Positions 1-64,000 of a stretch of DNA of 64,000 nucleotides are shown one piece after another (position 1 is the stretch's first letter; every line of letters begins with the position of its first letter). Where the stretch lies: the NCBI RefSeq assembly GCF_013004065.1, contig NZ_CP053084.1:1178001-1242000 (forward strand), written 5' to 3'. Position numbers and translations under genes: made by a program. Below the pieces are notes generated by a model, which saw only the letters and a program-made list of their open reading frames with translations, was not told the DNA's origin and ran no database searches. This DNA is from Limnobacter sp. SAORIC-580 (lineage in GTDB: Bacteria > Pseudomonadota > Gammaproteobacteria > Burkholderiales > Burkholderiaceae_B).

Positions 1-189
1 CTGTACTTCTTCGTTTTCCGCGTTTAGTGCAATGTCGGCCTGTTGCGCATTGGCCCAAGTGGGGCCGGGTCCAACGGCGATGCCCGTCAAAATGGCCACT
101 TTGGCAAATTGCTTGATTCCATTTTTGAACGAGTCGGGTTTCAAAGGGCTTGGTTGCCGGGCAGGGCAAAGAGCGAAACGAAAATGCAT
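1..189 (-). CDS. Secreted protein, 5' end only (possibly lytic transglycosylase MltD)
   Basis: Reading the minus strand from an ATG at 189 gives 63 open codons that run off the left edge. The N-terminus has a basic stretch, a hydrophobic segment (AKVAILTGIAVG, about residues 30-41) and an Ala-X-Ala site (WANA, then QQ), so it looks like a Sec signal peptide of an exported protein. The ATG is preceded by a short AGG, and the frame is closed by a stop just upstream. It follows gloB on the same strand across a 119-bp gap. In Burkholderiales gloB is often followed by mltD, so a membrane-bound lytic transglycosylase is a reasonable guess. No catalytic domain is inside the window, so the function is inferred from gene order alone. 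Confidence 0.55.
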   Translation of the reverse strand, partial: MHFRFALCPARQPSPLKPDSFKNGIKQFAKVAILTGIAVGPGPTWANAQQADIALNAENEEVQ

Positions 190-308
190 CCTATGTTGAA
201 GTTTTGTGTAGGTCAATCGAGAGTTGACCCATGCCCCAGCCCGAGTGATACCACTTGAATTATTTTAAACAGGTGTATTTGTAAAAAAATGTTAACTGGT
301 TATCGCAA

Positions 309-1082
309 TTAGAAATTGTCTTTTGCTGTGCGTATTTGTTTGAATTCAATGGGATTTGTAGCATTGATGAACAAATTGCTGAGCCGCTCAACACCGAGCG
401 TTGTCGGAATAGTGCTTAAGCCTGCCTCCCGAATTCTTCGGACTTCAATTTCTCGTGCTTCAATATTTTTGGAGTCGGGTGAATAGGCCCTGGCGAACCG
501 CAGATTCGATTCGGTGTACTCATGCGCGCAGAAAACACGGGTGTTTGCCGGAAATTGATTGAGTTTTTGAAGGGATTCAAACATTTGTTCAGCGCTGCCT
601 TCAAACAAGCGTCCACAACCGCCCGAGAACAAGGTGTCACCTGGAAACATCCACACCTCTTCACTGTTCATGGTGTCTTTCAACTCAATCACATACGCCA
701 GGTGGTCTACCGTGTGGCCCGGAACTTCAAAAACCCGGGCAGTCAGGCAGTGTACATCCACGGCGTTACCTTCGCGCACAGGCCGATTTACCTGTGCAAC
801 CCTTCCACTGGCCGGACCGTACACTGGCAAGTCTTTTGCGGCTTTGCTCAGGAGCGCATCAATTCCCCCTATGTGGTCCATGTGGTGATGGGTGACCAAA
901 ATACCGCTAAGATGGTAACCACGAGAATCCAGAAAATCTTGAACTGACCTGCTGCAACCCGGGTCTACCACCATGCAGGCCTTGCTGGGTTCATGAACAA
1001 TCGCCCACAGGTAGTTGTCCTGAAAGGCCGGGATGCCATAGACCGACCAATTCGACACTTGAGAAGACTTGAATGATTCCAT
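309..1082 (-). CDS. gloB: Hydroxyacylglutathione hydrolase (glyoxalase II)
   Basis: A 257-residue metallo-beta-lactamase fold hydrolase of normal glyoxalase II length. It hydrolyses S-D-lactoylglutathione to D-lactate and glutathione, the second step of cytosolic methylglyoxal detoxification. The binuclear metal motif THHHMDH is visible with ligands His65, His67, Asp69 and His70. Further ligands are expected in the PGHT and CAHEYT segments, and both are present. The start at 1082 (MESFK) is preferred over an upstream codon at 1130 because it has an AGGGG ribosome site about 5 bases ahead and gives the family length. It is divergent from the methyltransferase gene, and the two 5' ends overlap by about 10 bp. 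Confidence 0.95.
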   Translation of the reverse strand: MESFKSSQVSNWSVYGIPAFQDNYLWAIVHEPSKACMVVDPGCSRSVQDFLDSRGYHLSGILVTHHHMDHIGGIDALLSKAAKDLPVYGPASGRVAQVNRPVREGNAVDVHCLTARVFEVPGHTVDHLAYVIELKDTMNSEEVWMFPGDTLFSGGCGRLFEGSAEQMFESLQKLNQFPANTRVFCAHEYTESNLRFARAYSPDSKNIEAREIEVRRIREAGLSTIPTTLGVERLSNLFINATNPIEFKQIRTAKDNF

Positions 1083-1891
1083 CTGAACCCCTGAACGACT
1101 TGAGTACACAACAAGCCCAAATGTTAGCACTCGATGCCTGGTTGAACACGCCAGCGGGCCGGTACTTCACAAGTCGTGAACAGGCGTGGATTGATTCTGT
1201 GGTACCCGACCTGTTTGGTTTCCGGGCCGTGCAATTGGGTACTCGGCTAGTGGATGGTCTGAAAGAAAGCCGCATTCCCCACAAGGCCTATGTGCAGCAG
1301 GGCTTGGTGGCCAGCAAACCCGATGGGGTGGAAATGATCACGCCCGATTGCTTTGCCGAGTTTGAAGAGCTGCCTTTCGAGAGCCAGTCGTTGGACATGA
1401 TTGTGCTGCCCCATGTGCTTGAATTCTCTGAGGATCCGCACCAGCTGTTGCGGGAAGTAGAGCGCGTGTTGATGCCGGAAGGGCGGGTGGTCATTACCGG
1501 TTTCAACCCGATGTCGCTGTGGGGCCTTCGCCATGCGGCCCTGAAACGCTGGGCACCCGTGTGGCCGGATGGTTGTGAGCCGATCCATTTAAGCCGCCTG
1601 AAGGACTGGTTGAAACTGTTGTCCTGTGAACCCGAGTTTGGCCGGTTTGGTTGCTACCGTTTTCCTGCATTCACTGAAAGTGGTTTAAGCCGGATGGGTT
1701 TCATGGAGCATGCGGGTGATCGCTGGTGGCCAGTGTGTGGCGCAGTCTATTTTGTATGTGCAGTCAAAAGAGTGCGCGGCATGCGCTTGATTGGCCCGGC
1801 TTTTAAAGACAAAAAAGTATCAGCACGCCAACTAAAACCTGTTGCCAATAAGGCGCTGAATAAAACACCTACAATAGGCGACCGTGGATAA
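1073..1891 (+). CDS. SAM-dependent methyltransferase (class I, UbiE/Methyltransf_11 type)
   Basis: A 272-residue soluble protein. The central part carries a class I methyltransferase core: the acidic segment LPFESQSLDMIVLPHVLEF at about residues 100-118, followed by a helix and the MPEGRVVITGFNP strand/loop (about 134-146). The substrate is unknown. Homologues sit next to gloB and rnhA in many betaproteobacteria, which supports a housekeeping gene. The ATG at 1073 has a GAGAAG sequence at suitable spacing but makes the gene overlap divergent gloB. An ATG at 1121 (MLALDAW) is an alternative that removes the overlap but has no clear ribosome site. The next gene, rnhA, begins 18 bp after the stop. 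Confidence 0.8.
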   Translation: MIPSEPLNDLSTQQAQMLALDAWLNTPAGRYFTSREQAWIDSVVPDLFGFRAVQLGTRLVDGLKESRIPHKAYVQQGLVASKPDGVEMITPDCFAEFEELPFESQSLDMIVLPHVLEFSEDPHQLLREVERVLMPEGRVVITGFNPMSLWGLRHAALKRWAPVWPDGCEPIHLSRLKDWLKLLSCEPEFGRFGCYRFPAFTESGLSRMGFMEHAGDRWWPVCGAVYFVCAVKRVRGMRLIGPAFKDKKVSARQLKPVANKALNKTPTIGDRG

Positions 1892-1909
1892 GGCCAACAG
1901 GATTGAATT

Positions 1910-2365
1910 GTGACTGAACAAAGAATTGCCAGCGTCGTGATGTATGCCGACGGGGCTTGCAAGGGCAACCCGGGGCCAGGCGGTTGGGGTGTGTACTTGC
2001 AATCGGGTGAGCATGCCAAGGAATTGTGCGGCGGAGAGTTGAACACCACCAACAACCGAATGGAATTGACCGCTGTAATTGAAGGGTTGAATGCTTTAAA
2101 GAAGCGTTGCAGCATCGACGTGTACACCGATTCGCAGTACGTGCGTAAAGGTGTACTGGAGTGGATGCCAAAGTGGAAAATGAACGGGTGGAAAACCTCG
2201 GACAAAAAGCCGGTGAAAAACGCCGACTTGTGGCAAATACTCGATGAGGCCAGTGTTCGTCATTTGGTACGCTGGCACTGGGTGAAGGGCCATTCTGGCA
2301 ACCCCGGCAACGAGAAGGCCGATGCCTTGGCAAACCTTGGTGTAGAAAAGGCGATGAAACAATGA
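1910..2365 (+). CDS. rnhA: Ribonuclease HI
   Basis: A 151-residue RNase HI of standard length. It degrades the RNA strand of RNA-DNA hybrids in the cytoplasm. The four catalytic carboxylates are recognisable: Asp14 in [14 protein letters not shown], Glu52 in [12 protein letters not shown], Asp74 in VYTDSQYV and Asp138 in [10 protein letters not shown], with the conserved His in KGHSG. The likely start is GTG at 1910, giving MTEQRIASV; no upstream ATG gives a better N-terminus. The stop overlaps the dnaQ start (ATGA), so the two are probably translationally coupled. The rnhA-dnaQ pairing is common in proteobacteria. Confidence 0.96.
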
Positions 2366-3084
2366 GATATGTAGTACTGGATACAGAAACAACCGGCCTG
2401 GAAGTTAGGCAGGGTCACCGGATTATCGAAATTGGGTGTATCGAAGTGAATGGTCGGCAGGTGACTGACCACCATTTTCACCAATACATCAACCCCGAGC
2501 GTGAGGTCGATGAGGGTGCATTCCAGGTGCACGGTATTTCCGATGAAATGCTGGCAGACAAGCCGAAATTCAAGCAAATCGCCAAAGACTTTCTTGATTT
2601 TGTGCAGGGCAGCACGCTGATCATTCACAACGCATCATTCGATATCGGTTTTCTGGATGGTGAACTTGAACGTCTGGGCTTGGGCAAGATGGCCGACTAT
2701 GTGGACGGCGTAATCGATTCCCTGGGCATGGCGCGTGAAATGTTTCCCGGCAAACGCAATAACCTGGATGCGCTGTGTGACCGCCTTGGGGTGAATAACG
2801 CACACCGTCAGCTGCACGGGGCGCTGCTGGACTCGCAAATTCTGGCGGAAGTTTATTTGGCGATGACCCGCGGGCAAGACAGCCTGGTGATTGATCTGAA
2901 TGCGCATCATGAGGACGATGGTGTAGAGCGAATCAAACTCAGCGCGCTGAGTTTGCCAGAACCTGAGCCCACCGATGAGGAGTTGGTGCTGCACCAAGCC
3001 TATTTGACGGACATTGAAAAAGCGGCCAAAGGGCCAAGCGTGTGGAGCAAAATCAGCCAGGCGACTGAAGAACCCGCAGTTTAA
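2362..3084 (+). CDS. dnaQ: DNA polymerase III epsilon subunit, 3'-5' proofreading exonuclease
   Basis: A 240-residue DEDDh exonuclease and the proofreading subunit of the replicative polymerase core. Exo I is DTETTG (Asp7, Glu9), Exo II is [13 protein letters not shown] (Asp94) and Exo III is [14 protein letters not shown] (His152, Asp157), so all catalytic residues are present. The C-terminal tail of about 60 residues would carry the polymerase alpha-binding segment. The start overlaps the rnhA stop by 4 bp. An AsmA-family gene follows after 11 bp with its own strong ribosome site. Confidence 0.96.
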
Positions 3085-3095
3085 GGAGGTTTGCC

Positions 3096-5393
3096 ATGAA
3101 AAAGGCAATTGCATGGGGCGTGGGCATTGTGATTGGTGTGCCGGTAGTATTGGCAGCCACCGCAGCCATTTTGGTGAACACAATTGACCAGCAGGCTTTG
3201 CTGAACAAAGCCAGCGCAGTGGTCAAGGAAAAGCAGCAACGCGATTTGGCGTTCACGGGTCCCGTGCAGCTCAAGTGGTTCCCTTCCATTGGCGCCGATT
3301 TGAACGGCGTCACTCTTTCTGAATTCCAAAGCACCGATCAATTTTTGAAGGCTGACAAAGTCAGTATTTCACTGGCTTTGTTGCCGCTGCTAAGTTCAGA
3401 GGTGGTGGTAGACGCGGTACAAGCCAGTGGTGTCACCGTGAATGTGGTGAAAAATGCCGATGGCAAGTTCAACTTCGATGATTTGAGCAATCCTGAAACA
3501 ACCGATCAGGTTGAGCAAGAAATGGAAGATGCCCCGGCAGAGGGTGGACAGGCCGTGAATTTTTCAGTGGACTCGATTGCGCTTGAAAATCTGAATGTGA
3601 CATATGCTGACAAGCAGACCGGGTTAGAGGCCTCGTTGAACAACTTCGCCATGCAAAGCGGTCGCATTGAGCAGGGGGTGCCCACAGACATTGCATTGAA
3701 GGGCAATGTGAAGGCCAACAAGCCGCAGGCGGATTTGAACATCGACTTGAACACCCGTCTTGAGTTTGGACTGGGTGAAAATCTGTATGCGAATTTTGAG
3801 AACCTGAAGTTTGCCGTGTTGGGCCAACTGGATCAGCAGCAAGCCGATGTGAATGTGCAGGCCAGTACCCTGAATGTGAACCCGAATACCTTGGAGGTTA
3901 AAGCGCAGTCGCTGGATGCCAAGGCCAAAGGCCAACTTCCCAACGTGGGAGCATTCGACGTTAGCCTAAGCTCGCCTTCACTGGAACTCAGCGACACTGT
4001 GGCGCGTGGTGAGGCCTTGAATTTCAAGGCCGACTTGAAGCAAGCCACACGCAGTATCAACGCCACGCTTGACTTGGCAGGCTTGCAGGGCAATTTGAAG
4101 CAGGCGGTGTCTGCTGCATTGAAAACTACAGTGAATTTGGTGGAAGGTGAGCGCACGGTGAATTTGCAGCTGGCCAGCCCCATGAGCCTGAACATGAAAA
4201 GCGAGTTGATTGAGTTGGCAGCCTTGACGGGTCAACTGGATGTGAAAGACCCGGCATTACCAAAAAAACAGGCCAGCATGCCTTTGGCAGGCCGTTTGGC
4301 GGTGAACAACACAGAAAAAACTGCGGAGCTGGATTTGAACTCGAAGTTTGAGGCCACCAGTTTTGATTTGAAAGCAGCCGTGAAGAATTTCTCCAAACCG
4401 GCGATTACAGCTGTATTGAATGCGGACAAGCTGGACATTGATGCGTTGTTGCCCCCCAAGAAAAACGCCAATACCGAGACCGCAGCAAGCTCGGGTGAAA
4501 AATCCAAAGACACACCTGTTGATTTGAGCCCGCTGCGCAATCTGAATCTGGACATCACCGCCAACATAGGTGAATTGAAAGTGTCGAATATTCAGGCCCA
4601 GCAATTGAAAACGAAGGCTGTGGCGCGAGGGGGCAAACTGACCATTTCGCCGCTGGATGCAAAGCTTTACGGTGGTTCAACCACGGGTGTAATTACCGCG
4701 GATGCGAATACTCAAACGGTGACCGTGAACCAGAACATGACTGGTGTTCAAGTTCAACCTGTAATCAAGGCGCTGCTTGACAAAGACATGGTCGAGGGCA
4801 AGGGCAATGTGGGCATCAACATTCGCACCACGGGCAACACGGTAAACCAGATGAAAGCTGCCCTGGATGGAAAGGTTTCGGTGAGTCTTCAGGATGGTGC
4901 GATCAAAGGCATTAATCTGGCCGAGAAATTCAGAAATGCAAAATCCTTGCTGACGACCGGCAGCAACGCCACCCAAAAAACCGACACCACTCAGAAAACG
5001 GATTTCAGTTCATTGGCAGTCAGTTTTGACATTGCCAATGGCGTGGCTACCTCGAATGACTTGAATGTGATGGCCCCCTTGTTTCGAATTGGTGGCGCAG
5101 GGCAGGTGAATTTGATCAGCAATTCCCTTGACTACCTGGCCAAGGCCTCGGTGGTGGCCACCAGCACAGGGCAGGGCGGTAAAACGCTTGATTCTGGTTT
5201 GAACGGGGTAACGGTGCCCGTTCGCCTGTATGGCCCATTCACTGGCGTTCAGTGGGAACTTCAGTTCAAAGAACTGGCAAAAGAAGCGGCCAAAGCCAAA
5301 TTGCAGCCAAAAATTGATGAGAAAAAAGAAGAGTTGAAAGGCAAGGCCGAGGAAAAGGTGAGGGACGCCCTGAAAGGTTTCCTGAATCGCTGA
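3096..5393 (+). CDS. AsmA family protein
   Basis: A 765-residue AsmA-like protein. An N-terminal membrane segment (about residues 5-28, WGVGIVIGVPVVLAATAAIL) is followed by a long beta-rich periplasmic region. The AsmA N-domain (FTGPVQLKWFPSIGADLNGVTL, split across a short loop) and the C-terminal AsmA_2-like part are visible. It ends with a charged helix rich in Lys and Glu. AsmA proteins are thought to act at the inner membrane in lipid transport and outer-membrane homeostasis; the exact role here is unknown. The start is well supported by an AAGGAGG ribosome site 7 bases upstream. It sits 11 bp after dnaQ and may share its transcript. Confidence 0.88.
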   Translation: MKKAIAWGVGIVIGVPVVLAATAAILVNTIDQQALLNKASAVVKEKQQRDLAFTGPVQLKWFPSIGADLNGVTLSEFQSTDQFLKADKVSISLALLPLLSSEVVVDAVQASGVTVNVVKNADGKFNFDDLSNPETTDQVEQEMEDAPAEGGQAVNFSVDSIALENLNVTYADKQTGLEASLNNFAMQSGRIEQGVPTDIALKGNVKANKPQADLNIDLNTRLEFGLGENLYANFENLKFAVLGQLDQQQADVNVQASTLNVNPNTLEVKAQSLDAKAKGQLPNVGAFDVSLSSPSLELSDTVARGEALNFKADLKQATRSINATLDLAGLQGNLKQAVSAALKTTVNLVEGERTVNLQLASPMSLNMKSELIELAALTGQLDVKDPALPKKQASMPLAGRLAVNNTEKTAELDLNSKFEATSFDLKAAVKNFSKPAITAVLNADKLDIDALLPPKKNANTETAASSGEKSKDTPVDLSPLRNLNLDITANIGELKVSNIQAQQLKTKAVARGGKLTISPLDAKLYGGSTTGVITADANTQTVTVNQNMTGVQVQPVIKALLDKDMVEGKGNVGINIRTTGNTVNQMKAALDGKVSVSLQDGAIKGINLAEKFRNAKSLLTTGSNATQKTDTTQKTDFSSLAVSFDIANGVATSNDLNVMAPLFRIGGAGQVNLISNSLDYLAKASVVATSTGQGGKTLDSGLNGVTVPVRLYGPFTGVQWELQFKELAKEAAKAKLQPKIDEKKEELKGKAEEKVRDALKGFLNR

Positions 5394-5497
5394 GTTTCAA
5401 CAAGTGGCAACAATCCCAGGGGCCCCATGGGGGTAGGTGCTTTGTGAGGCAATAGTTTGCTACCATCAAGGCAAATTATTCTTACAACGGTGTCCCT

Positions 5498-7237
5498 GTG
5501 TCCGAACCCGCTGGCTTGCCGGTTATTGAGCTGAGTTATGCCATTGAGCTTTTGTCCAAAAAGCTCGAAATTCAGTCCACTGAAGCTGAGCAGTTAATTC
5601 GACTTGCAAAACTGGTTCGTTTACCCCGTGGCGACACTTTGTTTGAGCAAGGTCAGCCCAGTCATCATTTTTATCTCTTGTTGCAAGGTCAGTTGAAAGG
5701 ACAGCGTTTTCGCCCAGACGGCTTTCAAGACCTGGCCCTTTCTTTTTTCCCCGGCGAAATGATAGGCGAGCTTGGTTTTTTCGACCAAGCGCCACGTACA
5801 GTCAGCATTTCTGCCCGCCGAGACAGTGTTCTGCTTGAAATTGATCAAACCGCCCTGGAGCAGTTCGGTGAGTTCAGTCGCTCGGTGTATCACCACCTGA
5901 TCCGAATGCTCGTTTCCCGTTTCAAGCGTGAACTCGGCTACAGCGGCCCCTTGAAGCAACACCAGTTCATTTTGTTTCAGTCTTTTGTACGCCCCGAGGG
6001 TTTTGGCATGCAGGCCGTTGAAGGATTTCAGTCTGCCATGGCACGGCATTGTGAGTTGCGACGCTGGAAACAGCTTGGTGACGTAACCCCGCCGAGTTCT
6101 GTCAGTGCCAAAGACTGGGTGGTTGAAATGATTGAGACAGAACCCCTGGAGGTTTTGGACGATCGCCTGATTGAAGAGCTTGATTGCATGGTGGTGATGC
6201 TGTGTGCAAGCACCTTGAATGATTCGCGCAGTTGCGACTTGTTGAAAGCCCAGTTGAAAAGCGCCGACGACGACTTGCCGGTGTGGTTTGTACTGGTGCA
6301 CGAAGCGGCCTGGGTTGAGCAGTCGGTTGTACAGCGCATACACGCCAATTTTGGCAGCGGGTTCAAGCTGTTGCATGTTCGGCGTGGCCACCATTCCGAC
6401 AACGCACGTGCTGCGCGGCACATTCTGGGGCTCACCTTGGGCCTGGTGCTGGGCGGTGGCGGTGCCCGCGGATTCGCCCATGCCGGTTTCTTTCAGGCAC
6501 TTGAGGAGGCTGGCGTGGTCGTGGACTCGGTTGGGGGAACCTCAATGGGCGCGTTGGTGGGTGCGCTTATCTCCTCGGGGCGCTCGGCCGCCGATGTGAA
6601 CAAGGCCCTTGCCATCAGTTTCAAGAAAGGTTTGCCATTCAAACTGACCGACTACTGGATACCCAAACATGGCTTTGTGAAAAGCAAGGCAGTTGACGAG
6701 GTGTATCAAAAAGCATTTGGTGATTCGTTAATTGAAGACCAGCCGATTCCGTTTTTCGCCATCAGTTGCAATTTGACCACGGGCAACCAGTTCTTGTTTG
6801 AACAAGGCCCGTTGTGGAAGGCAGTGCGCGCCAGTACTTCCATCCCGGTATTTTTTGAGCCATTCATGGCGGGCAGGCACGTGATGGTGGATGGCGCACT
6901 GGTCAACAATGTGCCTGTCGATTGCATGCGTACTCGCGGCGCACGAAAAATTCTCACCGTGGACGTGGGCCTTGAGGAAGACATCACCGCGCACATGGTA
7001 GACGACAGCAGTGTGCAAATGCCCACCATGATGAAGTCGCTGATGCGTGTCATTGAATTGGGCGGTATTGAGAAATCACGACAGGCCAAAGTCATCAGTG
7101 ACCTGTATGTTCAGCCTTCCATTGAAAAAATCGGATTGATGGAGTTTGAGCGCAGAGAAGAGATCGTTGCCTTGGGTTACGAGGCTGGGCGTAAAGCAAT
7201 TCCGGATATACTGGCTTTGCTTCACAAAACTACATAA
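5498..7237 (+). CDS. Cyclic nucleotide-binding / patatin-like phospholipase (NTE family)
   Basis: A 579-residue protein with an N-terminal cNMP-binding domain (about residues 15-140; PRGDTLFEQGQPSHHFYLL and FPGEMIGELGFFDQAPRT are its phosphate-binding cassette region), a linker, and a C-terminal patatin hydrolase (about 305-480). The catalytic dyad is present: Ser349 in GGTSMG and Asp465 in VDGALVNN. The oxyanion loop GGGGARGFAHAG is intact. The arrangement resembles bacterial neuropathy-target-esterase/RssA-type lysophospholipases regulated by a cyclic nucleotide. The start is GTG at 5498. A phosphodiesterase-like gene follows after 30 bp, which suggests a shared cAMP theme. Ligand identity (cAMP, cGMP or none) cannot be read from the sequence. 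Confidence 0.9.
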   Translation: MSEPAGLPVIELSYAIELLSKKLEIQSTEAEQLIRLAKLVRLPRGDTLFEQGQPSHHFYLLLQGQLKGQRFRPDGFQDLALSFFPGEMIGELGFFDQAPRTVSISARRDSVLLEIDQTALEQFGEFSRSVYHHLIRMLVSRFKRELGYSGPLKQHQFILFQSFVRPEGFGMQAVEGFQSAMARHCELRRWKQLGDVTPPSSVSAKDWVVEMIETEPLEVLDDRLIEELDCMVVMLCASTLNDSRSCDLLKAQLKSADDDLPVWFVLVHEAAWVEQSVVQRIHANFGSGFKLLHVRRGHHSDNARAARHILGLTLGLVLGGGGARGFAHAGFFQALEEAGVVVDSVGGTSMGALVGALISSGRSAADVNKALAISFKKGLPFKLTDYWIPKHGFVKSKAVDEVYQKAFGDSLIEDQPIPFFAISCNLTTGNQFLFEQGPLWKAVRASTSIPVFFEPFMAGRHVMVDGALVNNVPVDCMRTRGARKILTVDVGLEEDITAHMVDDSSVQMPTMMKSLMRVIELGGIEKSRQAKVISDLYVQPSIEKIGLMEFERREEIVALGYEAGRKAIPDILALLHKTT

Positions 7238-7267
7238 CAACGCAGTCGTCATTCTTACGAGGCTTTG

Positions 7268-8047
7268 ATGCAAAAACACTCTACGGTAGAGGTGTTGGGT
7301 TGCAGCGGCAGTATCGGTATTCCCGGACAAGGAACAACAAGCTTCCTGATCGACAGTGATATTTTGATCGATGCGGGCACAGGCCTGTGCGAGCTCGATT
7401 TTGCCCGTCTCGAGCAAATTGAGCATGTATTCATTACCCATTCCCACCTGGACCACATTTGTGGTTTGCCTTTTTTAATCGACACGGTGGGCGTGGGCCG
7501 CAGAAGTCCCTTGCGTGTGTATGCCACCCTCCCCACAATCAGGGCCTTGCAGCAACATATTTTCAATGAGGAAATATGGCCTGATTTCTCGAAAATTCCC
7601 ACAGCAGAGAACCCGGTTCTGGAGTATGTTGAGATACAGCCTGAAGAAGAACTGGTGTTTGGTGAGCGCAGAATTTCCACCGTAGAGGTGGATCATACGG
7701 TCCCGGCCGTGGGTGTTTTTTTGACTACTCCCACCGGGGGGTGGTGCTTCTCCGGAGATACGCACCAAACAGACCGGTTATTCACCCTTATCAACTACGC
7801 AAAAAAGGTAGATTATTTCTTTATTGAGGCTGCTTTTCCTGACAAGGAGAAATGGCTTGCAGATTTGGCCAAGCATTTGTGCCCAAGTTTGTTGTTTGGT
7901 GAGCTTCAAAAATTAAACGCAGCATGTGAAATCTGGATTAGTCATCTAAAGCCCAGAGAGCACGACGAGATTCAAAAAGAGTTACAGCAGTATCCGGGAA
8001 GCCAGCCGCTGCGCATTTTATCGGCCGGAATGATTTTTAACATTTAA
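7268..8047 (+). CDS. Metallo-beta-lactamase fold phosphodiesterase (class II cAMP PDE-like)
   Basis: A 259-residue protein with the metal motif ITHSHLDHICGLPF (His58, His60, Asp62, His63), a downstream His in EVDHTVPAVG and the Asp in SGDTHQTD. The HSHLDHICGL stretch and overall length match class II 3',5'-cyclic nucleotide phosphodiesterases (CpdP/PDE1 type), which hydrolyse cAMP or cGMP. A general RNase Z-like hydrolase is an alternative. The ATG at 7268 has an ACGAGG ribosome site about 5 bases upstream, better than the TTG one codon earlier. It lies between a cNMP-binding phospholipase and, further on, an adenylate cyclase, which favours a cyclic-nucleotide role. Confidence 0.78.
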   Translation: MQKHSTVEVLGCSGSIGIPGQGTTSFLIDSDILIDAGTGLCELDFARLEQIEHVFITHSHLDHICGLPFLIDTVGVGRRSPLRVYATLPTIRALQQHIFNEEIWPDFSKIPTAENPVLEYVEIQPEEELVFGERRISTVEVDHTVPAVGVFLTTPTGGWCFSGDTHQTDRLFTLINYAKKVDYFFIEAAFPDKEKWLADLAKHLCPSLLFGELQKLNAACEIWISHLKPREHDEIQKELQQYPGSQPLRILSAGMIFNI

Positions 8048-8065
8048 CGGTTACACAACAATTCT

Positions 8066-9706
8066 ATGAAATTCAAACTTTCCGCAGTCGCCTGTGCAGT
8101 GGTGCTGTTGGTCAATTCGCATTTGCAGCTTGCAAATGCGCAAACCCTGCCTGAAAGCACATCAGGTTCCCAGCCAAGCAGTGAAGAATACAAGGAACCC
8201 AGTTTCGCGGTGTCGGGTTTTGAGGTGTTGGGACCGGAATTAATTCCGCGGGACCAAGTCATGGCTGTGCTGAGTGGTTTTTCCGGTCGTGAAATCACTT
8301 TTTCCGATTTGCGAACTGCCACCGTGGCCGTTGAACAATTACATGCCGAGGCGGGTTATGAAGTAGTTCGTGTGTTGATTCCTGAGCAGGAAATCAAACC
8401 CGGTGAACAGCTTAAACTGCAAATTGTCGATGCGCGGCTGGATGTAGTCACTGTTGCGGGTAACGACTACTTCACGGCGGAGTCCATTCAGGAAAGCTTG
8501 GTGGTGCTTCAACCAGGGGCCTTGATCAACACTGTGGACATGGATAAAAACCTGCGTTTGATCAATGACAACCCGGCGAAAATCGTCCGTGTACGCCTGG
8601 AGCCCAGCGACAAGCCAGGCTTGGTGGACGCGAAAGTGCAGGTTTCTGATCAAAAACCATTGGCTGCATATTTGACGCTGGACAACTCTGGTACCAATGC
8701 CACGGGTGATTTCCGCATGGGCTTGGCCTTGCAACACAACAATGCCTTTAACAAAGGTCACATGGCTTCGTTTCAATACGTGACCTCGCCGGGGCGTTGG
8801 TCAGATGTCGAGGTATTTGGCCTGAATTACAAAGTACCGTTTTACAGCATTAGCTCCATGCTTGAATTGGCGTACAGCGATTCGAATGTGGACGCGGGTA
8901 ACTTGAGCGTTGGAGCCAGTTCTGTGTCAGTGGCCGGTGCCGGTACCACTGCTGCAATTCGGTGGGTGAAGTTGCTGGATCGTTTGGCCGGGTTCGATGC
9001 TCGACTTACCTTTTCTCACGAAATCAAAGAGTTTGTCAGTCAGGTTCAATTGAACGGTTTTGGGCCAAGTTTGGTTCCAGAACTGGAAAGCAGACCTGTG
9101 GGCGTGTCTTATTCCCTCTCCGAGGCACTTGATTCGCGGCAACGGGCTTTTCAAATCGGGTACTTTAAAAACTATGTCACCGGTGGTAACAATTCAACCA
9201 CCCAGTACCGCATGACCAACCCGGCCGCCGAGGCCAATTTTGATGTCATTCGAGCCAACGCCAGTTGGTCTGAACAGGTGATGCCTGGCTGGCGCCTGAC
9301 CGCGCAGCTGGATGCACAACACACCGATTACTCTTTGATTCCCGGCGAGCAGTTTGGTGCGGGGGGTGTTTACTCCGTGCGTGGTTTTGAAGAACGGGTT
9401 ATTTCCGCAGATCGCGGTACCCGCCAGTCGCTCGAGCTGATGGGCCCGAATGTCAGCAAAAATTTCGGCACTTTGTTTGAGCGTTTGCAGTTTGTTGGTT
9501 TCGTGGACGCCGCTCAGTTGAAGTTCAACAACCCAGTGTTCGGATCACCTGTCGAGCCGCATTTAATGTCCTATGGTGTGGGCGCGCGTTTCGCATTTTC
9601 CCCCAAACACCAATTCCGAGTCGACCTGGCCAAGGTGGTGTCAGGCGTGCCCATTCAACCGCATGGTGATGTGATGTTGCACGTCACTTTTGCCACTTCC
9701 CTGTAA
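8066..9706 (+). CDS. Two-partner secretion outer-membrane transporter (TpsB, ShlB/FhaC/HecB family)
   Basis: A 546-residue outer-membrane protein that exports the TpsA partner encoded next to it. A signal peptide (cleavage after ANA, about residue 25) precedes two POTRA domains (about 50-200; FAVSGFEVLGPELIP and VVTVAGNDYFTAESI are their first strands). A 16-strand barrel follows, with the conserved VRGF motif near residue 440 in the L6 loop region (GGVYSVRGFEERV). The C-terminus, ending FATSL, is amphipathic, as expected for a last barrel strand, though it ends in Leu. The gap to tpsA is 11 bp and contains a TAAGGA ribosome site, so the pair is an operon. Confidence 0.92.
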   Translation: MKFKLSAVACAVVLLVNSHLQLANAQTLPESTSGSQPSSEEYKEPSFAVSGFEVLGPELIPRDQVMAVLSGFSGREITFSDLRTATVAVEQLHAEAGYEVVRVLIPEQEIKPGEQLKLQIVDARLDVVTVAGNDYFTAESIQESLVVLQPGALINTVDMDKNLRLINDNPAKIVRVRLEPSDKPGLVDAKVQVSDQKPLAAYLTLDNSGTNATGDFRMGLALQHNNAFNKGHMASFQYVTSPGRWSDVEVFGLNYKVPFYSISSMLELAYSDSNVDAGNLSVGASSVSVAGAGTTAAIRWVKLLDRLAGFDARLTFSHEIKEFVSQVQLNGFGPSLVPELESRPVGVSYSLSEALDSRQRAFQIGYFKNYVTGGNNSTTQYRMTNPAAEANFDVIRANASWSEQVMPGWRLTAQLDAQHTDYSLIPGEQFGAGGVYSVRGFEERVISADRGTRQSLELMGPNVSKNFGTLFERLQFVGFVDAAQLKFNNPVFGSPVEPHLMSYGVGARFAFSPKHQFRVDLAKVVSGVPIQPHGDVMLHVTFATSL

Positions 9707-9717
9707 GGAAAGACACC

Positions 9718-12700
9718 ATGAAATCCAATCGTCTTTCAAGCCGCAGCTCAGTTCGCAGTTCAGGTACCCAGTTTCGACGCAAGGCCGTGGCTTTGGGTGT
9801 TGCCATGGCCATTGCCAGTTCAGCTTATGCAAACCCCACCGGGATGTCGGTGGTTGCTGGGCAGGCCACCGCGCAAACCATTGGCAACCTGATGCAGATT
9901 ACCAATACGCCGGGTGCCATTCTGAATTGGCAACAGTTCAATATTGATGTTGGGCAAACCACGCAGTTTGTTCAACAAAATGCAGCCAGCCAGGTGTTTA
10001 ACCGTGTTACCGGTGGCGATGTGTCCCAAATTCTTGGCACCTTGCAAAGCAATGGGCAAGTATTTTTGATCAATCCGGCGGGAGTGTTTTTTGGCCAAGG
10101 TGCCGTGGTTGACACCGCAGGCTTTTTGGCCAGCACCCTGGCAGCTTCCGATACAGATTTGCTGAACGGACATCTGCGTTTCAACGACTCCGCGGGTACG
10201 GCGGGCAACATCGTCAACCAGGGCTCACTGACTACGCACTCGGGTGGCTCCATTGTTCTGTTGGCCCCCAGCATTGAAAACAGCGGCATCATTCACGCCG
10301 ATGGTGAGGTTTTGTTGGCCGCAGGTCACAGCGTTACCATTGTCGACATGAGGCACCCTACTATTGGCTTGACCGTTGCCTCCAAGGACGGCGACAAAGC
10401 AGTGAATCTGGGCCAAATCATCAGTAAAAATGCATCACTGTTTTCGCATTTGGTGAAAAACAGCGGCGTGGTTGAAGCCACTGGTGCGCAAGTGGGTGAA
10501 GGTGGCGTTATACGGTTCATCGCGCAAGGTGATGCATTGGTGGGCGGACAGGTGCTTGCCGAAAGTACCCAAGGCCAAGGTGGTGAAATTGACATCACCG
10601 GCCAACGCGTGGCTGTGCTGAGCGGAGCACGCATTTCTGCCGATGGTGGCACCGGTGGCGGCACAGTGCATGTGGGTGGGGGCTGGAAAGGGCTAGATGA
10701 AAGCCTGGCCAATGCGCAGCAAACCGTGGTGCAGGCCAACACCCAAATTTCTGCGAATGCCACGGCCAATGGCAATGGCGGAGAAGTGGTGGTATGGGCC
10801 GATGGCCACACTGCTGTGGATTCTGAAGTGCAAGCCAAGGGCGGTGCCCTGGGTGGCAATGGCGGTCGGGTAGAAACCTCGGGTAAGCAAAGCCTGGCAG
10901 TGAATGTGGCTGCGAATACTTCAGCAGCCCAGGGGGAAGCAGGGCAGTGGCTGATCGACCCGGCTAACTTGACGATTGTGGATCAAATTCCCCAAGGTGG
11001 TTTCAACCTTGAAAACAGCTCACAAGGCCCATTTTTTTCCACCGACGATATTTCTTCAACCTTCTCGCCCACTGAGTCATTTCTTTTGAACAGCACGGTA
11101 GTGGCTGGTTTGGAAAACAATGGTTTTGTCCAAATTTACACCACTGGTACGCAACCAGGCGACGGTAATTTGACCATTGCTGCCCCCATTTTGATTGATC
11201 AAAACTCCTCTCAATCGACTGGTTTTAATCCGGAACTGTTTTTGGAAGCCAAAGGTGAAATCAATATTGATGCAGCCGTGGGTTTGATGCCTGGGCAGCA
11301 AGTTTTTGATGGCTTCGATCTGTTCTTGAGTTACGACATTGCAAAGCCTGTGTATGTCGATGCCCCGCTGTACTTGGGTAACACCGGTAATTTGATTTTG
11401 TCGCCGTACGATCTTGGTACGGCTTTACCCACCAACACGCAGGGCCAGTTGCCCCTGGATGGTGTGAATTTGTTGTCGGGTATGAACACCGGTATAAGTG
11501 GCCCATTGGCGTTAAATCGAATATCCGTGACCAGTGCGGTGGCCACCGATCCAATGACCCAGCAAAGCTACATTGTCAGTCCCGAGAAAACGGTGAAATT
11601 GAATGTGCTTGGGGCCAACTTGATGGTGAATGATCTCAGCTTGTTTGGCATTGAAACTACCCCAGCTACTGATATTCGCGTTGGTGTAGACAATTTTGAC
11701 TTGCCCGCACCCATTCAAGGCAATTTGCAATACAACTTCTTGGATGCGAATAGTCTGACTGTAGATGCCGGTAGTACAGTGTCGACCTTTACACGATTTG
11801 ATCCCGAATTTTCGTTTGATTTGAATCCCAATACCACCTTGAACCAATTGGTCTCCAGTGGCACTGTCAATTTCAACGGTGGCTTCAACGACATTGTCGA
11901 AATTAACACCAATGCCGGCACTTTGAATTTTTCAAGTAGTGCTGGCAGCAGCAGCTCACCTTTTGGTTTTTACCAAATTGGTGATATTGCAGCCGGTACG
12001 GGAAGTACCATCAATCTGGTGGGCTCTAGTTTGTATTACCAAAAGGCAATTCTGAACGGCACATTCAATATGATGTCCAACGAGTTTGGCTCATCCTCTT
12101 TCCTGAGTGCGATTGATACTGATTTAAACGGAAGTTTCAATATTGGTGCAGGTTTTAACAATGCAAGTTTCCAGGCACTCGGCATGGGTGCCAATTCCCG
12201 AATTACCCTGTCGACTGGCTCTTTTCTTGAACTGGGGCGTGCGTTTAACTCCTCCTCTTCAGAGGTGAGTGTTACCCCGATGGTTCCAGCCAAGCAACCT
12301 GGTGCGTATATCTCAACAACGCAAGGGCAATTCGTTGCTCAACAGGGTGCGCGCATTGTCATGAACGGGGCGGCCACCGACGACATTATTCACTCCATGC
12401 CACCTTTGGAAACTGCCAGTTTTTCAAGCTCTCCCTCGGGTGGGGCAATTGTTGACATCACCGGGCTGGATGGGCGTCTGGAGGCACCGGTGACCATTGA
12501 AGTCAATGGTTTCCTGAACTCCATACAAACCAGCACAGAGAACTTTGACCTCAACTCTGAAGTCAGCATGTCAACCCCCATCAACACCATGGTGATTCAG
12601 TCTGCAAACATTCAAGTCAATGCCGGAGGCGACGGACGCTCTCTCAGAATTGGTGAGGTTCAGTTCTCACAATCGTTGAACAACGATTTTGAACCTGTTG

Positions 12701-15102
12701 TTGATCTGGACTTCAACGGCTCGCTCACCGTGAACAGTGGCCGTGTGCGCCTGGAGGGCAAGAACGTGTCCACCGTAGACGGTACCCTGAATGTAAATGG
12801 TGCAAATTCCACTCTGGTTTTGTCTGGCAATTTCACTTCTGCAGATTTGTACGATGTAAACCGCAGCAATGGTGGTCGCCTTGCAGCCGAGGGCGTTTGG
12901 GATAACAGTCTGGTGAACGCCGGCAACGCTGCAACTTCAGCGCCGCTGAGCAAAGGGAATATTCTGGTTGGCGATGATTTGGTGGTAACCGGTGGTTTAC
13001 TGACCAGTGCGGGCACAGCCAATTCAATCAATATTGCGCCAGACAGTTTTCTGGAGCTGCGCAACACCGAGGTAAGTACAACGATCAACGTATCGCCAAC
13101 CGGTGTGGTGTTGCTGGCCAGTCAGGATGGAAATGGTGCCCCTGTAACGCCTGCTGTGTTGAATGGTGCCACTATCAATATGGGCGGTGATGCTTTCCTG
13201 ATTGTGGAAACTGATGCTGCGGGCGTGGCCAACTTGAATGGCTCCGCAACGATCAGTTCAGGAACGCAAGGTAACTTGATTATTGCTGGCAGACGAGCTT
13301 ATGACCCGATGGCCGCTGATTCCATTCCAGACTCAATGACCTTGAATGTAGGCAGTGGTATTCGTTTGAATGTAACCGGCAATGCGCCAAGTTTGCCACC
13401 GGCTTTACAACTGTTTTATGGTTCATCAACGCCACCACAGCGTCCCGTCTTCCTCGTGGGCCAACTGACCCCAGAAGCTGTGGCTTTGGCTGAGTATGAT
13501 GATTTTGACGGTTTCTCCACGCCAGTCACTACTGTGTTAAACGGATTTGCCAACCCTTCCTTCGTGATTGATGGCACCCCTGATGCATCGGCGGTCAATG
13601 GCTTGACCTGCTCGGTGTCAGATTTCTGCGTGAAATTCGATGTGGCCCAGGCTGGCACTTTTGCGGGCTCAGTGATTACTAATCTCAACTCAGCAGGCGT
13701 CACGGGAAGTGGGGTTGAATTTGCCCCCGATTTGACATTGAATTTTTCTCAGATTCAAACGCCTACCGACATTATGTTGATGGGAGGTCTCACCACGATT
13801 ACAGCCTCAGACCTGATGAGCGGAAGAAGGCTGCTTGTCGGGAGTGATGCAATCGCCCGGTTCGTCAATAACGCATCCAATGAAAATATTTCAAATAATC
13901 TGGAAAACAACGGTACGCTTGAGTTTCAGGGTAATTACACACTCAGTGGCTTGCTGACCGGCACGGGTATGTTGAACAACAGCGGTGTTTTGAACCTCAA
14001 CAATACCAGTGGGGGTATTGTTCAAAATTCGATTGTAAACAGCGGCACAATTAACAACACTGGCACCTACACTTTTTCAAATTTGGTCTCCGGTACAGGT
14101 CTGTTTTCTAACGCAGGAACTTTGAACTTGACTGGTTCTGGCCTATTTGGAAATAGCTTTGTGAATGTGGGCACTGGCTCATTGAACTTCTCAGGTGGGT
14201 CGGTGCAGGACATTTATTTCGGTGGTTCTTTTCAGAATGCTGCGAATGTGTTCTTCAACGGCGGATTGTTTACGTTTGATACAGGTTACAGTCAATCCGC
14301 CGGTAACCTCACTGTCCAGCCAGGAACCCAGTTGGTGGGTAACATCAACATCAACGGCGGGGCCTTGCGTGGATTTGCAAACATCAACGGTAATTTGAAT
14401 GCCCAAGGTGGTCGAATCGTTCCAGGTGCATCTCCCGGCTTGATGACCGTGAGTGGTGACTTGAACCTGGATGCCAGCAGCATTATCGACATTGAAATTG
14501 CCAGCAACGGTGGGGTTCAGGGTACTGATTTCGATTGCATCGTGGTACAGGGCAACGCCAACCTGGCGGGTCAATTGAATTTAATTGATATTTCAGGTGG
14601 TACGCTGGTTGCGGGTAGTCAGTACGCCTTCTTGGAGGCCAACACCATCAACGGCACTTTCGGAAGTATTTCCACTTCACCTGCCAGTTCTGCTTACACC
14701 TTCTCTTCACCTGTAATTGCCAACGCCACAAATGGGCAGCAGTTGCCAATTCAGCAAATGAGTACATCAACGGTGGCTGTAAGTTCACCGCCGCCAGTGA
14801 CCCCCGAGCCCACCTCGCCAACAAGTCCAACCTCGTTGACGCAAAGCACCGGAACCGACAGTACTGCAGTGGGGCAAAACCTGAATCAGGCCTTTACGCC
14901 CACGTCCACTTCCACAAGCAGCACCGAGCCAAGCTCGGGTACCACATCCACAAGCAGCACGCAGCAAACCCAGCAGGAAGAGGAGGCTGTCGAGGTGGCC
15001 AATCAAAGTACCGCAGGTACCACCATCTCACAGCAGTCCAATGACATTGAGTTGAAGACCACCCAAAGTGATCCACAACGGGCTTCGGCGGTGTGCAAAT
15101 GA
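9718..15102 (+). CDS. Two-partner secretion exoprotein (TpsA, filamentous hemagglutinin-like)
   Basis: A 1794-residue secreted protein with a long basic leader ending in SAYA/NPTG. Its TPS domain (about residues 40-290) contains the hallmark NPAGVFFGQGA at about 119. The middle is a beta-helix-type passenger rich in Asn, Gly, Ser and Thr, with degenerate repeats such as LNNSGVLNLNN and NSGTINNTGTY (about 1400-1480). A Thr/Ser/Pro-rich tail occupies the last 120 residues. No toxin, RGD adhesin or peptidase domain is recognisable, so an adhesin or biofilm role is inferred only from the family. It is secreted through the TpsB encoded upstream. The stop overlaps a possible ATG of the FecR gene. 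Confidence 0.9.
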   Translation: MKSNRLSSRSSVRSSGTQFRRKAVALGVAMAIASSAYANPTGMSVVAGQATAQTIGNLMQITNTPGAILNWQQFNIDVGQTTQFVQQNAASQVFNRVTGGDVSQILGTLQSNGQVFLINPAGVFFGQGAVVDTAGFLASTLAASDTDLLNGHLRFNDSAGTAGNIVNQGSLTTHSGGSIVLLAPSIENSGIIHADGEVLLAAGHSVTIVDMRHPTIGLTVASKDGDKAVNLGQIISKNASLFSHLVKNSGVVEATGAQVGEGGVIRFIAQGDALVGGQVLAESTQGQGGEIDITGQRVAVLSGARISADGGTGGGTVHVGGGWKGLDESLANAQQTVVQANTQISANATANGNGGEVVVWADGHTAVDSEVQAKGGALGGNGGRVETSGKQSLAVNVAANTSAAQGEAGQWLIDPANLTIVDQIPQGGFNLENSSQGPFFSTDDISSTFSPTESFLLNSTVVAGLENNGFVQIYTTGTQPGDGNLTIAAPILIDQNSSQSTGFNPELFLEAKGEINIDAAVGLMPGQQVFDGFDLFLSYDIAKPVYVDAPLYLGNTGNLILSPYDLGTALPTNTQGQLPLDGVNLLSGMNTGISGPLALNRISVTSAVATDPMTQQSYIVSPEKTVKLNVLGANLMVNDLSLFGIETTPATDIRVGVDNFDLPAPIQGNLQYNFLDANSLTVDAGSTVSTFTRFDPEFSFDLNPNTTLNQLVSSGTVNFNGGFNDIVEINTNAGTLNFSSSAGSSSSPFGFYQIGDIAAGTGSTINLVGSSLYYQKAILNGTFNMMSNEFGSSSFLSAIDTDLNGSFNIGAGFNNASFQALGMGANSRITLSTGSFLELGRAFNSSSSEVSVTPMVPAKQPGAYISTTQGQFVAQQGARIVMNGAATDDIIHSMPPLETASFSSSPSGGAIVDITGLDGRLEAPVTIEVNGFLNSIQTSTENFDLNSEVSMSTPINTMVIQSANIQVNAGGDGRSLRIGEVQFSQSLNNDFEPVVDLDFNGSLTVNSGRVRLEGKNVSTVDGTLNVNGANSTLVLSGNFTSADLYDVNRSNGGRLAAEGVWDNSLVNAGNAATSAPLSKGNILVGDDLVVTGGLLTSAGTANSINIAPDSFLELRNTEVSTTINVSPTGVVLLASQDGNGAPVTPAVLNGATINMGGDAFLIVETDAAGVANLNGSATISSGTQGNLIIAGRRAYDPMAADSIPDSMTLNVGSGIRLNVTGNAPSLPPALQLFYGSSTPPQRPVFLVGQLTPEAVALAEYDDFDGFSTPVTTVLNGFANPSFVIDGTPDASAVNGLTCSVSDFCVKFDVAQAGTFAGSVITNLNSAGVTGSGVEFAPDLTLNFSQIQTPTDIMLMGGLTTITASDLMSGRRLLVGSDAIARFVNNASNENISNNLENNGTLEFQGNYTLSGLLTGTGMLNNSGVLNLNNTSGGIVQNSIVNSGTINNTGTYTFSNLVSGTGLFSNAGTLNLTGSGLFGNSFVNVGTGSLNFSGGSVQDIYFGGSFQNAANVFFNGGLFTFDTGYSQSAGNLTVQPGTQLVGNININGGALRGFANINGNLNAQGGRIVPGASPGLMTVSGDLNLDASSIIDIEIASNGGVQGTDFDCIVVQGNANLAGQLNLIDISGGTLVAGSQYAFLEANTINGTFGSISTSPASSAYTFSSPVIANATNGQQLPIQQMSTSTVAVSSPPPVTPEPTSPTSPTSLTQSTGTDSTAVGQNLNQAFTPTSTSTSSTEPSSGTTSTSSTQQTQQEEEAVEVANQSTAGTTISQQSNDIELKTTQSDPQRASAVCK

Positions 15103-15113
15103 GGACCAACAAC

Positions 15114-16568
15114 ATGCAAAAATTATTGGCCTTCAGCTTGCTAGCCTTGAGTGTTTTTGGCAACAACACAGCGTTCGCCCAAAATATTCAACCCAAAGAC
15201 CTCGCACCCACGGGTGGGCAATCGGCAAGTCAACCTGCTAAAGCAGTGGTAGGTACCATCAAAGTAGTGACAGGCTTGGTTAATCTGCAAACTTCGGAAG
15301 GCAAAAATAAATTTGCCAGTGCAGGTACCAAGTTGAATGTGGGCGATGTCATCAATACCCAGGCAAAAAGCACCACGGTGCTGGAGTTTGTGGACACCAC
15401 GCAGGTGGCATTGCGCCCAAACACGCGCTTTGTGGTTGAAAACTATGAATATCAACCGGAGCAACCCATAGCCGACAAAGCCGAATTCAAACTCGTTAAA
15501 GGGGGGTTGCGCACACTCACTGGGTTGATTGGCAAACGTGGCAGTGCAGACGCTTTTTCAATGAAAAGCGAAACAGCCACCATTGGTATTCGGGGAACCG
15601 ACTTCACTGCCCGAATTTGCAAAGGCAATGAGTGTACTCGCCTGGCCAAGGGCGAGTCTGACAAAGCCACAGCCACAAATACCTCCACGGCTGATGTGGC
15701 GGGGCGTATTTCCCAACTGACTGGCGAATTGTTCGCTGTGTCGGTCGAAGGCAAGCGACGCGCTTTGCAAAAAGGATCAGCTGTATTTGCGGGGGAAACC
15801 ATCGATGTGTCGGAAGGTGGGTTTGCCGTGGTCAGCATGGCTGACTCCACACGCCTCACTCTGCCAGGTGGCAGCTCCATGCAAGTGGCGGCTTATCGAT
15901 ACGCACCAGCTTCACCACAAACCTCAGTGGCCTCGTTCAAGTTGCTCAAAGGGGCTGTGCGTGCGGTAACCGGCGCCATTGCCAAAGCCGAACCCAACAA
16001 CGTGAAGTTTTTTACTGAAACTGCGACGGTGGGTATTCGAGGCACGGCAATTGATATCTCATGTACATCAGTGTCGGGTGGCTTGGTTGTGTGCTCGGGC
16101 GGAGCCAACCTGACGGTTGAGCTTCGTGATGGGCAAATTATTGTCACTTCAGGCAATTTAAATTCAGTGATCAATGCAGGGCAATCGGCGGTTATTCCTG
16201 CGGGCAATGTGAATATTCAAGTCATCAATTCCCTGGCCAACGTGCTGGGCAATGTGCCCAATGCGGGTCCACTGCCTGAAACCACGCCTGCAAACTTTGA
16301 AACCCTGTCGTCTACGCCTGTGCAGTCTTTGACGCAGGGCAGTGGTTCTTCAGATGAGGGTTCGCAATTGTTTGTTGCTGTGAACGACGGCACCATCGTC
16401 ATTACCAACTCCAATCAGGCTCCGCTCGAGGTGAACCGAGGTGAGGGTGCCTTTGTACAAACATTGAGTAACCTGCCTCCGCAATTGCTGACTGCACCGC
16501 CCGATGTAATTGTTCAAGACATCACCCTGTCTGCCCCGCCATTCTCGGCACCGCAGTGTGCGCCTTGA
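15114..16568 (+). CDS. Secreted FecR-domain protein with two FecR repeats
   Basis: A 484-residue exported protein. The start at 15114 (MQKLLAFSLLALSVFG) gives a clean signal peptide ending AFAQ and has a GAGGA site 8 bases upstream; an ATG at 15099 overlapping the tpsA stop is possible. Two tandem FecR-like modules are clear: about residues 40-175 (VGTIKVVTGLVNLQ to TATIGIRGTDFTA) and 200-330 (GRISQLTGELFAVS to TATVGIRGTAIDI). Both end in the same T-A-T-[IV]-G-I-R-G-T motif, so the protein arose by internal duplication. It lies between tpsA and a CHASE2 cyclase. FecR/CHASE2 neighbours are common, and the protein may present or anchor a periplasmic signal. Function is otherwise unknown. Confidence 0.85.
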   Translation: MQKLLAFSLLALSVFGNNTAFAQNIQPKDLAPTGGQSASQPAKAVVGTIKVVTGLVNLQTSEGKNKFASAGTKLNVGDVINTQAKSTTVLEFVDTTQVALRPNTRFVVENYEYQPEQPIADKAEFKLVKGGLRTLTGLIGKRGSADAFSMKSETATIGIRGTDFTARICKGNECTRLAKGESDKATATNTSTADVAGRISQLTGELFAVSVEGKRRALQKGSAVFAGETIDVSEGGFAVVSMADSTRLTLPGGSSMQVAAYRYAPASPQTSVASFKLLKGAVRAVTGAIAKAEPNNVKFFTETATVGIRGTAIDISCTSVSGGLVVCSGGANLTVELRDGQIIVTSGNLNSVINAGQSAVIPAGNVNIQVINSLANVLGNVPNAGPLPETTPANFETLSSTPVQSLTQGSGSSDEGSQLFVAVNDGTIVITNSNQAPLEVNRGEGAFVQTLSNLPPQLLTAPPDVIVQDITLSAPPFSAPQCAP

Positions 16569-16581
16569 TGGTAGTTGATAC

Positions 16582-18846
16582 ATGAGCAAATTGATCAAGT
16601 CTTGGCGAAAAATTGCGGGCAAAGCATTTCGCATTGGTGTGGGTTTTTCGTTCACGGCAGTGGCTTTGCTGCATGTGTTGGGGTTCGCACCCAGCGAAGT
16701 GGTGAAGCGTCTTGATTACCTGGTTTATGACGTGCGGCTGCGGGCAGAGGCACAATTGCCTGAGCTTGATCCGCGCATTGTGATTGTCGATATTGATGAA
16801 CAAAGCCTGAGCGAAGTAGGGCGTTGGCCATGGTCTCGCGATGTGGTGGCCAAGCTTGTGGTTGAGTTGACCGACAGGTTGGGCGCCGCTGCAGTGGGTT
16901 TTGACATTGTGTTTGCCGAACCTCAGCAAAGTGATGCGCTTCTTGCTTTGGACACTATCATTGAAAACAAACCTGCGCTGCGCAGTCAGTTGCAGGAAAT
17001 GCGATCTGGAATTCAAGCGCAGTTTGATCGAGATGCCCAGTTGGCCCAAGTTCTGGCTGATCGCCCTGTGGTGTTGGGGTACTACCTGAATCAGGATCCA
17101 ACAGCCTTGTCTGGCGCGCTTCCGCCAGCATTGTTCAAAAAAAGCCAGTTGGGCGAGTTGACCCTCGACAGTACAAGCTGGCAGGGCTATGGCGGCAATA
17201 TACCTGTGCTGCAGAAAAATGCAGAGGGCGGCTATTTCAATCCGATTGTGGATGAGGACGGCACCGTTCGCTCCATTCCGCTGCTTGCTCAATTCAATGA
17301 TGCTTATTACCAAAGTTTTGCTTTGGGCACACTGCGGCGGGCCTTGGGTAACCCACAGGTGATACCTGTGTTTCCAGAAGGCGTACCGGATGATTATGGT
17401 GCAGTGGAGCTGATTGCATTAAGGTCTCCTGAAGTCGAGTTGGACATTCCAGTTGAACGTGGCTTGTTAACCCGTGTTCATTTCCGGGCCAAGGGTGGTC
17501 CGAATGCTGGCGGCTATCGCTATGTGTCTGCTGCCGATGTACTTGCCGGCACATTGAAGCCCGAAGACATTGAAGGTCGAATTGTATTGATCGGTACTAC
17601 AGCACCTGGCTTGCTCGATTTGCGAAGCACACCCGTGAATCCGGCCTACCCGGGGGTAGAAGTGCATGCCAATGTGATCAGTGGCATGCTCGACAGCATT
17701 TATAAACTTCGGCCTGAGTATTCGCAGGGTTTGTTGTTCATTACAGTGTTGGCAGTGGGTTTCGTACTGAGTGTGATGATGCCCATTCTCAGTGCCACCT
17801 GGTCGCTGTTGGTTGCACTGGCGGTGTTGGTGGCCAGCGTGGCGGTCAATTCCTTGCTGTATTTTCAGGCAGGCCTGGTATTGCCGGTGGCGGTGGTGTT
17901 GTTGCTGGTGCTTGCCATATTCATGTTCGATGTGGCCTATGGGTATTTGGCAGAATCGCGCAGCAAGCGGCAAATGGTGGATTTGTTCGGGGAGTATGTA
18001 GCGCCAGAATTGGTCTCTGAAATGGCCGCCGACCCCACACGCTATTCCATGGAAGGTGAAAGCCGCGAACTCACAGTGCTGTTTTCGGATGTTCGAGGTT
18101 TCACAACGATTTCAGAATCGCTCAAGCCCAATGAATTGCGCGAGTACATCAATGAATACCTCACCGTGATGTCAGAAATCATTCGCTCCCATCGAGGTAC
18201 CTTGGACAAATACATCGGTGACGCCATTATGGCCTTTTGGGGCGCACCCATTGCCGATGCCGAACATGCCGAGTTGGCCACCAAAGCAGCCATTGCCATG
18301 CAGGAGGAGGCTGTGCGTTTGAATGAACGACTTTTGGCGCGCAATTGGCCCACGCTGGCCATTGGGGTGGGTGTTAACACAGGGCAAATGCGAGTGGGCG
18401 ACATGGGTTCAAAAATTCGCCGGGCTTACACCGTCATGGGCGATGCTGTGAATCTGGGTTCGAGGCTGGAGGGCATCACCAAAACCTACGGTGTGGGCGT
18501 TATTGTTGGTCCGCAAACCAAAGCCGCTGTGCCCGGTATGGTGTTTCAAGAGCTGGATGCCGTCAAGGTTAAAGGGAAGAATGAGCCCGTTTCAATTTAT
18601 GCCCCCTTGGGGGAGCGCACAGTGCTGACCCAAGCCAGTCTAGATCAGTTGGAACAATGGAATCGGTTTTTGAAGGCATTTCGTGCCCAGCAATGGCTGC
18701 CGGCACGTGAACAGTTGGCAGGTTTGCAGGGCAGCTTGGTTACGAATCCTACTTTGCATGCCCTCTACGAAAACCGCATCGCGTATTTTGAATTGAATCC
18801 ACCACCTGATAACTGGGATGGTGTAACCCAATTCGACACGAAGTAA
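16582..18846 (+). CDS. CHASE2-sensor class III adenylate cyclase
   Basis: A 754-residue membrane cyclase. An N-terminal membrane segment (about 15-35) leads into a periplasmic CHASE2 sensor (about 40-360), then a cluster of transmembrane helices (about 372-448) and a cytoplasmic class III cyclase domain (about 490-665). Metal-binding Asp503 (FSDVRGF) and Asp547 (KYIGDAIMAFWG) are intact. Lys543 matches the adenine-selecting lysine, and the transition-state Asn and Arg are in GDAVNLGSRLE. It should make cAMP from ATP in response to an envelope signal. It is the last gene of the tpsB-tpsA-fecR run, 13 bp after the FecR gene. It converges on the cNMP-binding flavoprotein gene, 30 bp away. Confidence 0.93.
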   Translation: MSKLIKSWRKIAGKAFRIGVGFSFTAVALLHVLGFAPSEVVKRLDYLVYDVRLRAEAQLPELDPRIVIVDIDEQSLSEVGRWPWSRDVVAKLVVELTDRLGAAAVGFDIVFAEPQQSDALLALDTIIENKPALRSQLQEMRSGIQAQFDRDAQLAQVLADRPVVLGYYLNQDPTALSGALPPALFKKSQLGELTLDSTSWQGYGGNIPVLQKNAEGGYFNPIVDEDGTVRSIPLLAQFNDAYYQSFALGTLRRALGNPQVIPVFPEGVPDDYGAVELIALRSPEVELDIPVERGLLTRVHFRAKGGPNAGGYRYVSAADVLAGTLKPEDIEGRIVLIGTTAPGLLDLRSTPVNPAYPGVEVHANVISGMLDSIYKLRPEYSQGLLFITVLAVGFVLSVMMPILSATWSLLVALAVLVASVAVNSLLYFQAGLVLPVAVVLLLVLAIFMFDVAYGYLAESRSKRQMVDLFGEYVAPELVSEMAADPTRYSMEGESRELTVLFSDVRGFTTISESLKPNELREYINEYLTVMSEIIRSHRGTLDKYIGDAIMAFWGAPIADAEHAELATKAAIAMQEEAVRLNERLLARNWPTLAIGVGVNTGQMRVGDMGSKIRRAYTVMGDAVNLGSRLEGITKTYGVGVIVGPQTKAAVPGMVFQELDAVKVKGKNEPVSIYAPLGERTVLTQASLDQLEQWNRFLKAFRAQQWLPAREQLAGLQGSLVTNPTLHALYENRIAYFELNPPPDNWDGVTQFDTK

Positions 18847-18876
18847 AACGAATCGACTTGATTGAATCTGGTCGAC

Positions 18877-21339
18877 TTAGATCAATTCGTTTTGCTGGTT
18901 CAAATACACCTCGGGCGAAATTCGAAAGGCTGCGCCGGTAGGGCATGCACGAACACAAGCTGGGCCGCCATCTTTGCCGTGGCACAAGTCACACTTGTAG
19001 GCTTTTTTGATGGAATTCGCGTCGTATTTCACTGGACGTTCACCCAGGGGACCGCCCGAGCCAAACAGCAACCAAGACAACAAGCCAGTTTTTCTGGGGG
19101 GTGGTTTTACCCGCAATTCAATGGCGTTGTAGGGGCAGTTTTTGGCGCAATTACCGCAGCCAATACAGGTGTCCGCAATCATCACCTCGCCCTTTTCATT
19201 GCGGCGAATGGCATCGGGCGGGCAGTCTTTCATGCAATGTGGTTGTTCACAATGTCGACAGGAATGCGCCAGGTGAATGTTCTGGAAGGTGGGGCCAGCG
19301 TCTCGATCCAGGCGAGGTATCCCGTCGTGTGTTTCTGCACATGCACGTTCGCAATTGTCACAATGCACACACAAATTCTCATCGATAATCAAGGCGTTGG
19401 TTGCATCTCCCAAACCTTGCTTCATCAGAAAATGAATCAAATCGCTTTCACGTTTCGCTGTACTTTCCCGGAAAATCGCATCATGAACGCGTTTGCCAAT
19501 CTTGGTTTGCAGGGCTTTTTTCCAGTTGCTGTTTTTGCTCAACACGTCGATGACCGCGTCTGCTTGAATCAACAGCACTTCGGTGAGTACCGTCGCGGTA
19601 CATGTCGTTTGGCGATCCGTACCATTCACCAAATCAATTTCACCCACATAGCTGCCTGCGGATACATACGACAGTACGGAGTCTTGATCATCAATCAACT
19701 TGGATACAGACACTGACCCGCGCCGAATTAGGTGCAAGCCGTCAGTTTTGTCGCCTTCACTGAACAGTTTTTCACCTCGCACGTAGCGGGTCACACTGAT
19801 GCCTGATGCGATCAGTTGTTCGATTTCCTGGGGTTCTAGCTGCGGGGCAAGGTGTGTAGACAAGGCTCTGCGCACAAACGTTTCGTCGATGGTTCGTCGC
19901 ACTGCATCCACCGAGGCAATTAGCTTCAACATGGCTTTGCGAGGCGTTTCAATCAATACGCAGTTTTCTCCCGCGTAAACCGTGGCTGTGCGGCGTCGCC
20001 CGGAGATCAGACCCATCTCGCCAAAATAGTTGCCTTTGTCGAGATTAAGAATGAATGGTTTGCCTTCCTTGTTCACCAATTCAATGCCCACGCCACCCTG
20101 CACAATCGCAAAGAAAGTGCTGGTGTAGTCACCTTTGTGGAAAATGACAGAACCTTTCTTGGGTTGGTGAAGTGTTGATTCCAGCATGAATTCCCGCAGC
20201 TGAAGGCGAGTCATCTGGTTGAACAGTGGAACATTTTCCAGAATCATGTCCAGCACTGCCGAGACAGAGACATCACCCAGGGGTTTGAATTTCTCGGCAA
20301 GCAACGGCTCGTCAGCGGGTACCACCGGCAAGCCCATGATGGAATCCACCACCTCATGGCCTTGGTTCATCGCTTGCTTGATTAGAGGGTATCCACCCAG
20401 CGCACCGACAATGAACAGGCCTGGCACGTTGGATTCATAAGTTTCGCTAAGCGCAGGCACTGCGTTGGGATCGCTGTTGGGGAATGTCACCCCGAAGCTC
20501 TCTACCAGGCCACGGGGCGGTGTCGCCCCCAAACGGGCAATAATTCGGTGAACTGGCATGGCCTGCTCACCTTCGGGGCCTTTATAGCGGTAGTTGAGCG
20601 AGGGCTCACCCTCTTTGGCCTCTGGGATTTCTTCTACTGCACTCGTACTGGTGTTGTAGAAGATACGCAAATCTTCATTCCTGTCTGCCGCAAGAATCTG
20701 ATTCAGATTGCCTTCTTTACAGCGGGCAAATTCATCTTTGCGGTTGATCAATACCACCTTGTTGTTCTTCATCAAGGCCAGGGCGTTTTCAATGGCGGCA
20801 TCACCCGCGCCAATTACAATAATCGTTTCATTGTTGAATTCGTCAGGGTCAGCCAGGGTGTATTGAACATTCGGAAGGTCGTCACCAGCGGTTCCAATCT
20901 TTCGTATATTGCCCTGCAAACCAATCCCCAGAATCACAGTTCGGGCAGTGGTTGTGCTTCCGTCCTCACAGGTCAGCTCAAATGGCCCGGCGCCATCATT
21001 GAGTTTGATTATTTTGCTAACCGTTTTCTTGTACTGAATATTGATTTTTTGATTGAGCAACTGAGAATCCCAGGTACCCAAAATACTTTCCCGTTTTCCA
21101 GCTTCGAATGACATGCCGCTGCGAAGGGGCAGAAAGCCGGGCTCGGCCATGACGTGCTTGCCCTTTTGGTACTTGTAAATTGTGTCCGATGCGTGGTTCT
21201 CTGATTCAAACAACACATACTTACAACCCAGTTGCTGCGCCCGTGCAGCAGCGGATAAACCTGCCGGTCCGGAACCTACAATGGCGACATCAAGTTCTGC
21301 TTGTATTTCGGCGAACATGGGTTTGAGATTGTCTTGCAT
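18877..21339 (-). CDS. FAD/NAD(P) oxidoreductase fused to two cNMP-binding domains and a polyferredoxin
   Basis: An 820-residue three-part fusion. Residues about 15-340 form a thioredoxin-reductase-like flavoprotein: FAD motif VGSGPAGLSAA (from 21), second dinucleotide motif VIGAGDAAIENA, and the closing VPGLFIVGALGG. Two cyclic-nucleotide-binding domains follow (about 375-490 and 510-625; YFGEMGLISGRRRTAT and YVGEIDLVNGTDRQTT). Residues 657-800 carry four ferredoxin-type cysteine clusters (CVHCDNCERAC, CRHCEQPHCMKDC, CIGCGNCAKNC, CDLCHGKDGGPACVRAC), like DmsB/HybA electron-transfer subunits. There is no signal peptide, so it is cytoplasmic. It is the last gene of the multiheme operon and could pass electrons between NAD(P)H and that chain under cyclic-nucleotide control. 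The donor and acceptor are inferred. Confidence 0.9.
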   Translation of the reverse strand: MQDNLKPMFAEIQAELDVAIVGSGPAGLSAAARAQQLGCKYVLFESENHASDTIYKYQKGKHVMAEPGFLPLRSGMSFEAGKRESILGTWDSQLLNQKINIQYKKTVSKIIKLNDGAGPFELTCEDGSTTTARTVILGIGLQGNIRKIGTAGDDLPNVQYTLADPDEFNNETIIVIGAGDAAIENALALMKNNKVVLINRKDEFARCKEGNLNQILAADRNEDLRIFYNTSTSAVEEIPEAKEGEPSLNYRYKGPEGEQAMPVHRIIARLGATPPRGLVESFGVTFPNSDPNAVPALSETYESNVPGLFIVGALGGYPLIKQAMNQGHEVVDSIMGLPVVPADEPLLAEKFKPLGDVSVSAVLDMILENVPLFNQMTRLQLREFMLESTLHQPKKGSVIFHKGDYTSTFFAIVQGGVGIELVNKEGKPFILNLDKGNYFGEMGLISGRRRTATVYAGENCVLIETPRKAMLKLIASVDAVRRTIDETFVRRALSTHLAPQLEPQEIEQLIASGISVTRYVRGEKLFSEGDKTDGLHLIRRGSVSVSKLIDDQDSVLSYVSAGSYVGEIDLVNGTDRQTTCTATVLTEVLLIQADAVIDVLSKNSNWKKALQTKIGKRVHDAIFRESTAKRESDLIHFLMKQGLGDATNALIIDENLCVHCDNCERACAETHDGIPRLDRDAGPTFQNIHLAHSCRHCEQPHCMKDCPPDAIRRNEKGEVMIADTCIGCGNCAKNCPYNAIELRVKPPPRKTGLLSWLLFGSGGPLGERPVKYDANSIKKAYKCDLCHGKDGGPACVRACPTGAAFRISPEVYLNQQNELI

Positions 21340-21342
21340 GGT

Positions 21343-22692
21343 TTACGCTCCCACCGCGGCTTTCAGGGCCAGCAGTTCGGATTGGAATGCTTCGCGATCG
21401 TAGGCCTCATCATTGCTGAGTAATTTCAGCAAACGGTCCATTTTTGAATTCACGGTTTGCGCAATGCGCGAATTTCCTTTGCGGGCCAGGCCGTTGGCTA
21501 CGCTGCTGATCGACATGTAGGCTTGCTCGGCCCCTGCGAAATCAGCGTACTGATTGTTGGCTGCCATGTTCACCAGGTCCTTCAGGATTTTTTCCAGTAC
21601 CTGCTCCGTAAACGGCACGGTGGCCACCACTTTGCGCACTGTGTTGAGTTGGGCGTGAAGTACATTCGCGGCACGTTCAACTTCGTTGAAGTTGGCGGCT
21701 GGCGATGTACTTGCAATATGCAACTGGTTCACCAGTTTTCCGATATCGCTGCTGTGTTGTGGCGCAGCCGCGCGAACAATGGCCTGAACCATGATGAGGC
21801 TGGAGTTGTTGATGCGGGCCTGCCCGGGGCTGCGGGCCAGGTCTTTGGACCAGTCTTTTTTGCTCATCGGTGAATGGCAGGCGTGGCAGTCGAACATCAT
21901 GAGCTCGGGCATGATGCCCTGGCGATTTCGCTTGGGGTCGGCAATCAGTTCCAGCAAATTGGCACTGCTTGCAAACTGACCCATGGCCCAGATTTTCCCG
22001 GCATCGTAGGCACCTTTGCGCTGAACCCAATCTTCGTCAATTTTGTAATGCGGGGGCTCCAAGGCCATGAAGGTTTCAACTTCAATGGAAATGCGTGGGT
22101 GGCCTGCGCCCATGATTTGGTGGGTAATGGGGCGGCTTGAATCGCCCACATGGCAGCTGGTGCACAGCTTGGCAGCAGCATAGGGATCGCTGGTGGGGTA
22201 CAGGCCATTTTCAATGTTTTTCGCATGGCTGGCTTTGGGCTCTACGTGGGTTTTAATCCATTTTTCGGCCGGGCCGTGGCAGGCTTCGCAATTAATGCCA
22301 TCGCTTTTGTCAAAGCGTGGGCCTTGCTTGCTGGCAGGCACGTTGTGGCTGTGGCAATCCAGGCAAACTTTGGCTTCATGGGCTGGTTGGGCAAGCCCCA
22401 GGTTTTTTGCAATGCGTTGCGATTGTGCGTTTTTTAGTACGGCATAGGCTTGTGTGTGAGGGTCTTCACGTAGCCAAGTGGTGTATTCGTTTTGCAAAAC
22501 AGGTGTCGCCGTGCGTTCAGCAATGCTGCCGTGGCAGGTGCTGCTTGCACAGTTCACTGTGCCCACCGATTGGTGTTGCGACTGGTGTGGCATGGTTTGG
22601 GTCATACCGCCCGTGGGCGCAGCCAGCAGCACGCTTGTGCCCAGCGTAAGCAACAGGCGATTGAAGCATCGATTCAAGGCGTTTGCTTTCAT
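21343..22692 (-). CDS. Multiheme c-type cytochrome (cytochrome c-554-like)
   Basis: A 449-residue exported cytochrome. A signal peptide covers about residues 1-33. Four canonical heme sites are present (CLDCH, CEACH, CTSCH, CHACH), plus a CX4CH site near the N-terminus (CASSTCHG), so four or five hemes are likely. The heme-rich part occupies the first 300 residues and resembles cytochrome c554/NrfB-like multihemes. The last 150 residues are helical without heme motifs. It lies 3 bp from both neighbours in a tight operon and should be periplasmic, passing electrons between the other cytochromes. Confidence 0.88.
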   Translation of the reverse strand: MKANALNRCFNRLLLTLGTSVLLAAPTGGMTQTMPHQSQHQSVGTVNCASSTCHGSIAERTATPVLQNEYTTWLREDPHTQAYAVLKNAQSQRIAKNLGLAQPAHEAKVCLDCHSHNVPASKQGPRFDKSDGINCEACHGPAEKWIKTHVEPKASHAKNIENGLYPTSDPYAAAKLCTSCHVGDSSRPITHQIMGAGHPRISIEVETFMALEPPHYKIDEDWVQRKGAYDAGKIWAMGQFASSANLLELIADPKRNRQGIMPELMMFDCHACHSPMSKKDWSKDLARSPGQARINNSSLIMVQAIVRAAAPQHSSDIGKLVNQLHIASTSPAANFNEVERAANVLHAQLNTVRKVVATVPFTEQVLEKILKDLVNMAANNQYADFAGAEQAYMSISSVANGLARKGNSRIAQTVNSKMDRLLKLLSNDEAYDREAFQSELLALKAAVGA

Positions 22693-22695
22693 GGC

Positions 22696-25600
22696 TTAAT
22701 CCTTTCTGAAAGCCACTGAATTGACTTTGGGCTTGGGCAAGTAGTTTTCCTTTTCAACCTTGTCGGTCACAGTCCACAATCTGCCATCGGGGCGCAGGTA
22801 AAACGCTTCCATTTCCTTGCGGGTAAATGGGCGCGAACCAATGCGGCCAAACACGGCAATTTGCCCACCTGTTTCATCCACGGCACGATCGCGGTCCAAC
22901 CCTTTCGACACCGACAAAGCCGGGCTTGGGGTTTTACGCCATGCAATCAATTCCGGCATGGGCGCAGGCGAGAAGCCGTAAAATTTGGGCTGCGTGTCGG
23001 GCGATGTCAGTTGCAACACTTTCAAACCATTCACACCGTCGGCCACATACGCAAACAGCGATGCGTTGGTAGAGCCCACCACCACATCATGCGCGTCATT
23101 CAGTTGCCCGTCAGCAGTAAATTGTTGATACACCACGGGCTTTCGCGGACGTTCAATGTCTACGATGACCAAGCCCTGTCTTTTTGCAGCCACGTAGGCG
23201 TAGGTACGCGCCAAATAAACCCGTTGCGCATCGGCCAGTGCTACCACCGCACCGGTGTGCTCGGGTTTCTCGGGGTGGGTAATGTCGATCACTTCCAGCC
23301 CTTTGGCCGTGGTGGCAAACAGGTAGCGGAATTGAACCGCTGTGGCGCGTGCATCCTGCAAGGGCAGGGTGGTGATGTGGCGCGGCTTCAAGGGGTTGTT
23401 GATGTCGACAAACACCAGGCCTTTGGGGGTGGTGATGTAGGCATAGTGCCCGCCCAGGGTAATGTGGCTGGCGCCGTTCAATACGCCGTTTTCATTCCAC
23501 GTTACAGCGCGCTCGAAAAAGTTGTTGCGTGGTTCGCCGTCGGCTAGTGTATTTACATTCACAGCAATCAGACCCTCTTCGCTGTCGGTGATGAAGGCAT
23601 AGTTGTAAATGGGGTGGAAGGGCTGTTCCATATTGGTGATGCGCATCAAGTCACCCTGGTTTTTCTCGGGGTTGATGGGCTGGTTAGTGGGCAAGGCCAT
23701 GCACGTCGCGTTTTTCGTGGCCACATGGGTGTCGTGCCCCAAGGGGCTGAATGGTGCCGTAATTACGCGCTGGCCATAACCCTTGTTGGCGACACTGGCT
23801 GCATCATAGGCGCGAAAGCCTCCTTTGCCTTCAGCCACAAACACATATTCGCCGCGCAGTTGCAGGCAGCTGGCCACGCCCTTGGTGGTGTGGTCCATCA
23901 GCGCTGGCACCACGGTATCGGCCAGTTCTCGGTTGCGATTCAAGTGGTTCTGGTAATAGTCGGGGTAGGCATACTTGTGCAGGTAACTGCCCAACACGGC
24001 CTGGGGTTCGTCCCACTCTGTCACAGTGACTGCCGCAATGTGTTCGCTGCCACCCAGCCAGGCGTTGAAGCCAATGAAGTTCACGAAGTTGGTGCCCTGC
24101 AGCAGCAACTGCGCCATGATGGCGTTGTTGTCATCTTCTCGTGACAAATGGCAATCGCTGCAGGTTTTGGTTTCTTCCTTGCGCTCGGTGTGCGGGTAGT
24201 GTGGTGCAAAAGCCTGCGAGGAAAAACCACTGGCTGCAATCGGTGGCTGCTGAATGTAAATACGCTCGCGGTTCGCGTTCATTGACGACAGAATCAAAGC
24301 CGAGCTTGAACGAATTGGCGCTATGCGGTTGCCTTTCACCGGGCCATGTACGCCCAGCTGGAACATGTCATCGCGTGCCACTTGCGGGTTGTAGGTGGCG
24401 TAGTTTCGGGTTTCCCCGCCTTCATAATGCAGGCGCTCGGTTTTCCAGTTGGCTTGAATGGGCAAGTGACAACCAGCACAGCTGGTGGTCCAGCTCAAGT
24501 GACAGGTGAAGCAGGTCATCTTGTCGTTGTCGTGTGCCAGTTCTTTTACGCCCGGGCCCCATTTGCCATCCTGACCCTCTGCGCCTGCACCCATCAATTT
24601 GGCGCGTGCTGCTTTGGCGTTGTACTCAGGGTGGGCCGGGTTCATGTTGTCTTTCACCAGACTCATTTCCCATTCTTTGTTGGGGTCCAGTGCAGCGCGC
24701 TGGTATAGCTTTCCATCGCGCCACTCGAAACGCTTACGCCCGTCTTGCGTTCGCAATTGGGTCAGATCGCTGCCGCCGGGTGGTGCGGCAGGCCCGCTGG
24801 TGCGCAAGGTGGGGTATTTGGTGGCAGTGCCATGGCAATCGGCACAATCCACTTCAACTGCAGCAGCCACTTCGCCGTAAATGTGGCCATTGCCGTGCAT
24901 GTCTTGCGCAAAGTGGCAATCCACGCAGTGCATGCCCACGTCCAGGTGAATGGAGCTTAGGTGTACTGCCTTGTCGAATTTCTTGGGGTCGTCGTCGGCA
25001 ACAACATTGCCCTCGGCATCCAGCAATGCGCCTTTGCGGTTGCGCTTGAACACCGCGCGGAAGTTCCAGCCATGGCCATGGTAATCCGCAAACTGGGTGT
25101 CTTTCAATTTGCTGTTCAGTGTGGACACGTTTTTAAGGAACTCAGGGTCGCTCCACTTGCCACGCACCGCCGCTTCTTCGGGGTTGCGATCCAGAATTTC
25201 GCGCATTTCCGAATCGGTGGGGTAGCGTTGCTTTTCTGGCCACATGTGCGGCGCATCGCTTTCGTAGTCCCACATGATGTAGCCGTAATAGCTGTTCACA
25301 AACACGTTAGGCTGGTGCATATGGCACACCATGCACTGCGAGCTTGGAATGGCGCGGGTGAATTCATGCTTCACCGGGTGGCCACTTTCATTTTTTGCAA
25401 TGGTTGGGTCAATGGTTTGTGTGGTGCCATCGTGACCAAACTTGGCGTAGGGTCCTGCGTGCTTTGGGTCGCGGTCGTTGGTGTAAATGGTGTGGCAACC
25501 TGTACAGCCTGATGAACGGTAATCGCCCGGTTGCTCATTGGTGCCCAGAAACCAAAGATGTGGATCGTTCAAACGGGTTTTCGTCACGTTAATCAAAGGT

Positions 25601-26595
25601 ACCGCAATTCGCTGGCCCGTGCCGGGACCCCGGTTGGACTGTTTGATGTCGGGCCGCCCTGGTTCATCCAGGCGCTGAATTTGACCCAGCACGTTGGGCA
25701 AGCCCACCTCGGGAAATATGCTGTTAATCACCTTCCCACCGCGTTCAAATACGCGGAATATGTCGCCCGGGGGCGTGGTTTCCCACGCGGGCAATGGCGC
25801 CAGTTCATTCAGAATACCCTTGTGAACAAACAGCTCGTTGTTGGCCTCCACCGGGTTTTTCAGCAAACCAGGTTGACCATCTTGCGTGTAAGCCTCGCCA
25901 AGAATGTAGCGCTTGTAAGGCAAGATTCCATTGTTATAAGAAGCACCGCCCCACAGCATGGCCGAGGTGCTCATCAGGCTACGTTCCTGGGCTTGAATGA
26001 CCGGCAAATGACATGCACCACAGGCCTCGCGTGCAACACGCAAATCGCCCGGGTTGATGAAACGAATGTAAGCAGGGTGCTCTTTGTTCAGCTTGGCATA
26101 AGAACGTTTTGGGTTGGCTGACGAAGGGTAGTTCCAGAATTTCTCGTTGCGTGGCGCAATGTGCGCTTTGTCCAGCGCGGCACGGTATTCGGGTGCAAAG
26201 CCTTTTTCACGCGCAGCGCGGGTGTGGTCGTATGCCAACGAGCCTTGCTTGTCTTCTTTGCCGTTCCATTTCACGGTGGCGTCACCGCCATGGCAATCGG
26301 TGCAGCCCAACACCACGCCAGGGTTGGCATGCATGGTGTGTTGGTCGGTTTGTGTGTGGCAGGTCATGCAGCCTTCGGTTTTTGCAAAGGCCTGTTGCGC
26401 CGTTTGGCGTTCAGGCGCTGCAGGCGCCATGGTGTAACTTTTTTCAGGCAGCTTTTCACTGGCGGCATGAGCCACCGGGGCGATACCCAGAGTGGAAACA
26501 GCGGCCACTGCGAAACCCAATGCAAACAGCCAGCCCTTCCAGCGATTGTTGCTGGCGGGCTTTGTTGGAGGAGCAATGGCGGTATTCAAATTCAT
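22696..26595 (-). CDS. Decaheme cytochrome c with C-terminal LVIVD beta-propeller repeats
   Basis: A 1299-residue exported protein. The ATG at 26595 (MNLNTAIAPP) is preferred over TTG codons just upstream. The signal peptide ends VAHA/AS at about residue 45, with no lipobox. Ten CXXCH sites are spread over roughly residues 75-820 (CMTCH, CTDCH, CGACH, CTGCH, CMVCH, CVDCH, CADCH, CFTCH, CAGCH, CSDCH). The last 400 residues hold LVIVD-type repeats (GLVFVDINNPLKPRHI, GLEVIDITHPEKPEH, GLVIVDIERPRKPVV) that should form a beta-propeller. The fusion suggests a large periplasmic or surface electron carrier with a docking or substrate-binding propeller. The neighbouring barrel protein makes a surface location possible but unproven. 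Confidence 0.88.
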   Translation of the reverse strand: MNLNTAIAPPTKPASNNRWKGWLFALGFAVAAVSTLGIAPVAHAASEKLPEKSYTMAPAAPERQTAQQAFAKTEGCMTCHTQTDQHTMHANPGVVLGCTDCHGGDATVKWNGKEDKQGSLAYDHTRAAREKGFAPEYRAALDKAHIAPRNEKFWNYPSSANPKRSYAKLNKEHPAYIRFINPGDLRVAREACGACHLPVIQAQERSLMSTSAMLWGGASYNNGILPYKRYILGEAYTQDGQPGLLKNPVEANNELFVHKGILNELAPLPAWETTPPGDIFRVFERGGKVINSIFPEVGLPNVLGQIQRLDEPGRPDIKQSNRGPGTGQRIAVPLINVTKTRLNDPHLWFLGTNEQPGDYRSSGCTGCHTIYTNDRDPKHAGPYAKFGHDGTTQTIDPTIAKNESGHPVKHEFTRAIPSSQCMVCHMHQPNVFVNSYYGYIMWDYESDAPHMWPEKQRYPTDSEMREILDRNPEEAAVRGKWSDPEFLKNVSTLNSKLKDTQFADYHGHGWNFRAVFKRNRKGALLDAEGNVVADDDPKKFDKAVHLSSIHLDVGMHCVDCHFAQDMHGNGHIYGEVAAAVEVDCADCHGTATKYPTLRTSGPAAPPGGSDLTQLRTQDGRKRFEWRDGKLYQRAALDPNKEWEMSLVKDNMNPAHPEYNAKAARAKLMGAGAEGQDGKWGPGVKELAHDNDKMTCFTCHLSWTTSCAGCHLPIQANWKTERLHYEGGETRNYATYNPQVARDDMFQLGVHGPVKGNRIAPIRSSSALILSSMNANRERIYIQQPPIAASGFSSQAFAPHYPHTERKEETKTCSDCHLSREDDNNAIMAQLLLQGTNFVNFIGFNAWLGGSEHIAAVTVTEWDEPQAVLGSYLHKYAYPDYYQNHLNRNRELADTVVPALMDHTTKGVASCLQLRGEYVFVAEGKGGFRAYDAASVANKGYGQRVITAPFSPLGHDTHVATKNATCMALPTNQPINPEKNQGDLMRITNMEQPFHPIYNYAFITDSEEGLIAVNVNTLADGEPRNNFFERAVTWNENGVLNGASHITLGGHYAYITTPKGLVFVDINNPLKPRHITTLPLQDARATAVQFRYLFATTAKGLEVIDITHPEKPEHTGAVVALADAQRVYLARTYAYVAAKRQGLVIVDIERPRKPVVYQQFTADGQLNDAHDVVVGSTNASLFAYVADGVNGLKVLQLTSPDTQPKFYGFSPAPMPELIAWRKTPSPALSVSKGLDRDRAVDETGGQIAVFGRIGSRPFTRKEMEAFYLRPDGRLWTVTDKVEKENYLPKPKVNSVAFRKD

Positions 26596-26611
26596 CAACA
26601 AACAACCTGCT

Positions 26612-28861
26612 TTAGAAACTCAAAATCACGTTAAACAGAAAGGAGTAAGGGTCCTTGTCTTCCGGAAACAATTCTTTGTAGCCCTTGCCAGGCAACAGCT
26701 TGGCAAACGACCCGTTCACCACAATATTTTGTGAGAAGAATGGTCGGTACTGAAAACCCACTGACGCATCAATGCCCAGGTCGGTGGAGGGAGGGCGCTG
26801 TTGTCGCAATGTGCCCAGCACATTGGTGTTGTCGAACTCAAGCTTGTTCAGGTTGGCCACCAAACGCAACTCGGGCAATACATCAATATCGGCACCAATA
26901 CCCACTAACAACAGCCCTGGGTTGATGAAATTCGATTGTCCCTGTTCTTTGCTTGAACGCAGGGAGGGCAACACGCCGTTTCGGCCTGACAAAGCCACTC
27001 CACCGCCGCCGATCAAAGGAATATTTTGACGGATGAAAAAGCTGGTGTCGGCCCCTGCAAATTGGGGGTTCTCAAAAATTGCATCGAAACCTTCGGCTTT
27101 GCCATCAAAGGGATCTTCATCACCCGATGCATACAGGAAACTGCCACGCAAGCGGAACCAGTCAAAGTCGCGCGACAATTCTGTGGCGTGAAAGAATGCA
27201 TCAATGTCTTGCTCGCGCTGGGCAAGCGGGTGCCTGTCTGTTTTACCCGTGGCGTAGTAGGTTGAAGTGGTAATGTTCATGCGGCCGTAGTGGCCATCAC
27301 CGCTGAACCCAAAATAATCCACATGGTAGCCAAACGGCTTTTGATCGCCCAGCGAGGAGGGCCGAGCGAGAAATCCGTTTGCGTCGAAGTAACGTTCACC
27401 GTCTTCATCGTTGCGGTTGTGGATGTAAGAAACCTGACTGGTGAAACCCAAAAACGGGAAGTCTTGCCGATACAGGTTGGCCACGAAAAAATCATCGTCA
27501 CGCAGGTCTTGCCGAATATCATTCAGACCACTGTTGGTGTCTTTTTCAACCCGCTTGAAATAGCCGATGTTGTACTGGTAAATGTTGTTGTTGCGGTTGC
27601 CGAACAGGCGAATGCCCATGGGCAGGTCTTGGAACAGAAAGCCCCGGAAGTCGCTGATGAATGGCTGAATACCTACACGCAAGCTGTCGAAATCGTAGCG
27701 ATCTGACACGTTGCGAAGGTGCACGTCGACAAATGCTTCCTGAATACCCACAAACCCTTCACGGCGAACATCGCCGGAAGAAGAGGCAATTTTCAGCAAG
27801 CGGTCTTCATTGACGCGCACATCGGTGTAGTTGAACACCGGTGTTAAACGGAACTCATAGTCGGGTGGTTTGAAAGTAGTGTTGCCTTTGGTCAACGACA
27901 AACTCACGATCAAGTTGTGGGCAAAAATCGATTGCTCACCATCACCGAAAATATTGGCCTGCCCACCAGTGGTGGATGTCGCTGGCGGTACAGGCACCGG
28001 GAAGTTGCGTTGCTCGTACAGCGTGTCGGCAATAATACCCAAGTTAAAAAACCAGTCGGGGCCCAGTGTGTTCTGCAACACGGGCAGGTCGCCCTTGATC
28101 ACGTTCTGGTTGTAGGGGTCGAACAAGGGAAACTTGAAACCCAGCGATTGCATAATTCGCCAGCGATCAGGCACTGCCACTGTTTCGCGTGGCAGGTTGG
28201 GCAAAGGTGGGGGCACCTGGCTCGGGTCGATCACGGGTATGGCAATGTCACGCGGCACAATGGGTGTGTCGCGGCCAGGAATGGCGCGCTGTACCTGCGG
28301 TGTTTGTGGAATGGTGTTGGGGACTATGCCCGGTGTGGCAGTGCTTGAAGGGCGTATGCCAGTGCCTGCTTTGTCTTGCAGCACATCGGCTGAAAATGCG
28401 CGGGGCGCAAATACGCCCAGCGATTGTTCACCGTACTGGCCGGTGCCTTGTTGCACCCAGCCGTCGGTGCTGCCCAGGAAGCCACCCAAGAGGCTGTCCT
28501 GAATACGAACCCTGTACCAGCCGTCTTTCTCTTCATAGGCATCGACCAACTGACCTTTGAAAAACTCGCCAATCGCGCGAGATTCCTTGTTGGGTTTTGT
28601 GTACACCACGCTTCGGTTGTCAAACACTTGCAGCAACACCAGCGGGCGTTCGGCGTTTTCAAGTTCCGTGGCTTCCGGAATACCCGCCACTTTCCGGGTA
28701 ACTTTCTCAACGGTTTCTGTCACCTGGGCAACAAGGTTGGGTTTTGTTTCGCTGCGAATATCCGCCCGAATTTGTGCAATTGCGGGCACGGGCAGCAAGC
28801 CAGCCAAAATCAGCCCGATGGCCAGTGGTTTCAAACGCATGATGTTGTTGTTTTTCTTCAT
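26612..28861 (-). CDS. SH3-domain outer-membrane beta-barrel protein of the multiheme operon
   Basis: A 749-residue exported protein. The start chosen is the ATG at 28861 (MKKNNNIMRLK), overlapping the upstream stop as ATGA; an ATG at 28873 is possible. The signal peptide ends AIAQ. A bacterial SH3-like module (about residues 85-150; RSVVYTKPNKESRAIGEFF, then GWYRVRI and DGWVQQ) is followed by a Pro-rich linker. The last 500 residues look like alternating strands ending in ILSF, the terminal Phe typical of BAM substrates. I infer a large porin. Its place between two large c-type cytochrome genes recalls porin-cytochrome conduits (MtrB/PioB type), but I see no direct family motif. SH3 could bind peptidoglycan. 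Confidence 0.75.
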   Translation of the reverse strand: MKKNNNIMRLKPLAIGLILAGLLPVPAIAQIRADIRSETKPNLVAQVTETVEKVTRKVAGIPEATELENAERPLVLLQVFDNRSVVYTKPNKESRAIGEFFKGQLVDAYEEKDGWYRVRIQDSLLGGFLGSTDGWVQQGTGQYGEQSLGVFAPRAFSADVLQDKAGTGIRPSSTATPGIVPNTIPQTPQVQRAIPGRDTPIVPRDIAIPVIDPSQVPPPLPNLPRETVAVPDRWRIMQSLGFKFPLFDPYNQNVIKGDLPVLQNTLGPDWFFNLGIIADTLYEQRNFPVPVPPATSTTGGQANIFGDGEQSIFAHNLIVSLSLTKGNTTFKPPDYEFRLTPVFNYTDVRVNEDRLLKIASSSGDVRREGFVGIQEAFVDVHLRNVSDRYDFDSLRVGIQPFISDFRGFLFQDLPMGIRLFGNRNNNIYQYNIGYFKRVEKDTNSGLNDIRQDLRDDDFFVANLYRQDFPFLGFTSQVSYIHNRNDEDGERYFDANGFLARPSSLGDQKPFGYHVDYFGFSGDGHYGRMNITTSTYYATGKTDRHPLAQREQDIDAFFHATELSRDFDWFRLRGSFLYASGDEDPFDGKAEGFDAIFENPQFAGADTSFFIRQNIPLIGGGGVALSGRNGVLPSLRSSKEQGQSNFINPGLLLVGIGADIDVLPELRLVANLNKLEFDNTNVLGTLRQQRPPSTDLGIDASVGFQYRPFFSQNIVVNGSFAKLLPGKGYKELFPEDKDPYSFLFNVILSF

Positions 28862-30825
28862 GGTGCTGGGCATACGTTTTGTTCACTGCTGTTGTTGAAC
28901 GGAGTTTGCGGGCACTGCACATACTTCAAAAATTCGCCTGAATTGGACAATTCATTGGCAGTCAGCAAGGTGGAGGGGAATGGGCGCATGGTACTGCCCA
29001 CAGCGGTTGCACCGTTGATCACGCCCAGGTAGCCAATCATGTCGTCCTGGTCCACGCCGTCACCGGACACACCAATTGCACCTACCAATGTGTCGCCTTT
29101 GTAAATCGGGAAACCTCCCGGGAAAATCTGCATACCATTGGCGAAACGGCCTTGTCGACCTGCGGGAATATTCACGTCGTCAACACAGGTGAGTGCGGCA
29201 GGGGGTGAGAACTGATTTGCTGCGCGCGTGGTCGCTGTCAGCGTACCCAATACCTTGTTGGTCACAATGTTCAATTGAAAGCCAACGTTGAAGGGGCTCC
29301 ATTGAGAGATTGGTGATGAAAGTGGGCCTGTTGGCGTACCCACCTCGCCGTCTGGAAAGTAAGGGCGGTGAACGTTGCCGATTGCGCGCGCCGAAAATGC
29401 CTTGCTGCCATTCAGGGAACTGGCCTGCCCGGTAAAAAACGTGTCCATTGCATTGGCAAATGCGGCATGGTTACCCGCATCAATTGCAGTAAAGTCAGTC
29501 AATGCCTCTGCTGAACTGAATGAAAGTGCCGAGCGCGCTTTTTGTACCGATACATCGGTGCCAAATATCGGTGCGTCTGACGAGCGAACCAAGCCTAGAA
29601 TATCTCCGTCAAGATCAACCACAGACACCGTGACTTCCGCTGGAGAACCCAAAGGATTTCTGATTTGCGCACGAGCGCGGTTCGCAATCTTCATTCCCTC
29701 GACCAAAATATTCTGCACCTCGGCTTGCGTCAGGTTCGCTCCGGCAGTCGGCGGAAAACGCACCGAGGTGTTGTCAGCGGGGTTGGTAATCAGGGTAAAT
29801 GTGTTCAGGCCATTGAAGGCTGGGGCGGTGGTCGCTACGTAACCGGATTGACTGGTGCCATAAGATGTTCCAGCAATTACACCCGCAGCTGTTTTGTAGC
29901 CTGTAACTGCCACGAAGTTTCCATTCCCGGCCAGCGCCGCCACGCCAGCCACTGCGGGTGTGGTGTTGGAGAACTGAAAGGTTTGGCCGTTTGCAGTAAT
30001 ACGATTTGCACGAATTTGAGCGGGCGCACGGAAAGCCTCTGGCAGGGCGGCAAATGCGATTTCTTCCTCAAGATCAACTTCATTGGTGAGGATGTCACGG
30101 TCCAGCCCGTACACGCCTTGTGTACCCGCATCGGTTGATGCAATCACGCCGATACCACCCACCACCCGGCCTTCCTGATAGATCGGAAAGCCACCAGGAT
30201 CTGCTGACAAACCAAGCGGTGAGCGTTTTGGTCCAATGGTCGCATTTTGTGAAAGCCACACATTCAGATCAGAGCAGGGAAGTTGGCTGAACTGCACGCC
30301 GTACAGTGGGCCGCTGGGCTGGCCTGTTTCCCCTGGTTGGAAAAATTCCTGAACAATTTGGCTGGCTGTACGGGTGCTGAATGCGTTCCCGGTTGAAGAC
30401 AGGTAGGCTCCGGTAATTGCTTTGGCAATGGCTGCCAATTCACTGGGTACAGGTGTGAATCCGTCCAGGCCCCTGCCATTGGCACCACTCAGTCCACTTG
30501 TGATAATTACGGATGGGCTGGAGTTGGTCATGCGATAAACGGCCAACACATTGCCGACACGATCGGTGACTGCGATGGTTGATTGCACACCTCGGGAAAT
30601 CGACGCCTGTACCGCGCGGGCCACAATGTCGTTAACCTCCGGGATGGACAAGCTTTGCGTGCCCAAAGGCTCAACATTGAAATTGGGTTCAGACGAGCTT
30701 CCACCGCCACCCCCGCCACCGCAAGACACCAAGATGAATGGTGTTGCAAGGCATACGGCCACTCCCATGGCCATTCTTCTTAATTGGGTTGCTGTGCCTG
30801 TCATGGCATTTGTGCGTTTGCGCAT
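28858..30825 (-). CDS. Lipoprotein with two GlcG/HbpS-like (DUF336) domains
   Basis: A 655-residue predicted lipoprotein: the leader ends in LVSC followed by a run of Gly and Ser, a plausible lipobox and flexible linker. Two copies of the GlcG/HbpS fold are seen, about residues 55-290 (IPEVNDIVARAVQASIS, then AVTDRVGNVLAVYRM) and 370-620 (LTQAEVQNILVEGMKIA, then SVVDLDGDILGLVRS). Each has the F-P-G-G-F-P-I-Y- or G-G-F-P-I-Y-like loop and a closing G-V-x-G-I-G/S-x-D motif. Proteins of this family bind heme or cobalamin-like ligands in some cases. Within a multiheme operon a heme-binding or redox-scaffold role is attractive but inferred. The 3' end overlaps the next gene. Confidence 0.82.
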   Translation of the reverse strand: MRKRTNAMTGTATQLRRMAMGVAVCLATPFILVSCGGGGGGGSSSEPNFNVEPLGTQSLSIPEVNDIVARAVQASISRGVQSTIAVTDRVGNVLAVYRMTNSSPSVIITSGLSGANGRGLDGFTPVPSELAAIAKAITGAYLSSTGNAFSTRTASQIVQEFFQPGETGQPSGPLYGVQFSQLPCSDLNVWLSQNATIGPKRSPLGLSADPGGFPIYQEGRVVGGIGVIASTDAGTQGVYGLDRDILTNEVDLEEEIAFAALPEAFRAPAQIRANRITANGQTFQFSNTTPAVAGVAALAGNGNFVAVTGYKTAAGVIAGTSYGTSQSGYVATTAPAFNGLNTFTLITNPADNTSVRFPPTAGANLTQAEVQNILVEGMKIANRARAQIRNPLGSPAEVTVSVVDLDGDILGLVRSSDAPIFGTDVSVQKARSALSFSSAEALTDFTAIDAGNHAAFANAMDTFFTGQASSLNGSKAFSARAIGNVHRPYFPDGEVGTPTGPLSSPISQWSPFNVGFQLNIVTNKVLGTLTATTRAANQFSPPAALTCVDDVNIPAGRQGRFANGMQIFPGGFPIYKGDTLVGAIGVSGDGVDQDDMIGYLGVINGATAVGSTMRPFPSTLLTANELSNSGEFLKYVQCPQTPFNNSSEQNVCPAP

Positions 30826-30858
30826 CGACTTCTAACTCGCTCATCTTTGTTTTTCAAT

Positions 30859-30881
30859 GGACTTGCTTGCCTGCAAAGTCC
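30859..30881 (-). other. Intercistronic hairpin in the cytochrome operon
   Basis: In the 104-bp gap between the decaheme gene and the lipoprotein gene, GGACTT at 30859-30864 can pair with AAGTCC at 30876-30881 around an 11-base loop. There is no T-run after it on the minus strand, so it is not a normal terminator. It could be an RNA processing or stability element, or chance. Confidence 0.25.
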
Positions 30882-30929
30882 CCAGTTCACTGCTGGTCTG
30901 TCTACTCAAGCTACTGCGTCGAATGGCGA

Positions 30930-32396
30930 TTACTTCACTGCCACTTCTTTGTTATGAATATGGTATTCGTGGCACACGCCACAGTCTGACTGAACTTTGT
31001 TGAGCACGGGTTTACTGCCCGCATGACAAGTTTGACAACCTTCAATTGCGGGCATCAGTACATCACTGGCTTCTTCGGATTTGGCCGCTTTGTGACAACT
31101 GTCACAACTTTCAAAGGCGTGTGCCTGGTGGTCGAATTTGGCCATGGGCATCCACGGGTGGGCAGGATTGATCTCGGCAATCTCGTACTGTGGCATTCTG
31201 GAGCCAGAGGTTTTCGTATTGCCCAGACCATCCACGGCTTTTACTTCGTGACATACCGAACATGCGGTGTTCTCAAACAACTCCGCTGTGGCAAAAGCAG
31301 CCTGCGCACGTGGGTTTCCGCTCAGGTTTCGCAGGTTGGATCGATTCGGGTCTTTCTCGCCAGGGCGCGCCCGTAAAACAGCGCGTTGCGCATTTACCCT
31401 GTTCCGTTCTTCAGGGTGAAGTGCCAGATAACTGTAAAACTCTTCAACGGTGCTCAGCACTGCATCGACTGGGCCGTGGGGAACCTGTCGATCAGGCAAA
31501 GCAGGCTCAAAACTCAGTTTGTGACATTCCTGGCAGTGGCTTTCCATACTGAGTGTTTTAAACCCTGTAGCTGTATCCGCTGGCTCGTGACAGTTGGCGC
31601 ATTCCATCACAACCTTCTTGCTCGGGCTGTCAATGCCCTTGGGGTCGAGATGAATGTCGTGGGGGAATTTCAGGCTGGTTTTCTCGGTAATGGGTGTGTT
31701 TGCCACCATCCGAATTCGGCGCAAATCACTGGGTTCCGGACCAGTAGCCACTGTGATTCTGAATGCTGGGTGTTTGTCTGCGGCAAAGTCGTTGACTGCC
31801 AATGTTTCAGTTTTGGGCGCCACAGTTTTAATATCTGCATGGCAAGCCGCGCAGTCGGTGCCCACAAAATGTTTGTTTTGTTCTGCAAGGCTTTCGCGCC
31901 CTTTGTGGTCTCGATGGCAGCTTGCGCAGCGGCCTTCCTCAAATGAGGTGTCGGGCAGCGTTTGCTCGGTCACATGCAGACCCATATTGCTGTGGCACAC
32001 CAAGCAGTTTTCGTCTTTCACTCTTGAGAAATTACCGGTATGACAAGCTTGGCAGTCGCCTTCCAGATTCGAGTGCGCTGAGGCCAACGGGCCCGGGTTC
32101 CAGATTGAATCGAGTGCCAGTGCCGTGGTGTTTCTCGTGCTTGAAACCTGGGTACTTTGAAGGCTTGGGTGCGCATTTACCGGCAATTGGTCGGCAGGCA
32201 CAGTTTGCGTCTTTTCGTCAGAGCCTTTGGACTCAAAGCCAAACAGCTCAGGTGCTTGCATGGCCACTAAAGGCAAAACAAAGAACGCAAAGAGAATGGG
32301 TACGAAAAATATCCAGGACAGGGGGCGCTTTAGCCCCAAGGGTTTTTGTAATGCCTGTTGCTCACGTTGAAGCGGGCTTTTTTCTTGTTCGGCCAT
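30930..32396 (-). CDS. Membrane-anchored decaheme cytochrome c (cytochrome c3/doubled-CXXCH type)
   Basis: A 488-residue protein with a short cytoplasmic N-terminus, one transmembrane anchor (about residues 28-46, SWIFFVPILFAFFVLPLVA) and a periplasmic domain with ten CXXCH sites (CQACH, CLVCH, CASCH, CAACH, CANCH, CQECH, CSVCH, CDSCH, CQTCH, CGVCH). Additional His residues available as distal ligands fit bis-His c3-like hemes. It begins 6 bp after the stop of the b-type-like membrane protein, so the two may form a membrane module that takes electrons from quinol. No catalytic (NrfA- or Hao-like) motif is seen, so it is probably an electron carrier. Confidence 0.9.
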   Translation of the reverse strand: MAEQEKSPLQREQQALQKPLGLKRPLSWIFFVPILFAFFVLPLVAMQAPELFGFESKGSDEKTQTVPADQLPVNAHPSLQSTQVSSTRNTTALALDSIWNPGPLASAHSNLEGDCQACHTGNFSRVKDENCLVCHSNMGLHVTEQTLPDTSFEEGRCASCHRDHKGRESLAEQNKHFVGTDCAACHADIKTVAPKTETLAVNDFAADKHPAFRITVATGPEPSDLRRIRMVANTPITEKTSLKFPHDIHLDPKGIDSPSKKVVMECANCHEPADTATGFKTLSMESHCQECHKLSFEPALPDRQVPHGPVDAVLSTVEEFYSYLALHPEERNRVNAQRAVLRARPGEKDPNRSNLRNLSGNPRAQAAFATAELFENTACSVCHEVKAVDGLGNTKTSGSRMPQYEIAEINPAHPWMPMAKFDHQAHAFESCDSCHKAAKSEEASDVLMPAIEGCQTCHAGSKPVLNKVQSDCGVCHEYHIHNKEVAVK

Positions 32397-32402
32397 GTTC
32401 GC

Positions 32403-33218
32403 TTACCAGTAAATAAAAACAGACAGCACGTGCGTAATCAACGCCGCCAGAAGGCCAAATGACAATGGAACGTGGATGGATAGCCACAGCTCAAGCCAGT
32501 ACCGTAAGTGGTAATAACGGCGCAATTGTTTCAAGGCGCGCAATCGCTGCACCTGGTTTCTGTACAGGTCAGAGAGGTTGTCAGCCTGCGTCATTTCCCG
32601 CTGCAGATAATTGACAGCATTCTCGGTGGCGCAGTCTTTAACATTCCCCCTGCGTTGGCTTTTGCGATTGGGGTAAATGCTTTGTTTGAGTGAAGCAGCG
32701 ATAACACGCCCGACCATATCAGCTACATTCTTAAGCTGTTTTTGTGCCTCGCGGTCGAGGGTTTGAATTTGTTCCACTATTTGTTCGGGACTTTGGCGAT
32801 TTAGAACGTTCGACATTTCAGTGGGATAACGCAAATAAAAACTGAGTCCCCAAACACCTGTGCCAATGGTTGCCATGGTCAGCACATACGCCAACGAATG
32901 CACGTTCCAGCCAATCTGAAAGCCGGTGTGCAATGTTGCTACCACCGACAAAGCCAAGCCCAAATAAATATGTGCGGATACCCAGCCGCGTAGGTTGCCT
33001 GTTTCGTTGGCGTACTGGCGCTTGCGTACACCAAACCACATCAGCCAAACAATGAGTAGGGCACCAATTGTTCCCAGGGTATAGCCCAGCCAGGTTCCGC
33101 CATTGGCATTGATTCTTGGTTGATCGAAAAGGTAGGCAAACGATGAAATGAGCGTCAGCAGCAAGGCCCATTTCAGGAAAACAAATCGTTTGTAGTTGAA
33201 CAGGTTGTCCTGAATCAT
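32403..33218 (-). CDS. Polytopic membrane protein, putative b-type cytochrome
   Basis: A 271-residue inner-membrane protein with about five or six hydrophobic helices: about 15-30, 42-62, 80-97, 108-128 and a final pair at about 232-270. Histidines are placed inside helices as expected for heme b ligands: SAHIYLGLALSVVATLHTG and SIHVPLSF with ITHVLSVF. A charged, coiled-coil-like stretch (about 140-220) lies between helices and is likely cytoplasmic. It resembles ferric reductase/cytochrome b561-like proteins in general features, not in a precise family. As the first gene of the cytochrome operon it may connect the quinone pool to the decaheme cytochrome encoded next. Function is inferred. 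Confidence 0.65.
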   Translation of the reverse strand: MIQDNLFNYKRFVFLKWALLLTLISSFAYLFDQPRINANGGTWLGYTLGTIGALLIVWLMWFGVRKRQYANETGNLRGWVSAHIYLGLALSVVATLHTGFQIGWNVHSLAYVLTMATIGTGVWGLSFYLRYPTEMSNVLNRQSPEQIVEQIQTLDREAQKQLKNVADMVGRVIAASLKQSIYPNRKSQRRGNVKDCATENAVNYLQREMTQADNLSDLYRNQVQRLRALKQLRRYYHLRYWLELWLSIHVPLSFGLLAALITHVLSVFIYW

Positions 33219-33347
33219 GTGTTCAGCGCCTAGGCGAATGGTCAGAGGTAATGCTGCTCAGGGTTTACGCTTAATTCTGTATAGCCGTTAATGTTACGTG
33301 ATGATTGGTGATGTTAGTATCCCTACTTCATGTCTGGGGGTTAACAA

Positions 33348-34595
33348 TTGAGTCTTGACGTGGCCTTTGTCGGCTTTATCTTCCTGTTTTTCCTAGTATT
33401 TTGCCTGTATTTTGCGTGGAAAGGATTTTTTTTCTCCAATGATCAAAAAACCACGAATGAGGTAGGGTCTCTGGAAGAAAGCCCTGAGTGGCGGGCTTTT
33501 TTGAACCGGCGCCAGGAAATCGAAACAGACCCCACGCTCGACACTTCCAGTAAACAGGTATTGATCGACAATTGGCTAACCATGGCCAGCGAGAGCAAGC
33601 CGCACATGGCTTCGGCCGCAGTTTCTCCCCTTCGTCCGTCTTGGGCGCGACCAAATACCATGTCATGGTTGATCGTGGCCAGTTTGGGGTTTGCAGTTTT
33701 GTTTACCTACCTCATTGGTGCAATACATCCCGGTGCGTTGAAATGGCCTGAAGCGAACTCTGTGAATGCGCTTGCGCCCAGTGTTGATCAATCAGTGGTT
33801 GTTTCCGCCGGGCATCCTGGCGATGGTGCCAGTCTCGAGGACCGGCTTGCGGGCTTGCAAGTAAGGCTTGCGCAGCAGCCTGATGATTTGAGTGGTTGGG
33901 TACTGCTGGCACGAACACATGCCTCCATGTCCAATTACCTTGAAAGTGCGAATGCTTTGAAAAAAGCGCTGGAATTAACGCCAGGGCATCCAGACATTCT
34001 TGCGGATCTGGCTGACATGACCGCGATGGCACAGGGAAGGCAACTGGCAGGTGAGCCCGAAACTTACATTGCAGCTGCGCTGCAAAGCGATCCCCGCCAC
34101 GAAAAGGCGCTTGCCTTGGCTGCAAGTGCAGCGGAGCAAGCCGGTGACAATGACAAAGCGCAGGTGTACTGGCAATTGCTTAGCCAGGTTCAGCAAGCCA
34201 GTTTGAAAAATTCAAACCCAACGCCCGAGGACATTCTCACTTCCGTGAACGTCACTATTCCCGAGGCAGCCTTAAGTAGCTTGAAAGAAAACTCTGCACT
34301 GTTTGTTTTCTTAAAGGCGCAGCCTGGCCCTGGCATGCCCTTGGCTGTGGTTCGTGTACCCGCATCTCAATTGACGGTGGGTGAACAGGCTGTGCGAATA
34401 GGGCCAGGTGACTTTATCCAGGAGGGTGGCGTTGCAGCCATGCCCGACACGGTTCATATTCAAGCACGTTTGTCGATTCAAGGCATGGCCCAAACTGGTA
34501 TGGGTGATATCGAGTCAAGTTGGCAAACGCTTCCCCGCAATCAACTCGCTTCAGGTGTGGATTTAAGTTTGCCGGAACTTACGGCCAATCGATGA
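33348..34595 (+). CDS. ccmI: Cytochrome c maturation protein CcmI (TPR-containing apocytochrome chaperone)
   Basis: A 415-residue inner-membrane protein with two transmembrane segments (about 5-25 and 105-127) around a cytoplasmic loop (SPEWRAFLNRRQEIETDP). A periplasmic TPR region follows (about 160-290; LEDRLAGLQVRLAQQPDDL, SGWVLLARTHASM, NALKKALELTPGHPDIL), then a C-terminal beta domain as in CcmI/CycH. CcmI holds apocytochrome c for heme ligation. The start is TTG at 33348 with a GGGGG stretch ahead. Its position first in the operon is unusual, as it normally comes last. It overlaps the next gene by ATGA and is divergent from the multiheme operon. Confidence 0.87.
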   Translation: MSLDVAFVGFIFLFFLVFCLYFAWKGFFFSNDQKTTNEVGSLEESPEWRAFLNRRQEIETDPTLDTSSKQVLIDNWLTMASESKPHMASAAVSPLRPSWARPNTMSWLIVASLGFAVLFTYLIGAIHPGALKWPEANSVNALAPSVDQSVVVSAGHPGDGASLEDRLAGLQVRLAQQPDDLSGWVLLARTHASMSNYLESANALKKALELTPGHPDILADLADMTAMAQGRQLAGEPETYIAAALQSDPRHEKALALAASAAEQAGDNDKAQVYWQLLSQVQQASLKNSNPTPEDILTSVNVTIPEAALSSLKENSALFVFLKAQPGPGMPLAVVRVPASQLTVGEQAVRIGPGDFIQEGGVAAMPDTVHIQARLSIQGMAQTGMGDIESSWQTLPRNQLASGVDLSLPELTANR

Positions 34596-35914
34596 TGCAT
34601 ATTTCACTCTTCGCCACTCGCCTGCAAGTTAGAACGCAGGCACTGGAAGCAGCTGGTGTGGTGTTGTCCGGTCCAATCGGATTTGAATTAATGCCGGGTG
34701 AGATCAATGTGATTCGTGGTGGAAACGGCGTTGGAAAGTCGACCTTGCTGAGGTTGATGAGTAATGCGTTGCCCGGCCAGTGTGTTTTGTTCAAGCCCGA
34801 GTTTGGCCTGCGCGATGAATTGTTGGTCCATACACATCTGCAGATTGTGTTGGATCATTTGGGCGTTGACAGTGCCCAAATTGAACCGTTGCTTGACATG
34901 GTAGGGTTGGCCAATTGGCAATACGAGCGAATTGGAACCCTGTCCTCAGGGCAACGTGCACGTTTGGGTCTGTGTACCTTGATGGCTGGGCAGTTCAGGG
35001 TGTGGTTGCTCGATGAGCCTTTGAATGCACTGGACCACCAAGGCGTTGCAACATTGGCCAGGGTGTTGGCCGCGCATTTACAGCGGGGTGGCATTGTACT
35101 GATGGCCACACATGTGGATGCATCGGTATTAACACAGCACTTGGCGGGCGTCTCCGTGAAAGAAGGCAGGATTGACCAGGGGGCCTTGATCGGAGATTTC
35201 TCAACGGATGCTGGCGTGGGTGATGCTTGTACTCAAGCAATCGAGCAGGCCGCAAAAGTCAATTTGCGTGCATTGCTCAAACGAGATTGGGCGGTGGCTT
35301 TGGGCAATCCACAAGCCCTGTTGTGGGGTGCTTTGTTTCACTGGATGGTGTTGAGTTTTTTTGGAATCGGGCTTGGAAAGCCAAGCGCCGAATTTGCACA
35401 GGTGGCCGTGTGGGTCAGCTTGTTGCTCGCATTGATGTTGGGTGCCAAAGACTGGTTTGCAGACGATCACCGCACAGCTTGGCTTGGTTTTGTATCAGGC
35501 CTTAATCCCGATAATATCGCTTTGTATTGGTTGGTGAGGGTTATATTTTTGGTGCTGTGCCAAGTGACCGTGCTGGTACCTGTTACTGGTCTGGTGGCGT
35601 TACAACTGGGTTTGCACGCCACGCAAACCTTCGACTTGGCCTTGGCTTTGAGCCTGGGTATTTGGGCTGTGGCACCTGTGTTGGGATTGATTGCCCTGTT
35701 GGTGATGTTGACCCGCGGTGGTGCAGTTCTGGTCTATTTGTTGGCTTTGCCATTGTTGGTCCCGGTTCTAATTTTTGGGCTTGAGGCCAGTCAGGCCAAT
35801 GGCTTGGGTCGCAGTGCAATTGCACCGCTCGCTGTGCTTGCGAGTGTGGGAATGTTGGGTTATTTGCTCGGGCCTTTTGTGGCCAAGCGCCTTGTTGGTT
35901 TAATACAGGAATAG
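34592..35914 (+). CDS. ccmAB: Heme exporter CcmA-CcmB fusion (ABC ATPase fused to membrane subunit)
   Basis: A 440-residue fusion. Residues 1-215 are CcmA, an ABC ATPase: Walker A GGNGVGKSTLL (about 43-53), signature LSSGQRARLGL, Walker B VWLLDEPLNALD and H-loop MATHVD. Residues about 225-440 are CcmB, with six hydrophobic helices starting LLKRDWAVALGNPQALLWG. In most bacteria these are two genes (about 205 and 220 residues), so the length and continuous frame point to a true gene fusion. With CcmC it delivers heme to CcmE. The start is ATG at 34592, overlapping the ccmI stop (ATGA). The reading frame is open across the junction near 35240, with no stop or restart needed. Confidence 0.93.
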   Translation: MMHISLFATRLQVRTQALEAAGVVLSGPIGFELMPGEINVIRGGNGVGKSTLLRLMSNALPGQCVLFKPEFGLRDELLVHTHLQIVLDHLGVDSAQIEPLLDMVGLANWQYERIGTLSSGQRARLGLCTLMAGQFRVWLLDEPLNALDHQGVATLARVLAAHLQRGGIVLMATHVDASVLTQHLAGVSVKEGRIDQGALIGDFSTDAGVGDACTQAIEQAAKVNLRALLKRDWAVALGNPQALLWGALFHWMVLSFFGIGLGKPSAEFAQVAVWVSLLLALMLGAKDWFADDHRTAWLGFVSGLNPDNIALYWLVRVIFLVLCQVTVLVPVTGLVALQLGLHATQTFDLALALSLGIWAVAPVLGLIALLVMLTRGGAVLVYLLALPLLVPVLIFGLEASQANGLGRSAIAPLAVLASVGMLGYLLGPFVAKRLVGLIQE

Positions 35915-35916
35915 TG

Positions 35917-36609
35917 ATGTTTGCACAGTTGGCTTCACCCCCCAAATTCCACGCCCTGGCCAGTTGGCTTTGGGTGTGGCTGCTCGCAACGGGCGTGCTG
36001 CTGCTGGGGTTTGGTTTGTACACGGGTTTGTTTCTGGCTCCTGTTGATGGGCAGCAAGGCGAGGTGTATCGGGCCATTTATGTGCATGTTCCAGCCGCCT
36101 GGATGTCGATGTTCCTGTATTTGGTGGCCTGTGCCTATGCAGGTTTGAATTGGGTGTATCGCAGCGATGTATCTGCAGTGATGATGCGGGCTTTGTTGCC
36201 TACCGGTGCTTGGATGACTGTGTTGGCCCTGGTCACTGGTGCGCTGTGGGGCAAACCCACTTGGGGTACCTACTGGGTTTGGGATGCACGGATGACTTCC
36301 GAGCTTTTGCTGTTGTTCATCTACTTAGGTCTCATTGCTTTGGGCCAACTGACCACCAACCCGGCCAAGGCTGATCGTGTATTGGCTGTTGGGCTGTTGA
36401 TTGGTGCTGTGAACATTCCCTTGATTTACCTCTCGGTGGTTTTCTGGAATACGCTTCATCAGGGTTACAGCGTGTCGATGAGTGGCAGCCGAATTCACCC
36501 TGACATTGCCATGGGCATGTGGCTCAGCGTGTTGGGGTTCTGGTTGATTTGTGCCAGCTCGGTGTTGAACCGAGCGCGGCGTTTGTTGGTACAAAGGCGT
36601 TGGGTGTAA
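35917..36609 (+). CDS. ccmC: Heme exporter protein CcmC
   Basis: A 230-residue inner-membrane protein with six helices. It handles heme for attachment to CcmE. The tryptophan-rich (WWD-type) loop is visible as WGKPTWGTYWVWDARMTSEL, and the flanking His residues (VHVPAAW and NTLHQGYSV) match the conserved external heme ligands. The ATG at 35917 has CAGGA upstream; a GTG one codon earlier overlaps the previous stop. The next gene is the small ccmD. Confidence 0.94.
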   Translation: MFAQLASPPKFHALASWLWVWLLATGVLLLGFGLYTGLFLAPVDGQQGEVYRAIYVHVPAAWMSMFLYLVACAYAGLNWVYRSDVSAVMMRALLPTGAWMTVLALVTGALWGKPTWGTYWVWDARMTSELLLLFIYLGLIALGQLTTNPAKADRVLAVGLLIGAVNIPLIYLSVVFWNTLHQGYSVSMSGSRIHPDIAMGMWLSVLGFWLICASSVLNRARRLLVQRRWV

Positions 36610-36627
36610 AGGGCAGAAGGCAAAACA

Positions 36628-36801
36628 ATGATTCTTGATGCATGGCAAACAATTTGGGCTTGCGTAGGTTTAAGCCTCTTGATTCTGGTTGTGGATGGTG
36701 TGTTGGCTGGCCGAGCAGGCCCCAGCAAAACCGATCTGGTTCGTCAAAAAAAGAGAGATGACCGAATGGTTGGGCTCGGTAAAGGGGTAGGCAATGAGTA
36801 A
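36628..36801 (+). CDS. ccmD: Heme exporter protein CcmD (57 residues)
   Basis: A short reading frame of 57 codons from ATG 36628 to TAA 36801. It has a single membrane helix (about residues 8-27, [20 protein letters not shown]) followed by a basic cytoplasmic tail (RQKKRDDR). Size, topology and position between ccmC and ccmE match CcmD, which releases holo-CcmE from the CcmABC complex. An AGAAGG ribosome site lies about 7 bases upstream. It overlaps ccmE by 8 bp. Confidence 0.85.
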
Positions 36802-37201
36802 TGCACGCGCGCATCGCGCGGCTTGGCTGGCAGCTATTGTTGTGGTGGCTTTGGGTTTTGGTATTGCCTTGGTTAAAGTGTTTAACGAGAACCTGGTTTT
36901 TTTCTACACCCCCACTCAAATACTGGGTGGCGAAGTGCCCACAGGTGAAAAAACCTATCGCCTGGGTGGCATGGTCGAGGTGGGCAGCGTTCAACGCGAG
37001 GCCGACTCATTGAAAGTTCGTTTCGTGGTCAGCGACCTGAACAACAAAGTGCCGGTTGAGTTCAATGGCATTGTTCCGGATTTATTCAAGGAAGGCACAG
37101 GCGTTGTCGCAGATGGCCAATGGGACGGCACCACATTCAAAGCCTCTGAGGTGTTGGCCAAACACGATGAAGACTACATGCCACCCGGAGTTGAGCAGTG
37201 A
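36794..37201 (+). CDS. ccmE: Cytochrome c-type biogenesis heme chaperone CcmE
   Basis: A 135-residue membrane-anchored periplasmic protein. One N-terminal helix (about 11-28) is followed by an OB-fold beta domain ([34 protein letters not shown]). The covalent heme-binding histidine is His124 in [11 protein letters not shown], as in the family motif LAKHDExY. It accepts heme from CcmC and passes it to CcmF. The start overlaps ccmD by 8 bp, and the stop overlaps the GTG start of ccmF. Confidence 0.96.
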
Positions 37202-39189
37202 TCGCGTTGATATCCCAGTTCAGTTTGGCACTGGCCACTGTCTTGGCCCTGTTTGGTGCGGTGGCGGGGTTCGCCGCAGTGCGCGGCGTGTACAACCATA
37301 ATCCAGCAGTTCCTTTGTTGAAATCGATTCAACGCAATGTGTTGCTGGTCTCCGGGCTGGTCAGTACTGCTTTTGTTGGCCTGGTGTATTCCTTTGCTAT
37401 CAGCGATTTCTCTGTTCGCAATGTGGCTGAGAATTCCAATTTGGCTTTGCCTGTTTTTTACAAGGTGGCTGCAAGCTGGGGTTCTCATGAAGGCTCATTT
37501 TTGCTTTGGGTGCTCATGTTTGCGGGTTGGACTCAAGCAGTGGCATGGGCCAAATTCGAGGTGTCTGCCTGTTTCAAAGTGCGCGTACTGGCCACCTTGC
37601 AATTGGTGCTGGTGGGTTTTCTGCTTTATTTGTTAATTGCCAGCAACCCCTTTGAATACCTGTACCCCACACCTGTAGATGGACGAGACCTTAACCCGCT
37701 GCTGCAAGACATTGGCATGATCATTCATCCGCCCCTGTTGTACATGGGTTATGTAGGTTTCGCAGTGACTTTTGCTTTCGCAGTGGCAGGTTTGCTCGAG
37801 GGGCGCTTCGACATGACCTGGGCACGCTGGAGCCGCCCCTGGACCAATGTGGCCTGGGCCTTTTTGACCATGGGTATTGCCTTGGGCAGCTGGTGGGCTT
37901 ATCGCGAACTGGGCTGGGGTGGTTGGTGGTTTTGGGACCCCGTTGAAAACGCATCCTTGATGCCATGGCTGGCGGGTACAGCATTGATCCACTCTTTGGC
38001 CGTGTCTGAAAAAAGGGGTGCCTTGCGCAGTTGGACTTTGCTGCTGGCGCTCACCACGTTTGCTTTGTCGCTGTTGGGTACATTTCTGGTTCGCTCGGGT
38101 GTGCTTACCTCGGTGCATGCTTTCGCAACAGACCCTGAACGTGGCGTGTTCATTCTTGCCTTGTTGTTTCTTGTGGTGGGTTCTTCCTACATTCTGTATG
38201 CCCTTAAAACAGGTGAGGTCGGGCAGGGTGGTAACTTCAAGGCCACTGGGCGCGAGTCGCTGCTGTTGTCCAACAACGTGCTGATGAGTGCTGCTTTGGT
38301 GGCTGTGATGTTGGGCACCCTTTACCCTTTGGTCGTCGAGGTGATTGGTGGTCGAAAAATGTCGGTGGGGCAGCCTTACTTCGAGGCCATGTTTGCGCCT
38401 ATTTTGTTGCCTGCGGTCTTACTGATGGCATTGGGCCCTGATTCACGCTGGCGCGAAACGCGTTTGGCGCAATATATCAAGCCGGGGGCGGTGGCTTTTG
38501 CTGTGGCTGTGCTGGTGTTGTTGGGCGCAGCGCTATTCAATGGTTATTTCAGCCTGTTGTGGGCTGTTGGTGTGGTGTGTGCGGTGTTCATGGCGGTGGC
38601 CACGCTGGCCCACGCAGCGGTGGCCACACGCAGAGCAGGGGCCAACATTCCCGAAAGCGGTTTGCTGTATCGCATACGCCGTTTGTCCTTGTCCTATTGG
38701 GGCATGGTGCTTGCGCATTTGGGAGTGGCGGTGTTTGTGGTGGGTGTCAGCTGGGTAAAAACCTTCGAGACTGAAACTGATTCTGTGCTTAAGCCAGGAG
38801 AAACCTCTGAAATTGGCCCATGGCGTGTCACTTTCATTGGCGTTGATTCCGTACAGAGGCAAAACCATGTGGCTGCTCTGGGCGTGTTCGAGTTGACCCG
38901 TGGCGATGGCACCTTGATCCACTTGCTGGAACCGGAGAAACGTCGCTATCAAAGTTCAGAGCAAATCATGACTGAAGCGGCCATTCACAGCGATTGGTTT
39001 TCTGATGTTTACATTGGCCTTGGCGATGCAGTTCAAAGCAGTGAAAACGCCGGGGCGTGGGGCGTGCGCCTGTATTACAAGCCTTTGATCAACCTGATTT
39101 GGTGGGGCTGTGCGCTCATGGCACTGGGTGGTTTACTCACCGTATTTGATCGCCGTTATCGCCCCAGAAAGAATGCGGTGGCGTCATGA
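37198..39189 (+). CDS. ccmF: Cytochrome c heme lyase subunit CcmF
   Basis: A 663-residue polytopic protein of typical CcmF length. It ligates heme from CcmE to apocytochrome CXXCH sites in the periplasm. The WWD domain is clear near residues 215-245 ([19 protein letters not shown]), with conserved His in [11 protein letters not shown] and [12 protein letters not shown]. The periplasmic C-terminal domain precedes a last helix (about 630-650). The start is GTG at 37198, overlapping ccmE by 4 bp. The stop overlaps ccmG. Confidence 0.96.
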
Positions 39190-39755
39190 TCAAGAAACGC
39201 TTGCGCCTGTATTTGCCAATTTTGGTCTTGTTGTTTTTGGGTGTGTTTTTGCTCCGTGGTTTGTGGCTTGACCCCAAGAAATTACCCTCCGCATTGATTG
39301 GTAAGCCCGTGCCTGCGGTAGTGCTTCCCGTGCTCAGCTTTAACGGGCCTGAGGCGGGTGCAGTGCAAATTGCCGACATTCGAACACTGCAAAGTATTGA
39401 TGCACTGAAAGGCCAGCCTTGGGTACTGAATGTGTTCGCATCGTGGTGCCAAGCGTGTTTGGTGGAGCACCCGTATTTCATTGCGCTGGCAAAACAGAAA
39501 AAAATCAAGTTGGTGGGTTTGGCTTACAAAGACGACCTGGCCAACACCCGCCGTTGGCTGGCGCAATATGGCAACCCTTACGATTTGATCCTGATTGACC
39601 AGCAAGGGCAGTACGGCATTGAGTTGGGTGTGTATGGCGTGCCCGAAACTTTTTTAATGAGCGCCAACAACACCATTATTCACAAGCAGGTAGGGCCAAT
39701 ACCTGCTGACTATTTCGGCAGCATGGCACTGCCCGCAATAGAGGCTTCCCGATGA
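39186..39755 (+). CDS. ccmG: Thiol:disulfide interchange protein CcmG (DsbE)
   Basis: A 189-residue membrane-anchored thioredoxin-fold protein. It keeps apocytochrome and CcmH cysteines reduced in the periplasm. One N-terminal helix (about 8-24) precedes the thioredoxin domain with active site SWCQAC (Cys88, Cys91) and the cis-proline loop GVPETFL. The CQAC dipeptide differs from the CPTC or CVPC seen in many CcmG proteins. The start overlaps the ccmF stop (ATGA), and the stop overlaps ccmH. Confidence 0.93.
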   Translation: MIKKRLRLYLPILVLLFLGVFLLRGLWLDPKKLPSALIGKPVPAVVLPVLSFNGPEAGAVQIADIRTLQSIDALKGQPWVLNVFASWCQACLVEHPYFIALAKQKKIKLVGLAYKDDLANTRRWLAQYGNPYDLILIDQQGQYGIELGVYGVPETFLMSANNTIIHKQVGPIPADYFGSMALPAIEASR

Positions 39756-40165
39756 ATGTGAATGATCTGAATGCAGCAGAGAAAGAACAGTACAAAGAAG
39801 TGGCCAGCGAGTTGCGTTGCTTGGTGTGTCAGAACCAGTCGCTGGCTGATTCTCATGCTTCCTTGGCAGTCGATTTGAAAGACAAAATTGCCGAGCAAAT
39901 TCGTGCTGGCAAAACCAACGAAGAAATTAAAAGCTACATGCAAGATCGCTATGGCGAGTTTGTGATCTACAAGCCCGCTTACAGCATGGAAAATGCGGTG
40001 TTGTGGTTGGGGCCTTTTGTGGTGTTGCTTATTGCCGTGGTGCTGGCGCGCAAGGTGGGCAAGGGCGGGGGTGTAAATGGAATATCGAACCCCCCGGCTA
40101 CGGATGCAACCACAGCTTGGGCTGAAAGCCTGTATGTAAAAATGAAAAACAAGAAAGACGAATAA
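39752..40165 (+). CDS. ccmH: Cytochrome c-type biogenesis protein CcmH (CcmL), no signal peptide visible
   Basis: A 137-residue protein with the family active-site segment ELRCLVCQNQSLADS (Cys23, Cys26), the helical YMQDRYGEFVIYKP region and one transmembrane helix (about 85-106). It reduces apocytochrome c for heme ligation. Family members normally begin with a cleavable signal peptide. Here translation starts directly with a hydrophilic segment (MNVNDLNAAEKEQYKEV), and a stop lies 15 codons upstream in the same frame with no other start between. The first helix has thus been lost or is not needed. The stretch is translationally coupled to ccmG by ATGA. The separate CcmI encoded at 33348 supplies the C-terminal function. 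Confidence 0.88.
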   Translation: MNVNDLNAAEKEQYKEVASELRCLVCQNQSLADSHASLAVDLKDKIAEQIRAGKTNEEIKSYMQDRYGEFVIYKPAYSMENAVLWLGPFVVLLIAVVLARKVGKGGGVNGISNPPATDATTAWAESLYVKMKNKKDE

Positions 40166-40410
40166 GCACCAGCGGTATTACCGCATTTGCGGGCTAACCT
40201 TTTTTTGTTGAACAAAGCTTGTTGGGGATGCTACTTAAGAATTAAGACCCGAGGAAAAGTCGCGCTTTCAGCCCGCTGACATATTTATCGATAGTACGTT
40301 GTCTTGGCTTCGGTTGGTCGTATGTAACCCAGTGGCTTTGTAAAATTGCACAAATTTTATAAACAACAGGTACCTATTAATAAAAATTTTCTGCAAAAAA
40401 GGATGTCTGT
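40166..40410. other. Intergenic region after ccm operon, weak hairpins and AT-rich upstream part
   Basis: This 245-bp gap holds overlapping short hairpins near 40172-40192 (GCGGTATTACCGC, then CCGCATTTGCGG) followed by T7 at 40200-40207, a possible but weak terminator for the ccm operon. Towards the next gene the sequence becomes AT-rich. It contains an inverted repeat (AAAATT at 40342-40347 and AATTTT at 40353-40358) and a ribosome site AAAAAAGGA 8 bases before ATG 40411. No promoter is convincing. Confidence 0.3.
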
Positions 40411-41292
40411 ATGGTGGCCTCAGTAAATAGAACCCAACAGTCCCAAAGTTATACAGATGAGATCAATTATAACGATGCCAAACGCCACATCCAAAATGAA
40501 AATGGAGTGACCAAAGAAGTATTTGGACGATACATCAAAGCTGAATTTGGTGATGTGACACCACAAGGTGCAATGGCTTTATTTGATGAAATTGATGCAA
40601 ACAATTCTGGCGGTCTGCGTGAAGCGGAGTTCAGCAGGTGGGCTGCCGATTCAACAGTTGGTATCTCATCTGTTGGTTCTTCATCCAATACATCTGGTGC
40701 TGGCAGCAGCGTGTCTACTAACGGCGTAGATGCCACTTTTGGGGATTATAAAAAGCTGACAAGAGTCGATGGCGGCACGGACAGTTTTAACAACGTTAAA
40801 TCAGACTACCTGGTCATTGTAGAAAGTCACGGCAGGAATGCCTCCGACGGTGTGGAGGCAAACGAGCTTCCAAAGGTTACAGGCGCCAAGCTTGTCAGCT
40901 TCGGTGGTAGTCACGACAAATACATCGCACTGTACAAAGTTACCGATTCAAACGTCTCAATCACTGGCGATGGTGGTTCTGGACAGGCGCTTTTCATCAA
41001 TACAGACCAGCAGGTAAGTCTTAAGGCAAAAAGGGTTGATCCTTCTCTCGGTAGTGAAAAACTGAAGGGGCCTTCGAAGGCTAATGAACTGGTTATTTAT
41101 GCCGAAGATGAAGGCGGAAAAGGCGCTAAGACAAACGGTGTCGCTGATCGTGATCGGTTTTTCAAATCATATGCAAATGGCAGTTTTGGTTCGGGCGATG
41201 ACCTTATCTATGTGATCGATAATCAGCTATCGGCTAACAATGACAAGGGGCCTAACCTCAATGGGGCAGACGGTGTTTTGACATTCACATAA
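40411..41292 (+). CDS. Orphan EF-hand protein of unknown function
   Basis: A 293-residue hydrophilic protein I cannot assign to a family. One canonical 12-residue EF-hand loop is seen at 62-73 (DANNSGGLREAE: Asp1, Asn3, Ser5, Gly6, Leu8, Glu12). It lies within helix-loop-helix context (GAMALFDEI before, FSRWAADS after). A Ser/Gly linker follows (about 82-105). The rest is rich in Asp, Gly and Asn, and several Asp-Gly turns may also bind calcium (SDGVEANEL, NGADGVLTF). There is no signal peptide or membrane segment. Base composition looks more AT-rich than its neighbours. It has its own AAGGA site, stands alone and converges on the histidine kinase gene, so a recently acquired or separately regulated gene is possible. 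Confidence 0.7.
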   Translation: MVASVNRTQQSQSYTDEINYNDAKRHIQNENGVTKEVFGRYIKAEFGDVTPQGAMALFDEIDANNSGGLREAEFSRWAADSTVGISSVGSSSNTSGAGSSVSTNGVDATFGDYKKLTRVDGGTDSFNNVKSDYLVIVESHGRNASDGVEANELPKVTGAKLVSFGGSHDKYIALYKVTDSNVSITGDGGSGQALFINTDQQVSLKAKRVDPSLGSEKLKGPSKANELVIYAEDEGGKGAKTNGVADRDRFFKSYANGSFGSGDDLIYVIDNQLSANNDKGPNLNGADGVLTFT

Positions 41293-41317
41293 TCCATTTT
41301 GTCAATTGCCCATTGAC

Positions 41318-44300
41318 TCAGCAGTTTTGAAGCAAATCCCGAATTTTCTCGAATTCGGCCTCCAGCAGTTCTTTGCCAGTTTGAACAATGCTGTCGTCAG
41401 TTTCCTGTGCCGCGGTTTCTATCAAACCGCAGGTATCGGCCAGGGTTTTTGCACACAGTCCAAGTGCCGTGCCCTTGATTTTGTGGGTCACCCTGATCAC
41501 GCCTTGCATGTCTGAATTCCTGATCATGTTGTCCAGCTTTTCAAGTTGTTTGCCTTTGTCTGCGATGAAGGCCAACAGCAGGTCTTTTGCAAAATCCCTG
41601 TCGTTCCCGGTGATTTCATCCAATGCGTCCCAATCGATGGGCGATGTCATGGTGGTCACTACGGGTAACTTTTTTCGGCCGGGTTCAAGCCATTCAATCA
41701 ATACTGATTTAAGGGTTTCCATGCGCACAGGTTTCACCAACACATCGTCCATGCCTGCGGCCAAACAGCGTTCACGTGTTTCACTTAAGGCATCGGCGGT
41801 ATAGCCAATAAGTGCTTGTACACGGCGATCAGGGCGAAGGGCTGTAATTTCCCGGATGTGTTGAGCCACGTCAAAGCCACTCATCTTGGGCATCTGGCAA
41901 TCACAGATGAACAGGTCATAATCCTTCTCTATCCACTTCGACAAAGCTTCCAGGCCATCACCAGCCACGTCAACATTGCAACCTATCAGGCCAAGCTGGT
42001 TCTTGAGCAATGCCCGGTTGATTTCATTGTCGTCTGCGATCAGGATATTTGCGTTTTTGACGTACTGCGGTACTTCAATTATTTCCTGTGAATTCCTCCC
42101 GCTTTCGTTTTGCGTGAGTTTGTCGGGTTCGGTTCTTCTTAAGGGCAGCGTAACGGTCATGCACGAACCTACGTTAAGCACGCTGTGCAAGGCAAGTTTT
42201 CCCCCTAGAAGTTTGGCGAGTCGTTGGGATATCGAAAGCCCAAGACCTGTGCCACCAAATTTCTTGCTGGTGTCATGCGCCGCCTGAACAAACGGATCAA
42301 AAATCTGATTCTGGACTTCAGGACTGATGCCAATCCCCGTGTCAATCACTTCAATCACGATTTGTTCGCTGCCTTGTTCGTCCCGCTTCATTTCTGCATT
42401 GAATTCAATTCCACCTTTGTGAGTAAATTTCACGGCATTGCTCAGCAGGTTGAACAAAATTTGTCGCAAACGCAATGGATCGCATTCCATGGAATGCGGA
42501 ATGTTTTCATCAAACTTCATGTGCAAATACAGACCCTTGGCCTGTGCAGATTGCGAGAACAGATCTGCCGCGAATTCAAATGCACTTTTCAGTGACATCG
42601 GTTCAAGATTCACCTCCAGTTGTCCCGCTTCAATTTTTGACAGATCCAAAATATCGTTGATGATGTCGAGCAATGAATAGGCCGACTGCCGTGTCAACTT
42701 CAGCAAGTGCGCGCGTTCCTTTGCCGCACCGGTTTGTTCCAGCAACTCCGACATGCCGATGATGGCATTTAATGGCGTGCGAATTTCATGCGACATGTTG
42801 GCAAGAAAACTGGTCTTGGCCTGATTGGCTGATTCTGCTGCTTCGCGTGCCTGAGCCAATTCAGAAGTTCTTGTCGCTATACGCTGTTCAAGGTCGGCAT
42901 TCCAGCCCCGCAGTTTTTCTTCGAGCTTTTTTTGATGGGTGATGTCCCGAGACACTGACAACAATCTGCCCGGTTTCCCCTGATTGTTGGCAATGGGACT
43001 GATAATCACATCCCACCATTTTTCCGTGCCTTTCATGGTGGGGGTCATTGCTTGAAACCGACCCAGTTGGCCAGCTTTTGCGCAATTCAGTGCGTCCTGT
43101 ACTTTGGGCTGGTCTTTCTCGTTCCAGAATGTCAGCCAGTCAGCGCCTTCAATGTCGCAGAAGTTGTCCACTTCCATAATTTGACAACCACGTGCTGTCA
43201 TGAAAAGTAGCTTGGCGTCCAGGTCGAGAACTTTGAGGCAATCGGGGCTGCTCTCAATCATGCTGTTGACGAAAGCCATGTTTGCAGCCAGGTCGGTGGT
43301 CCTTTTCTTGACCAGTTTTTCGAGTTCATTCTTTCGGTTGTTCAGTGCATTTTCGGCTGCTTTTTTCTCGGAAATATCAATATGAATGCCATACATCATC
43401 AATGGTGATCCATCCTTGGCGCGGCTCACTACGCGGCCATGGGATTGAACCCAAACCCAGTGCCCATCTTTGTGTTTAAGGCGAAAGGGTTGTTCGAATA
43501 CATCGATGAGTCCCTGAAAATGCTGCTTCAACATTCGTTCCGATTCAAGCAGGTCATCCGGGTGTACGCGTGATCGCCACACCTCAAGATCAAGTGGTTG
43601 AAGCTCTTCAAGCGTGAAGCCCATGATTTGTGCCCATCGATCATTCACAATGATTTTGTTTTCGGGAATGTTCCATTCCCAGGTTCCGGCGCTGGTGCCT
43701 TCAATAACGCCATGCAGCCTTTTTTTCTCAAGATAAAGTTCTTCTTGCGTTCGCTGGATGTCGGTCAGGTTTTGCGCGATGTGCAAGTAACCGCTGAACT
43801 CTCCGTCCTCGATATGGAGCGGGTTGACTGTCAATTCAACATCGATGTGTTTTCCTGTTCTGGAGATCAGTGTCCAATAGCGGCGTTCTACCCGCCCATC
43901 GCGTGCTTTACCGATCAGGGTGTAATGGTCATTGACAAGGGTTTTTTGAGATTCCTGAAGAAGCTGGCTTTTGCGAATCAGGATTTCGTTGGGTTCATGG
44001 AAATCAAGTGAATGAAGCTTGTTGATGGCTTGCTCGGCCGTGCATTCCAGCATCAGTTCCGCTGCTTTGTTGAAATGCGTGATCAAGCCGTCGGGATCGG
44101 TCGCAATAACTGCAGCATCTGTTGAGTTTAAAATCGATTGCTGGAATGCATTTTCCGACTTCAATAACCTTGCAGTTCGCTTTAGCTCCATTTGCGAAAC
44201 AACTTGTTTGGCCAGTTGCAACAGGGCTTTTTTTTGCGAATCTTTCAGCTTCCCCGGTTTCAGGTCGATGACGCACAAGGTGCCCAGCGCGTAACCGCGC

Positions 44301-44662
44301 GGTGACACAATCGGTGCGCCCGCATAGAAACGGATGTGTGGTGCGCCGCTCACCAAGGGGTTGTCGCGAAAGCGTTCGTCCTGCAAAGTGTCCTGGATTT
44401 CCATCAATCCTGTTTGGGCAATTGCGTGACCACAAAAGGAGATGTCCCGGGCTGTTTCTGTTTCGTCGAATCCGATGGTGCTTTTGAACCACTGGCGTTG
44501 CTCGTCAATCAATGAGATCAACGCAGTTGGCGTGCCACAAATTTCAGCCGCCAATTCAGCAATGGCGTCAAATTCGCTTTCTGCAGGGGAGTCCAGTAAC
44601 TTGTAGCTGCACAAATCCTTAAGCCGGGCGATTTCATTCAGGGGGGTGGGTGCTGGCATCAT
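41318..44662 (-). CDS. Hybrid sensor histidine kinase (GAF-PAS3-HisKA-HATPase-REC-HPt)
   Basis: An 1114-residue cytoplasmic-looking kinase with no membrane segment. The order is GAF (about 25-155), three PAS modules (about 175-300, 310-435, 460-590), HisKA with His625 (MSHEIRTPLNAI), HATPase (NLLSNAVKF, DTGIGIS, FGGTGLGLSIS), receiver with Asp921 (FICDCQMPKMSG) and Lys in VLVKPV, then an HPt domain with His1060 (THKIKGTALGL). All phosphorelay residues are present. The domain set implies a His-Asp-His relay to a separate receiver. The divergent neighbour at 44806 carries a receiver domain and is the obvious candidate acceptor. Signals are unknown; GAF/PAS suggest redox, light or small ligands. 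Confidence 0.93.
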   Translation of the reverse strand: MMPAPTPLNEIARLKDLCSYKLLDSPAESEFDAIAELAAEICGTPTALISLIDEQRQWFKSTIGFDETETARDISFCGHAIAQTGLMEIQDTLQDERFRDNPLVSGAPHIRFYAGAPIVSPRGYALGTLCVIDLKPGKLKDSQKKALLQLAKQVVSQMELKRTARLLKSENAFQQSILNSTDAAVIATDPDGLITHFNKAAELMLECTAEQAINKLHSLDFHEPNEILIRKSQLLQESQKTLVNDHYTLIGKARDGRVERRYWTLISRTGKHIDVELTVNPLHIEDGEFSGYLHIAQNLTDIQRTQEELYLEKKRLHGVIEGTSAGTWEWNIPENKIIVNDRWAQIMGFTLEELQPLDLEVWRSRVHPDDLLESERMLKQHFQGLIDVFEQPFRLKHKDGHWVWVQSHGRVVSRAKDGSPLMMYGIHIDISEKKAAENALNNRKNELEKLVKKRTTDLAANMAFVNSMIESSPDCLKVLDLDAKLLFMTARGCQIMEVDNFCDIEGADWLTFWNEKDQPKVQDALNCAKAGQLGRFQAMTPTMKGTEKWWDVIISPIANNQGKPGRLLSVSRDITHQKKLEEKLRGWNADLEQRIATRTSELAQAREAAESANQAKTSFLANMSHEIRTPLNAIIGMSELLEQTGAAKERAHLLKLTRQSAYSLLDIINDILDLSKIEAGQLEVNLEPMSLKSAFEFAADLFSQSAQAKGLYLHMKFDENIPHSMECDPLRLRQILFNLLSNAVKFTHKGGIEFNAEMKRDEQGSEQIVIEVIDTGIGISPEVQNQIFDPFVQAAHDTSKKFGGTGLGLSISQRLAKLLGGKLALHSVLNVGSCMTVTLPLRRTEPDKLTQNESGRNSQEIIEVPQYVKNANILIADDNEINRALLKNQLGLIGCNVDVAGDGLEALSKWIEKDYDLFICDCQMPKMSGFDVAQHIREITALRPDRRVQALIGYTADALSETRERCLAAGMDDVLVKPVRMETLKSVLIEWLEPGRKKLPVVTTMTSPIDWDALDEITGNDRDFAKDLLLAFIADKGKQLEKLDNMIRNSDMQGVIRVTHKIKGTALGLCAKTLADTCGLIETAAQETDDSIVQTGKELLEAEFEKIRDLLQNC

Positions 44663-44711
44663 GGCGGGTCTCCTTGATCAATTCGAGCGTGAAGCCTTTG
44701 TGTTGACAAGT

Positions 44712-44777
44712 ACCAAACTTGGTTGAATCTGCATGACTAATAATATCACAATTGGTAATATTGGTATAATTGGTAAG
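44712..44777. promoter_or_regulatory. Operator region: palindrome and three tandem 9-bp repeats upstream of the HTH-REC gene
   Basis: Three 9-bp units stand head to tail without spacing: ATTGGTAAT at 44751-44759, ATTGGTATA at 44760-44768 and ATTGGTAAG at 44769-44777. A short palindrome with the same TTGGT core (ACCAA at 44712-44716, TTGGT at 44719-44723) lies 27 bp before them. A perfect -10-like TATAAT (44765-44770) falls inside the array. The region lies between the divergent kinase and regulator genes and most likely binds the regulator itself. Confidence 0.6.
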
Positions 44778-44805
44778 ACCGCTTACTTGAATTGCAACAT
44801 TAACA

Positions 44806-45429
44806 ATGGTTAAAACAATGAATGACGCAACAGATTACTGCTCAATCAAAGAGGCCTCTCAAATATTGGGGGTTTCGCCAAAAACGATTCAATTGTGGGT
44901 CGAGAAAGGCAGCCTGCGTGCCTGGAAAACTGCTGGTGGGCATCGGCGTATCATCCGTGAATCGGTGAATGCCTTAATCAAGGCGAGAAATCCTCAATCT
45001 GCATCAAATGCTGGTTCCGGGTTGCCTAACCTGGAGCAAGGCATGCGGGTGTTGATCGTTGAAGATGAGGAAGCGCTTCGCCGGCTCTACGAATTCAATG
45101 TCCGGCAATGGGCCAATTCCATTCAGGTTGAGCTGGCCAAAGATGGTTTTGAGGCATTGCTGCGCATTGGCAAGACCAAACCCGATGTGTTGATCACCGA
45201 TTTGAGCATGCCGGGTATGGATGGCTTCAAGATGCTGCGTCGCCTGAGCGAGCTTGGTGAATTGGGCTCCATGTTGGTCATCGTGATCACCTCCTACGAT
45301 TCAGAGGCGATACAAAACCTGGGCAGTTTGCCCGAAGGCGTTCATGTTTTTGAAAAACCAGCGCCTTTCAAGTCAATCCGGCAGCTGGTTGTGGATGGCG
45401 TGGCGGAAAAACTGGCGCTTTCCAGATAA
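44806..45429 (+). CDS. MerR/excisionase-type HTH plus receiver-domain response regulator
   Basis: A 207-residue transcription regulator with reversed domain order. An N-terminal winged HTH of the MerR/excisionase (HTH_17) type covers about residues 10-62 (CSIKEASQILGVSPKTIQLW, AWKTAGGHRRIIRES). A C-terminal receiver domain (about 78-200) has its acidic pocket in IVEDEEALRRLY, phospho-acceptor Asp132 in ITDLSMPGMDG, and Lys in EKPAPF. The start is ATG 44806; ATG 44818 is also possible, and neither has a good ribosome site. It is divergent from the hybrid kinase and lies between two repeat arrays, suggesting a phosphorelay output that controls itself and the surface-protein operon downstream. 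Confidence 0.87.
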   Translation: MVKTMNDATDYCSIKEASQILGVSPKTIQLWVEKGSLRAWKTAGGHRRIIRESVNALIKARNPQSASNAGSGLPNLEQGMRVLIVEDEEALRRLYEFNVRQWANSIQVELAKDGFEALLRIGKTKPDVLITDLSMPGMDGFKMLRRLSELGELGSMLVIVITSYDSEAIQNLGSLPEGVHVFEKPAPFKSIRQLVVDGVAEKLALSR

Positions 45430-45453
45430 TTCGTGGTCGTTTTTGCTTTTCTG

Positions 45454-45515
45454 AATTGGTAATAAATTACCAATTTAATCCCTATCTCCTTGACTAAATC
45501 GGTAATATCGGTAAT
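45454..45515. promoter_or_regulatory. Operator/promoter region: 22-bp palindrome and two tandem 9-bp repeats before the DUF11 operon
   Basis: A perfect palindrome has arms AATTGGTAAT (45454-45463) and ATTACCAATT (45466-45475) around AA. Further on are two abutting copies of ATCGGTAAT (45498-45506 and 45507-45515). The core GGTAAT matches the array upstream of the regulator. A TTGACT -35-like hexamer lies at 45490-45495, with a weaker TAATCA at 45512-45517. The 9-mers thus lie in the promoter spacer, as MerR-family sites do. The first downstream gene starts at 45596. The palindrome could also act as a weak terminator of the regulator gene. Confidence 0.6.
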
Positions 45516-45595
45516 CATTTCCTTAAGTGTTGATTAAGCACCTGCTCGTCCTCTGTCATTTCAGGGGTGTTTGCAAACATTGAAGGAAAAATACG

Positions 45596-46102
45596 ATGAG
45601 ACCCATCACCACAGCAAGTTTGTTCGCGCTGTTGGCCGTTTTCAGCAGTGTGGTCCACAGTAATGAAGACGTCAAAATTGATCTTCAGGTTCATTTGGTT
45701 CAAATGGACGACAAAGGTCTGGAAGTTTTCAAACCAGCCCAACAAGCCAATCCTGGCGACATTCTTCAGTACAAAGTGATTTGCCGGAATCAGGGCGACA
45801 CCCTGGCTCGCAATGTCATGGCGATCTTGCCTGTTCCCGCACGGGAACTTGTGTTCGTGAAAGACAAAACCGATTTGCAGAATCTTCAAGCCAGTCTGGA
45901 TGGTCGGGTATTCGGTGATTTACCACTGAAGAAAGTTTCCAGGACCCCGGATGGCCGAATCGAGACCGTCGATGCTGATCCCGCCGATTACCGTTTTCTG
46001 CGGTGGGCTGTTGGCGATATTCCCCCACAGAAAAGCGCCACGATGTATGCACGCATGCGTGTAACACCTGGCGATGATTCGATTGCAGGAGGGCAACAAT
46101 GA
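45596..46102 (+). CDS. Small secreted DUF11-like protein
   Basis: A 168-residue exported protein, the first gene of the surface operon. A signal peptide (ASLFALLAVFSSVVHS) ends near residue 22. The rest is one beta-sandwich DUF11-like module (about 45-160) with the typical GDILQYKVICRNQGD core and WAVGDIPPQKSATM ending. No cell-wall or membrane anchor is seen, so it should be periplasmic or part of a surface assembly. It has a GAAGGA ribosome site and overlaps the next gene by ATGA. Function is unknown. Confidence 0.8.
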   Translation: MRPITTASLFALLAVFSSVVHSNEDVKIDLQVHLVQMDDKGLEVFKPAQQANPGDILQYKVICRNQGDTLARNVMAILPVPARELVFVKDKTDLQNLQASLDGRVFGDLPLKKVSRTPDGRIETVDADPADYRFLRWAVGDIPPQKSATMYARMRVTPGDDSIAGGQQ

Positions 46103-48741
46103 GCAACAACAATTCCTCTGGATCCATGCAGAAATTCACGGCCACCGTTGTATGGAGTTTGTGGGTCGCTGCCTTTATCGCTTTCATGCTGGTGTGGCTG
46201 AAAGATGCGCACGCAGCCCCTGTGGCCGGAACGTCGATTGGTAACCAGGCATCAGCAACATACACCGATGGATCACAAACCACGCGTACCGTGACCAGTA
46301 ACACAGTGGTCACGATTGTGCAGCATGTCGCCAGTTTGACCTTGACCGCCGATGGCAACAAAAACGTCACCGCTGGTGGGCAGGTAAGCTTCCCGCACAC
46401 CTTGACCAACACCGGTAACGGGGTTGATCAGTTCAGTTTGGCCACGGTCAACTCGGGCGCTTTCACGTTTGATCAGGTGAAGATTTATGCCGATCTGGAT
46501 GGCGATGGTGTACCCGACAATTCATCCGAGATTTCGAACACAGGCGATCTTGCACCCGGTCAGGCATACAACTTCGTCATCGTGGGGCAGGTTCCCACCA
46601 CAGCCAGTTCAGGTTCAGCCAATGACATCACAGTCACGGCGACCAGCGGGTTTGATTCCACAAAGACGGCTTCGAATACCGATACAACAACCGTGTCCAG
46701 CAATGCTGTGGTGAATGTGACCAAGTCTATTGATGTGGCCAGTGGGTCGGCTGGCAGTGGTCCGTACACTTACACGCTGACTTACAACAACACTGGAAAC
46801 AGTGCTGCGAGCAATTTGGTGATCACGGATGACATTCCGGATGGCATGACGTATGTGCCGGGCAGCGGACGCTGGACCAGCACAGGTGCCACCGTGTTGA
46901 CTGACCTGGATGCGACCGATGACCAGGGCGGCATTGTTTACGATTTCAATGTCACCACAACAGACACGGTAAGGGCAGTGATTGCCGTGGTGCCTGCTGG
47001 TTCCTCTGCCTCAATTTCCTTTCAAGTGAATGTGGATAACGGTCTTGACGCAGGCTCAAACCCAGCCACCTTGAATACGGCTTACTACAGTTACAACGAC
47101 GGCAGTGCAGATGTTGCGCAGAACTTCACGAACTCGGTGCAGTTCCGTGTTGATCAAACCGTGGCAGTAAGCTCGACTGGTGACTCCGTGGCGGCTGCAG
47201 CCCAGGGCAGTACAGTGACTTTCACCAACGTGGTGAGCAATGATGGCAACGGCGAGGACACTTTTGATTTGACCATGATCAATTCATCGTTCCCGGCGGG
47301 CACTGCCTTCGTGCTGTACCAGGCCGACGGCGTTTCTCCTTTGCTGGACAGCGATGGTGACGGTGTGCCCGATACGGGGCCGTTGGGTCAAAATGAAAGT
47401 GTGTCGTACGTGGTCAAGGCGATTTTGCCAAGCGATGCATCCGCTGGTGGCCCCTACACGGTTGAGGCAAAGGCGACTTCGAGTGTGGATGTGGCAGTGT
47501 TTGCAGTGGCCACCGACACCTTAAGCACCATTACCAGCAACAGTGTTGATTTGACCAACGATGTGTCTGGTGCAGGTGCTCCAGGTTTCGGACCCGGTGC
47601 AGAAGCGGTGTCTGTTGACACCAATCCTGTCAACCCCGGAAGTACCACCACATTCACCCTGGCGGTGGCCAATTCAAGCAGTGTTGCAGACAACTTCAAC
47701 CTGCTTGCCAGTACCGATTCGACCTTCTCCACGATTGGATTGCCAGATGGATGGAGCGTTGTGTTTCGTGATGCCAGCGGTGCCGTGATCACGAACACGG
47801 GTGTTGTCAATGGGGGTAGCACCGTCACGGTGACTGCTGAAGTGTCAGTGCCGGCAGATTATGTGCCGGGTACGGAAGACATCTATTTCCGTGCGGTTTC
47901 TCCCAACTCTGGCGCAGGCGACATTGTGCACAATGCTGTGACCGTGAATACCGTTCGCAACGTGGTGTTGGAAAGCAACAATTCCGGGCAGGTTTCGCCA
48001 GGCGGAACGGTGACCTACACGCACACCTTGTCCAACCTGGGCAATGTTACTGAGGGCAACGGCACCACCAGCAGCATCGACTTTGCATTGGTCGACGACA
48101 AAGACGGCTTCTCTTCGATTGTTCATTGGGACATCAACAACAACGGTGTGCTGGATCCATCCGACCCAGTGGTCACCGATGCGTCGCAGTTGACCGGGGG
48201 AAGCAATGGTGCAAGTACAAATCCGGGTCTCGATCCGGGCGAAAGTGCGACGCTGTTCGTGAAGGTTCAAGCGGGCGCAAACGCCACAGCTGGTGCGATG
48301 AATACCAGCAGTTTGAGCGCAACAACCAGCGGCACCATCGATACTCAGGCCGCGCCCACAGCAGCCAGCGTGGACGATGCAACCACCGTGATTGCCGGAA
48401 GTGTGAAATTGGTCAAGAAGCAGGCACTGGATGCGGACTGCAATGGTTTGCCGGACACCGCATTCACCACAGCCGACCTGACCAATGGTGCTGTACCCGA
48501 TGCGTGTATTCGCTACGAGATTACAGCCAGGAACGTGGGTGTTTCTGAAGTGCTTGATCTGGTGGTCAGCGATGCAACACCTGTGCACACCATCTATCAC
48601 GCGGTGTCCCCGGCTGCTGCAAGTGCTGGCACGGTAACGGCCCCCGCTGCCGATGACTCCGGGACCATTCAGGTCACTGCCAACAGTCTGGCTCCGGACC
48701 AGACCCTTGTCTTGACCTTCGGCGTGAAGATCATGCCTTGA
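46099..48741 (+). CDS. Secreted DUF11-repeat surface protein
   Basis: An 880-residue exported protein with a long signal peptide ending AHA/AP at about residue 39. It is built of repeated beta-sandwich modules of DUF11 type (for example YTYTLTYNNTGNSAASNLVI near 220 and VTYTHTLSNLGNVTEG near 650). Asp-rich calcium-type loops (DLDGDGVPDN, DSDGDGVPDTG, DINNNGVLDPSD) recur between modules. The N-terminal module, from GTSIGNQASATYTDGS to LAPGQAYNFVIVG, is also found at the start of the 1902-residue protein. There is no anchor at the C-terminus. It overlaps the preceding gene and is followed by a strong terminator. Probably a surface or envelope structural protein; partner unknown. Confidence 0.82.
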   Translation: MSNNNSSGSMQKFTATVVWSLWVAAFIAFMLVWLKDAHAAPVAGTSIGNQASATYTDGSQTTRTVTSNTVVTIVQHVASLTLTADGNKNVTAGGQVSFPHTLTNTGNGVDQFSLATVNSGAFTFDQVKIYADLDGDGVPDNSSEISNTGDLAPGQAYNFVIVGQVPTTASSGSANDITVTATSGFDSTKTASNTDTTTVSSNAVVNVTKSIDVASGSAGSGPYTYTLTYNNTGNSAASNLVITDDIPDGMTYVPGSGRWTSTGATVLTDLDATDDQGGIVYDFNVTTTDTVRAVIAVVPAGSSASISFQVNVDNGLDAGSNPATLNTAYYSYNDGSADVAQNFTNSVQFRVDQTVAVSSTGDSVAAAAQGSTVTFTNVVSNDGNGEDTFDLTMINSSFPAGTAFVLYQADGVSPLLDSDGDGVPDTGPLGQNESVSYVVKAILPSDASAGGPYTVEAKATSSVDVAVFAVATDTLSTITSNSVDLTNDVSGAGAPGFGPGAEAVSVDTNPVNPGSTTTFTLAVANSSSVADNFNLLASTDSTFSTIGLPDGWSVVFRDASGAVITNTGVVNGGSTVTVTAEVSVPADYVPGTEDIYFRAVSPNSGAGDIVHNAVTVNTVRNVVLESNNSGQVSPGGTVTYTHTLSNLGNVTEGNGTTSSIDFALVDDKDGFSSIVHWDINNNGVLDPSDPVVTDASQLTGGSNGASTNPGLDPGESATLFVKVQAGANATAGAMNTSSLSATTSGTIDTQAAPTAASVDDATTVIAGSVKLVKKQALDADCNGLPDTAFTTADLTNGAVPDACIRYEITARNVGVSEVLDLVVSDATPVHTIYHAVSPAAASAGTVTAPAADDSGTIQVTANSLAPDQTLVLTFGVKIMP

Positions 48742-48751
48742 GTCCCCGTTT

Positions 48752-48788
48752 CCGGCCCCGCCCGGGAGGGTAGCGGGCCGGTTTTTTT
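48752..48788 (+). terminator. Rho-independent terminator inside the DUF11 gene cluster
   Basis: A GC-rich inverted repeat (CCGGCCCCGC at 48752-48761, GCGGGCCGG at 48773-48781, one bulged C) closes a short loop and is followed by T7 at 48782-48788. It sits 10 bp after the 880-residue protein gene and 30 bp before the start of the 1902-residue gene. It may fully or partly separate transcription of the cluster. Confidence 0.85.
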
Positions 48789-48817
48789 CTCAAAACGCTA
48801 AAACGAGGGGATACGAT

Positions 48818-51800
48818 ATGAATCAGTATCTGATGATCCTGCTCGCTTGGTTTTCAATGTTTTCCGCTGCCTCTGCAGTATTTGCAGCATCGACTATCCA
48901 GCCTTTGACGGCTGGTGGCACCGTGCTGAACCAGGCCAGTTTGTATTACGTCGACAACGCAACGGGTTTGCCTTCAAATCTGGCATCCAACGCTGTGCGT
49001 GTCTTCATGCAGCAATACGAAGCCGGCCTTCTGCTGAGCGATCAACGGCAACGCCGAACAGCAGGAAATTCGGTCACGTTAAAGCATCGCCTTGTCAATA
49101 CTGGCAATTCAATCACTGCGTACAACTTGCGTTTGGAGAACCATGCAAACGATCAATTTGATATTGATCCATTGTTGCTGGTGCACGATCTCAACGAAAA
49201 CGGCGAACCTGATTCTGGTGAACCCACCGTAACGTCCATCGAGCTATTGCCTGGGCAGGCTGTTGAGCTGTTGATTTCGGGCGTGGTGCCTGTTGATGCC
49301 AGTGGGCTATCAAAAATTGATGTGGTGGCCTATCGGGGCGACATCGAATTTGCACGCAACACAGACACCGTAGAAGTAACGGCAGGTGCCGTACTGGTTT
49401 TGAGCCTTGAAGCGTCCACCTTGACACCGGCGCCAGGCGAACACGTGGAGCTGGTATTAAACACACAGAACACAGGCAATGCAATTGCCGATGGGATTGA
49501 TTATGAAGTGGACGGTCGCGTTGAATCGGGTCTTCTGATTGTTCAGGAAATCGCACCGAATACGCAGTTTGTGGATGCGGGTGCCAAGGTGGGCCGGGTG
49601 TTGTACAAGACAGGAAATAACTATGATTTTTCTGCCACGCCACCGTCCGATTTAAGCCGAGTCACTGCGGTTGCGTATGTGCTTGAAAGCCTGATGCCCA
49701 CAGCCGATGCTCAGTTCAATCTGACCGTTCAAGCCAATGACAATTCATCGGGTGAGTTGCCTTACCGATCCCAGGCCTACTACAACAATGCCGTGGCAGT
49801 GGACAATTCAATGTCGTCTTCCAACCAGGTGGTTTTGCTGCTTGAGCCCAGCCCACCCGAAATTACTTACTATTCAGACCCTTCGTTTTCTGCGCCTGCC
49901 ACGGCGACTCGTTTGGGCACCCCCTTGTATTTGCAGGCTGATGCAAGTGCATGCAATTCAAACGCCTCGCTTGTTGACGAGGTGGTGATCACCATTCGTT
50001 CAGAATTGTCTGGCGATGAGGAGCAGTTTCTGGGCGTGGAACAGGGTATCAACACTGGGATTTTCCGGATTCCACAAGCCATTGAAACCAGCAACATGCG
50101 GATCAGCAATATGGTGCCCGGCAACGGAGTGGTGGAGACTGGAAAAAATGATCGCCTGATCGCCGCAATCGGTGATTGCGGTGTGGGCGAGGCGTTCACC
50201 AGCGTATTGATCGATCCTGAAGGTGTTGTATTTGACAGCCGCAACAATTTGCCGATTGCCAATGTGCAGGTGGAGTTGATTGATGTTGATGGCCGTGGCA
50301 ACGGTGGCAATCCCGGTGGGCCTGCTGTGGTGTTTCAGGACGATGGCACCACACCAGCACCGAGCCGGGTGATCACGGGTGCAGACGGTAGCTACCGGTT
50401 TCCCCTGGTTCCAGCCAGCACCTATCGTTTGCTGGTTGTACCACCCACCGGCTATGAGTTTTCATCGCGTTTGGCACCTGATGTTTTACCGGCAGGGCGA
50501 AGCATCGACCTGTCAGGTTCCTATGGTGGCAATTTTGCGGTGAATACATTCACAGGTGCAGTCAAGATTGATGTGCCTGTCGACAATGTGAATGCCACAG
50601 GCATTCAGGTCAGGAAATCGGTTGCCCGCAAGATTGTTGAAATTGGGGACATCGTTTCTTATGCCGTTGAGGTGCGCAACATCAGTGGCGAAAAACTATT
50701 CGGTGTGGTGTTGCGGGATCAATTGCCCCCGGGTTTTCAATATCGTGCGGGTTCTGCAATGCGTGATGGTCAACAGATCACGGACCCGGACGGTTCAACA
50801 AGTTCCGTTCTTGCGTTCCCTTTGGGCACACTCGAAAACGATGAATCTGCCACCATCGTTTATGTAACTGCTGTAGGAATAGGGGCTCGAATCGGCACCA
50901 ATGCGACAAACCGTGCACAGGCACAAAGCGCCTCGCCTTTGGCACACACCAGCAATGTAGCAACGGCTTCTGTGCGTGTTGAAGGGGGTGTATTTGATAC
51001 CCACGGTTTTGTGCTTGGAAAGGTTTACGCAGACTGCAATGAAGACGGCTTGCAGCAAGACGGCGAAAGGGGCGTTCCCGGCGTGCGTGTATGGCTGGAA
51101 AACGGCAACTGGGCGACAACTGATCACAATGGGTTGTTCAGTTTTCACGGGGTAACGCCTCAAACCCATGTTGCAAAAGTTGATGCCACCACATTGCCCG
51201 CCGACACCCGAACGCTTGCAATTTCAAACCGGCATGCCGGCGATGGCAACAGCCGTTTTATTGACATGAAAAACGGTGAATTGCATCGCGCGGATTTTGC
51301 ATTGAAAGGTTGCCCCGAGAGCCTTGATCAGGAAATCGACAGACGGGCTCAAAAGATCAAGGTTCAGCCACGGTCTGCGGGGCTTGAGCCGGGGCAGCAG
51401 AAAATTGAAGGCGCACCCGCGCGCACCGCGAAATCGCTGGCTGAATCTGTTGAAACCTTGAACAACAGCCTTGATTTCATTGGCATGGAAAAAACCCAGA
51501 ATGTGGCCACGACCCAAAGCAGTTTTCGCATCAAAGGCCCCATTGGCGCAAACCTTGTGTTGAAGGTCAATGGGCTTGATGTGTCACCCAAAAAATTGGG
51601 CACACGGGTGGAGGTTGCCGGGCGAAACATGGAGGCACGTGAGTACATCGGGATTGAGTTACAGCAAGGCGAAAACCAGGTCGAGTTGCTGGACGTGGAT
51701 GACAATGGTCGGGTCAGGGCGAGAAAGTCCATTCAATTGTTGGCACCGGGTGCCTTGGCTGCCATACACATTGATTCAGCCCAGCCCGCCATGGCAGGGC

Positions 51801-54526
51801 AAGGCCAAACAGCGCTGGTCAAGGTGTCACTTTTTGATGCCGCTGGTATTCCCGTGGTCGCCCGTACACCCTTGAATTTGTCAAGCGATTCAGGCCACTG
51901 GCTGCATCCGGATCTCGATCCGGTGGCAACCGGTCACCAGGTTTTTGTGGAAGGTGGCCATGCCATTTTCAAGCTTCAAAGCCCCGAGCAAACAGGACGG
52001 GCCACAGTTCAGGTCACATCGGGTTTGGTCAAGGCCGAGTCAGAAGTGAGCTTTCTTGCGCAGTTGCGTGAAATGATTGCGGTGGGTCTTCTTGAGGGGG
52101 TGATCAATCTGCGGGATCTGCGCGAAGGCATTCTGAGCACGGGCAATGGCAATGATGGCTTTGAACAGGAAATTCAGCACTTCTCGACACAAGGCAATCA
52201 GGTGGATGCAGGTGCACGCGCTGCGCTTTTTCTGAAAGGAAAAATCAGGGGTGATTACCTGCTGACCATGGCTTACGATTCAGACAAACCCACTCAGGAC
52301 AAGCTTTTCCGGGATATTGATCCTGACCAGTATTACGCGGTGTATGGCGACGATTCAGTGAAAGGTTCCGATGCACAGTCCAACGGTCGCTTGTACCTGC
52401 GTTTGGACAAAAACAAATCCTGGTTTCTGTTGGGCGATTTCAATACCCAAAGCGCTGATCGTCAGGTGGTCAGAAAGTTGTCTGCCTACAACCGTAGTTT
52501 AAACGGTGTTCGTCATCATTATGATGCCGACAATATTCAAATCGATTCATTCGCAAGTCGCGAAACCACCCGCCAGGTGGTGGAGGAAATTCCTGCCAAT
52601 GGTACCTCGGGTCCTTATGCGCTGAAGTTCGACAATCTTGTGGCCAACAGCGAGAAAATCGAGATCGTGACTCGCGACAGCGATCAGCCCGCCGTGGTGA
52701 TACGCAGTGTGCCCATGCAGCGTTTTGTGGATTACACCCTGGAGCCTTTCAGTGGTCGAATCCTGTTTCGTGCGCCGGTGGCCAGCCTTGACGAAAACCT
52801 CAATGAGCAGTTTGTTCGCGTCGCCTATGAAGTTCAGCAAGATGGTGAAGAGTTCTGGGTTGCTGGCGCCGAAGTGCGTGTGGATGTGCGTGAAGATGTG
52901 CAAATCGGTGCGGCCATTGTTGATGATCAGAATCCGCAAGACCCCAACCAGCTGCGCGGTATTTTTGCCCGTTATGAGAACGGCAGCAACAGCATCGTGG
53001 GTGAACTGGCCAGCAGCAACCGACTTGATGTGGGTTCCGGCAACGCTGCGCGTGTTGAGGGGAAAATCAAGGAAGGGCGTTTGCAGGGGCGGTTCCAGGT
53101 GTCGCGTTCAGACCCTGCCTTTTCAAATGCCTCGTCCACGTTAAGCCGTGGAAGAACGGAAGCACGTGGCAAATTCAATTATTCACTTGACGACAAAAAT
53201 CGCCTGATTGTTGATTTGCTGTCGTCAAAGGATGCGCTTACCGGGAGAACCAAGCGTGGCGTGTTTTTCGCTGCGGAGAGAAATTTTGCAAACAATGTGA
53301 AAGTTCAGCTTGGCGTGCGAAGCGAGTCTTTTGATTCGCCCGCACAGGGCGCCCAATCGCGCACAGGCACCCATTACACTGCGAACAGTATTACTGCGCG
53401 TGTTGATGGGCCAGCACCCATTTTCCCCAAGGTGTCCTTGTATGGCGAAGTAGAGCAAGACGTTGGGAACAGCAAAAACAGACTTGTGGCCCTGGGCGGC
53501 GAATATCGTTTGGCTGGCAAGGGTCGCGTATATGGGCGGCATGAGCTTTCTTCGTCACTTGGCGGATCTTTTCAGCCTGACAACGAGGATCGCCGAAATA
53601 CCTCTGTGTTGGGTATTGACTCCGAATACATGAAAAATGGTCAGGCTTTCTCGGAATACAGGGCTCGCCAAGTGTTTTCAGAACGAGAAGTAGAGGCTGC
53701 AATTGGACTTCGCAACAGAATTCCCGTGTCGGAAACCTTGAGTTTCAACACCAGCTTTGAGCGTGTGAAGGCCATCACTTGCAAAACCTGTATTGAATCG
53801 ATTGCAACCACCGGCGCTGTGTCATATAGCCCGAACATCAACACCAAAGCGACTGCTCGTCTTGAGTTGAGAAATGCGACGAATGGCCGTTCGGTGTTGA
53901 GCAGCCAGGGTTTGGCACGCAGGATTTCCGAACAATGGACGATCCTGACACGCAATATTTTTCTCCTGAATCATTCGGGCCAGCAACGCCGCTTGCAGGA
54001 CCGATTCCAGATCGGTCTGGCATTTCGGAATATCAAAACAAATCGGTGGAATGCGCTGGGCCGTTACGAGTTTAAAACCGACAAAACCCTGACGGCAGGC
54101 GCTGTCACGCGGCCCGGTGATTATCGCCGTCTGGTGCATGTATTTTCCACACATGCCAATGTGAAAGTATCCCGCCCACTTGTTGCCACATTTCGTTATG
54201 CCGGCAAGTTCGGAAAAGAACGTTACTCGGGAATTGGACACCGTACCCGCGGGCAACTGGTGTCGGGTCGCATGACTTATGACGTGAACCCGCGCTGGGA
54301 CCTTGGTTTGCAGGGAAGTCTTTTGCTTTCCAACGATTCGTCGGGGCGCCGCACAGCATTGGGTGCTGAAGTGGGTTATCTCTTGCAGGAAAACCAGTGG
54401 GTGTCCGCTGGCTACAACGTGTTCGGTTTCAAAGACCGGGATTTGAGCGGCCAGGATACTTTCTCTCAAGGTTTTTATCTGCGTCTGCGGGTGAAATTTG
54501 ACGAACAGTTGTTCGCCCAGTTTTAA
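48818..54526 (+). CDS. Giant surface protein with DUF11/SdrD-like modules and C-terminal outer-membrane barrel
   Basis: A 1902-residue exported protein. The signal peptide ends FAAS near residue 25. The N-terminal module (GTVLNQASLYYVDNATG to LLPGQAVELLISG, with DLNENGEPDSGE) matches the start of the preceding protein. Central parts include carboxypeptidase/SdrD-B-like modules (FDSRNNLPIANVQVELID and YADCNEDGLQQDGERGVPGV) and a DUF11 module (about 600-720). An Ig-like or invasin-like region (about 960-1080) precedes a long C-terminal half of strand pairs ending QLFAQF, the terminal Phe of outer-membrane barrels. I infer a surface protein anchored by its own barrel. The start has ACGAGGGG 8 bases upstream. 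No enzymatic motif is seen. Confidence 0.82.
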   Translation: MNQYLMILLAWFSMFSAASAVFAASTIQPLTAGGTVLNQASLYYVDNATGLPSNLASNAVRVFMQQYEAGLLLSDQRQRRTAGNSVTLKHRLVNTGNSITAYNLRLENHANDQFDIDPLLLVHDLNENGEPDSGEPTVTSIELLPGQAVELLISGVVPVDASGLSKIDVVAYRGDIEFARNTDTVEVTAGAVLVLSLEASTLTPAPGEHVELVLNTQNTGNAIADGIDYEVDGRVESGLLIVQEIAPNTQFVDAGAKVGRVLYKTGNNYDFSATPPSDLSRVTAVAYVLESLMPTADAQFNLTVQANDNSSGELPYRSQAYYNNAVAVDNSMSSSNQVVLLLEPSPPEITYYSDPSFSAPATATRLGTPLYLQADASACNSNASLVDEVVITIRSELSGDEEQFLGVEQGINTGIFRIPQAIETSNMRISNMVPGNGVVETGKNDRLIAAIGDCGVGEAFTSVLIDPEGVVFDSRNNLPIANVQVELIDVDGRGNGGNPGGPAVVFQDDGTTPAPSRVITGADGSYRFPLVPASTYRLLVVPPTGYEFSSRLAPDVLPAGRSIDLSGSYGGNFAVNTFTGAVKIDVPVDNVNATGIQVRKSVARKIVEIGDIVSYAVEVRNISGEKLFGVVLRDQLPPGFQYRAGSAMRDGQQITDPDGSTSSVLAFPLGTLENDESATIVYVTAVGIGARIGTNATNRAQAQSASPLAHTSNVATASVRVEGGVFDTHGFVLGKVYADCNEDGLQQDGERGVPGVRVWLENGNWATTDHNGLFSFHGVTPQTHVAKVDATTLPADTRTLAISNRHAGDGNSRFIDMKNGELHRADFALKGCPESLDQEIDRRAQKIKVQPRSAGLEPGQQKIEGAPARTAKSLAESVETLNNSLDFIGMEKTQNVATTQSSFRIKGPIGANLVLKVNGLDVSPKKLGTRVEVAGRNMEAREYIGIELQQGENQVELLDVDDNGRVRARKSIQLLAPGALAAIHIDSAQPAMAGQGQTALVKVSLFDAAGIPVVARTPLNLSSDSGHWLHPDLDPVATGHQVFVEGGHAIFKLQSPEQTGRATVQVTSGLVKAESEVSFLAQLREMIAVGLLEGVINLRDLREGILSTGNGNDGFEQEIQHFSTQGNQVDAGARAALFLKGKIRGDYLLTMAYDSDKPTQDKLFRDIDPDQYYAVYGDDSVKGSDAQSNGRLYLRLDKNKSWFLLGDFNTQSADRQVVRKLSAYNRSLNGVRHHYDADNIQIDSFASRETTRQVVEEIPANGTSGPYALKFDNLVANSEKIEIVTRDSDQPAVVIRSVPMQRFVDYTLEPFSGRILFRAPVASLDENLNEQFVRVAYEVQQDGEEFWVAGAEVRVDVREDVQIGAAIVDDQNPQDPNQLRGIFARYENGSNSIVGELASSNRLDVGSGNAARVEGKIKEGRLQGRFQVSRSDPAFSNASSTLSRGRTEARGKFNYSLDDKNRLIVDLLSSKDALTGRTKRGVFFAAERNFANNVKVQLGVRSESFDSPAQGAQSRTGTHYTANSITARVDGPAPIFPKVSLYGEVEQDVGNSKNRLVALGGEYRLAGKGRVYGRHELSSSLGGSFQPDNEDRRNTSVLGIDSEYMKNGQAFSEYRARQVFSEREVEAAIGLRNRIPVSETLSFNTSFERVKAITCKTCIESIATTGAVSYSPNINTKATARLELRNATNGRSVLSSQGLARRISEQWTILTRNIFLLNHSGQQRRLQDRFQIGLAFRNIKTNRWNALGRYEFKTDKTLTAGAVTRPGDYRRLVHVFSTHANVKVSRPLVATFRYAGKFGKERYSGIGHRTRGQLVSGRMTYDVNPRWDLGLQGSLLLSNDSSGRRTALGAEVGYLLQENQWVSAGYNVFGFKDRDLSGQDTFSQGFYLRLRVKFDEQLFAQF

Positions 54527-54539
54527 GGTGAAAATCAAT

Positions 54540-57290
54540 ATGCATCACATTATTTTTTACGGACTTTTTATTCTGATGATTACAGCGTCTACCGGGGTGC
54601 AAGCGAATTGCCGGGGCGATGCCTGTGTCAGCATGGGAAGCAATCTGGCTTCAGTGGACAGCGGTCAAAGTGCGCTGTTCGGTGGGGTGTTGAGCGGCCT
54701 GACAGGCAGCGACATCAGTTTCAGCAGCAATGAATCAAGTTCGCTTGCACAGGGTGATGTAGACCTGGAAACACTGCTGCAAAACATTGAAACCCTGAGC
54801 GGAGCAGACAGCACAGCTGCCGCTTTGAATTCGGAAATTACCTTGTCGCAGTTCTACGCGGCAGCAGCAGATGCCGCAAATGCTGCAGGCGACAGCGAGG
54901 CGGCAGCTGCGCTGAGTAACTTGAGTGCAGAAGTTGCTGGTGTGGCCGGCACCTTCCAGGCGGGGGATTTGATTGCCTTGCAAGAATCCGAAGGCGGCTA
55001 CGATGGCGTCAACCTGAACGCGCTTGAATTGGTGTCCGGAAGTGCCGAAGTGTTTAGCGGAAATAATCCCGTGACCACATCGGAGCCAGTGACCATTTCA
55101 GGTTCGGAACTGGGTATGGCCGGGGTAGTGAACTCTGTAACCATTGCTTCGCAGGTGGTTGAGCCCGCCAAAATAGTGTGTGGACCCGAAGGCAGTACCT
55201 TTCACAGTTCCTCAATGCGATATTCCCTGTCGCTTGATCTGGTGGACACCGGTCTTGACATGTCATCGTTGCTGGCATTGCCTGGAATCGCAGATGTTGA
55301 TGCAAGTATCGGGCAGCTTAATCTTTATGTCGAAGTGTCCCGTGCTGAAGGCGTTATTCAAAGCATTGACGCGCTCAACCAGGCCGTCACCATCAGTGCT
55401 GTTCCGGGGGTGACCGACATGTATCTTGGGCAGTTCCCGGAAGGCGCTTTTTTTGACACCAGTGTGTCGCTGGATCCGGCATTGCTTGATTTCTCGACCA
55501 TAGGCAGCGTCACGGTGACCGAGCTTTCCGGCACTGCCACCACGGTGTCCATTCAGGCCAAAAGCAGCGCACAAGGTGAACAGTCCTTCGCAGACACGCT
55601 GGTGTTTAACGGGCCGTATCCTGAAACACAGCGCTCAAGCACTTCTGCGGACGCGGGGTCGCAGCTGCTTGATTCCTTGATGTCCAACCTCGTTTTGCAA
55701 CTGTCGCCTGAAGACCTGGGTTTGCTCAATGACCAGGTTTTGGTAGCTGTTCAGGATGCTAGTAGCAACACCTTGCCCCCAATATTGTCATCCGTGCTGA
55801 CCGGTATTGTCGACCCCATGATGGAAAGCATGGGAACGTCTATCGGCGAAGTGGACACGACAGTACACGCAGTCAGGCAGGTTTGTAGTTTCAGTGGTCT
55901 GGTTTATCACGACCTGAATCACGACTACATCAACAACACAGGCGATGGCCTGTGCAATGAAGCCCTGTATGTAAAACTTGTGTCGAGCGACACGCCCGCC
56001 GGTCCGGCTTTGGCCGTTGCCACAGTGGAGCCAGCCACAGGGCAGTACACCTTCACCACTGCGTCTGCAGGAAACTACAGCCTTGTGCTGGATACAAACA
56101 GTGATCCCAGTGATGTAGCATCCAGCGCGCCAACGGGCTGGTTGCACATGGAGTCTGAAGACGGTGTTCAGCCTTTTCTGCTACAAGCCAACGGCGCAAC
56201 AGAAGCTGGCCCGAATTTTGGCCTGTACCACGGCAGCACCCTCAGTGGATTTGTGTTCGAAGACAATGGCGCTGGTGTTGCCAATGCCCATGATGGCGTG
56301 TTTCTGGACGACGAGGCAGGTCTTGATGGAATTGTTGTGAAGCTGACTGATTTCCCCGCCGCCGCAACCGGGCCTCTGGATGAAGTGATCACGCAGGGTG
56401 GGGGTGCCTACAGGTTCTGGATTCCAGCGGGTGCAGGTGGCTCTGTGTTGGCTGTTGTTCAAACCAATCGCGAAAACTATCGATCCATTGGTGCCAATGT
56501 CGGCAATACGGGTGGCACCTATGACCTGGCGCAAGATCATATTTCATTTAACCGTGAAAATGGCAAGCGGTATGAAAGCGTTGATTTTGGTGACGTGAAG
56601 ACCAGCGCCCTGTATTCCGACAATCAACGCACCAGTGTGGCTGGTTCCCCGATTTTTTATCCACATGTGTTTACCGCCGGCAGTGAAGGCGACATTGCTT
56701 TTGAGATTCGAAGCGACAGCGTGTCTCAAGAAAGCTGGCAATCTGTGCTTTACCGCGATGGCAACTGCGATGCCCAACTGGATGCTTCTGAAGCAATAAT
56801 TACCGAGCCCGTCAACGTACAGGCAGATGAAAAGTTGTGCTTAATCATGAAAATTTTTGTGCCTTTGACTGCGCCAGCGGACGCACGGCATGTTGACACC
56901 TTGCAGGCCACATTCACCTATTCAAACACCACTGTGGATACAGCCCATTTGGTGAACAATGTCACCACTGTGGGGGCGTCGGATTCGCCCGGTTTAACTC
57001 TGCTTAAAGAAGTTGAACAGCCCACAGCGTTGCCGGGAGAAACACTGGTTTACACCGTTCGTTACGAGAACCAGGGGGCAGGAAATCTTGATGCACTTGA
57101 AATTCACGACAGCACCCCCGCGTACACTGTATTTTCAAGTGCCGAGTGTGTAGACACCCAAGTGGATTTAACATGTGAGGTGTCGGAGCAACCCGAAGTG
57201 GGTGATTCGGGTCGTGTTACCTGGAAAGTGATTGGACTGGTGCCGCCCGGCACCAGCGGTGTGGTTCGTTTCAGTGTTGTGGTTCAGTGA
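54540..57290 (+). CDS. Secreted SdrD-B/DUF11 protein, last gene of the surface operon
   Basis: A 916-residue exported protein. The ATG at 54540 (MHHIIFYGLFILM) is chosen because it gives a clean signal peptide and has AAGGTG about 8 bases ahead; an in-frame start at 54498 would overlap the previous gene. The N-terminal 400 residues are rich in Ala, Ser and Asp without known domain. Two SdrD-B-like modules follow (FSGLVYHDLNHDYINNTGD near 455, LSGFVFEDNGAGVANAHDG near 570), and a DUF11 module closes the protein (GETLVYTVRYENQGAGN near 840). There is no barrel or anchor. It converges on ettA with only 9 bp between stops. Confidence 0.8.
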   Translation: MHHIIFYGLFILMITASTGVQANCRGDACVSMGSNLASVDSGQSALFGGVLSGLTGSDISFSSNESSSLAQGDVDLETLLQNIETLSGADSTAAALNSEITLSQFYAAAADAANAAGDSEAAAALSNLSAEVAGVAGTFQAGDLIALQESEGGYDGVNLNALELVSGSAEVFSGNNPVTTSEPVTISGSELGMAGVVNSVTIASQVVEPAKIVCGPEGSTFHSSSMRYSLSLDLVDTGLDMSSLLALPGIADVDASIGQLNLYVEVSRAEGVIQSIDALNQAVTISAVPGVTDMYLGQFPEGAFFDTSVSLDPALLDFSTIGSVTVTELSGTATTVSIQAKSSAQGEQSFADTLVFNGPYPETQRSSTSADAGSQLLDSLMSNLVLQLSPEDLGLLNDQVLVAVQDASSNTLPPILSSVLTGIVDPMMESMGTSIGEVDTTVHAVRQVCSFSGLVYHDLNHDYINNTGDGLCNEALYVKLVSSDTPAGPALAVATVEPATGQYTFTTASAGNYSLVLDTNSDPSDVASSAPTGWLHMESEDGVQPFLLQANGATEAGPNFGLYHGSTLSGFVFEDNGAGVANAHDGVFLDDEAGLDGIVVKLTDFPAAATGPLDEVITQGGGAYRFWIPAGAGGSVLAVVQTNRENYRSIGANVGNTGGTYDLAQDHISFNRENGKRYESVDFGDVKTSALYSDNQRTSVAGSPIFYPHVFTAGSEGDIAFEIRSDSVSQESWQSVLYRDGNCDAQLDASEAIITEPVNVQADEKLCLIMKIFVPLTAPADARHVDTLQATFTYSNTTVDTAHLVNNVTTVGASDSPGLTLLKEVEQPTALPGETLVYTVRYENQGAGNLDALEIHDSTPAYTVFSSAECVDTQVDLTCEVSEQPEVGDSGRVTWKVIGLVPPGTSGVVRFSVVVQ

Positions 57291-57299
57291 GCAACTACT

Positions 57300-58961
57300 T
57301 TACTTCAGTGGCTTGTAACGAACACGTTTTGGCCGCGCACCTTCCTCACCCAAACGCTTCACCTTGTCGGCTTCGTATTCCTGAAAGTTGCCATCAAAGA
57401 ACACCCACTGCGAATCGCCTTCACAGGAAAGAATGTGCGTGGCAATGCGGTCCAAAAACCAGCGGTCGTGTGATGTAACCAGCACAGTGCCCGCAAATTC
57501 CAGCAGCGCGTCTTCCAGCGAACGCAGTGTTTCCACGTCCAGGTCGTTCGAGGGTTCATCCAGCAGCAACACGTTGCCGCCGGAAATCAGTGTTTTGGCC
57601 AAGTGCAAGCGGCCACGTTCACCACCCGACAAATTGCCGATCAACTTTTGCTGGTCGCCACCTTTAAAGTTAAAGCGGCCCAGGTAGGCACGCGATGGCA
57701 TCTCGAACTTGCCCACGGTCAAAATGTCTGCACCGTCTGCCACGCCATCAAACACGGTTTTGTCGTTGGGCAGTGAATCGCGGGCCTGATCCACAACAGC
57801 CATGCGCACAGTTGAGCCAACTTTGATTGAACCACTGGTGGGCTCTTCCTTGCCCGCAATCATTTTGAACAGGGTTGATTTACCCGCACCGTTGGGGCCG
57901 ATTACACCCACAATTGCACCAGGTGGAATCTTGAAGCTGAGGTTGTCAATCAACAAGCGGTCACCAAAGGCTTTGCTCACATTTTCAAACTCGATCACCT
58001 CATTGCCCAAGCGCTCGGCCACGGGAATAAAAATTTCCTGTGTCTCGTTGCGCTTCTGGTACTCATGGCTAGACAATTCTTCAAAGCGTGCAATACGCGC
58101 TTTGGATTTCGCCTGGCGTCCTTTCGGGTTTTGGCGAACCCATTCCAGTTCTTTTTTCAAGGCTTTCTGGCGTGCGCTTTCGCTGCTTTCTTCTTGCTTA
58201 AGGCGGTCCTGCTTTTGGTCCAGCCAGGAACTGTAGTTGCCTTTCCACGGAATGCCAGATCCTCGGTCCAGTTCCAGAATCCATTCGGCGGCATTGTCCA
58301 AAAAGTAGCGGTCGTGGGTAACAGCCACCACAGTACCTGGGAACTTGTGCAGGAACTGCTCAAGCCAGTGCACCGATTCAGCATCCAGGTGGTTGGTGGG
58401 TTCGTCCAGCAGCAACATGTCCGGTTTGCTCATCAACAGGCGGCACAATGCCACACGGCGTTTCTCACCACCGGAAAGCGTGGCCACGCTGGCTTCCCAA
58501 GGGGGCAGGCGAAGTGAATCGGCTGCAATTTCCATCAGGTGTTCAGCATCGTTGCCCGCAGCGGCAATCACAGCTTCCCACTTGGCTTGTTCTTCAGCCA
58601 GTTTGTCGAAGTCTGCTTCAGGGTCGGCGTAGGCGGCGTAAATTTCCTCCAGCTTTTGCTGGGCCATGCCCAGTTCACCCAAACCTTCTTCAACGGCCTG
58701 GCGCACCGTGTGCTCGGGGTTCAGTTCGGGTTCCTGGCTCAAATACCCAATATTCAAATTGGGCATGGGCACTGCTTCGCCTTCAATGTCTTTGTCCACA
58801 CCAGCCATAATTTTCAGCAGGGTAGATTTGCCAGAGCCGTTCAAGCCCAGCACACCAATTTTCGCGCCGGGAAAAAAGCTCAGCGAAATGTTCTTCAAAA
58901 TCTGGCGCTTGGGGGGAACAATTTTCCCCACGCGGTTCATGCTGTAGACGTACTGGGCCAT
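57300..58961 (-). CDS. ettA: Energy-dependent translational throttle protein EttA (ABC-F)
   Basis: A 553-residue soluble ABC-F ATPase of EttA length. It binds the ribosomal E site and gates entry into elongation according to ATP/ADP ratio. Two ATPase domains are seen: Walker A GLNGSGKST (about 39-47) and GPNGAGKST, signatures LSGGEKRRVALCR and LSGGERGRLHLAK, Walker B LLLDEPTNHLD and LLLDEPSNDLD. The arm and linker (about 95-125 and 240-300, rich in Lys, Gln and Glu) match the family. It is followed on the same strand, upstream, by a flavoprotein gene 38 bp away. No regulatory site is visible. Confidence 0.95.
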   Translation of the reverse strand: MAQYVYSMNRVGKIVPPKRQILKNISLSFFPGAKIGVLGLNGSGKSTLLKIMAGVDKDIEGEAVPMPNLNIGYLSQEPELNPEHTVRQAVEEGLGELGMAQQKLEEIYAAYADPEADFDKLAEEQAKWEAVIAAAGNDAEHLMEIAADSLRLPPWEASVATLSGGEKRRVALCRLLMSKPDMLLLDEPTNHLDAESVHWLEQFLHKFPGTVVAVTHDRYFLDNAAEWILELDRGSGIPWKGNYSSWLDQKQDRLKQEESSESARQKALKKELEWVRQNPKGRQAKSKARIARFEELSSHEYQKRNETQEIFIPVAERLGNEVIEFENVSKAFGDRLLIDNLSFKIPPGAIVGVIGPNGAGKSTLFKMIAGKEEPTSGSIKVGSTVRMAVVDQARDSLPNDKTVFDGVADGADILTVGKFEMPSRAYLGRFNFKGGDQQKLIGNLSGGERGRLHLAKTLISGGNVLLLDEPSNDLDVETLRSLEDALLEFAGTVLVTSHDRWFLDRIATHILSCEGDSQWVFFDGNFQEYEADKVKRLGEEGARPKRVRYKPLK

Positions 58962-58999
58962 TCGGTTTCCAATTCAATAGGTTTAACGTTGCCGCAATT

Positions 59000-60142
59000 T
59001 TAAATCATCGCAGGCAGTTGGGGGGTTAAAGCTTGGCGTTCTTTGCTGGCCTCACCCAACAATGCCATGCCCAGCAGCGCGCCATCTGCGCCTTTAAACA
59101 AGGCTTTCACACCGTTGTCATCGGCTGTTATTTCCCATTCACCCTCATGCTCGGGCAGGGGTGGGTTCACCACCGCAGGGCAATCGGGCGTTTTAATGCT
59201 CACCGGCATTGCAGGGAATTTGATTTCAGTGGGTTTGCCAGCCAGTGTTTGCGCCATGGCGCGCGCAGCTTGCATCACCGGCATGATATACGGCAGCACA
59301 AACTTGCCCAGGTATTCGGCGCAATCACCCAAGGCATAAATGTTTTTGTTGCTGGTCTGTCCAAGGTTGTTCACCACGATGCCGCGCGCCACTGTAACGC
59401 CCGCATTTTCGGCCAGTGCAGTGCGTGGCTTCAAACCGACTGCAGACAACACCAAATCAGCTTGGGTTGTTTCGCCATTGGAATCCGTCAGTGTGTAGCC
59501 AGCCCCGCTCTTCACGATGCTGTTAACGGTACGCCCCAGTTTCCAGCTCACGCCTTTCTCGGCCAATTTGTTTTGCATGAAGGTACTGGCTTGTTCAGGC
59601 AGTAGGCGGGCCAGGGGTCGGTCAGCCAAATCAAACACGGTGGTGTGAATGTCTGCCTTCAGCAAATCGTTGGCAAATTCGCAACCGATCAAGCCTGCAC
59701 CCAACACGGCCACTTCTTTCTTGCCATCCAGCAGTTTTCGAAATTCTGCATAATCATTCAAGTCATTCACGCTGATGACGTCGCCCGCGCCATCGCCTTC
59801 AATCGGCAGTTTGATGGTGTCGGCACCCAGAGCCAATACCAAGTTGTCGTAGCTGAACTCGCCTGCGCTGCTTGTCAGTCTGCGCGATTCAGAATCCACC
59901 GCGCTCACTGTGGCGTTGGGCACCAGTTCAACTTTCTGTTGTTCGGCAAATTTTGCAGCAGGCGTCATCACCAGGCTCTCGGCTGTTTTGCCACTGGCCA
60001 GCGCATTGCTCAACATGGGCTTGGAGTAAAAGTCGCCGCTGTCTGCCGTGATCAGGCGAATCTCCGCCTCGGGGTCGGCTTTGCGAAGTTCTCTAACCAA
60101 AGTCCATGCGGCCACGCCGCTGCCAATGATGGTGGTGTTCAT
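59000..60142 (-). CDS. NAD(P)/FAD oxidoreductase, rubredoxin reductase-like
   Basis: A 380-residue flavoprotein of the pyridine nucleotide-disulfide type. The FAD motif IIGSGVAAWTLV (from residue 5) and NAD motif VLGAGLIGCEFANDL (about 145-159) are clear, with the closing YALGDCAEYLG segment. Length and sequence resemble rubredoxin-NAD(+) reductases (RubB/AlkT type), which move electrons from NADH to rubredoxin. No rubredoxin gene is in the window, so the acceptor is unknown. The N-terminus starts immediately at the FAD fold, supporting ATG 60142. A LysR-type palindrome lies 34 bp upstream. Confidence 0.88.
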   Translation of the reverse strand: MNTTIIGSGVAAWTLVRELRKADPEAEIRLITADSGDFYSKPMLSNALASGKTAESLVMTPAAKFAEQQKVELVPNATVSAVDSESRRLTSSAGEFSYDNLVLALGADTIKLPIEGDGAGDVISVNDLNDYAEFRKLLDGKKEVAVLGAGLIGCEFANDLLKADIHTTVFDLADRPLARLLPEQASTFMQNKLAEKGVSWKLGRTVNSIVKSGAGYTLTDSNGETTQADLVLSAVGLKPRTALAENAGVTVARGIVVNNLGQTSNKNIYALGDCAEYLGKFVLPYIMPVMQAARAMAQTLAGKPTEIKFPAMPVSIKTPDCPAVVNPPLPEHEGEWEITADDNGVKALFKGADGALLGMALLGEASKERQALTPQLPAMI

Positions 60143-60175
60143 AGTGTTAATCCTGTGTGTTGCACGTGAGTTTCA

Positions 60176-60190
60176 ATAGTCAATTTCTAT
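60176..60190. promoter_or_regulatory. LysR-type box between flavoprotein and lipoprotein genes
   Basis: ATAG at 60176-60179 and CTAT at 60187-60190 are separated by 7 bases. This fits the ATAG-N7-CTAT half-site arrangement of OxyR-like LysR regulators. A second partial copy (TGAT/CTAT type) lies around 60207-60221. The spacing of the two is not the usual 22 bp, so an operator is only a possibility. The 261-bp divergent gap (60143-60403) otherwise shows no clear promoter. Confidence 0.3.
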
Positions 60191-60403
60191 AATTGAAGCT
60201 TATTAATCACGAATTGCTATCGTAAACGTTGAGTATTGGCATTGTAAGCGGAATCCAAATGTATACGGGTGTTTACCAAACAGAGTGGCATTGGTTAAGA
60301 TGCGCGTAGACATTCGATTTTCAAGCCATATTCTCAGGTAGGCTTGCTACATTCCTTTATTATCAAACGACTTCTACACAATACACATCAAAGGGAGACA
60401 ACT

Positions 60404-61243
60404 TTGAGTACATTTGATCGCATCGGCACTTCTCGTTTTATCAAAACCGCGGCCTTGGCTTTGTCAGTGACTATTTTGGCCGCTTGCGGATCAATGACAG
60501 GCATCAAAGACATTCCCGAGTACCTCGATTCTGATTTCGAGCATGTGGGTCCGCGTGATTTCATCACCAACATTGATTTGGCCCGAATCAAGCTGGGCAT
60601 GTCGCCGCTTCAGGTTCAAAACCGATTGGGCATGCCCATGTTGAGCGCGAAAGATCAAGACGATCGTTGGGACTATGTGTTGAAGAAAGGCCAGGGAGCC
60701 AGCGAAGAATTTGTGCCCTATGCCGTTTACTTCAAAGATCAAAAAGTGGTGCGTTTGGCGCCATTGACGCCACCGCCCGCACCTTTGGCTGACGCACCTG
60801 CAGAGGCACCTGTAGTTGATGCGTCTGCTGTTGCTGCACCTGAAGCCAGCGCTGGCGAAGTTATGGCCCCAGAACCCAGTTTGGCTGTTGGCGCCGATGT
60901 GGGCGATGCTGCTGCCATTAACGACATGTTGAGCAACTGGGCTGCCGCCTGGTCGTCTAAAGATGCAAACGGGTATCTCGGTTTTTATGCAGACACCTTT
61001 GAGCATGGAAAGAAATCTCGCGCCGCCTGGGAAGGCCAGCGTCGCGCACGCTTGTCTGACAAAGAAACAATTTCTGTCAGCGTGTCCGATGTGCAAATTG
61101 ACGTGCAGTCCGAGGCCTTGGCCACTGTCAAGTTCAAGCAAGACTATTCATCAAATCGTTACAACGACTCAGGCATTAAAGTTTTGACTCTGTCCAAAGC
61201 CAGTGGCACCTGGAAAATTCAACGCGAAGAGTTTCAGAAGTAA
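60404..61243 (+). CDS. Lipoprotein with BamE-like and NTF2-like (Cds6) domains
   Basis: A 279-residue lipoprotein: TILAAC followed by GSMTG is a good lipobox, cysteine near residue 28. A BamE/OmlA-like module follows (about 55-120; IKLGMSPLQVQNRLGMPM, then DRWDYVL). An Ala/Pro linker (about 130-165) leads to an NTF2-like domain (about 180-279; INDMLSNWAAAWSSKDANGYL, SRAAWEGQRRARL, GTWKIQREEF) of the Cds6/L,D-transpeptidase accessory type. It may join outer-membrane assembly with peptidoglycan, but no partner is encoded nearby. The start is TTG at 60404 with AAGGGAG upstream; an ATG at 60344 would place the lipobox too deep. A terminator follows directly. Confidence 0.82.
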   Translation: MSTFDRIGTSRFIKTAALALSVTILAACGSMTGIKDIPEYLDSDFEHVGPRDFITNIDLARIKLGMSPLQVQNRLGMPMLSAKDQDDRWDYVLKKGQGASEEFVPYAVYFKDQKVVRLAPLTPPPAPLADAPAEAPVVDASAVAAPEASAGEVMAPEPSLAVGADVGDAAAINDMLSNWAAAWSSKDANGYLGFYADTFEHGKKSRAAWEGQRRARLSDKETISVSVSDVQIDVQSEALATVKFKQDYSSNRYNDSGIKVLTLSKASGTWKIQREEFQK

Positions 61244-61260
61244 TTTTTGAGCCAAAGAAA

Positions 61261-61291
61261 AACCCCTTGCTGCATTAAGCAGTAAGGGGTT
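61261..61291. terminator. Bidirectional rho-independent terminator
   Basis: A 13-bp stem (61261-61273 with 61279-61291, one G-T pair) has a 5-base ATTAA loop. It is flanked by a T-rich stretch on the plus side and A-rich sequence (AAAGAAAAA) on the other, so it works for both convergent genes, the lipoprotein (+) and the oxidoreductase (-). Confidence 0.9.
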
Positions 61292-61316
61292 TATTTATTG
61301 AATCTGCCAGAAAAAG

Positions 61317-62372
61317 TTACTGTTCGAAAATCTGGATTTTTCCGCAACCATCCAAACGTTCGACCAAATCGCTGCCCATCAGCTTCGATGGTGTGTAGGC
61401 ACCGCCAGCAACATTCTTTTCCATCAAGATAAAACTTGCCACTGCCAGTGATCCCATCACGGTCAAAGAATACCCATTGGCAGTTTTTACCCGGGCAACC
61501 ACCTTTTTACCTTCGGCATTCGTGGCCTCGCCCCACACATACGCAGGCATTTTGGCGCGTTGCTCTTCGTTGGGACCTTCTACTTTCGCAGCCTGTTTTT
61601 TCAGAATTCCCTGAACCAGAGACATGCCCAGAATAGGGCGGGCCAGGTTTGCAGCACGCATCATCCGCACCGATTTCGGTGAGGAAGGAATGTATACCTC
61701 AATATTGCGAATGCCGGTGCTGTGGAATGCAGTGGACACGTCGCCCCAAGGAATGGTGACCGCAAACTTGGTGCCGTTGCCAAAATTGATTTCGCGAGTG
61801 CTGTAGCCCAAGCCCACTGCCTTGATTTCACCCTCTTCACGAATGCGGCCGCCCAACTTCATGGCCTCGACGGTGGTTTTCGCAGTGCCTGCTGACAAGC
61901 CACTGCGGGAATCAAAACCCAGGGCCAGGTGTGTGGCATCAGGCAACAACTCGTGCAGGCGGGCGGCCACGCAATCGGTTGGAATCACATCGAAGCCAAC
62001 ACCCGGACACAGCACAATTTTTTGTTTGCGTGCCTTGCCGCTCAGTGACTGGGCCAGCTCGAACACTGAAATTTCACCGGTAATGTCGAGGTAGTGTGTT
62101 TTGGTTTGCAGACAAGCCATCATCATCGGCTCGGCTGTTTCTGAAAAGGGGCCTGCACAATGCAAAACCAGGTCAACTTCATTCAAGCCTTCCAATACTG
62201 CGGCTTCATCACTCAACGAGAAGACACGACTTGGCAAGCTTAGTTTGTTGGCCAAGGCGGTCACTGCCGCTTCATTGCGGCCAGCCAGAATGGGGCGCAT
62301 GCCGCGTTTGGCCGCTTCACGCGCAATCATTTCACCGGTGTAACCATTGGCACCGTAAATCATCCAGGGCAT
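61317..62372 (-). CDS. Saccharopine dehydrogenase-like NAD(P)-binding oxidoreductase (trans-acting enoyl reductase family)
   Basis: A 351-residue soluble protein. The Rossmann motif YGANGYTGEMIAREA starts at residue 7, followed by VDLVLHCAGPFSETAEPMM and a conserved HYLDITGE segment. LCPGVGFDVIPTDCVA is typical of the trans-acting enoyl reductase/short saccharopine dehydrogenase-like family. The substrate is unknown. Its neighbours, an SRPBCC protein and a FadE-type acyl-CoA dehydrogenase, make a role in lipid or acyl metabolism plausible. The start is ATG 62372, with AGGAG about 6 bases upstream. It is co-directional with the SRPBCC gene. Confidence 0.85.
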   Translation of the reverse strand: MPWMIYGANGYTGEMIAREAAKRGMRPILAGRNEAAVTALANKLSLPSRVFSLSDEAAVLEGLNEVDLVLHCAGPFSETAEPMMMACLQTKTHYLDITGEISVFELAQSLSGKARKQKIVLCPGVGFDVIPTDCVAARLHELLPDATHLALGFDSRSGLSAGTAKTTVEAMKLGGRIREEGEIKAVGLGYSTREINFGNGTKFAVTIPWGDVSTAFHSTGIRNIEVYIPSSPKSVRMMRAANLARPILGMSLVQGILKKQAAKVEGPNEEQRAKMPAYVWGEATNAEGKKVVARVKTANGYSLTVMGSLAVASFILMEKNVAGGAYTPSKLMGSDLVERLDGCGKIQIFEQ

Positions 62373-62392
62373 TGCGTCTCCTAAAGCGCTTT

Positions 62393-62412
62393 GGAGCCCT
62401 TAATCGGGCTCC
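62393..62412 (-). other. Hairpin between SRPBCC and oxidoreductase genes
   Basis: GGAGCCC (62393-62399) pairs with GGGCTCC (62406-62412) around a 6-base loop. It lies 13 bp after the SRPBCC stop and 20 bp before the next start. There is no T-run on the minus strand, so it may be an intercistronic RNA structure rather than a terminator. Confidence 0.45.
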
Positions 62413-62425
62413 CTTGTTGTTTTGT

Positions 62426-62890
62426 TCAAGATTCCAGTTTGGCTTTCACGCGGTCGAGAAATGTTCCAACCTGTGCATCGAATTCCGATTTCACGATACC
62501 TTCCGCAATCCCTTTCATCAGGCGGGGCACCGGCATTTCGAACTCGCCAGTTGAGCGGAACGAGATTGTACATGCCTTGGGGCTGTCTTCCTTAATCACC
62601 CAACCGCCAGCCACAGTGGCATTGCCTTCGCCCGCAACCGGGTTCCAGTCAATCTTCGATTTGCCATCGTTGGTGTACTTCACTGCGTACTTCACCTGAT
62701 GGGAAATGCCTGCTGCGCCAATCTTGGCCATTTCCCAGCGCCACACTGCATCGCCCAGGTCAACAATTTTGTCCAGCTTGGGAAACAGGGCCACGGTGTC
62801 GGCAACATCAGCCAACTGGTCAAATGCTTTCTTGGCACTGCATGCCACTTTGAACGACTTTTCGATTTTCACATTCACGTTAACTGCCAT
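62426..62890 (-). CDS. SRPBCC/CoxG-like lipid-binding domain protein
   Basis: A 154-residue single-domain protein of the SRPBCC (START-like, polyketide cyclase/CoxG) superfamily, with the usual start (VNVKIEKSFKVACSAKKAFDQL), a central beta-sheet and the long C-terminal helix (RLMKGIAEGIVKSEFDAQVGTFLDRV). Such proteins bind hydrophobic ligands. No catalytic residues are predicted. It precedes the saccharopine-dehydrogenase-like gene on the same strand by 53 bp and is divergent from fadE across 387 bp, so a link to fatty-acid or lipid metabolism is likely but unproven. Confidence 0.8.
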   Translation of the reverse strand: MAVNVNVKIEKSFKVACSAKKAFDQLADVADTVALFPKLDKIVDLGDAVWRWEMAKIGAAGISHQVKYAVKYTNDGKSKIDWNPVAGEGNATVAGGWVIKEDSPKACTISFRSTGEFEMPVPRLMKGIAEGIVKSEFDAQVGTFLDRVKAKLES

Positions 62891-63277
62891 ATGTCCCTCG
62901 CTTTTTATTGTGGATGTTGTACTGCATGGGATGAAGTGTATCGGTTAATTGGCGCGCTTGTTAGCCCGATGAGGCAACTGTGTGGCGCTTGATTGGGGGC
63001 TTGTGAAATCTCGTGAAATACCGGGTTCAACTAAAAACAGCCGTGTTGCGCCGCACTTAATCATTGCTTCCTTTAAATCGTTGTGTGCATTGCTTCTTGC
63101 CTGTTTTGCTGTGAATGCATGTTGCGGTGCAAGGTAAATCATTGATTTTTTTCGAATTGAGGCTCTAGAAAAGTCGCTGTTTTTTTGGTGCAATGAGGTT
63201 GACAGTTGTTCACTGAAAGCGCATGTTACGCCTAAGTAACTTAGAAGTAACTTTGATGACATTCAAGGGGTATAAAC
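62891..63277. other. Divergent intergenic region upstream of fadE
   Basis: This 387-bp stretch holds no gene that I can support. Its last 80 bp contain a TTGACA (63199-63204) with no good -10 at 17 bp. There is an inverted repeat (GTTAC 63225-63229, GTAAC 63236-63240) and a direct repeat AAGTAACTT (63234-63242 and 63245-63253). The ribosome site AAGGGG is 8 bases before ATG 63278. The repeats are a reasonable operator candidate. Confidence 0.5.
63225..63253. promoter_or_regulatory. Possible operator repeats before fadE
   Basis: AAGTAACTT occurs twice 11 bp apart, one helical turn, and the first copy forms an inverted repeat with GTTAC upstream. The site ends 24 bp before the fadE start and follows a TTGACA hexamer. 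A TetR-like fatty-acid repressor is a likely binder, but the sequence does not match the PsrA or FadR consensus I know. Confidence 0.35.
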
Positions 63278-64000
63278 ATGTCAAATTCACTTTTTGCCGT
63301 TTTCTCAGCAGTTGTGCTGATCGGCCTCGTTTACAGCGGTGCAAACCTGCTGACCTTCACCGCTGCCATTGGCGCATCCGCTTTGGGCTTCTATGCCTTG
63401 GGCGGTCTTGGTGAGTTGGGCCTTATTGTGTTTGCCGCAATTTACCTGCCGATCGCCGTAGTTCTCAACGTACCAAGCCTTCGCCGTGGCGTGTTGACTG
63501 CACCAATCTTCAAGGCCTTCAGCAAGGCCCTGCCAGCCATGAGCCCAACTGAAAAGGACGCCCTCGAGGCTGGCGACACCTGGTGGGAAGCCGAAATGTT
63601 CGGTGGCAAGCCGGATTGGTCCAAGCTGATGAACGTGAAGTACACCGAGCTCACAGCAGATGAGAAGTCTTATCTCGAGAACGAGACTGAAGAGCTTTGC
63701 AAAATGCTCGACGACTGGAAGATCACTTTCGAGCTGAAAGACCTGCCGCAAGAAGTGTGGGATTTCATGGGCAAGAAGAAATTCTTCGCCATGTTGATCG
63801 CCAAAGAACACGGCGGTTTGGGTTTCTCTCCCTACGCACAAAGCTGCGTGGTCGCGAAAATTGCAACCCGTTCATTGACTGCATCAGTCACCGTGATGGT
63901 TCCCAACTCCTTGGGCCCAGGCGAGCTGATCATGCACTACGGCACGCAAGAACAGAAAGACTACTGGCTGCCACGCTTGGTAGACGGTCGCGAAATCCCA
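63278..64000 (+). CDS. fadE: Acyl-CoA dehydrogenase FadE, 5' part
   Basis: 241 codons from ATG 63278 are open to the right edge; the full family protein is about 800 residues. Two N-terminal hydrophobic segments (about 4-24 and 28-62) are typical of FadE. The following part matches its N-terminal domain: IFKAFSKALPAMSPTEKDAL, DTWWEAEMFGGKPDW, KKKFFAMLIAKEHGGLGFS and VPNSLGPGELIMHYGTQEQK. It should introduce the first double bond in fatty acyl-CoA beta-oxidation using FAD. The catalytic and FAD-binding parts lie beyond the window. The ribosome site is AAGGGG. Confidence 0.93.
   Translation, partial: MSNSLFAVFSAVVLIGLVYSGANLLTFTAAIGASALGFYALGGLGELGLIVFAAIYLPIAVVLNVPSLRRGVLTAPIFKAFSKALPAMSPTEKDALEAGDTWWEAEMFGGKPDWSKLMNVKYTELTADEKSYLENETEELCKMLDDWKITFELKDLPQEVWDFMGKKKFFAMLIAKEHGGLGFSPYAQSCVVAKIATRSLTASVTVMVPNSLGPGELIMHYGTQEQKDYWLPRLVDGREIP

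Follow-up and report, generated by a model that had tools for sequence, protein, structure and literature searches.

Which system is encoded by seven adjoining genes of Limnobacter sp. SAORIC-580, three of them for multiheme cytochromes, and could it carry electrons through the cell envelope? The genes lie in a window of 64,000 nt, the whole stretch of DNA analysed (GCF_013004065.1, NZ_CP053084.1, 1,178,001–1,242,000, forward strand). All seven are co-directional on the minus strand at window positions 18877–33218. In operon order the encoded proteins are 271, 488, 655, 753, 1301, 449 and 820 aa long, and the gene coordinates give intergenic gaps of 6, 104, −16 (an overlap), 10, 3 and 3 bp, as a first-pass annotation of this DNA had described. 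The features are, in operon order:

32403..33218, minus strand: IMP, a 271-aa inner-membrane protein of predicted four-His di-heme-b type (two WX3HX13H motifs)
32928..32984, minus strand: first WX3HX13H motif of IMP, residues 79–97
32430..32486, minus strand: second WX3HX13H motif of IMP, residues 245–263
30930..32396, minus strand: DHC, a decaheme cytochrome with one N-terminal membrane anchor (10 CXXCH; Cytochrome_C7/c3 match)
28858..30825, minus strand: lipoprotein with HbpS/GlcG-like domains (PF03928, E=3.5e-23, two stretches)
26612..28873, minus strand: 753-aa outer-membrane barrel protein with N-terminal SH3-like domain and C-terminal Phe
28451..28606, minus strand: SH3-like domain of the barrel protein, residues 90–141 (PF08239, 25.9 bits, just under the cut-off of 27)
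26618..28054, minus strand: predicted 18-strand barrel, residues 274–752 (structure model)
22696..26601, minus strand: 1301-aa decaheme-LVIVD cytochrome with C-terminal LVIVD propeller (10 CXXCH; LVIVD E=2.5e-17)
24148..26370, minus strand: heme-binding part of decaheme-LVIVD, residues 78–818 (motifs; low model confidence)
22900..24069, minus strand: beta-propeller of decaheme-LVIVD, about residues 845–1234 (model)
21343..22692, minus strand: c554-like cytochrome, 4 CXXCH and 1 CX4CH, pentaheme by motif count
22531..22551, minus strand: probable CX4CH heme site, residues 48–54 of the c554-like protein (alignment to PCC4-type homologs)
18877..21339, minus strand: cytoplasmic flavoprotein with FAD/NAD(P) Rossmann, two cNMP-binding and 4Fe-4S parts (domain search)
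20359..21291, minus strand: FAD/NAD(P) oxidoreductase part, residues 17–327 (PF07992)
19915..20160, minus strand: first cNMP-binding domain, residues 394–475, canonical signature (PF00027)
19534..19782, minus strand: second cNMP-binding domain, about residues 520–602, approximate limits (PF00027, two stretches)
18925..19392, minus strand: 4Fe-4S part, residues 650–805 (Fer4 families; phmmer to ferredoxin-like subunits)

The three cytochromes hold 10, 10 and 4 CXXCH motifs, 24 altogether, and a single CX4CH begins at residue 48 of the c554-like protein; both counts agree with the first-pass annotation. The CX4CH aligns with CXXCH or CX3CH in four PCC4-type relatives, which points to a probably genuine heme site whose spacing has drifted. 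The flavoprotein contains a 25th CXXCH, at residue 783. It is the only one in that protein, sits among the cysteines of the 4Fe-4S region and probably does not bind heme; heme in the flavoprotein was rejected on that ground. Every other complete ORF of at least 60 aa in the window lacks CXXCH. All ten motifs of DHC are invariant (12 aligned sequences, window included), as are 29 of the 30 motif Cys/His of decaheme-LVIVD, with C78 present in 97% (36 aligned sequences, window included). Family searches returned nothing above cut-off for a known nitrite or hydroxylamine enzyme, and a soluble system of that kind was rejected.

Comparison across genomes indicates that the seven genes are one real, conserved system. 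Of 397 other genomes in a sample of the phylum, 10 encode the full decaheme-LVIVD protein, 7 of these belonging to one family (f58), and all 10 carry all seven genes; HbpS in G338 and IMP in G388 and G251 were located by tblastn. A strong IMP match (E<1e-60) is present in 10/10 genomes with the LVIVD protein versus 4/387 without it (Fisher P=4e-17). Within this phylum sample the genes are not scattered among relatives, and two tight blocks are kept: an inner block of flavoprotein, IMP and DHC, and an outer block of c554-like cytochrome, HbpS lipoprotein, barrel and decaheme-LVIVD. The inner genes are contiguous and co-directional in all 14 other genomes with a strong IMP match, and in each the flavoprotein gene lies directly upstream of IMP; in Limnobacter it is the last gene of the operon, farthest from IMP. 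The system is complete in Limnobacter and Sphingobium, the Sphingobium herbicidovorans copy being on a megaplasmid typed as conjugative, and the decaheme-LVIVD protein is also found among named proteins of Duganella, Janthinobacterium and Undibacterium. These genera are ordinary heterotrophs. Limnobacter can do without the system: the complete genome G004 lacks an LVIVD match, and its locus is down to IMP, DHC and a truncated gene for the lipoprotein.

The Rossmann part of the flavoprotein is FNR/TrxR/YpdA-like and contains no CXXC. Specificity for NADPH was rejected, the narrow R-K/R-D-E/Q-F-x-R pattern occurring only in 2/18 sequences, window included; either NADH or NADPH may be the donor. 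The first cNMP domain carries its signature in all 18 flavoprotein-family sequences (window included) and the second in 15/18; the window strain, in which it is degenerate, is not among these 15. In 2 of the 14 genomes (L094, L095) flavoprotein and IMP are fused as one chain of 1118–1123 aa. The flavoprotein is N-terminal in these fusions and IMP is predicted to be N-in, which places the flavoprotein on the cytoplasmic side. An apparently split flavoprotein in G403 was rejected, since the gene is merely cut by the edge of the stretch examined.

The membrane protein with helix-embedded histidines was borne out as a predicted di-heme-b type. H83, H97, H107, H249 and H263 are invariant in 20 sequences. 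The family pattern gives five helices, of which four exceed the hydropathy threshold in the window protein and five in most mapped non-Limnobacter homologs. The N-in orientation follows the positive-inside pattern: inside loops average 4.7 and 17.6 K/R versus 0.9 and 0.0 in the others, and the long inside loop also averages 13.2 D/E. PF01292, which we take to be a cytochrome b family, is present in 3 of 120 listed IMP homologs, and a Limnobacter humi homolog is labelled ferric-reductase-like by one source. An IMP profile matched solved structures at nothing better than E 0.16 (three matches, E 0.16–0.7, taken as chance). NADPH oxidases and ferric reductases join an NAD(P)H-FAD part to a four-His di-heme transmembrane part, and the inner block shares this combination; it differs in that its route would pass via 4Fe-4S and then c-type multihemes, and in that the window IMP has no Pfam family match at E 0.01.

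The reading we favour, tentatively and with a little under an even chance of being right, is a two-block trans-envelope electron-transfer system that is fed by NAD(P)H and works mainly outward. The flavoprotein would bind FAD, oxidise NAD(P)H with it and pass electrons through its own 4Fe-4S clusters to IMP, in which four invariant histidines would coordinate a pair of b hemes, one close to either face, in the style of NADPH oxidases and ferric reductases. Electrons would leave IMP on the periplasmic side for the anchored DHC, and the c554-like pentaheme and decaheme-LVIVD would carry them on as far as the outer membrane. There the predicted 18-strand barrel and HbpS-like lipoprotein may offer access to an acceptor that is external or bound in the channel. 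Cyclic nucleotide bound to the flavoprotein could adjust electron entry. In favour of this reading are the joint occurrence of all seven genes, the constant flavoprotein-IMP-DHC arrangement with its two fusions, the IMP histidine and charge patterns, the reductase-like partners of IMP at PCC4-type and PCC3-like loci, the lack of RuBisCO in the hosts searched and the closeness of ccmE to IMP. Against it weigh the lack of a predicted surface multiheme cytochrome, a barrel probably too narrow for an MtrA-like wire, the poorly modelled heme half of decaheme-LVIVD, the lack of a Pfam or convincing structural match for IMP, the inward flow proposed by He et al. 2017 for this kind of IMP, and the reduced locus of G004.

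The cNMP domains read in the first-pass annotation are present, and to its proposal of a cNMP-controlled flavoprotein can be added signalling genes that lie near the operon, outside 18877–33218. The neighbouring features are:

16582..18846, plus strand: CHASE2 with class III adenylate/guanylate cyclase, outside the operon and convergent with the flavoprotein gene (family search; recurrent neighbour)
7265..8047, plus strand: metallo-hydrolase like class-II cyclic-AMP phosphodiesterase (PF02112, 53.4 bits, cut-off 23.7)
33348..40165, plus strand: cytochrome c maturation genes ccmI, fused ccmA-ccmB, ccmC, ccmE, ccmF and two small genes, divergent from the IMP gene

The phosphodiesterase-like gene scores better with RNase Z models (73.6 bits), though still under the cut-offs of those models. 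The last two small genes of the ccm group (39186–40165) were read from the sequence alone; in all 15 Limnobacter genomes that have both, and also in G024, no more than about 5 kb separates CcmE from IMP.

In 7 of 11 genomes, versus 0.39 expected, a CHASE2 gene lies at most 20 kb from the LVIVD gene, a count made without G024 (contig end by the LVIVD gene) and G192 (no LVIVD match). The distances of 20 kb for CHASE2 and 25 kb for ShlB were set after seeing G000, G296 and G403; with these three left out the counts are 4/8 (P=1.8e-4) and 3/8 (P=1e-3). A phosphodiesterase-like gene stands beside DHC in 6 of 7 family-f58 genomes and on pMSHV too, the systematic search having covered the flanks of f58 inner blocks. 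Together with a flavoprotein bearing two cNMP domains, these recurrent neighbours suggest that the conduit is gated. FHA/YscD domain matches pass the curated cut-off in only 2/7.

A separate signalling/adhesion operon is a real possibility, at somewhat less than even odds: cyclase, phosphodiesterase-like, two-partner secretion and FecR genes would be near for unrelated reasons, and the cNMP domains would bind nothing relevant. It is consistent with G165 (42 kb), G431 (26 kb), G385 and G251, all four lacking a CHASE2 gene at 20 kb or less from the LVIVD gene, and with G024, whose CHASE2 genes are solely on other contigs. In G126 the nearest CHASE2 gene, at 9.4 kb, encodes a CHASE2-EAL protein; a cyclase-aligning one follows at 12.9 kb, under the limit, so the count of 7/11 is unchanged. 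In G015 a 749-aa gene in the cyclase position, known by position and length, remains next to IMP, whereas the flavoprotein gene has another location. This reading fits less well with the excess of CHASE2 genes, at distances chosen post hoc, and with the phosphodiesterase-like genes beside DHC.

The occurrence of CHASE2 cyclase and phosphodiesterase genes near such a cluster is a new observation. The literature searched, in which subscription papers were few, contained no description of LVIVD or cNMP features in such clusters, and no paper on LVIVD with a multiheme cytochrome, on Sphingomonadaceae porin-cytochrome systems, or on multihemes with Sphingobium or Janthinobacterium. Papers on LVIVD and cytochromes were unrelated by title, and among those listed on CHASE2 and two-partner secretion none was relevant by title. 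For cyclic nucleotides and porin-cytochrome systems, the accessible part of a Geobacter paper shows a c-di-GMP/GAF sensing network. In its fullest form the NAD(P)H-fed reading becomes a second-messenger-gated conduit, in which a multiheme chain would bypass the quinone pool and its entry enzyme would be switched by cyclic nucleotides from an envelope-sensing CHASE2 cyclase, removed by a dedicated phosphodiesterase, letting aerobic heterotrophs toggle electron export within seconds. We regard this extended version as doubtful.

The decaheme-LVIVD protein has a mean column identity of 69% over 36 sequences and a Sec-type N-terminus without lipobox. Its heme half is poorly modelled (model mean pLDDT 48.4), and no solved structure matches at E 0.01. 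The HbpS lipoprotein has a lipobox-like LVSC followed by poly-Gly near its N-terminus. Among the seven proteins no surface multiheme cytochrome is predicted. The barrel protein, taken earlier to be 749 residues long, is 753 aa from the first ATG and is indeed predicted to form a barrel. The 18-strand count comes from a medium-confidence model, whose closest structures are AlgE and OprD-type channels; residues 586–650 are a long, strongly conserved and poorly modelled stretch. Profile matches of the barrel to solved structures (5, E 0.6–0.99) were taken as chance.

Mtr, Mto and Pio systems also combine a barrel with large multihemes, but there a 26-strand MtrB-type barrel encloses the cytochrome, and 18 strands, as the medium-confidence model predicts here, would probably be too narrow for an MtrA-like wire. 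With an AlgE/OprD-like barrel, a cytochrome-in-barrel arrangement cannot be assumed. MtrB is absent among the structural matches listed for the barrel, which does not exclude MtrB. Mtr/Mto membership was rejected, DHC scoring 29.6 bits against a DmsE-family cut-off of 192.2.

Such a barrel might instead be a diffusion channel for an anion (an oxyanion, chelated metal, quinone or humic compound) that decaheme-LVIVD reduces in the periplasm, so that no electrons cross the outer membrane. The AlgE/OprD likeness and the lack of a predicted surface cytochrome favour this, as does a resemblance of part of the decaheme to ExtM, which is encoded in a selenite/tellurite operon (60.6 bits against a cut-off of 800), shared by 4 of 5 partial relatives checked in the phylum sample, again below cut-off. 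The ExtM match, however, spans only about 50 residues, the stretch at 586–650 is unexpected in a simple channel, and the lipoprotein and SH3 domain are left unexplained; we consider a periplasmic reductase unlikely.

Profile comparison indicates homology between the inner block and clusters fitting PCC4, one in a Mariprofundus MAG and one in another genome; the outer block differs. In the accessible text of He et al. 2017 (PMC5566968), PCC4 has an IMP with two WX3HX13H motifs and periplasmic multihemes with 4, 5 and 10 sites, is reported in iron-oxidising Zetaproteobacteria, and in Subgroup II carries, upstream of IMP, an Fe-S gene of pfam13247. The same text likens the IMP histidine pattern to quinone-active cytochromes b, proposes inward electron flow to the quinone pool for this kind of IMP, and mentions domain architectures in a supplement. 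The Limnobacter cluster shares with PCC4-type clusters an IMP with five helices and both motifs, an anchored decaheme, a c554-like multiheme, a cNMP and 4Fe-4S protein, an NAD(P)/flavin protein and a barrel gene; hhalign gives probabilities of 98.5 (IMP) and 99.2 (part of the decaheme). It differs in heme numbers (5/10/10 by motif count, from 10, 10 and 4 CXXCH plus one CX4CH, versus 4/5/10) and in its 753-aa SH3-barrel, decaheme-LVIVD and HbpS lipoprotein. PF13247 is present in the flavoprotein, whose gene ends the operon in Limnobacter and directly precedes IMP in the 14 other genomes. At the PCC4-type locus L111 the same kind of IMP and decaheme is paired with a separate plant-type ferredoxin-NADP reductase, a cNMP/4Fe-4S protein and a 459-aa barrel-like protein, whereas in Limnobacter the flavin part is of Pyr_redox type and belongs to the same chain as the cNMP and 4Fe-4S parts. 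The barrel has no profile match to PCC4-type barrel-like proteins, represented by a profile of two sequences only. A class-wide search for PCC4 returned 1/78, the query itself, and a genome scan gave 23 pattern matches and 1 locus, in Mariprofundus.

PCC3-like loci L103 and L104 have a related IMP (hhalign probability 97.7 over 118 columns) and multihemes, and at both a protein 32% identical to the flavoprotein Rossmann part lies nearby on the other strand; the cNMP/4Fe-4S part was not seen at either. Their cytochromes have 24 and 27 hemes (L103) and 24, 11 and 13 (L104), against 10 and 10 here. The accessible text of He et al. 2017 gives PCC3 medians of 34 and 21 hemes, and PCC3 is further treated in PMC10734462 and PMC13386937. 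Similar in description are the group 1 PCCs of Sterkfontein ghost-rock metagenomes (PMC13264449, June 2026), whose accessible text reports a large decaheme gene of 4–5 kb next to a porin of about 20 strands, a ferredoxin-NADP reductase nearby in 7/11, and a PCC in Limnobacter MAG SAR200, and names no LVIVD, SH3, HbpS or cNMP parts. In Limnobacter a 3906-bp decaheme gene, slightly below that range, adjoins the predicted 18-strand barrel; likened by description only, group 1 probably includes the Limnobacter type. The earlier claim that the cluster matches no named system thus needs changing, given PCC4-type homology and the similarity to group 1. That overall interpretation is partly supported: the conserved system, predicted barrel and di-heme-b-type protein stand, and the lack of named likeness does not.

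Electron uptake is the least probable of the readings. Here the outer membrane would be the site at which an external donor (Fe(II), Mn(II) or other) is oxidised, and electrons would run inward over the same carriers to the quinone pool at IMP, as in the model of He et al. 2017 for PCC3 and PCC4. In its favour are the homology to PCC4-type clusters (one from a Mariprofundus MAG), the report of PCC4 in iron oxidisers and the comparison of the IMP histidine pattern with quinone-active cytochromes b. Against it, the NAD(P)/FAD/4Fe-4S gene that adjoins IMP in 14/14 other genomes, two of them with the pair fused, would be needless to a quinone-reducing IMP, the absence of RuBisCO large chain from 13/13 hosts searched argues against an uptake route for Calvin-cycle growth, and to our knowledge Duganella, Janthinobacterium, Undibacterium and Sphingobium are not metal oxidisers.

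Porin-cytochrome systems have mostly been studied in specialist metal reducers and oxidisers. Should NAD(P)H drive the Limnobacter system, this would be an electron wire with no need of the quinone pool, and if it is under cyclic-nucleotide control, electron export would be a regulated act. The hosts are culturable, so both ideas can be tested, with relevance also for PCC4, to which no function was assigned when it was proposed in 2017.

The first-pass annotation had placed a run of seven co-directional genes, encoding multiheme cytochromes, a barrel-like protein and a flavoprotein, at 18877-33218 of the window, and our analysis confirmed all seven at that position on the minus strand. The window spans G000:C1:1178001-1242000, and its host is a Limnobacter, since almost identical proteins bear that name. 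The genes are listed below in operon order.

Genes of the cluster at 18877-33218 (operon order, strand, product)
first, minus: putative di-heme-b-type inner-membrane protein (IMP), 271 aa
second, minus: anchored decaheme cytochrome (DHC), 488 aa, 10 CXXCH
third, minus: HbpS-like lipoprotein, 655 aa
fourth, minus: SH3-barrel protein, 753 aa
fifth, minus: decaheme-LVIVD cytochrome, 1301 aa, 10 CXXCH
sixth, minus: c554-like cytochrome, 449 aa, 4 CXXCH and 1 CX4CH
seventh, minus: flavoprotein, 820 aa, with FAD/NAD(P), two cNMP and 4Fe-4S domains

The decaheme-LVIVD protein was matched in 22 of 398 genomes of an even phylum sample that counts in the window strain (G000). The match spans the protein in 11 (G000 and ten others) and covers a short cytochrome or propeller stretch in the other 11; four of five short cytochrome matches checked are ExtM-like below the cut-off, and one is not. 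Three loci (L023, L025 and L026) encode twelve-heme ExtM-like cytochromes that have part of the heme region in common with the LVIVD protein, and no homolog of the window barrel was found in the 19.5-kb stretches around them. When the seven proteins were searched by tblastn on the fetched loci, all seven genes were found in each of the ten other LVIVD genomes. A strong IMP match (E<1e-60) is likewise present in 10/10 of these genomes versus 4/387 others (P=4e-17), two of the four (G192, G040) being interrupted by contig ends.

The genes fall into two blocks. The flavoprotein, IMP and DHC genes form an inner block that is contiguous in 14/14 further genomes whose IMP match is strong, and the lipoprotein, barrel and LVIVD genes form an outer block with the c554 gene at one or other end. 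Joined blocks occur in the fully mapped Limnobacter loci (G000, G009, G014), in G403, in G411 and, head to tail, in G338, and also in G024 up to the end of its contig. The two blocks are convergent neighbours in G126, G165, G388 and G296, and are widely separated in G385, G431 and G251; in Limnobacter G015 the IMP gene lies away from the other six. Within the genus, the LVIVD protein was matched in 14 of 16 genomes, a count that includes G000 and takes in G002 (fragments with a stop) and G008 (match reaching the contig end). Limnobacter G010 is 65% complete. The complete Limnobacter genome G004 retains IMP and DHC beside ccm at locus L118, where a truncated lipoprotein gene marks the break and the LVIVD gene has been lost, as have, at this locus, those for the barrel, c554 and flavoprotein. 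Sphingobium herbicidovorans also carries the whole set on pMSHV, a plasmid that was typed as conjugative, and at least 80% of the LVIVD protein is encoded in one place on 13 plasmid records (12 Sphingobium, one Sphingopyxis).

The inner block is laid out as what we take to be an NAD(P)H-fed transmembrane reductase feeding a decaheme cytochrome. Two W-x3-H-x13-H motifs occur in the IMP, and their four histidines are invariant across 20 sequences. Because its basic residues cluster in loops that an N-in topology places inside, we infer a di-heme-b arrangement with one histidine pair near each face; PF01292 is carried by 3 of 120 IMP homologs, among the matches listed. In its Rossmann part, which is without a redox CXXC, the flavoprotein is similar to ferredoxin-NADP reductase, thioredoxin reductase and YpdA. 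Flavoprotein and IMP form a single chain in G073 and G191. Such fused chains lie at L094:6850-10206 and L095:3052-6423, where DHC comes next, and the genomes of these two loci gave no LVIVD match. DHC is anchored by one helix, and its 10 motifs are invariant across 12 aligned sequences; the L094 and L095 proteins, both outside that alignment, have 9 motifs and one longer-spaced motif. An FHA/YscD-like N-terminal domain was detected (E<1e-4) on 7 of 10 DHC homologs tested, with L097 and L094 among the homologs, and exceeds a curated cut-off in two; the Limnobacter DHC is too short to hold it.

We compared the cluster with published porin-cytochrome clusters (PCCs). The IMPs of PCC3 and PCC4 have two WX3HX13H motifs in common, according to He et al. 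2017 (PMC5566968). A profile search with the window IMP reached locus L111 (G317), where the order is pentaheme, 459-aa barrel candidate (so taken from its signal peptide and C-terminal Phe), plant-type FNR, tetraheme, cNMP/4Fe-4S protein, IMP and decaheme. Locus L102 of a Mariprofundus MAG has this order up to the contig end, with FNR-like and barrel-like genes assigned from sequence and no Pfam match for the barrel-like protein. Both loci fit PCC4 as the publication describes it. The IMP, DHC, c554 and cNMP/4Fe-4S parts of the window system are homologous to those of L111 and L102, with blastp E-values against L111 of 5e-45 for the flavoprotein, 3e-8 for DHC and about 1e-8 for IMP and c554, and hhalign probabilities against PCC4-type sequences of 98.5 for IMP and 99.2 over 166 columns of DHC. 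In contrast, no similarity was detected between the window barrel and the two PCC4-type barrel-like proteins, and the outer block and flavin enzyme differ from those of PCC4. Because the inner parts and c554 are homologous while no similarity was detected for the barrel, the window system is, judged by sequence, a sister of PCC4. The window IMP is also homologous to those of the PCC3-like loci L103 and L104. These loci encode, on the strand opposite to IMP, a protein 32% identical to the flavoprotein Rossmann part (L103:3477-4826 and L104:7554-8849), a hint that PCC3 too may have an NAD(P)H link. PMC13264449 (June 2026) describes 11 group 1 clusters in which a large decaheme adjoins a barrel of about 20 strands, seven of them with a ferredoxin-NADP reductase; a dominant Limnobacter MAG is one of the PCC carriers that it reports. 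Compared by description, these group 1 PCCs are probably the window type of cluster.

Two-partner secretion transporters are frequent neighbours of the cluster, lying within 25 kb in 5 of 11 genomes. In the window, 8066-16568 encodes an ShlB/FhaC-type transporter, a 1794-aa TPS exoprotein and a FecR protein beside the CHASE2 cyclase. Genes for ShlB and for large exoproteins accompany the cluster on pMSHV (L123) as well as in G296, G431 and G338; in G251 they lie close to the inner block.

Several features concern cyclic nucleotides. The binding signature of the first cNMP domain of the flavoprotein is kept in 18/18 family sequences, that of the second in 15/18, the window strain being without it, and the same pattern occurs in two of four PCC4-type proteins. 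For the second domain (19534-19782 in the window), the canonical signature is absent also in G015 and present in G009 and G014. A CHASE2 cyclase gene adjoins the flavoprotein gene in the window, and a class-II-PDE-like protein and a cNMP-binding patatin are encoded farther along; the patatin-like phospholipase, with its N-terminal cNMP-binding domain, lies at 5498-7237, adjoining the PDE-like hydrolase. In G411, L042:5123-7654, immediately downstream of the LVIVD gene, encodes a Na+/H+ exchanger that carries a cNMP-binding domain. A phosphodiesterase-like gene adjoins DHC in 6 of the 7 LVIVD-bearing genomes of family f58. PF00149 was found in all five such genes tested, and two tested proteins are CpdA/SpdA-like, under NCBIfam cut-offs; pMSHV has an annotated metallophosphoesterase beside DHC, with 52% to the G338 protein.

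In 7 of 11 genomes versus 0.39 expected (P=1e-8), a CHASE2 gene lies no more than 20 kb from the LVIVD gene; with the three idea-giving genomes left out, the count is 4 of 8 (P=2e-4). Pfam searches bear out both the CHASE2 and the cyclase domain in the window, G296, G411, G388 and G338, as does blastp in G403 (near full-length) and G126 (partial). Against this neighbour pattern, G165, G385, G431 and G251 lack a CHASE2 gene in the 20-kb range around LVIVD, G024 has CHASE2 on other contigs only, one CHASE2 gene near the cluster in G126 is a CHASE2-EAL, and seven of the genomes in these neighbour counts belong to one family. The cluster is a real, conserved and incompletely described system, and its best reading is a putative electron transfer that would run outward through the cluster, driven by NAD(P)H. 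The most interesting idea that it raises is that cyclic nucleotides may gate this candidate electron conduit.
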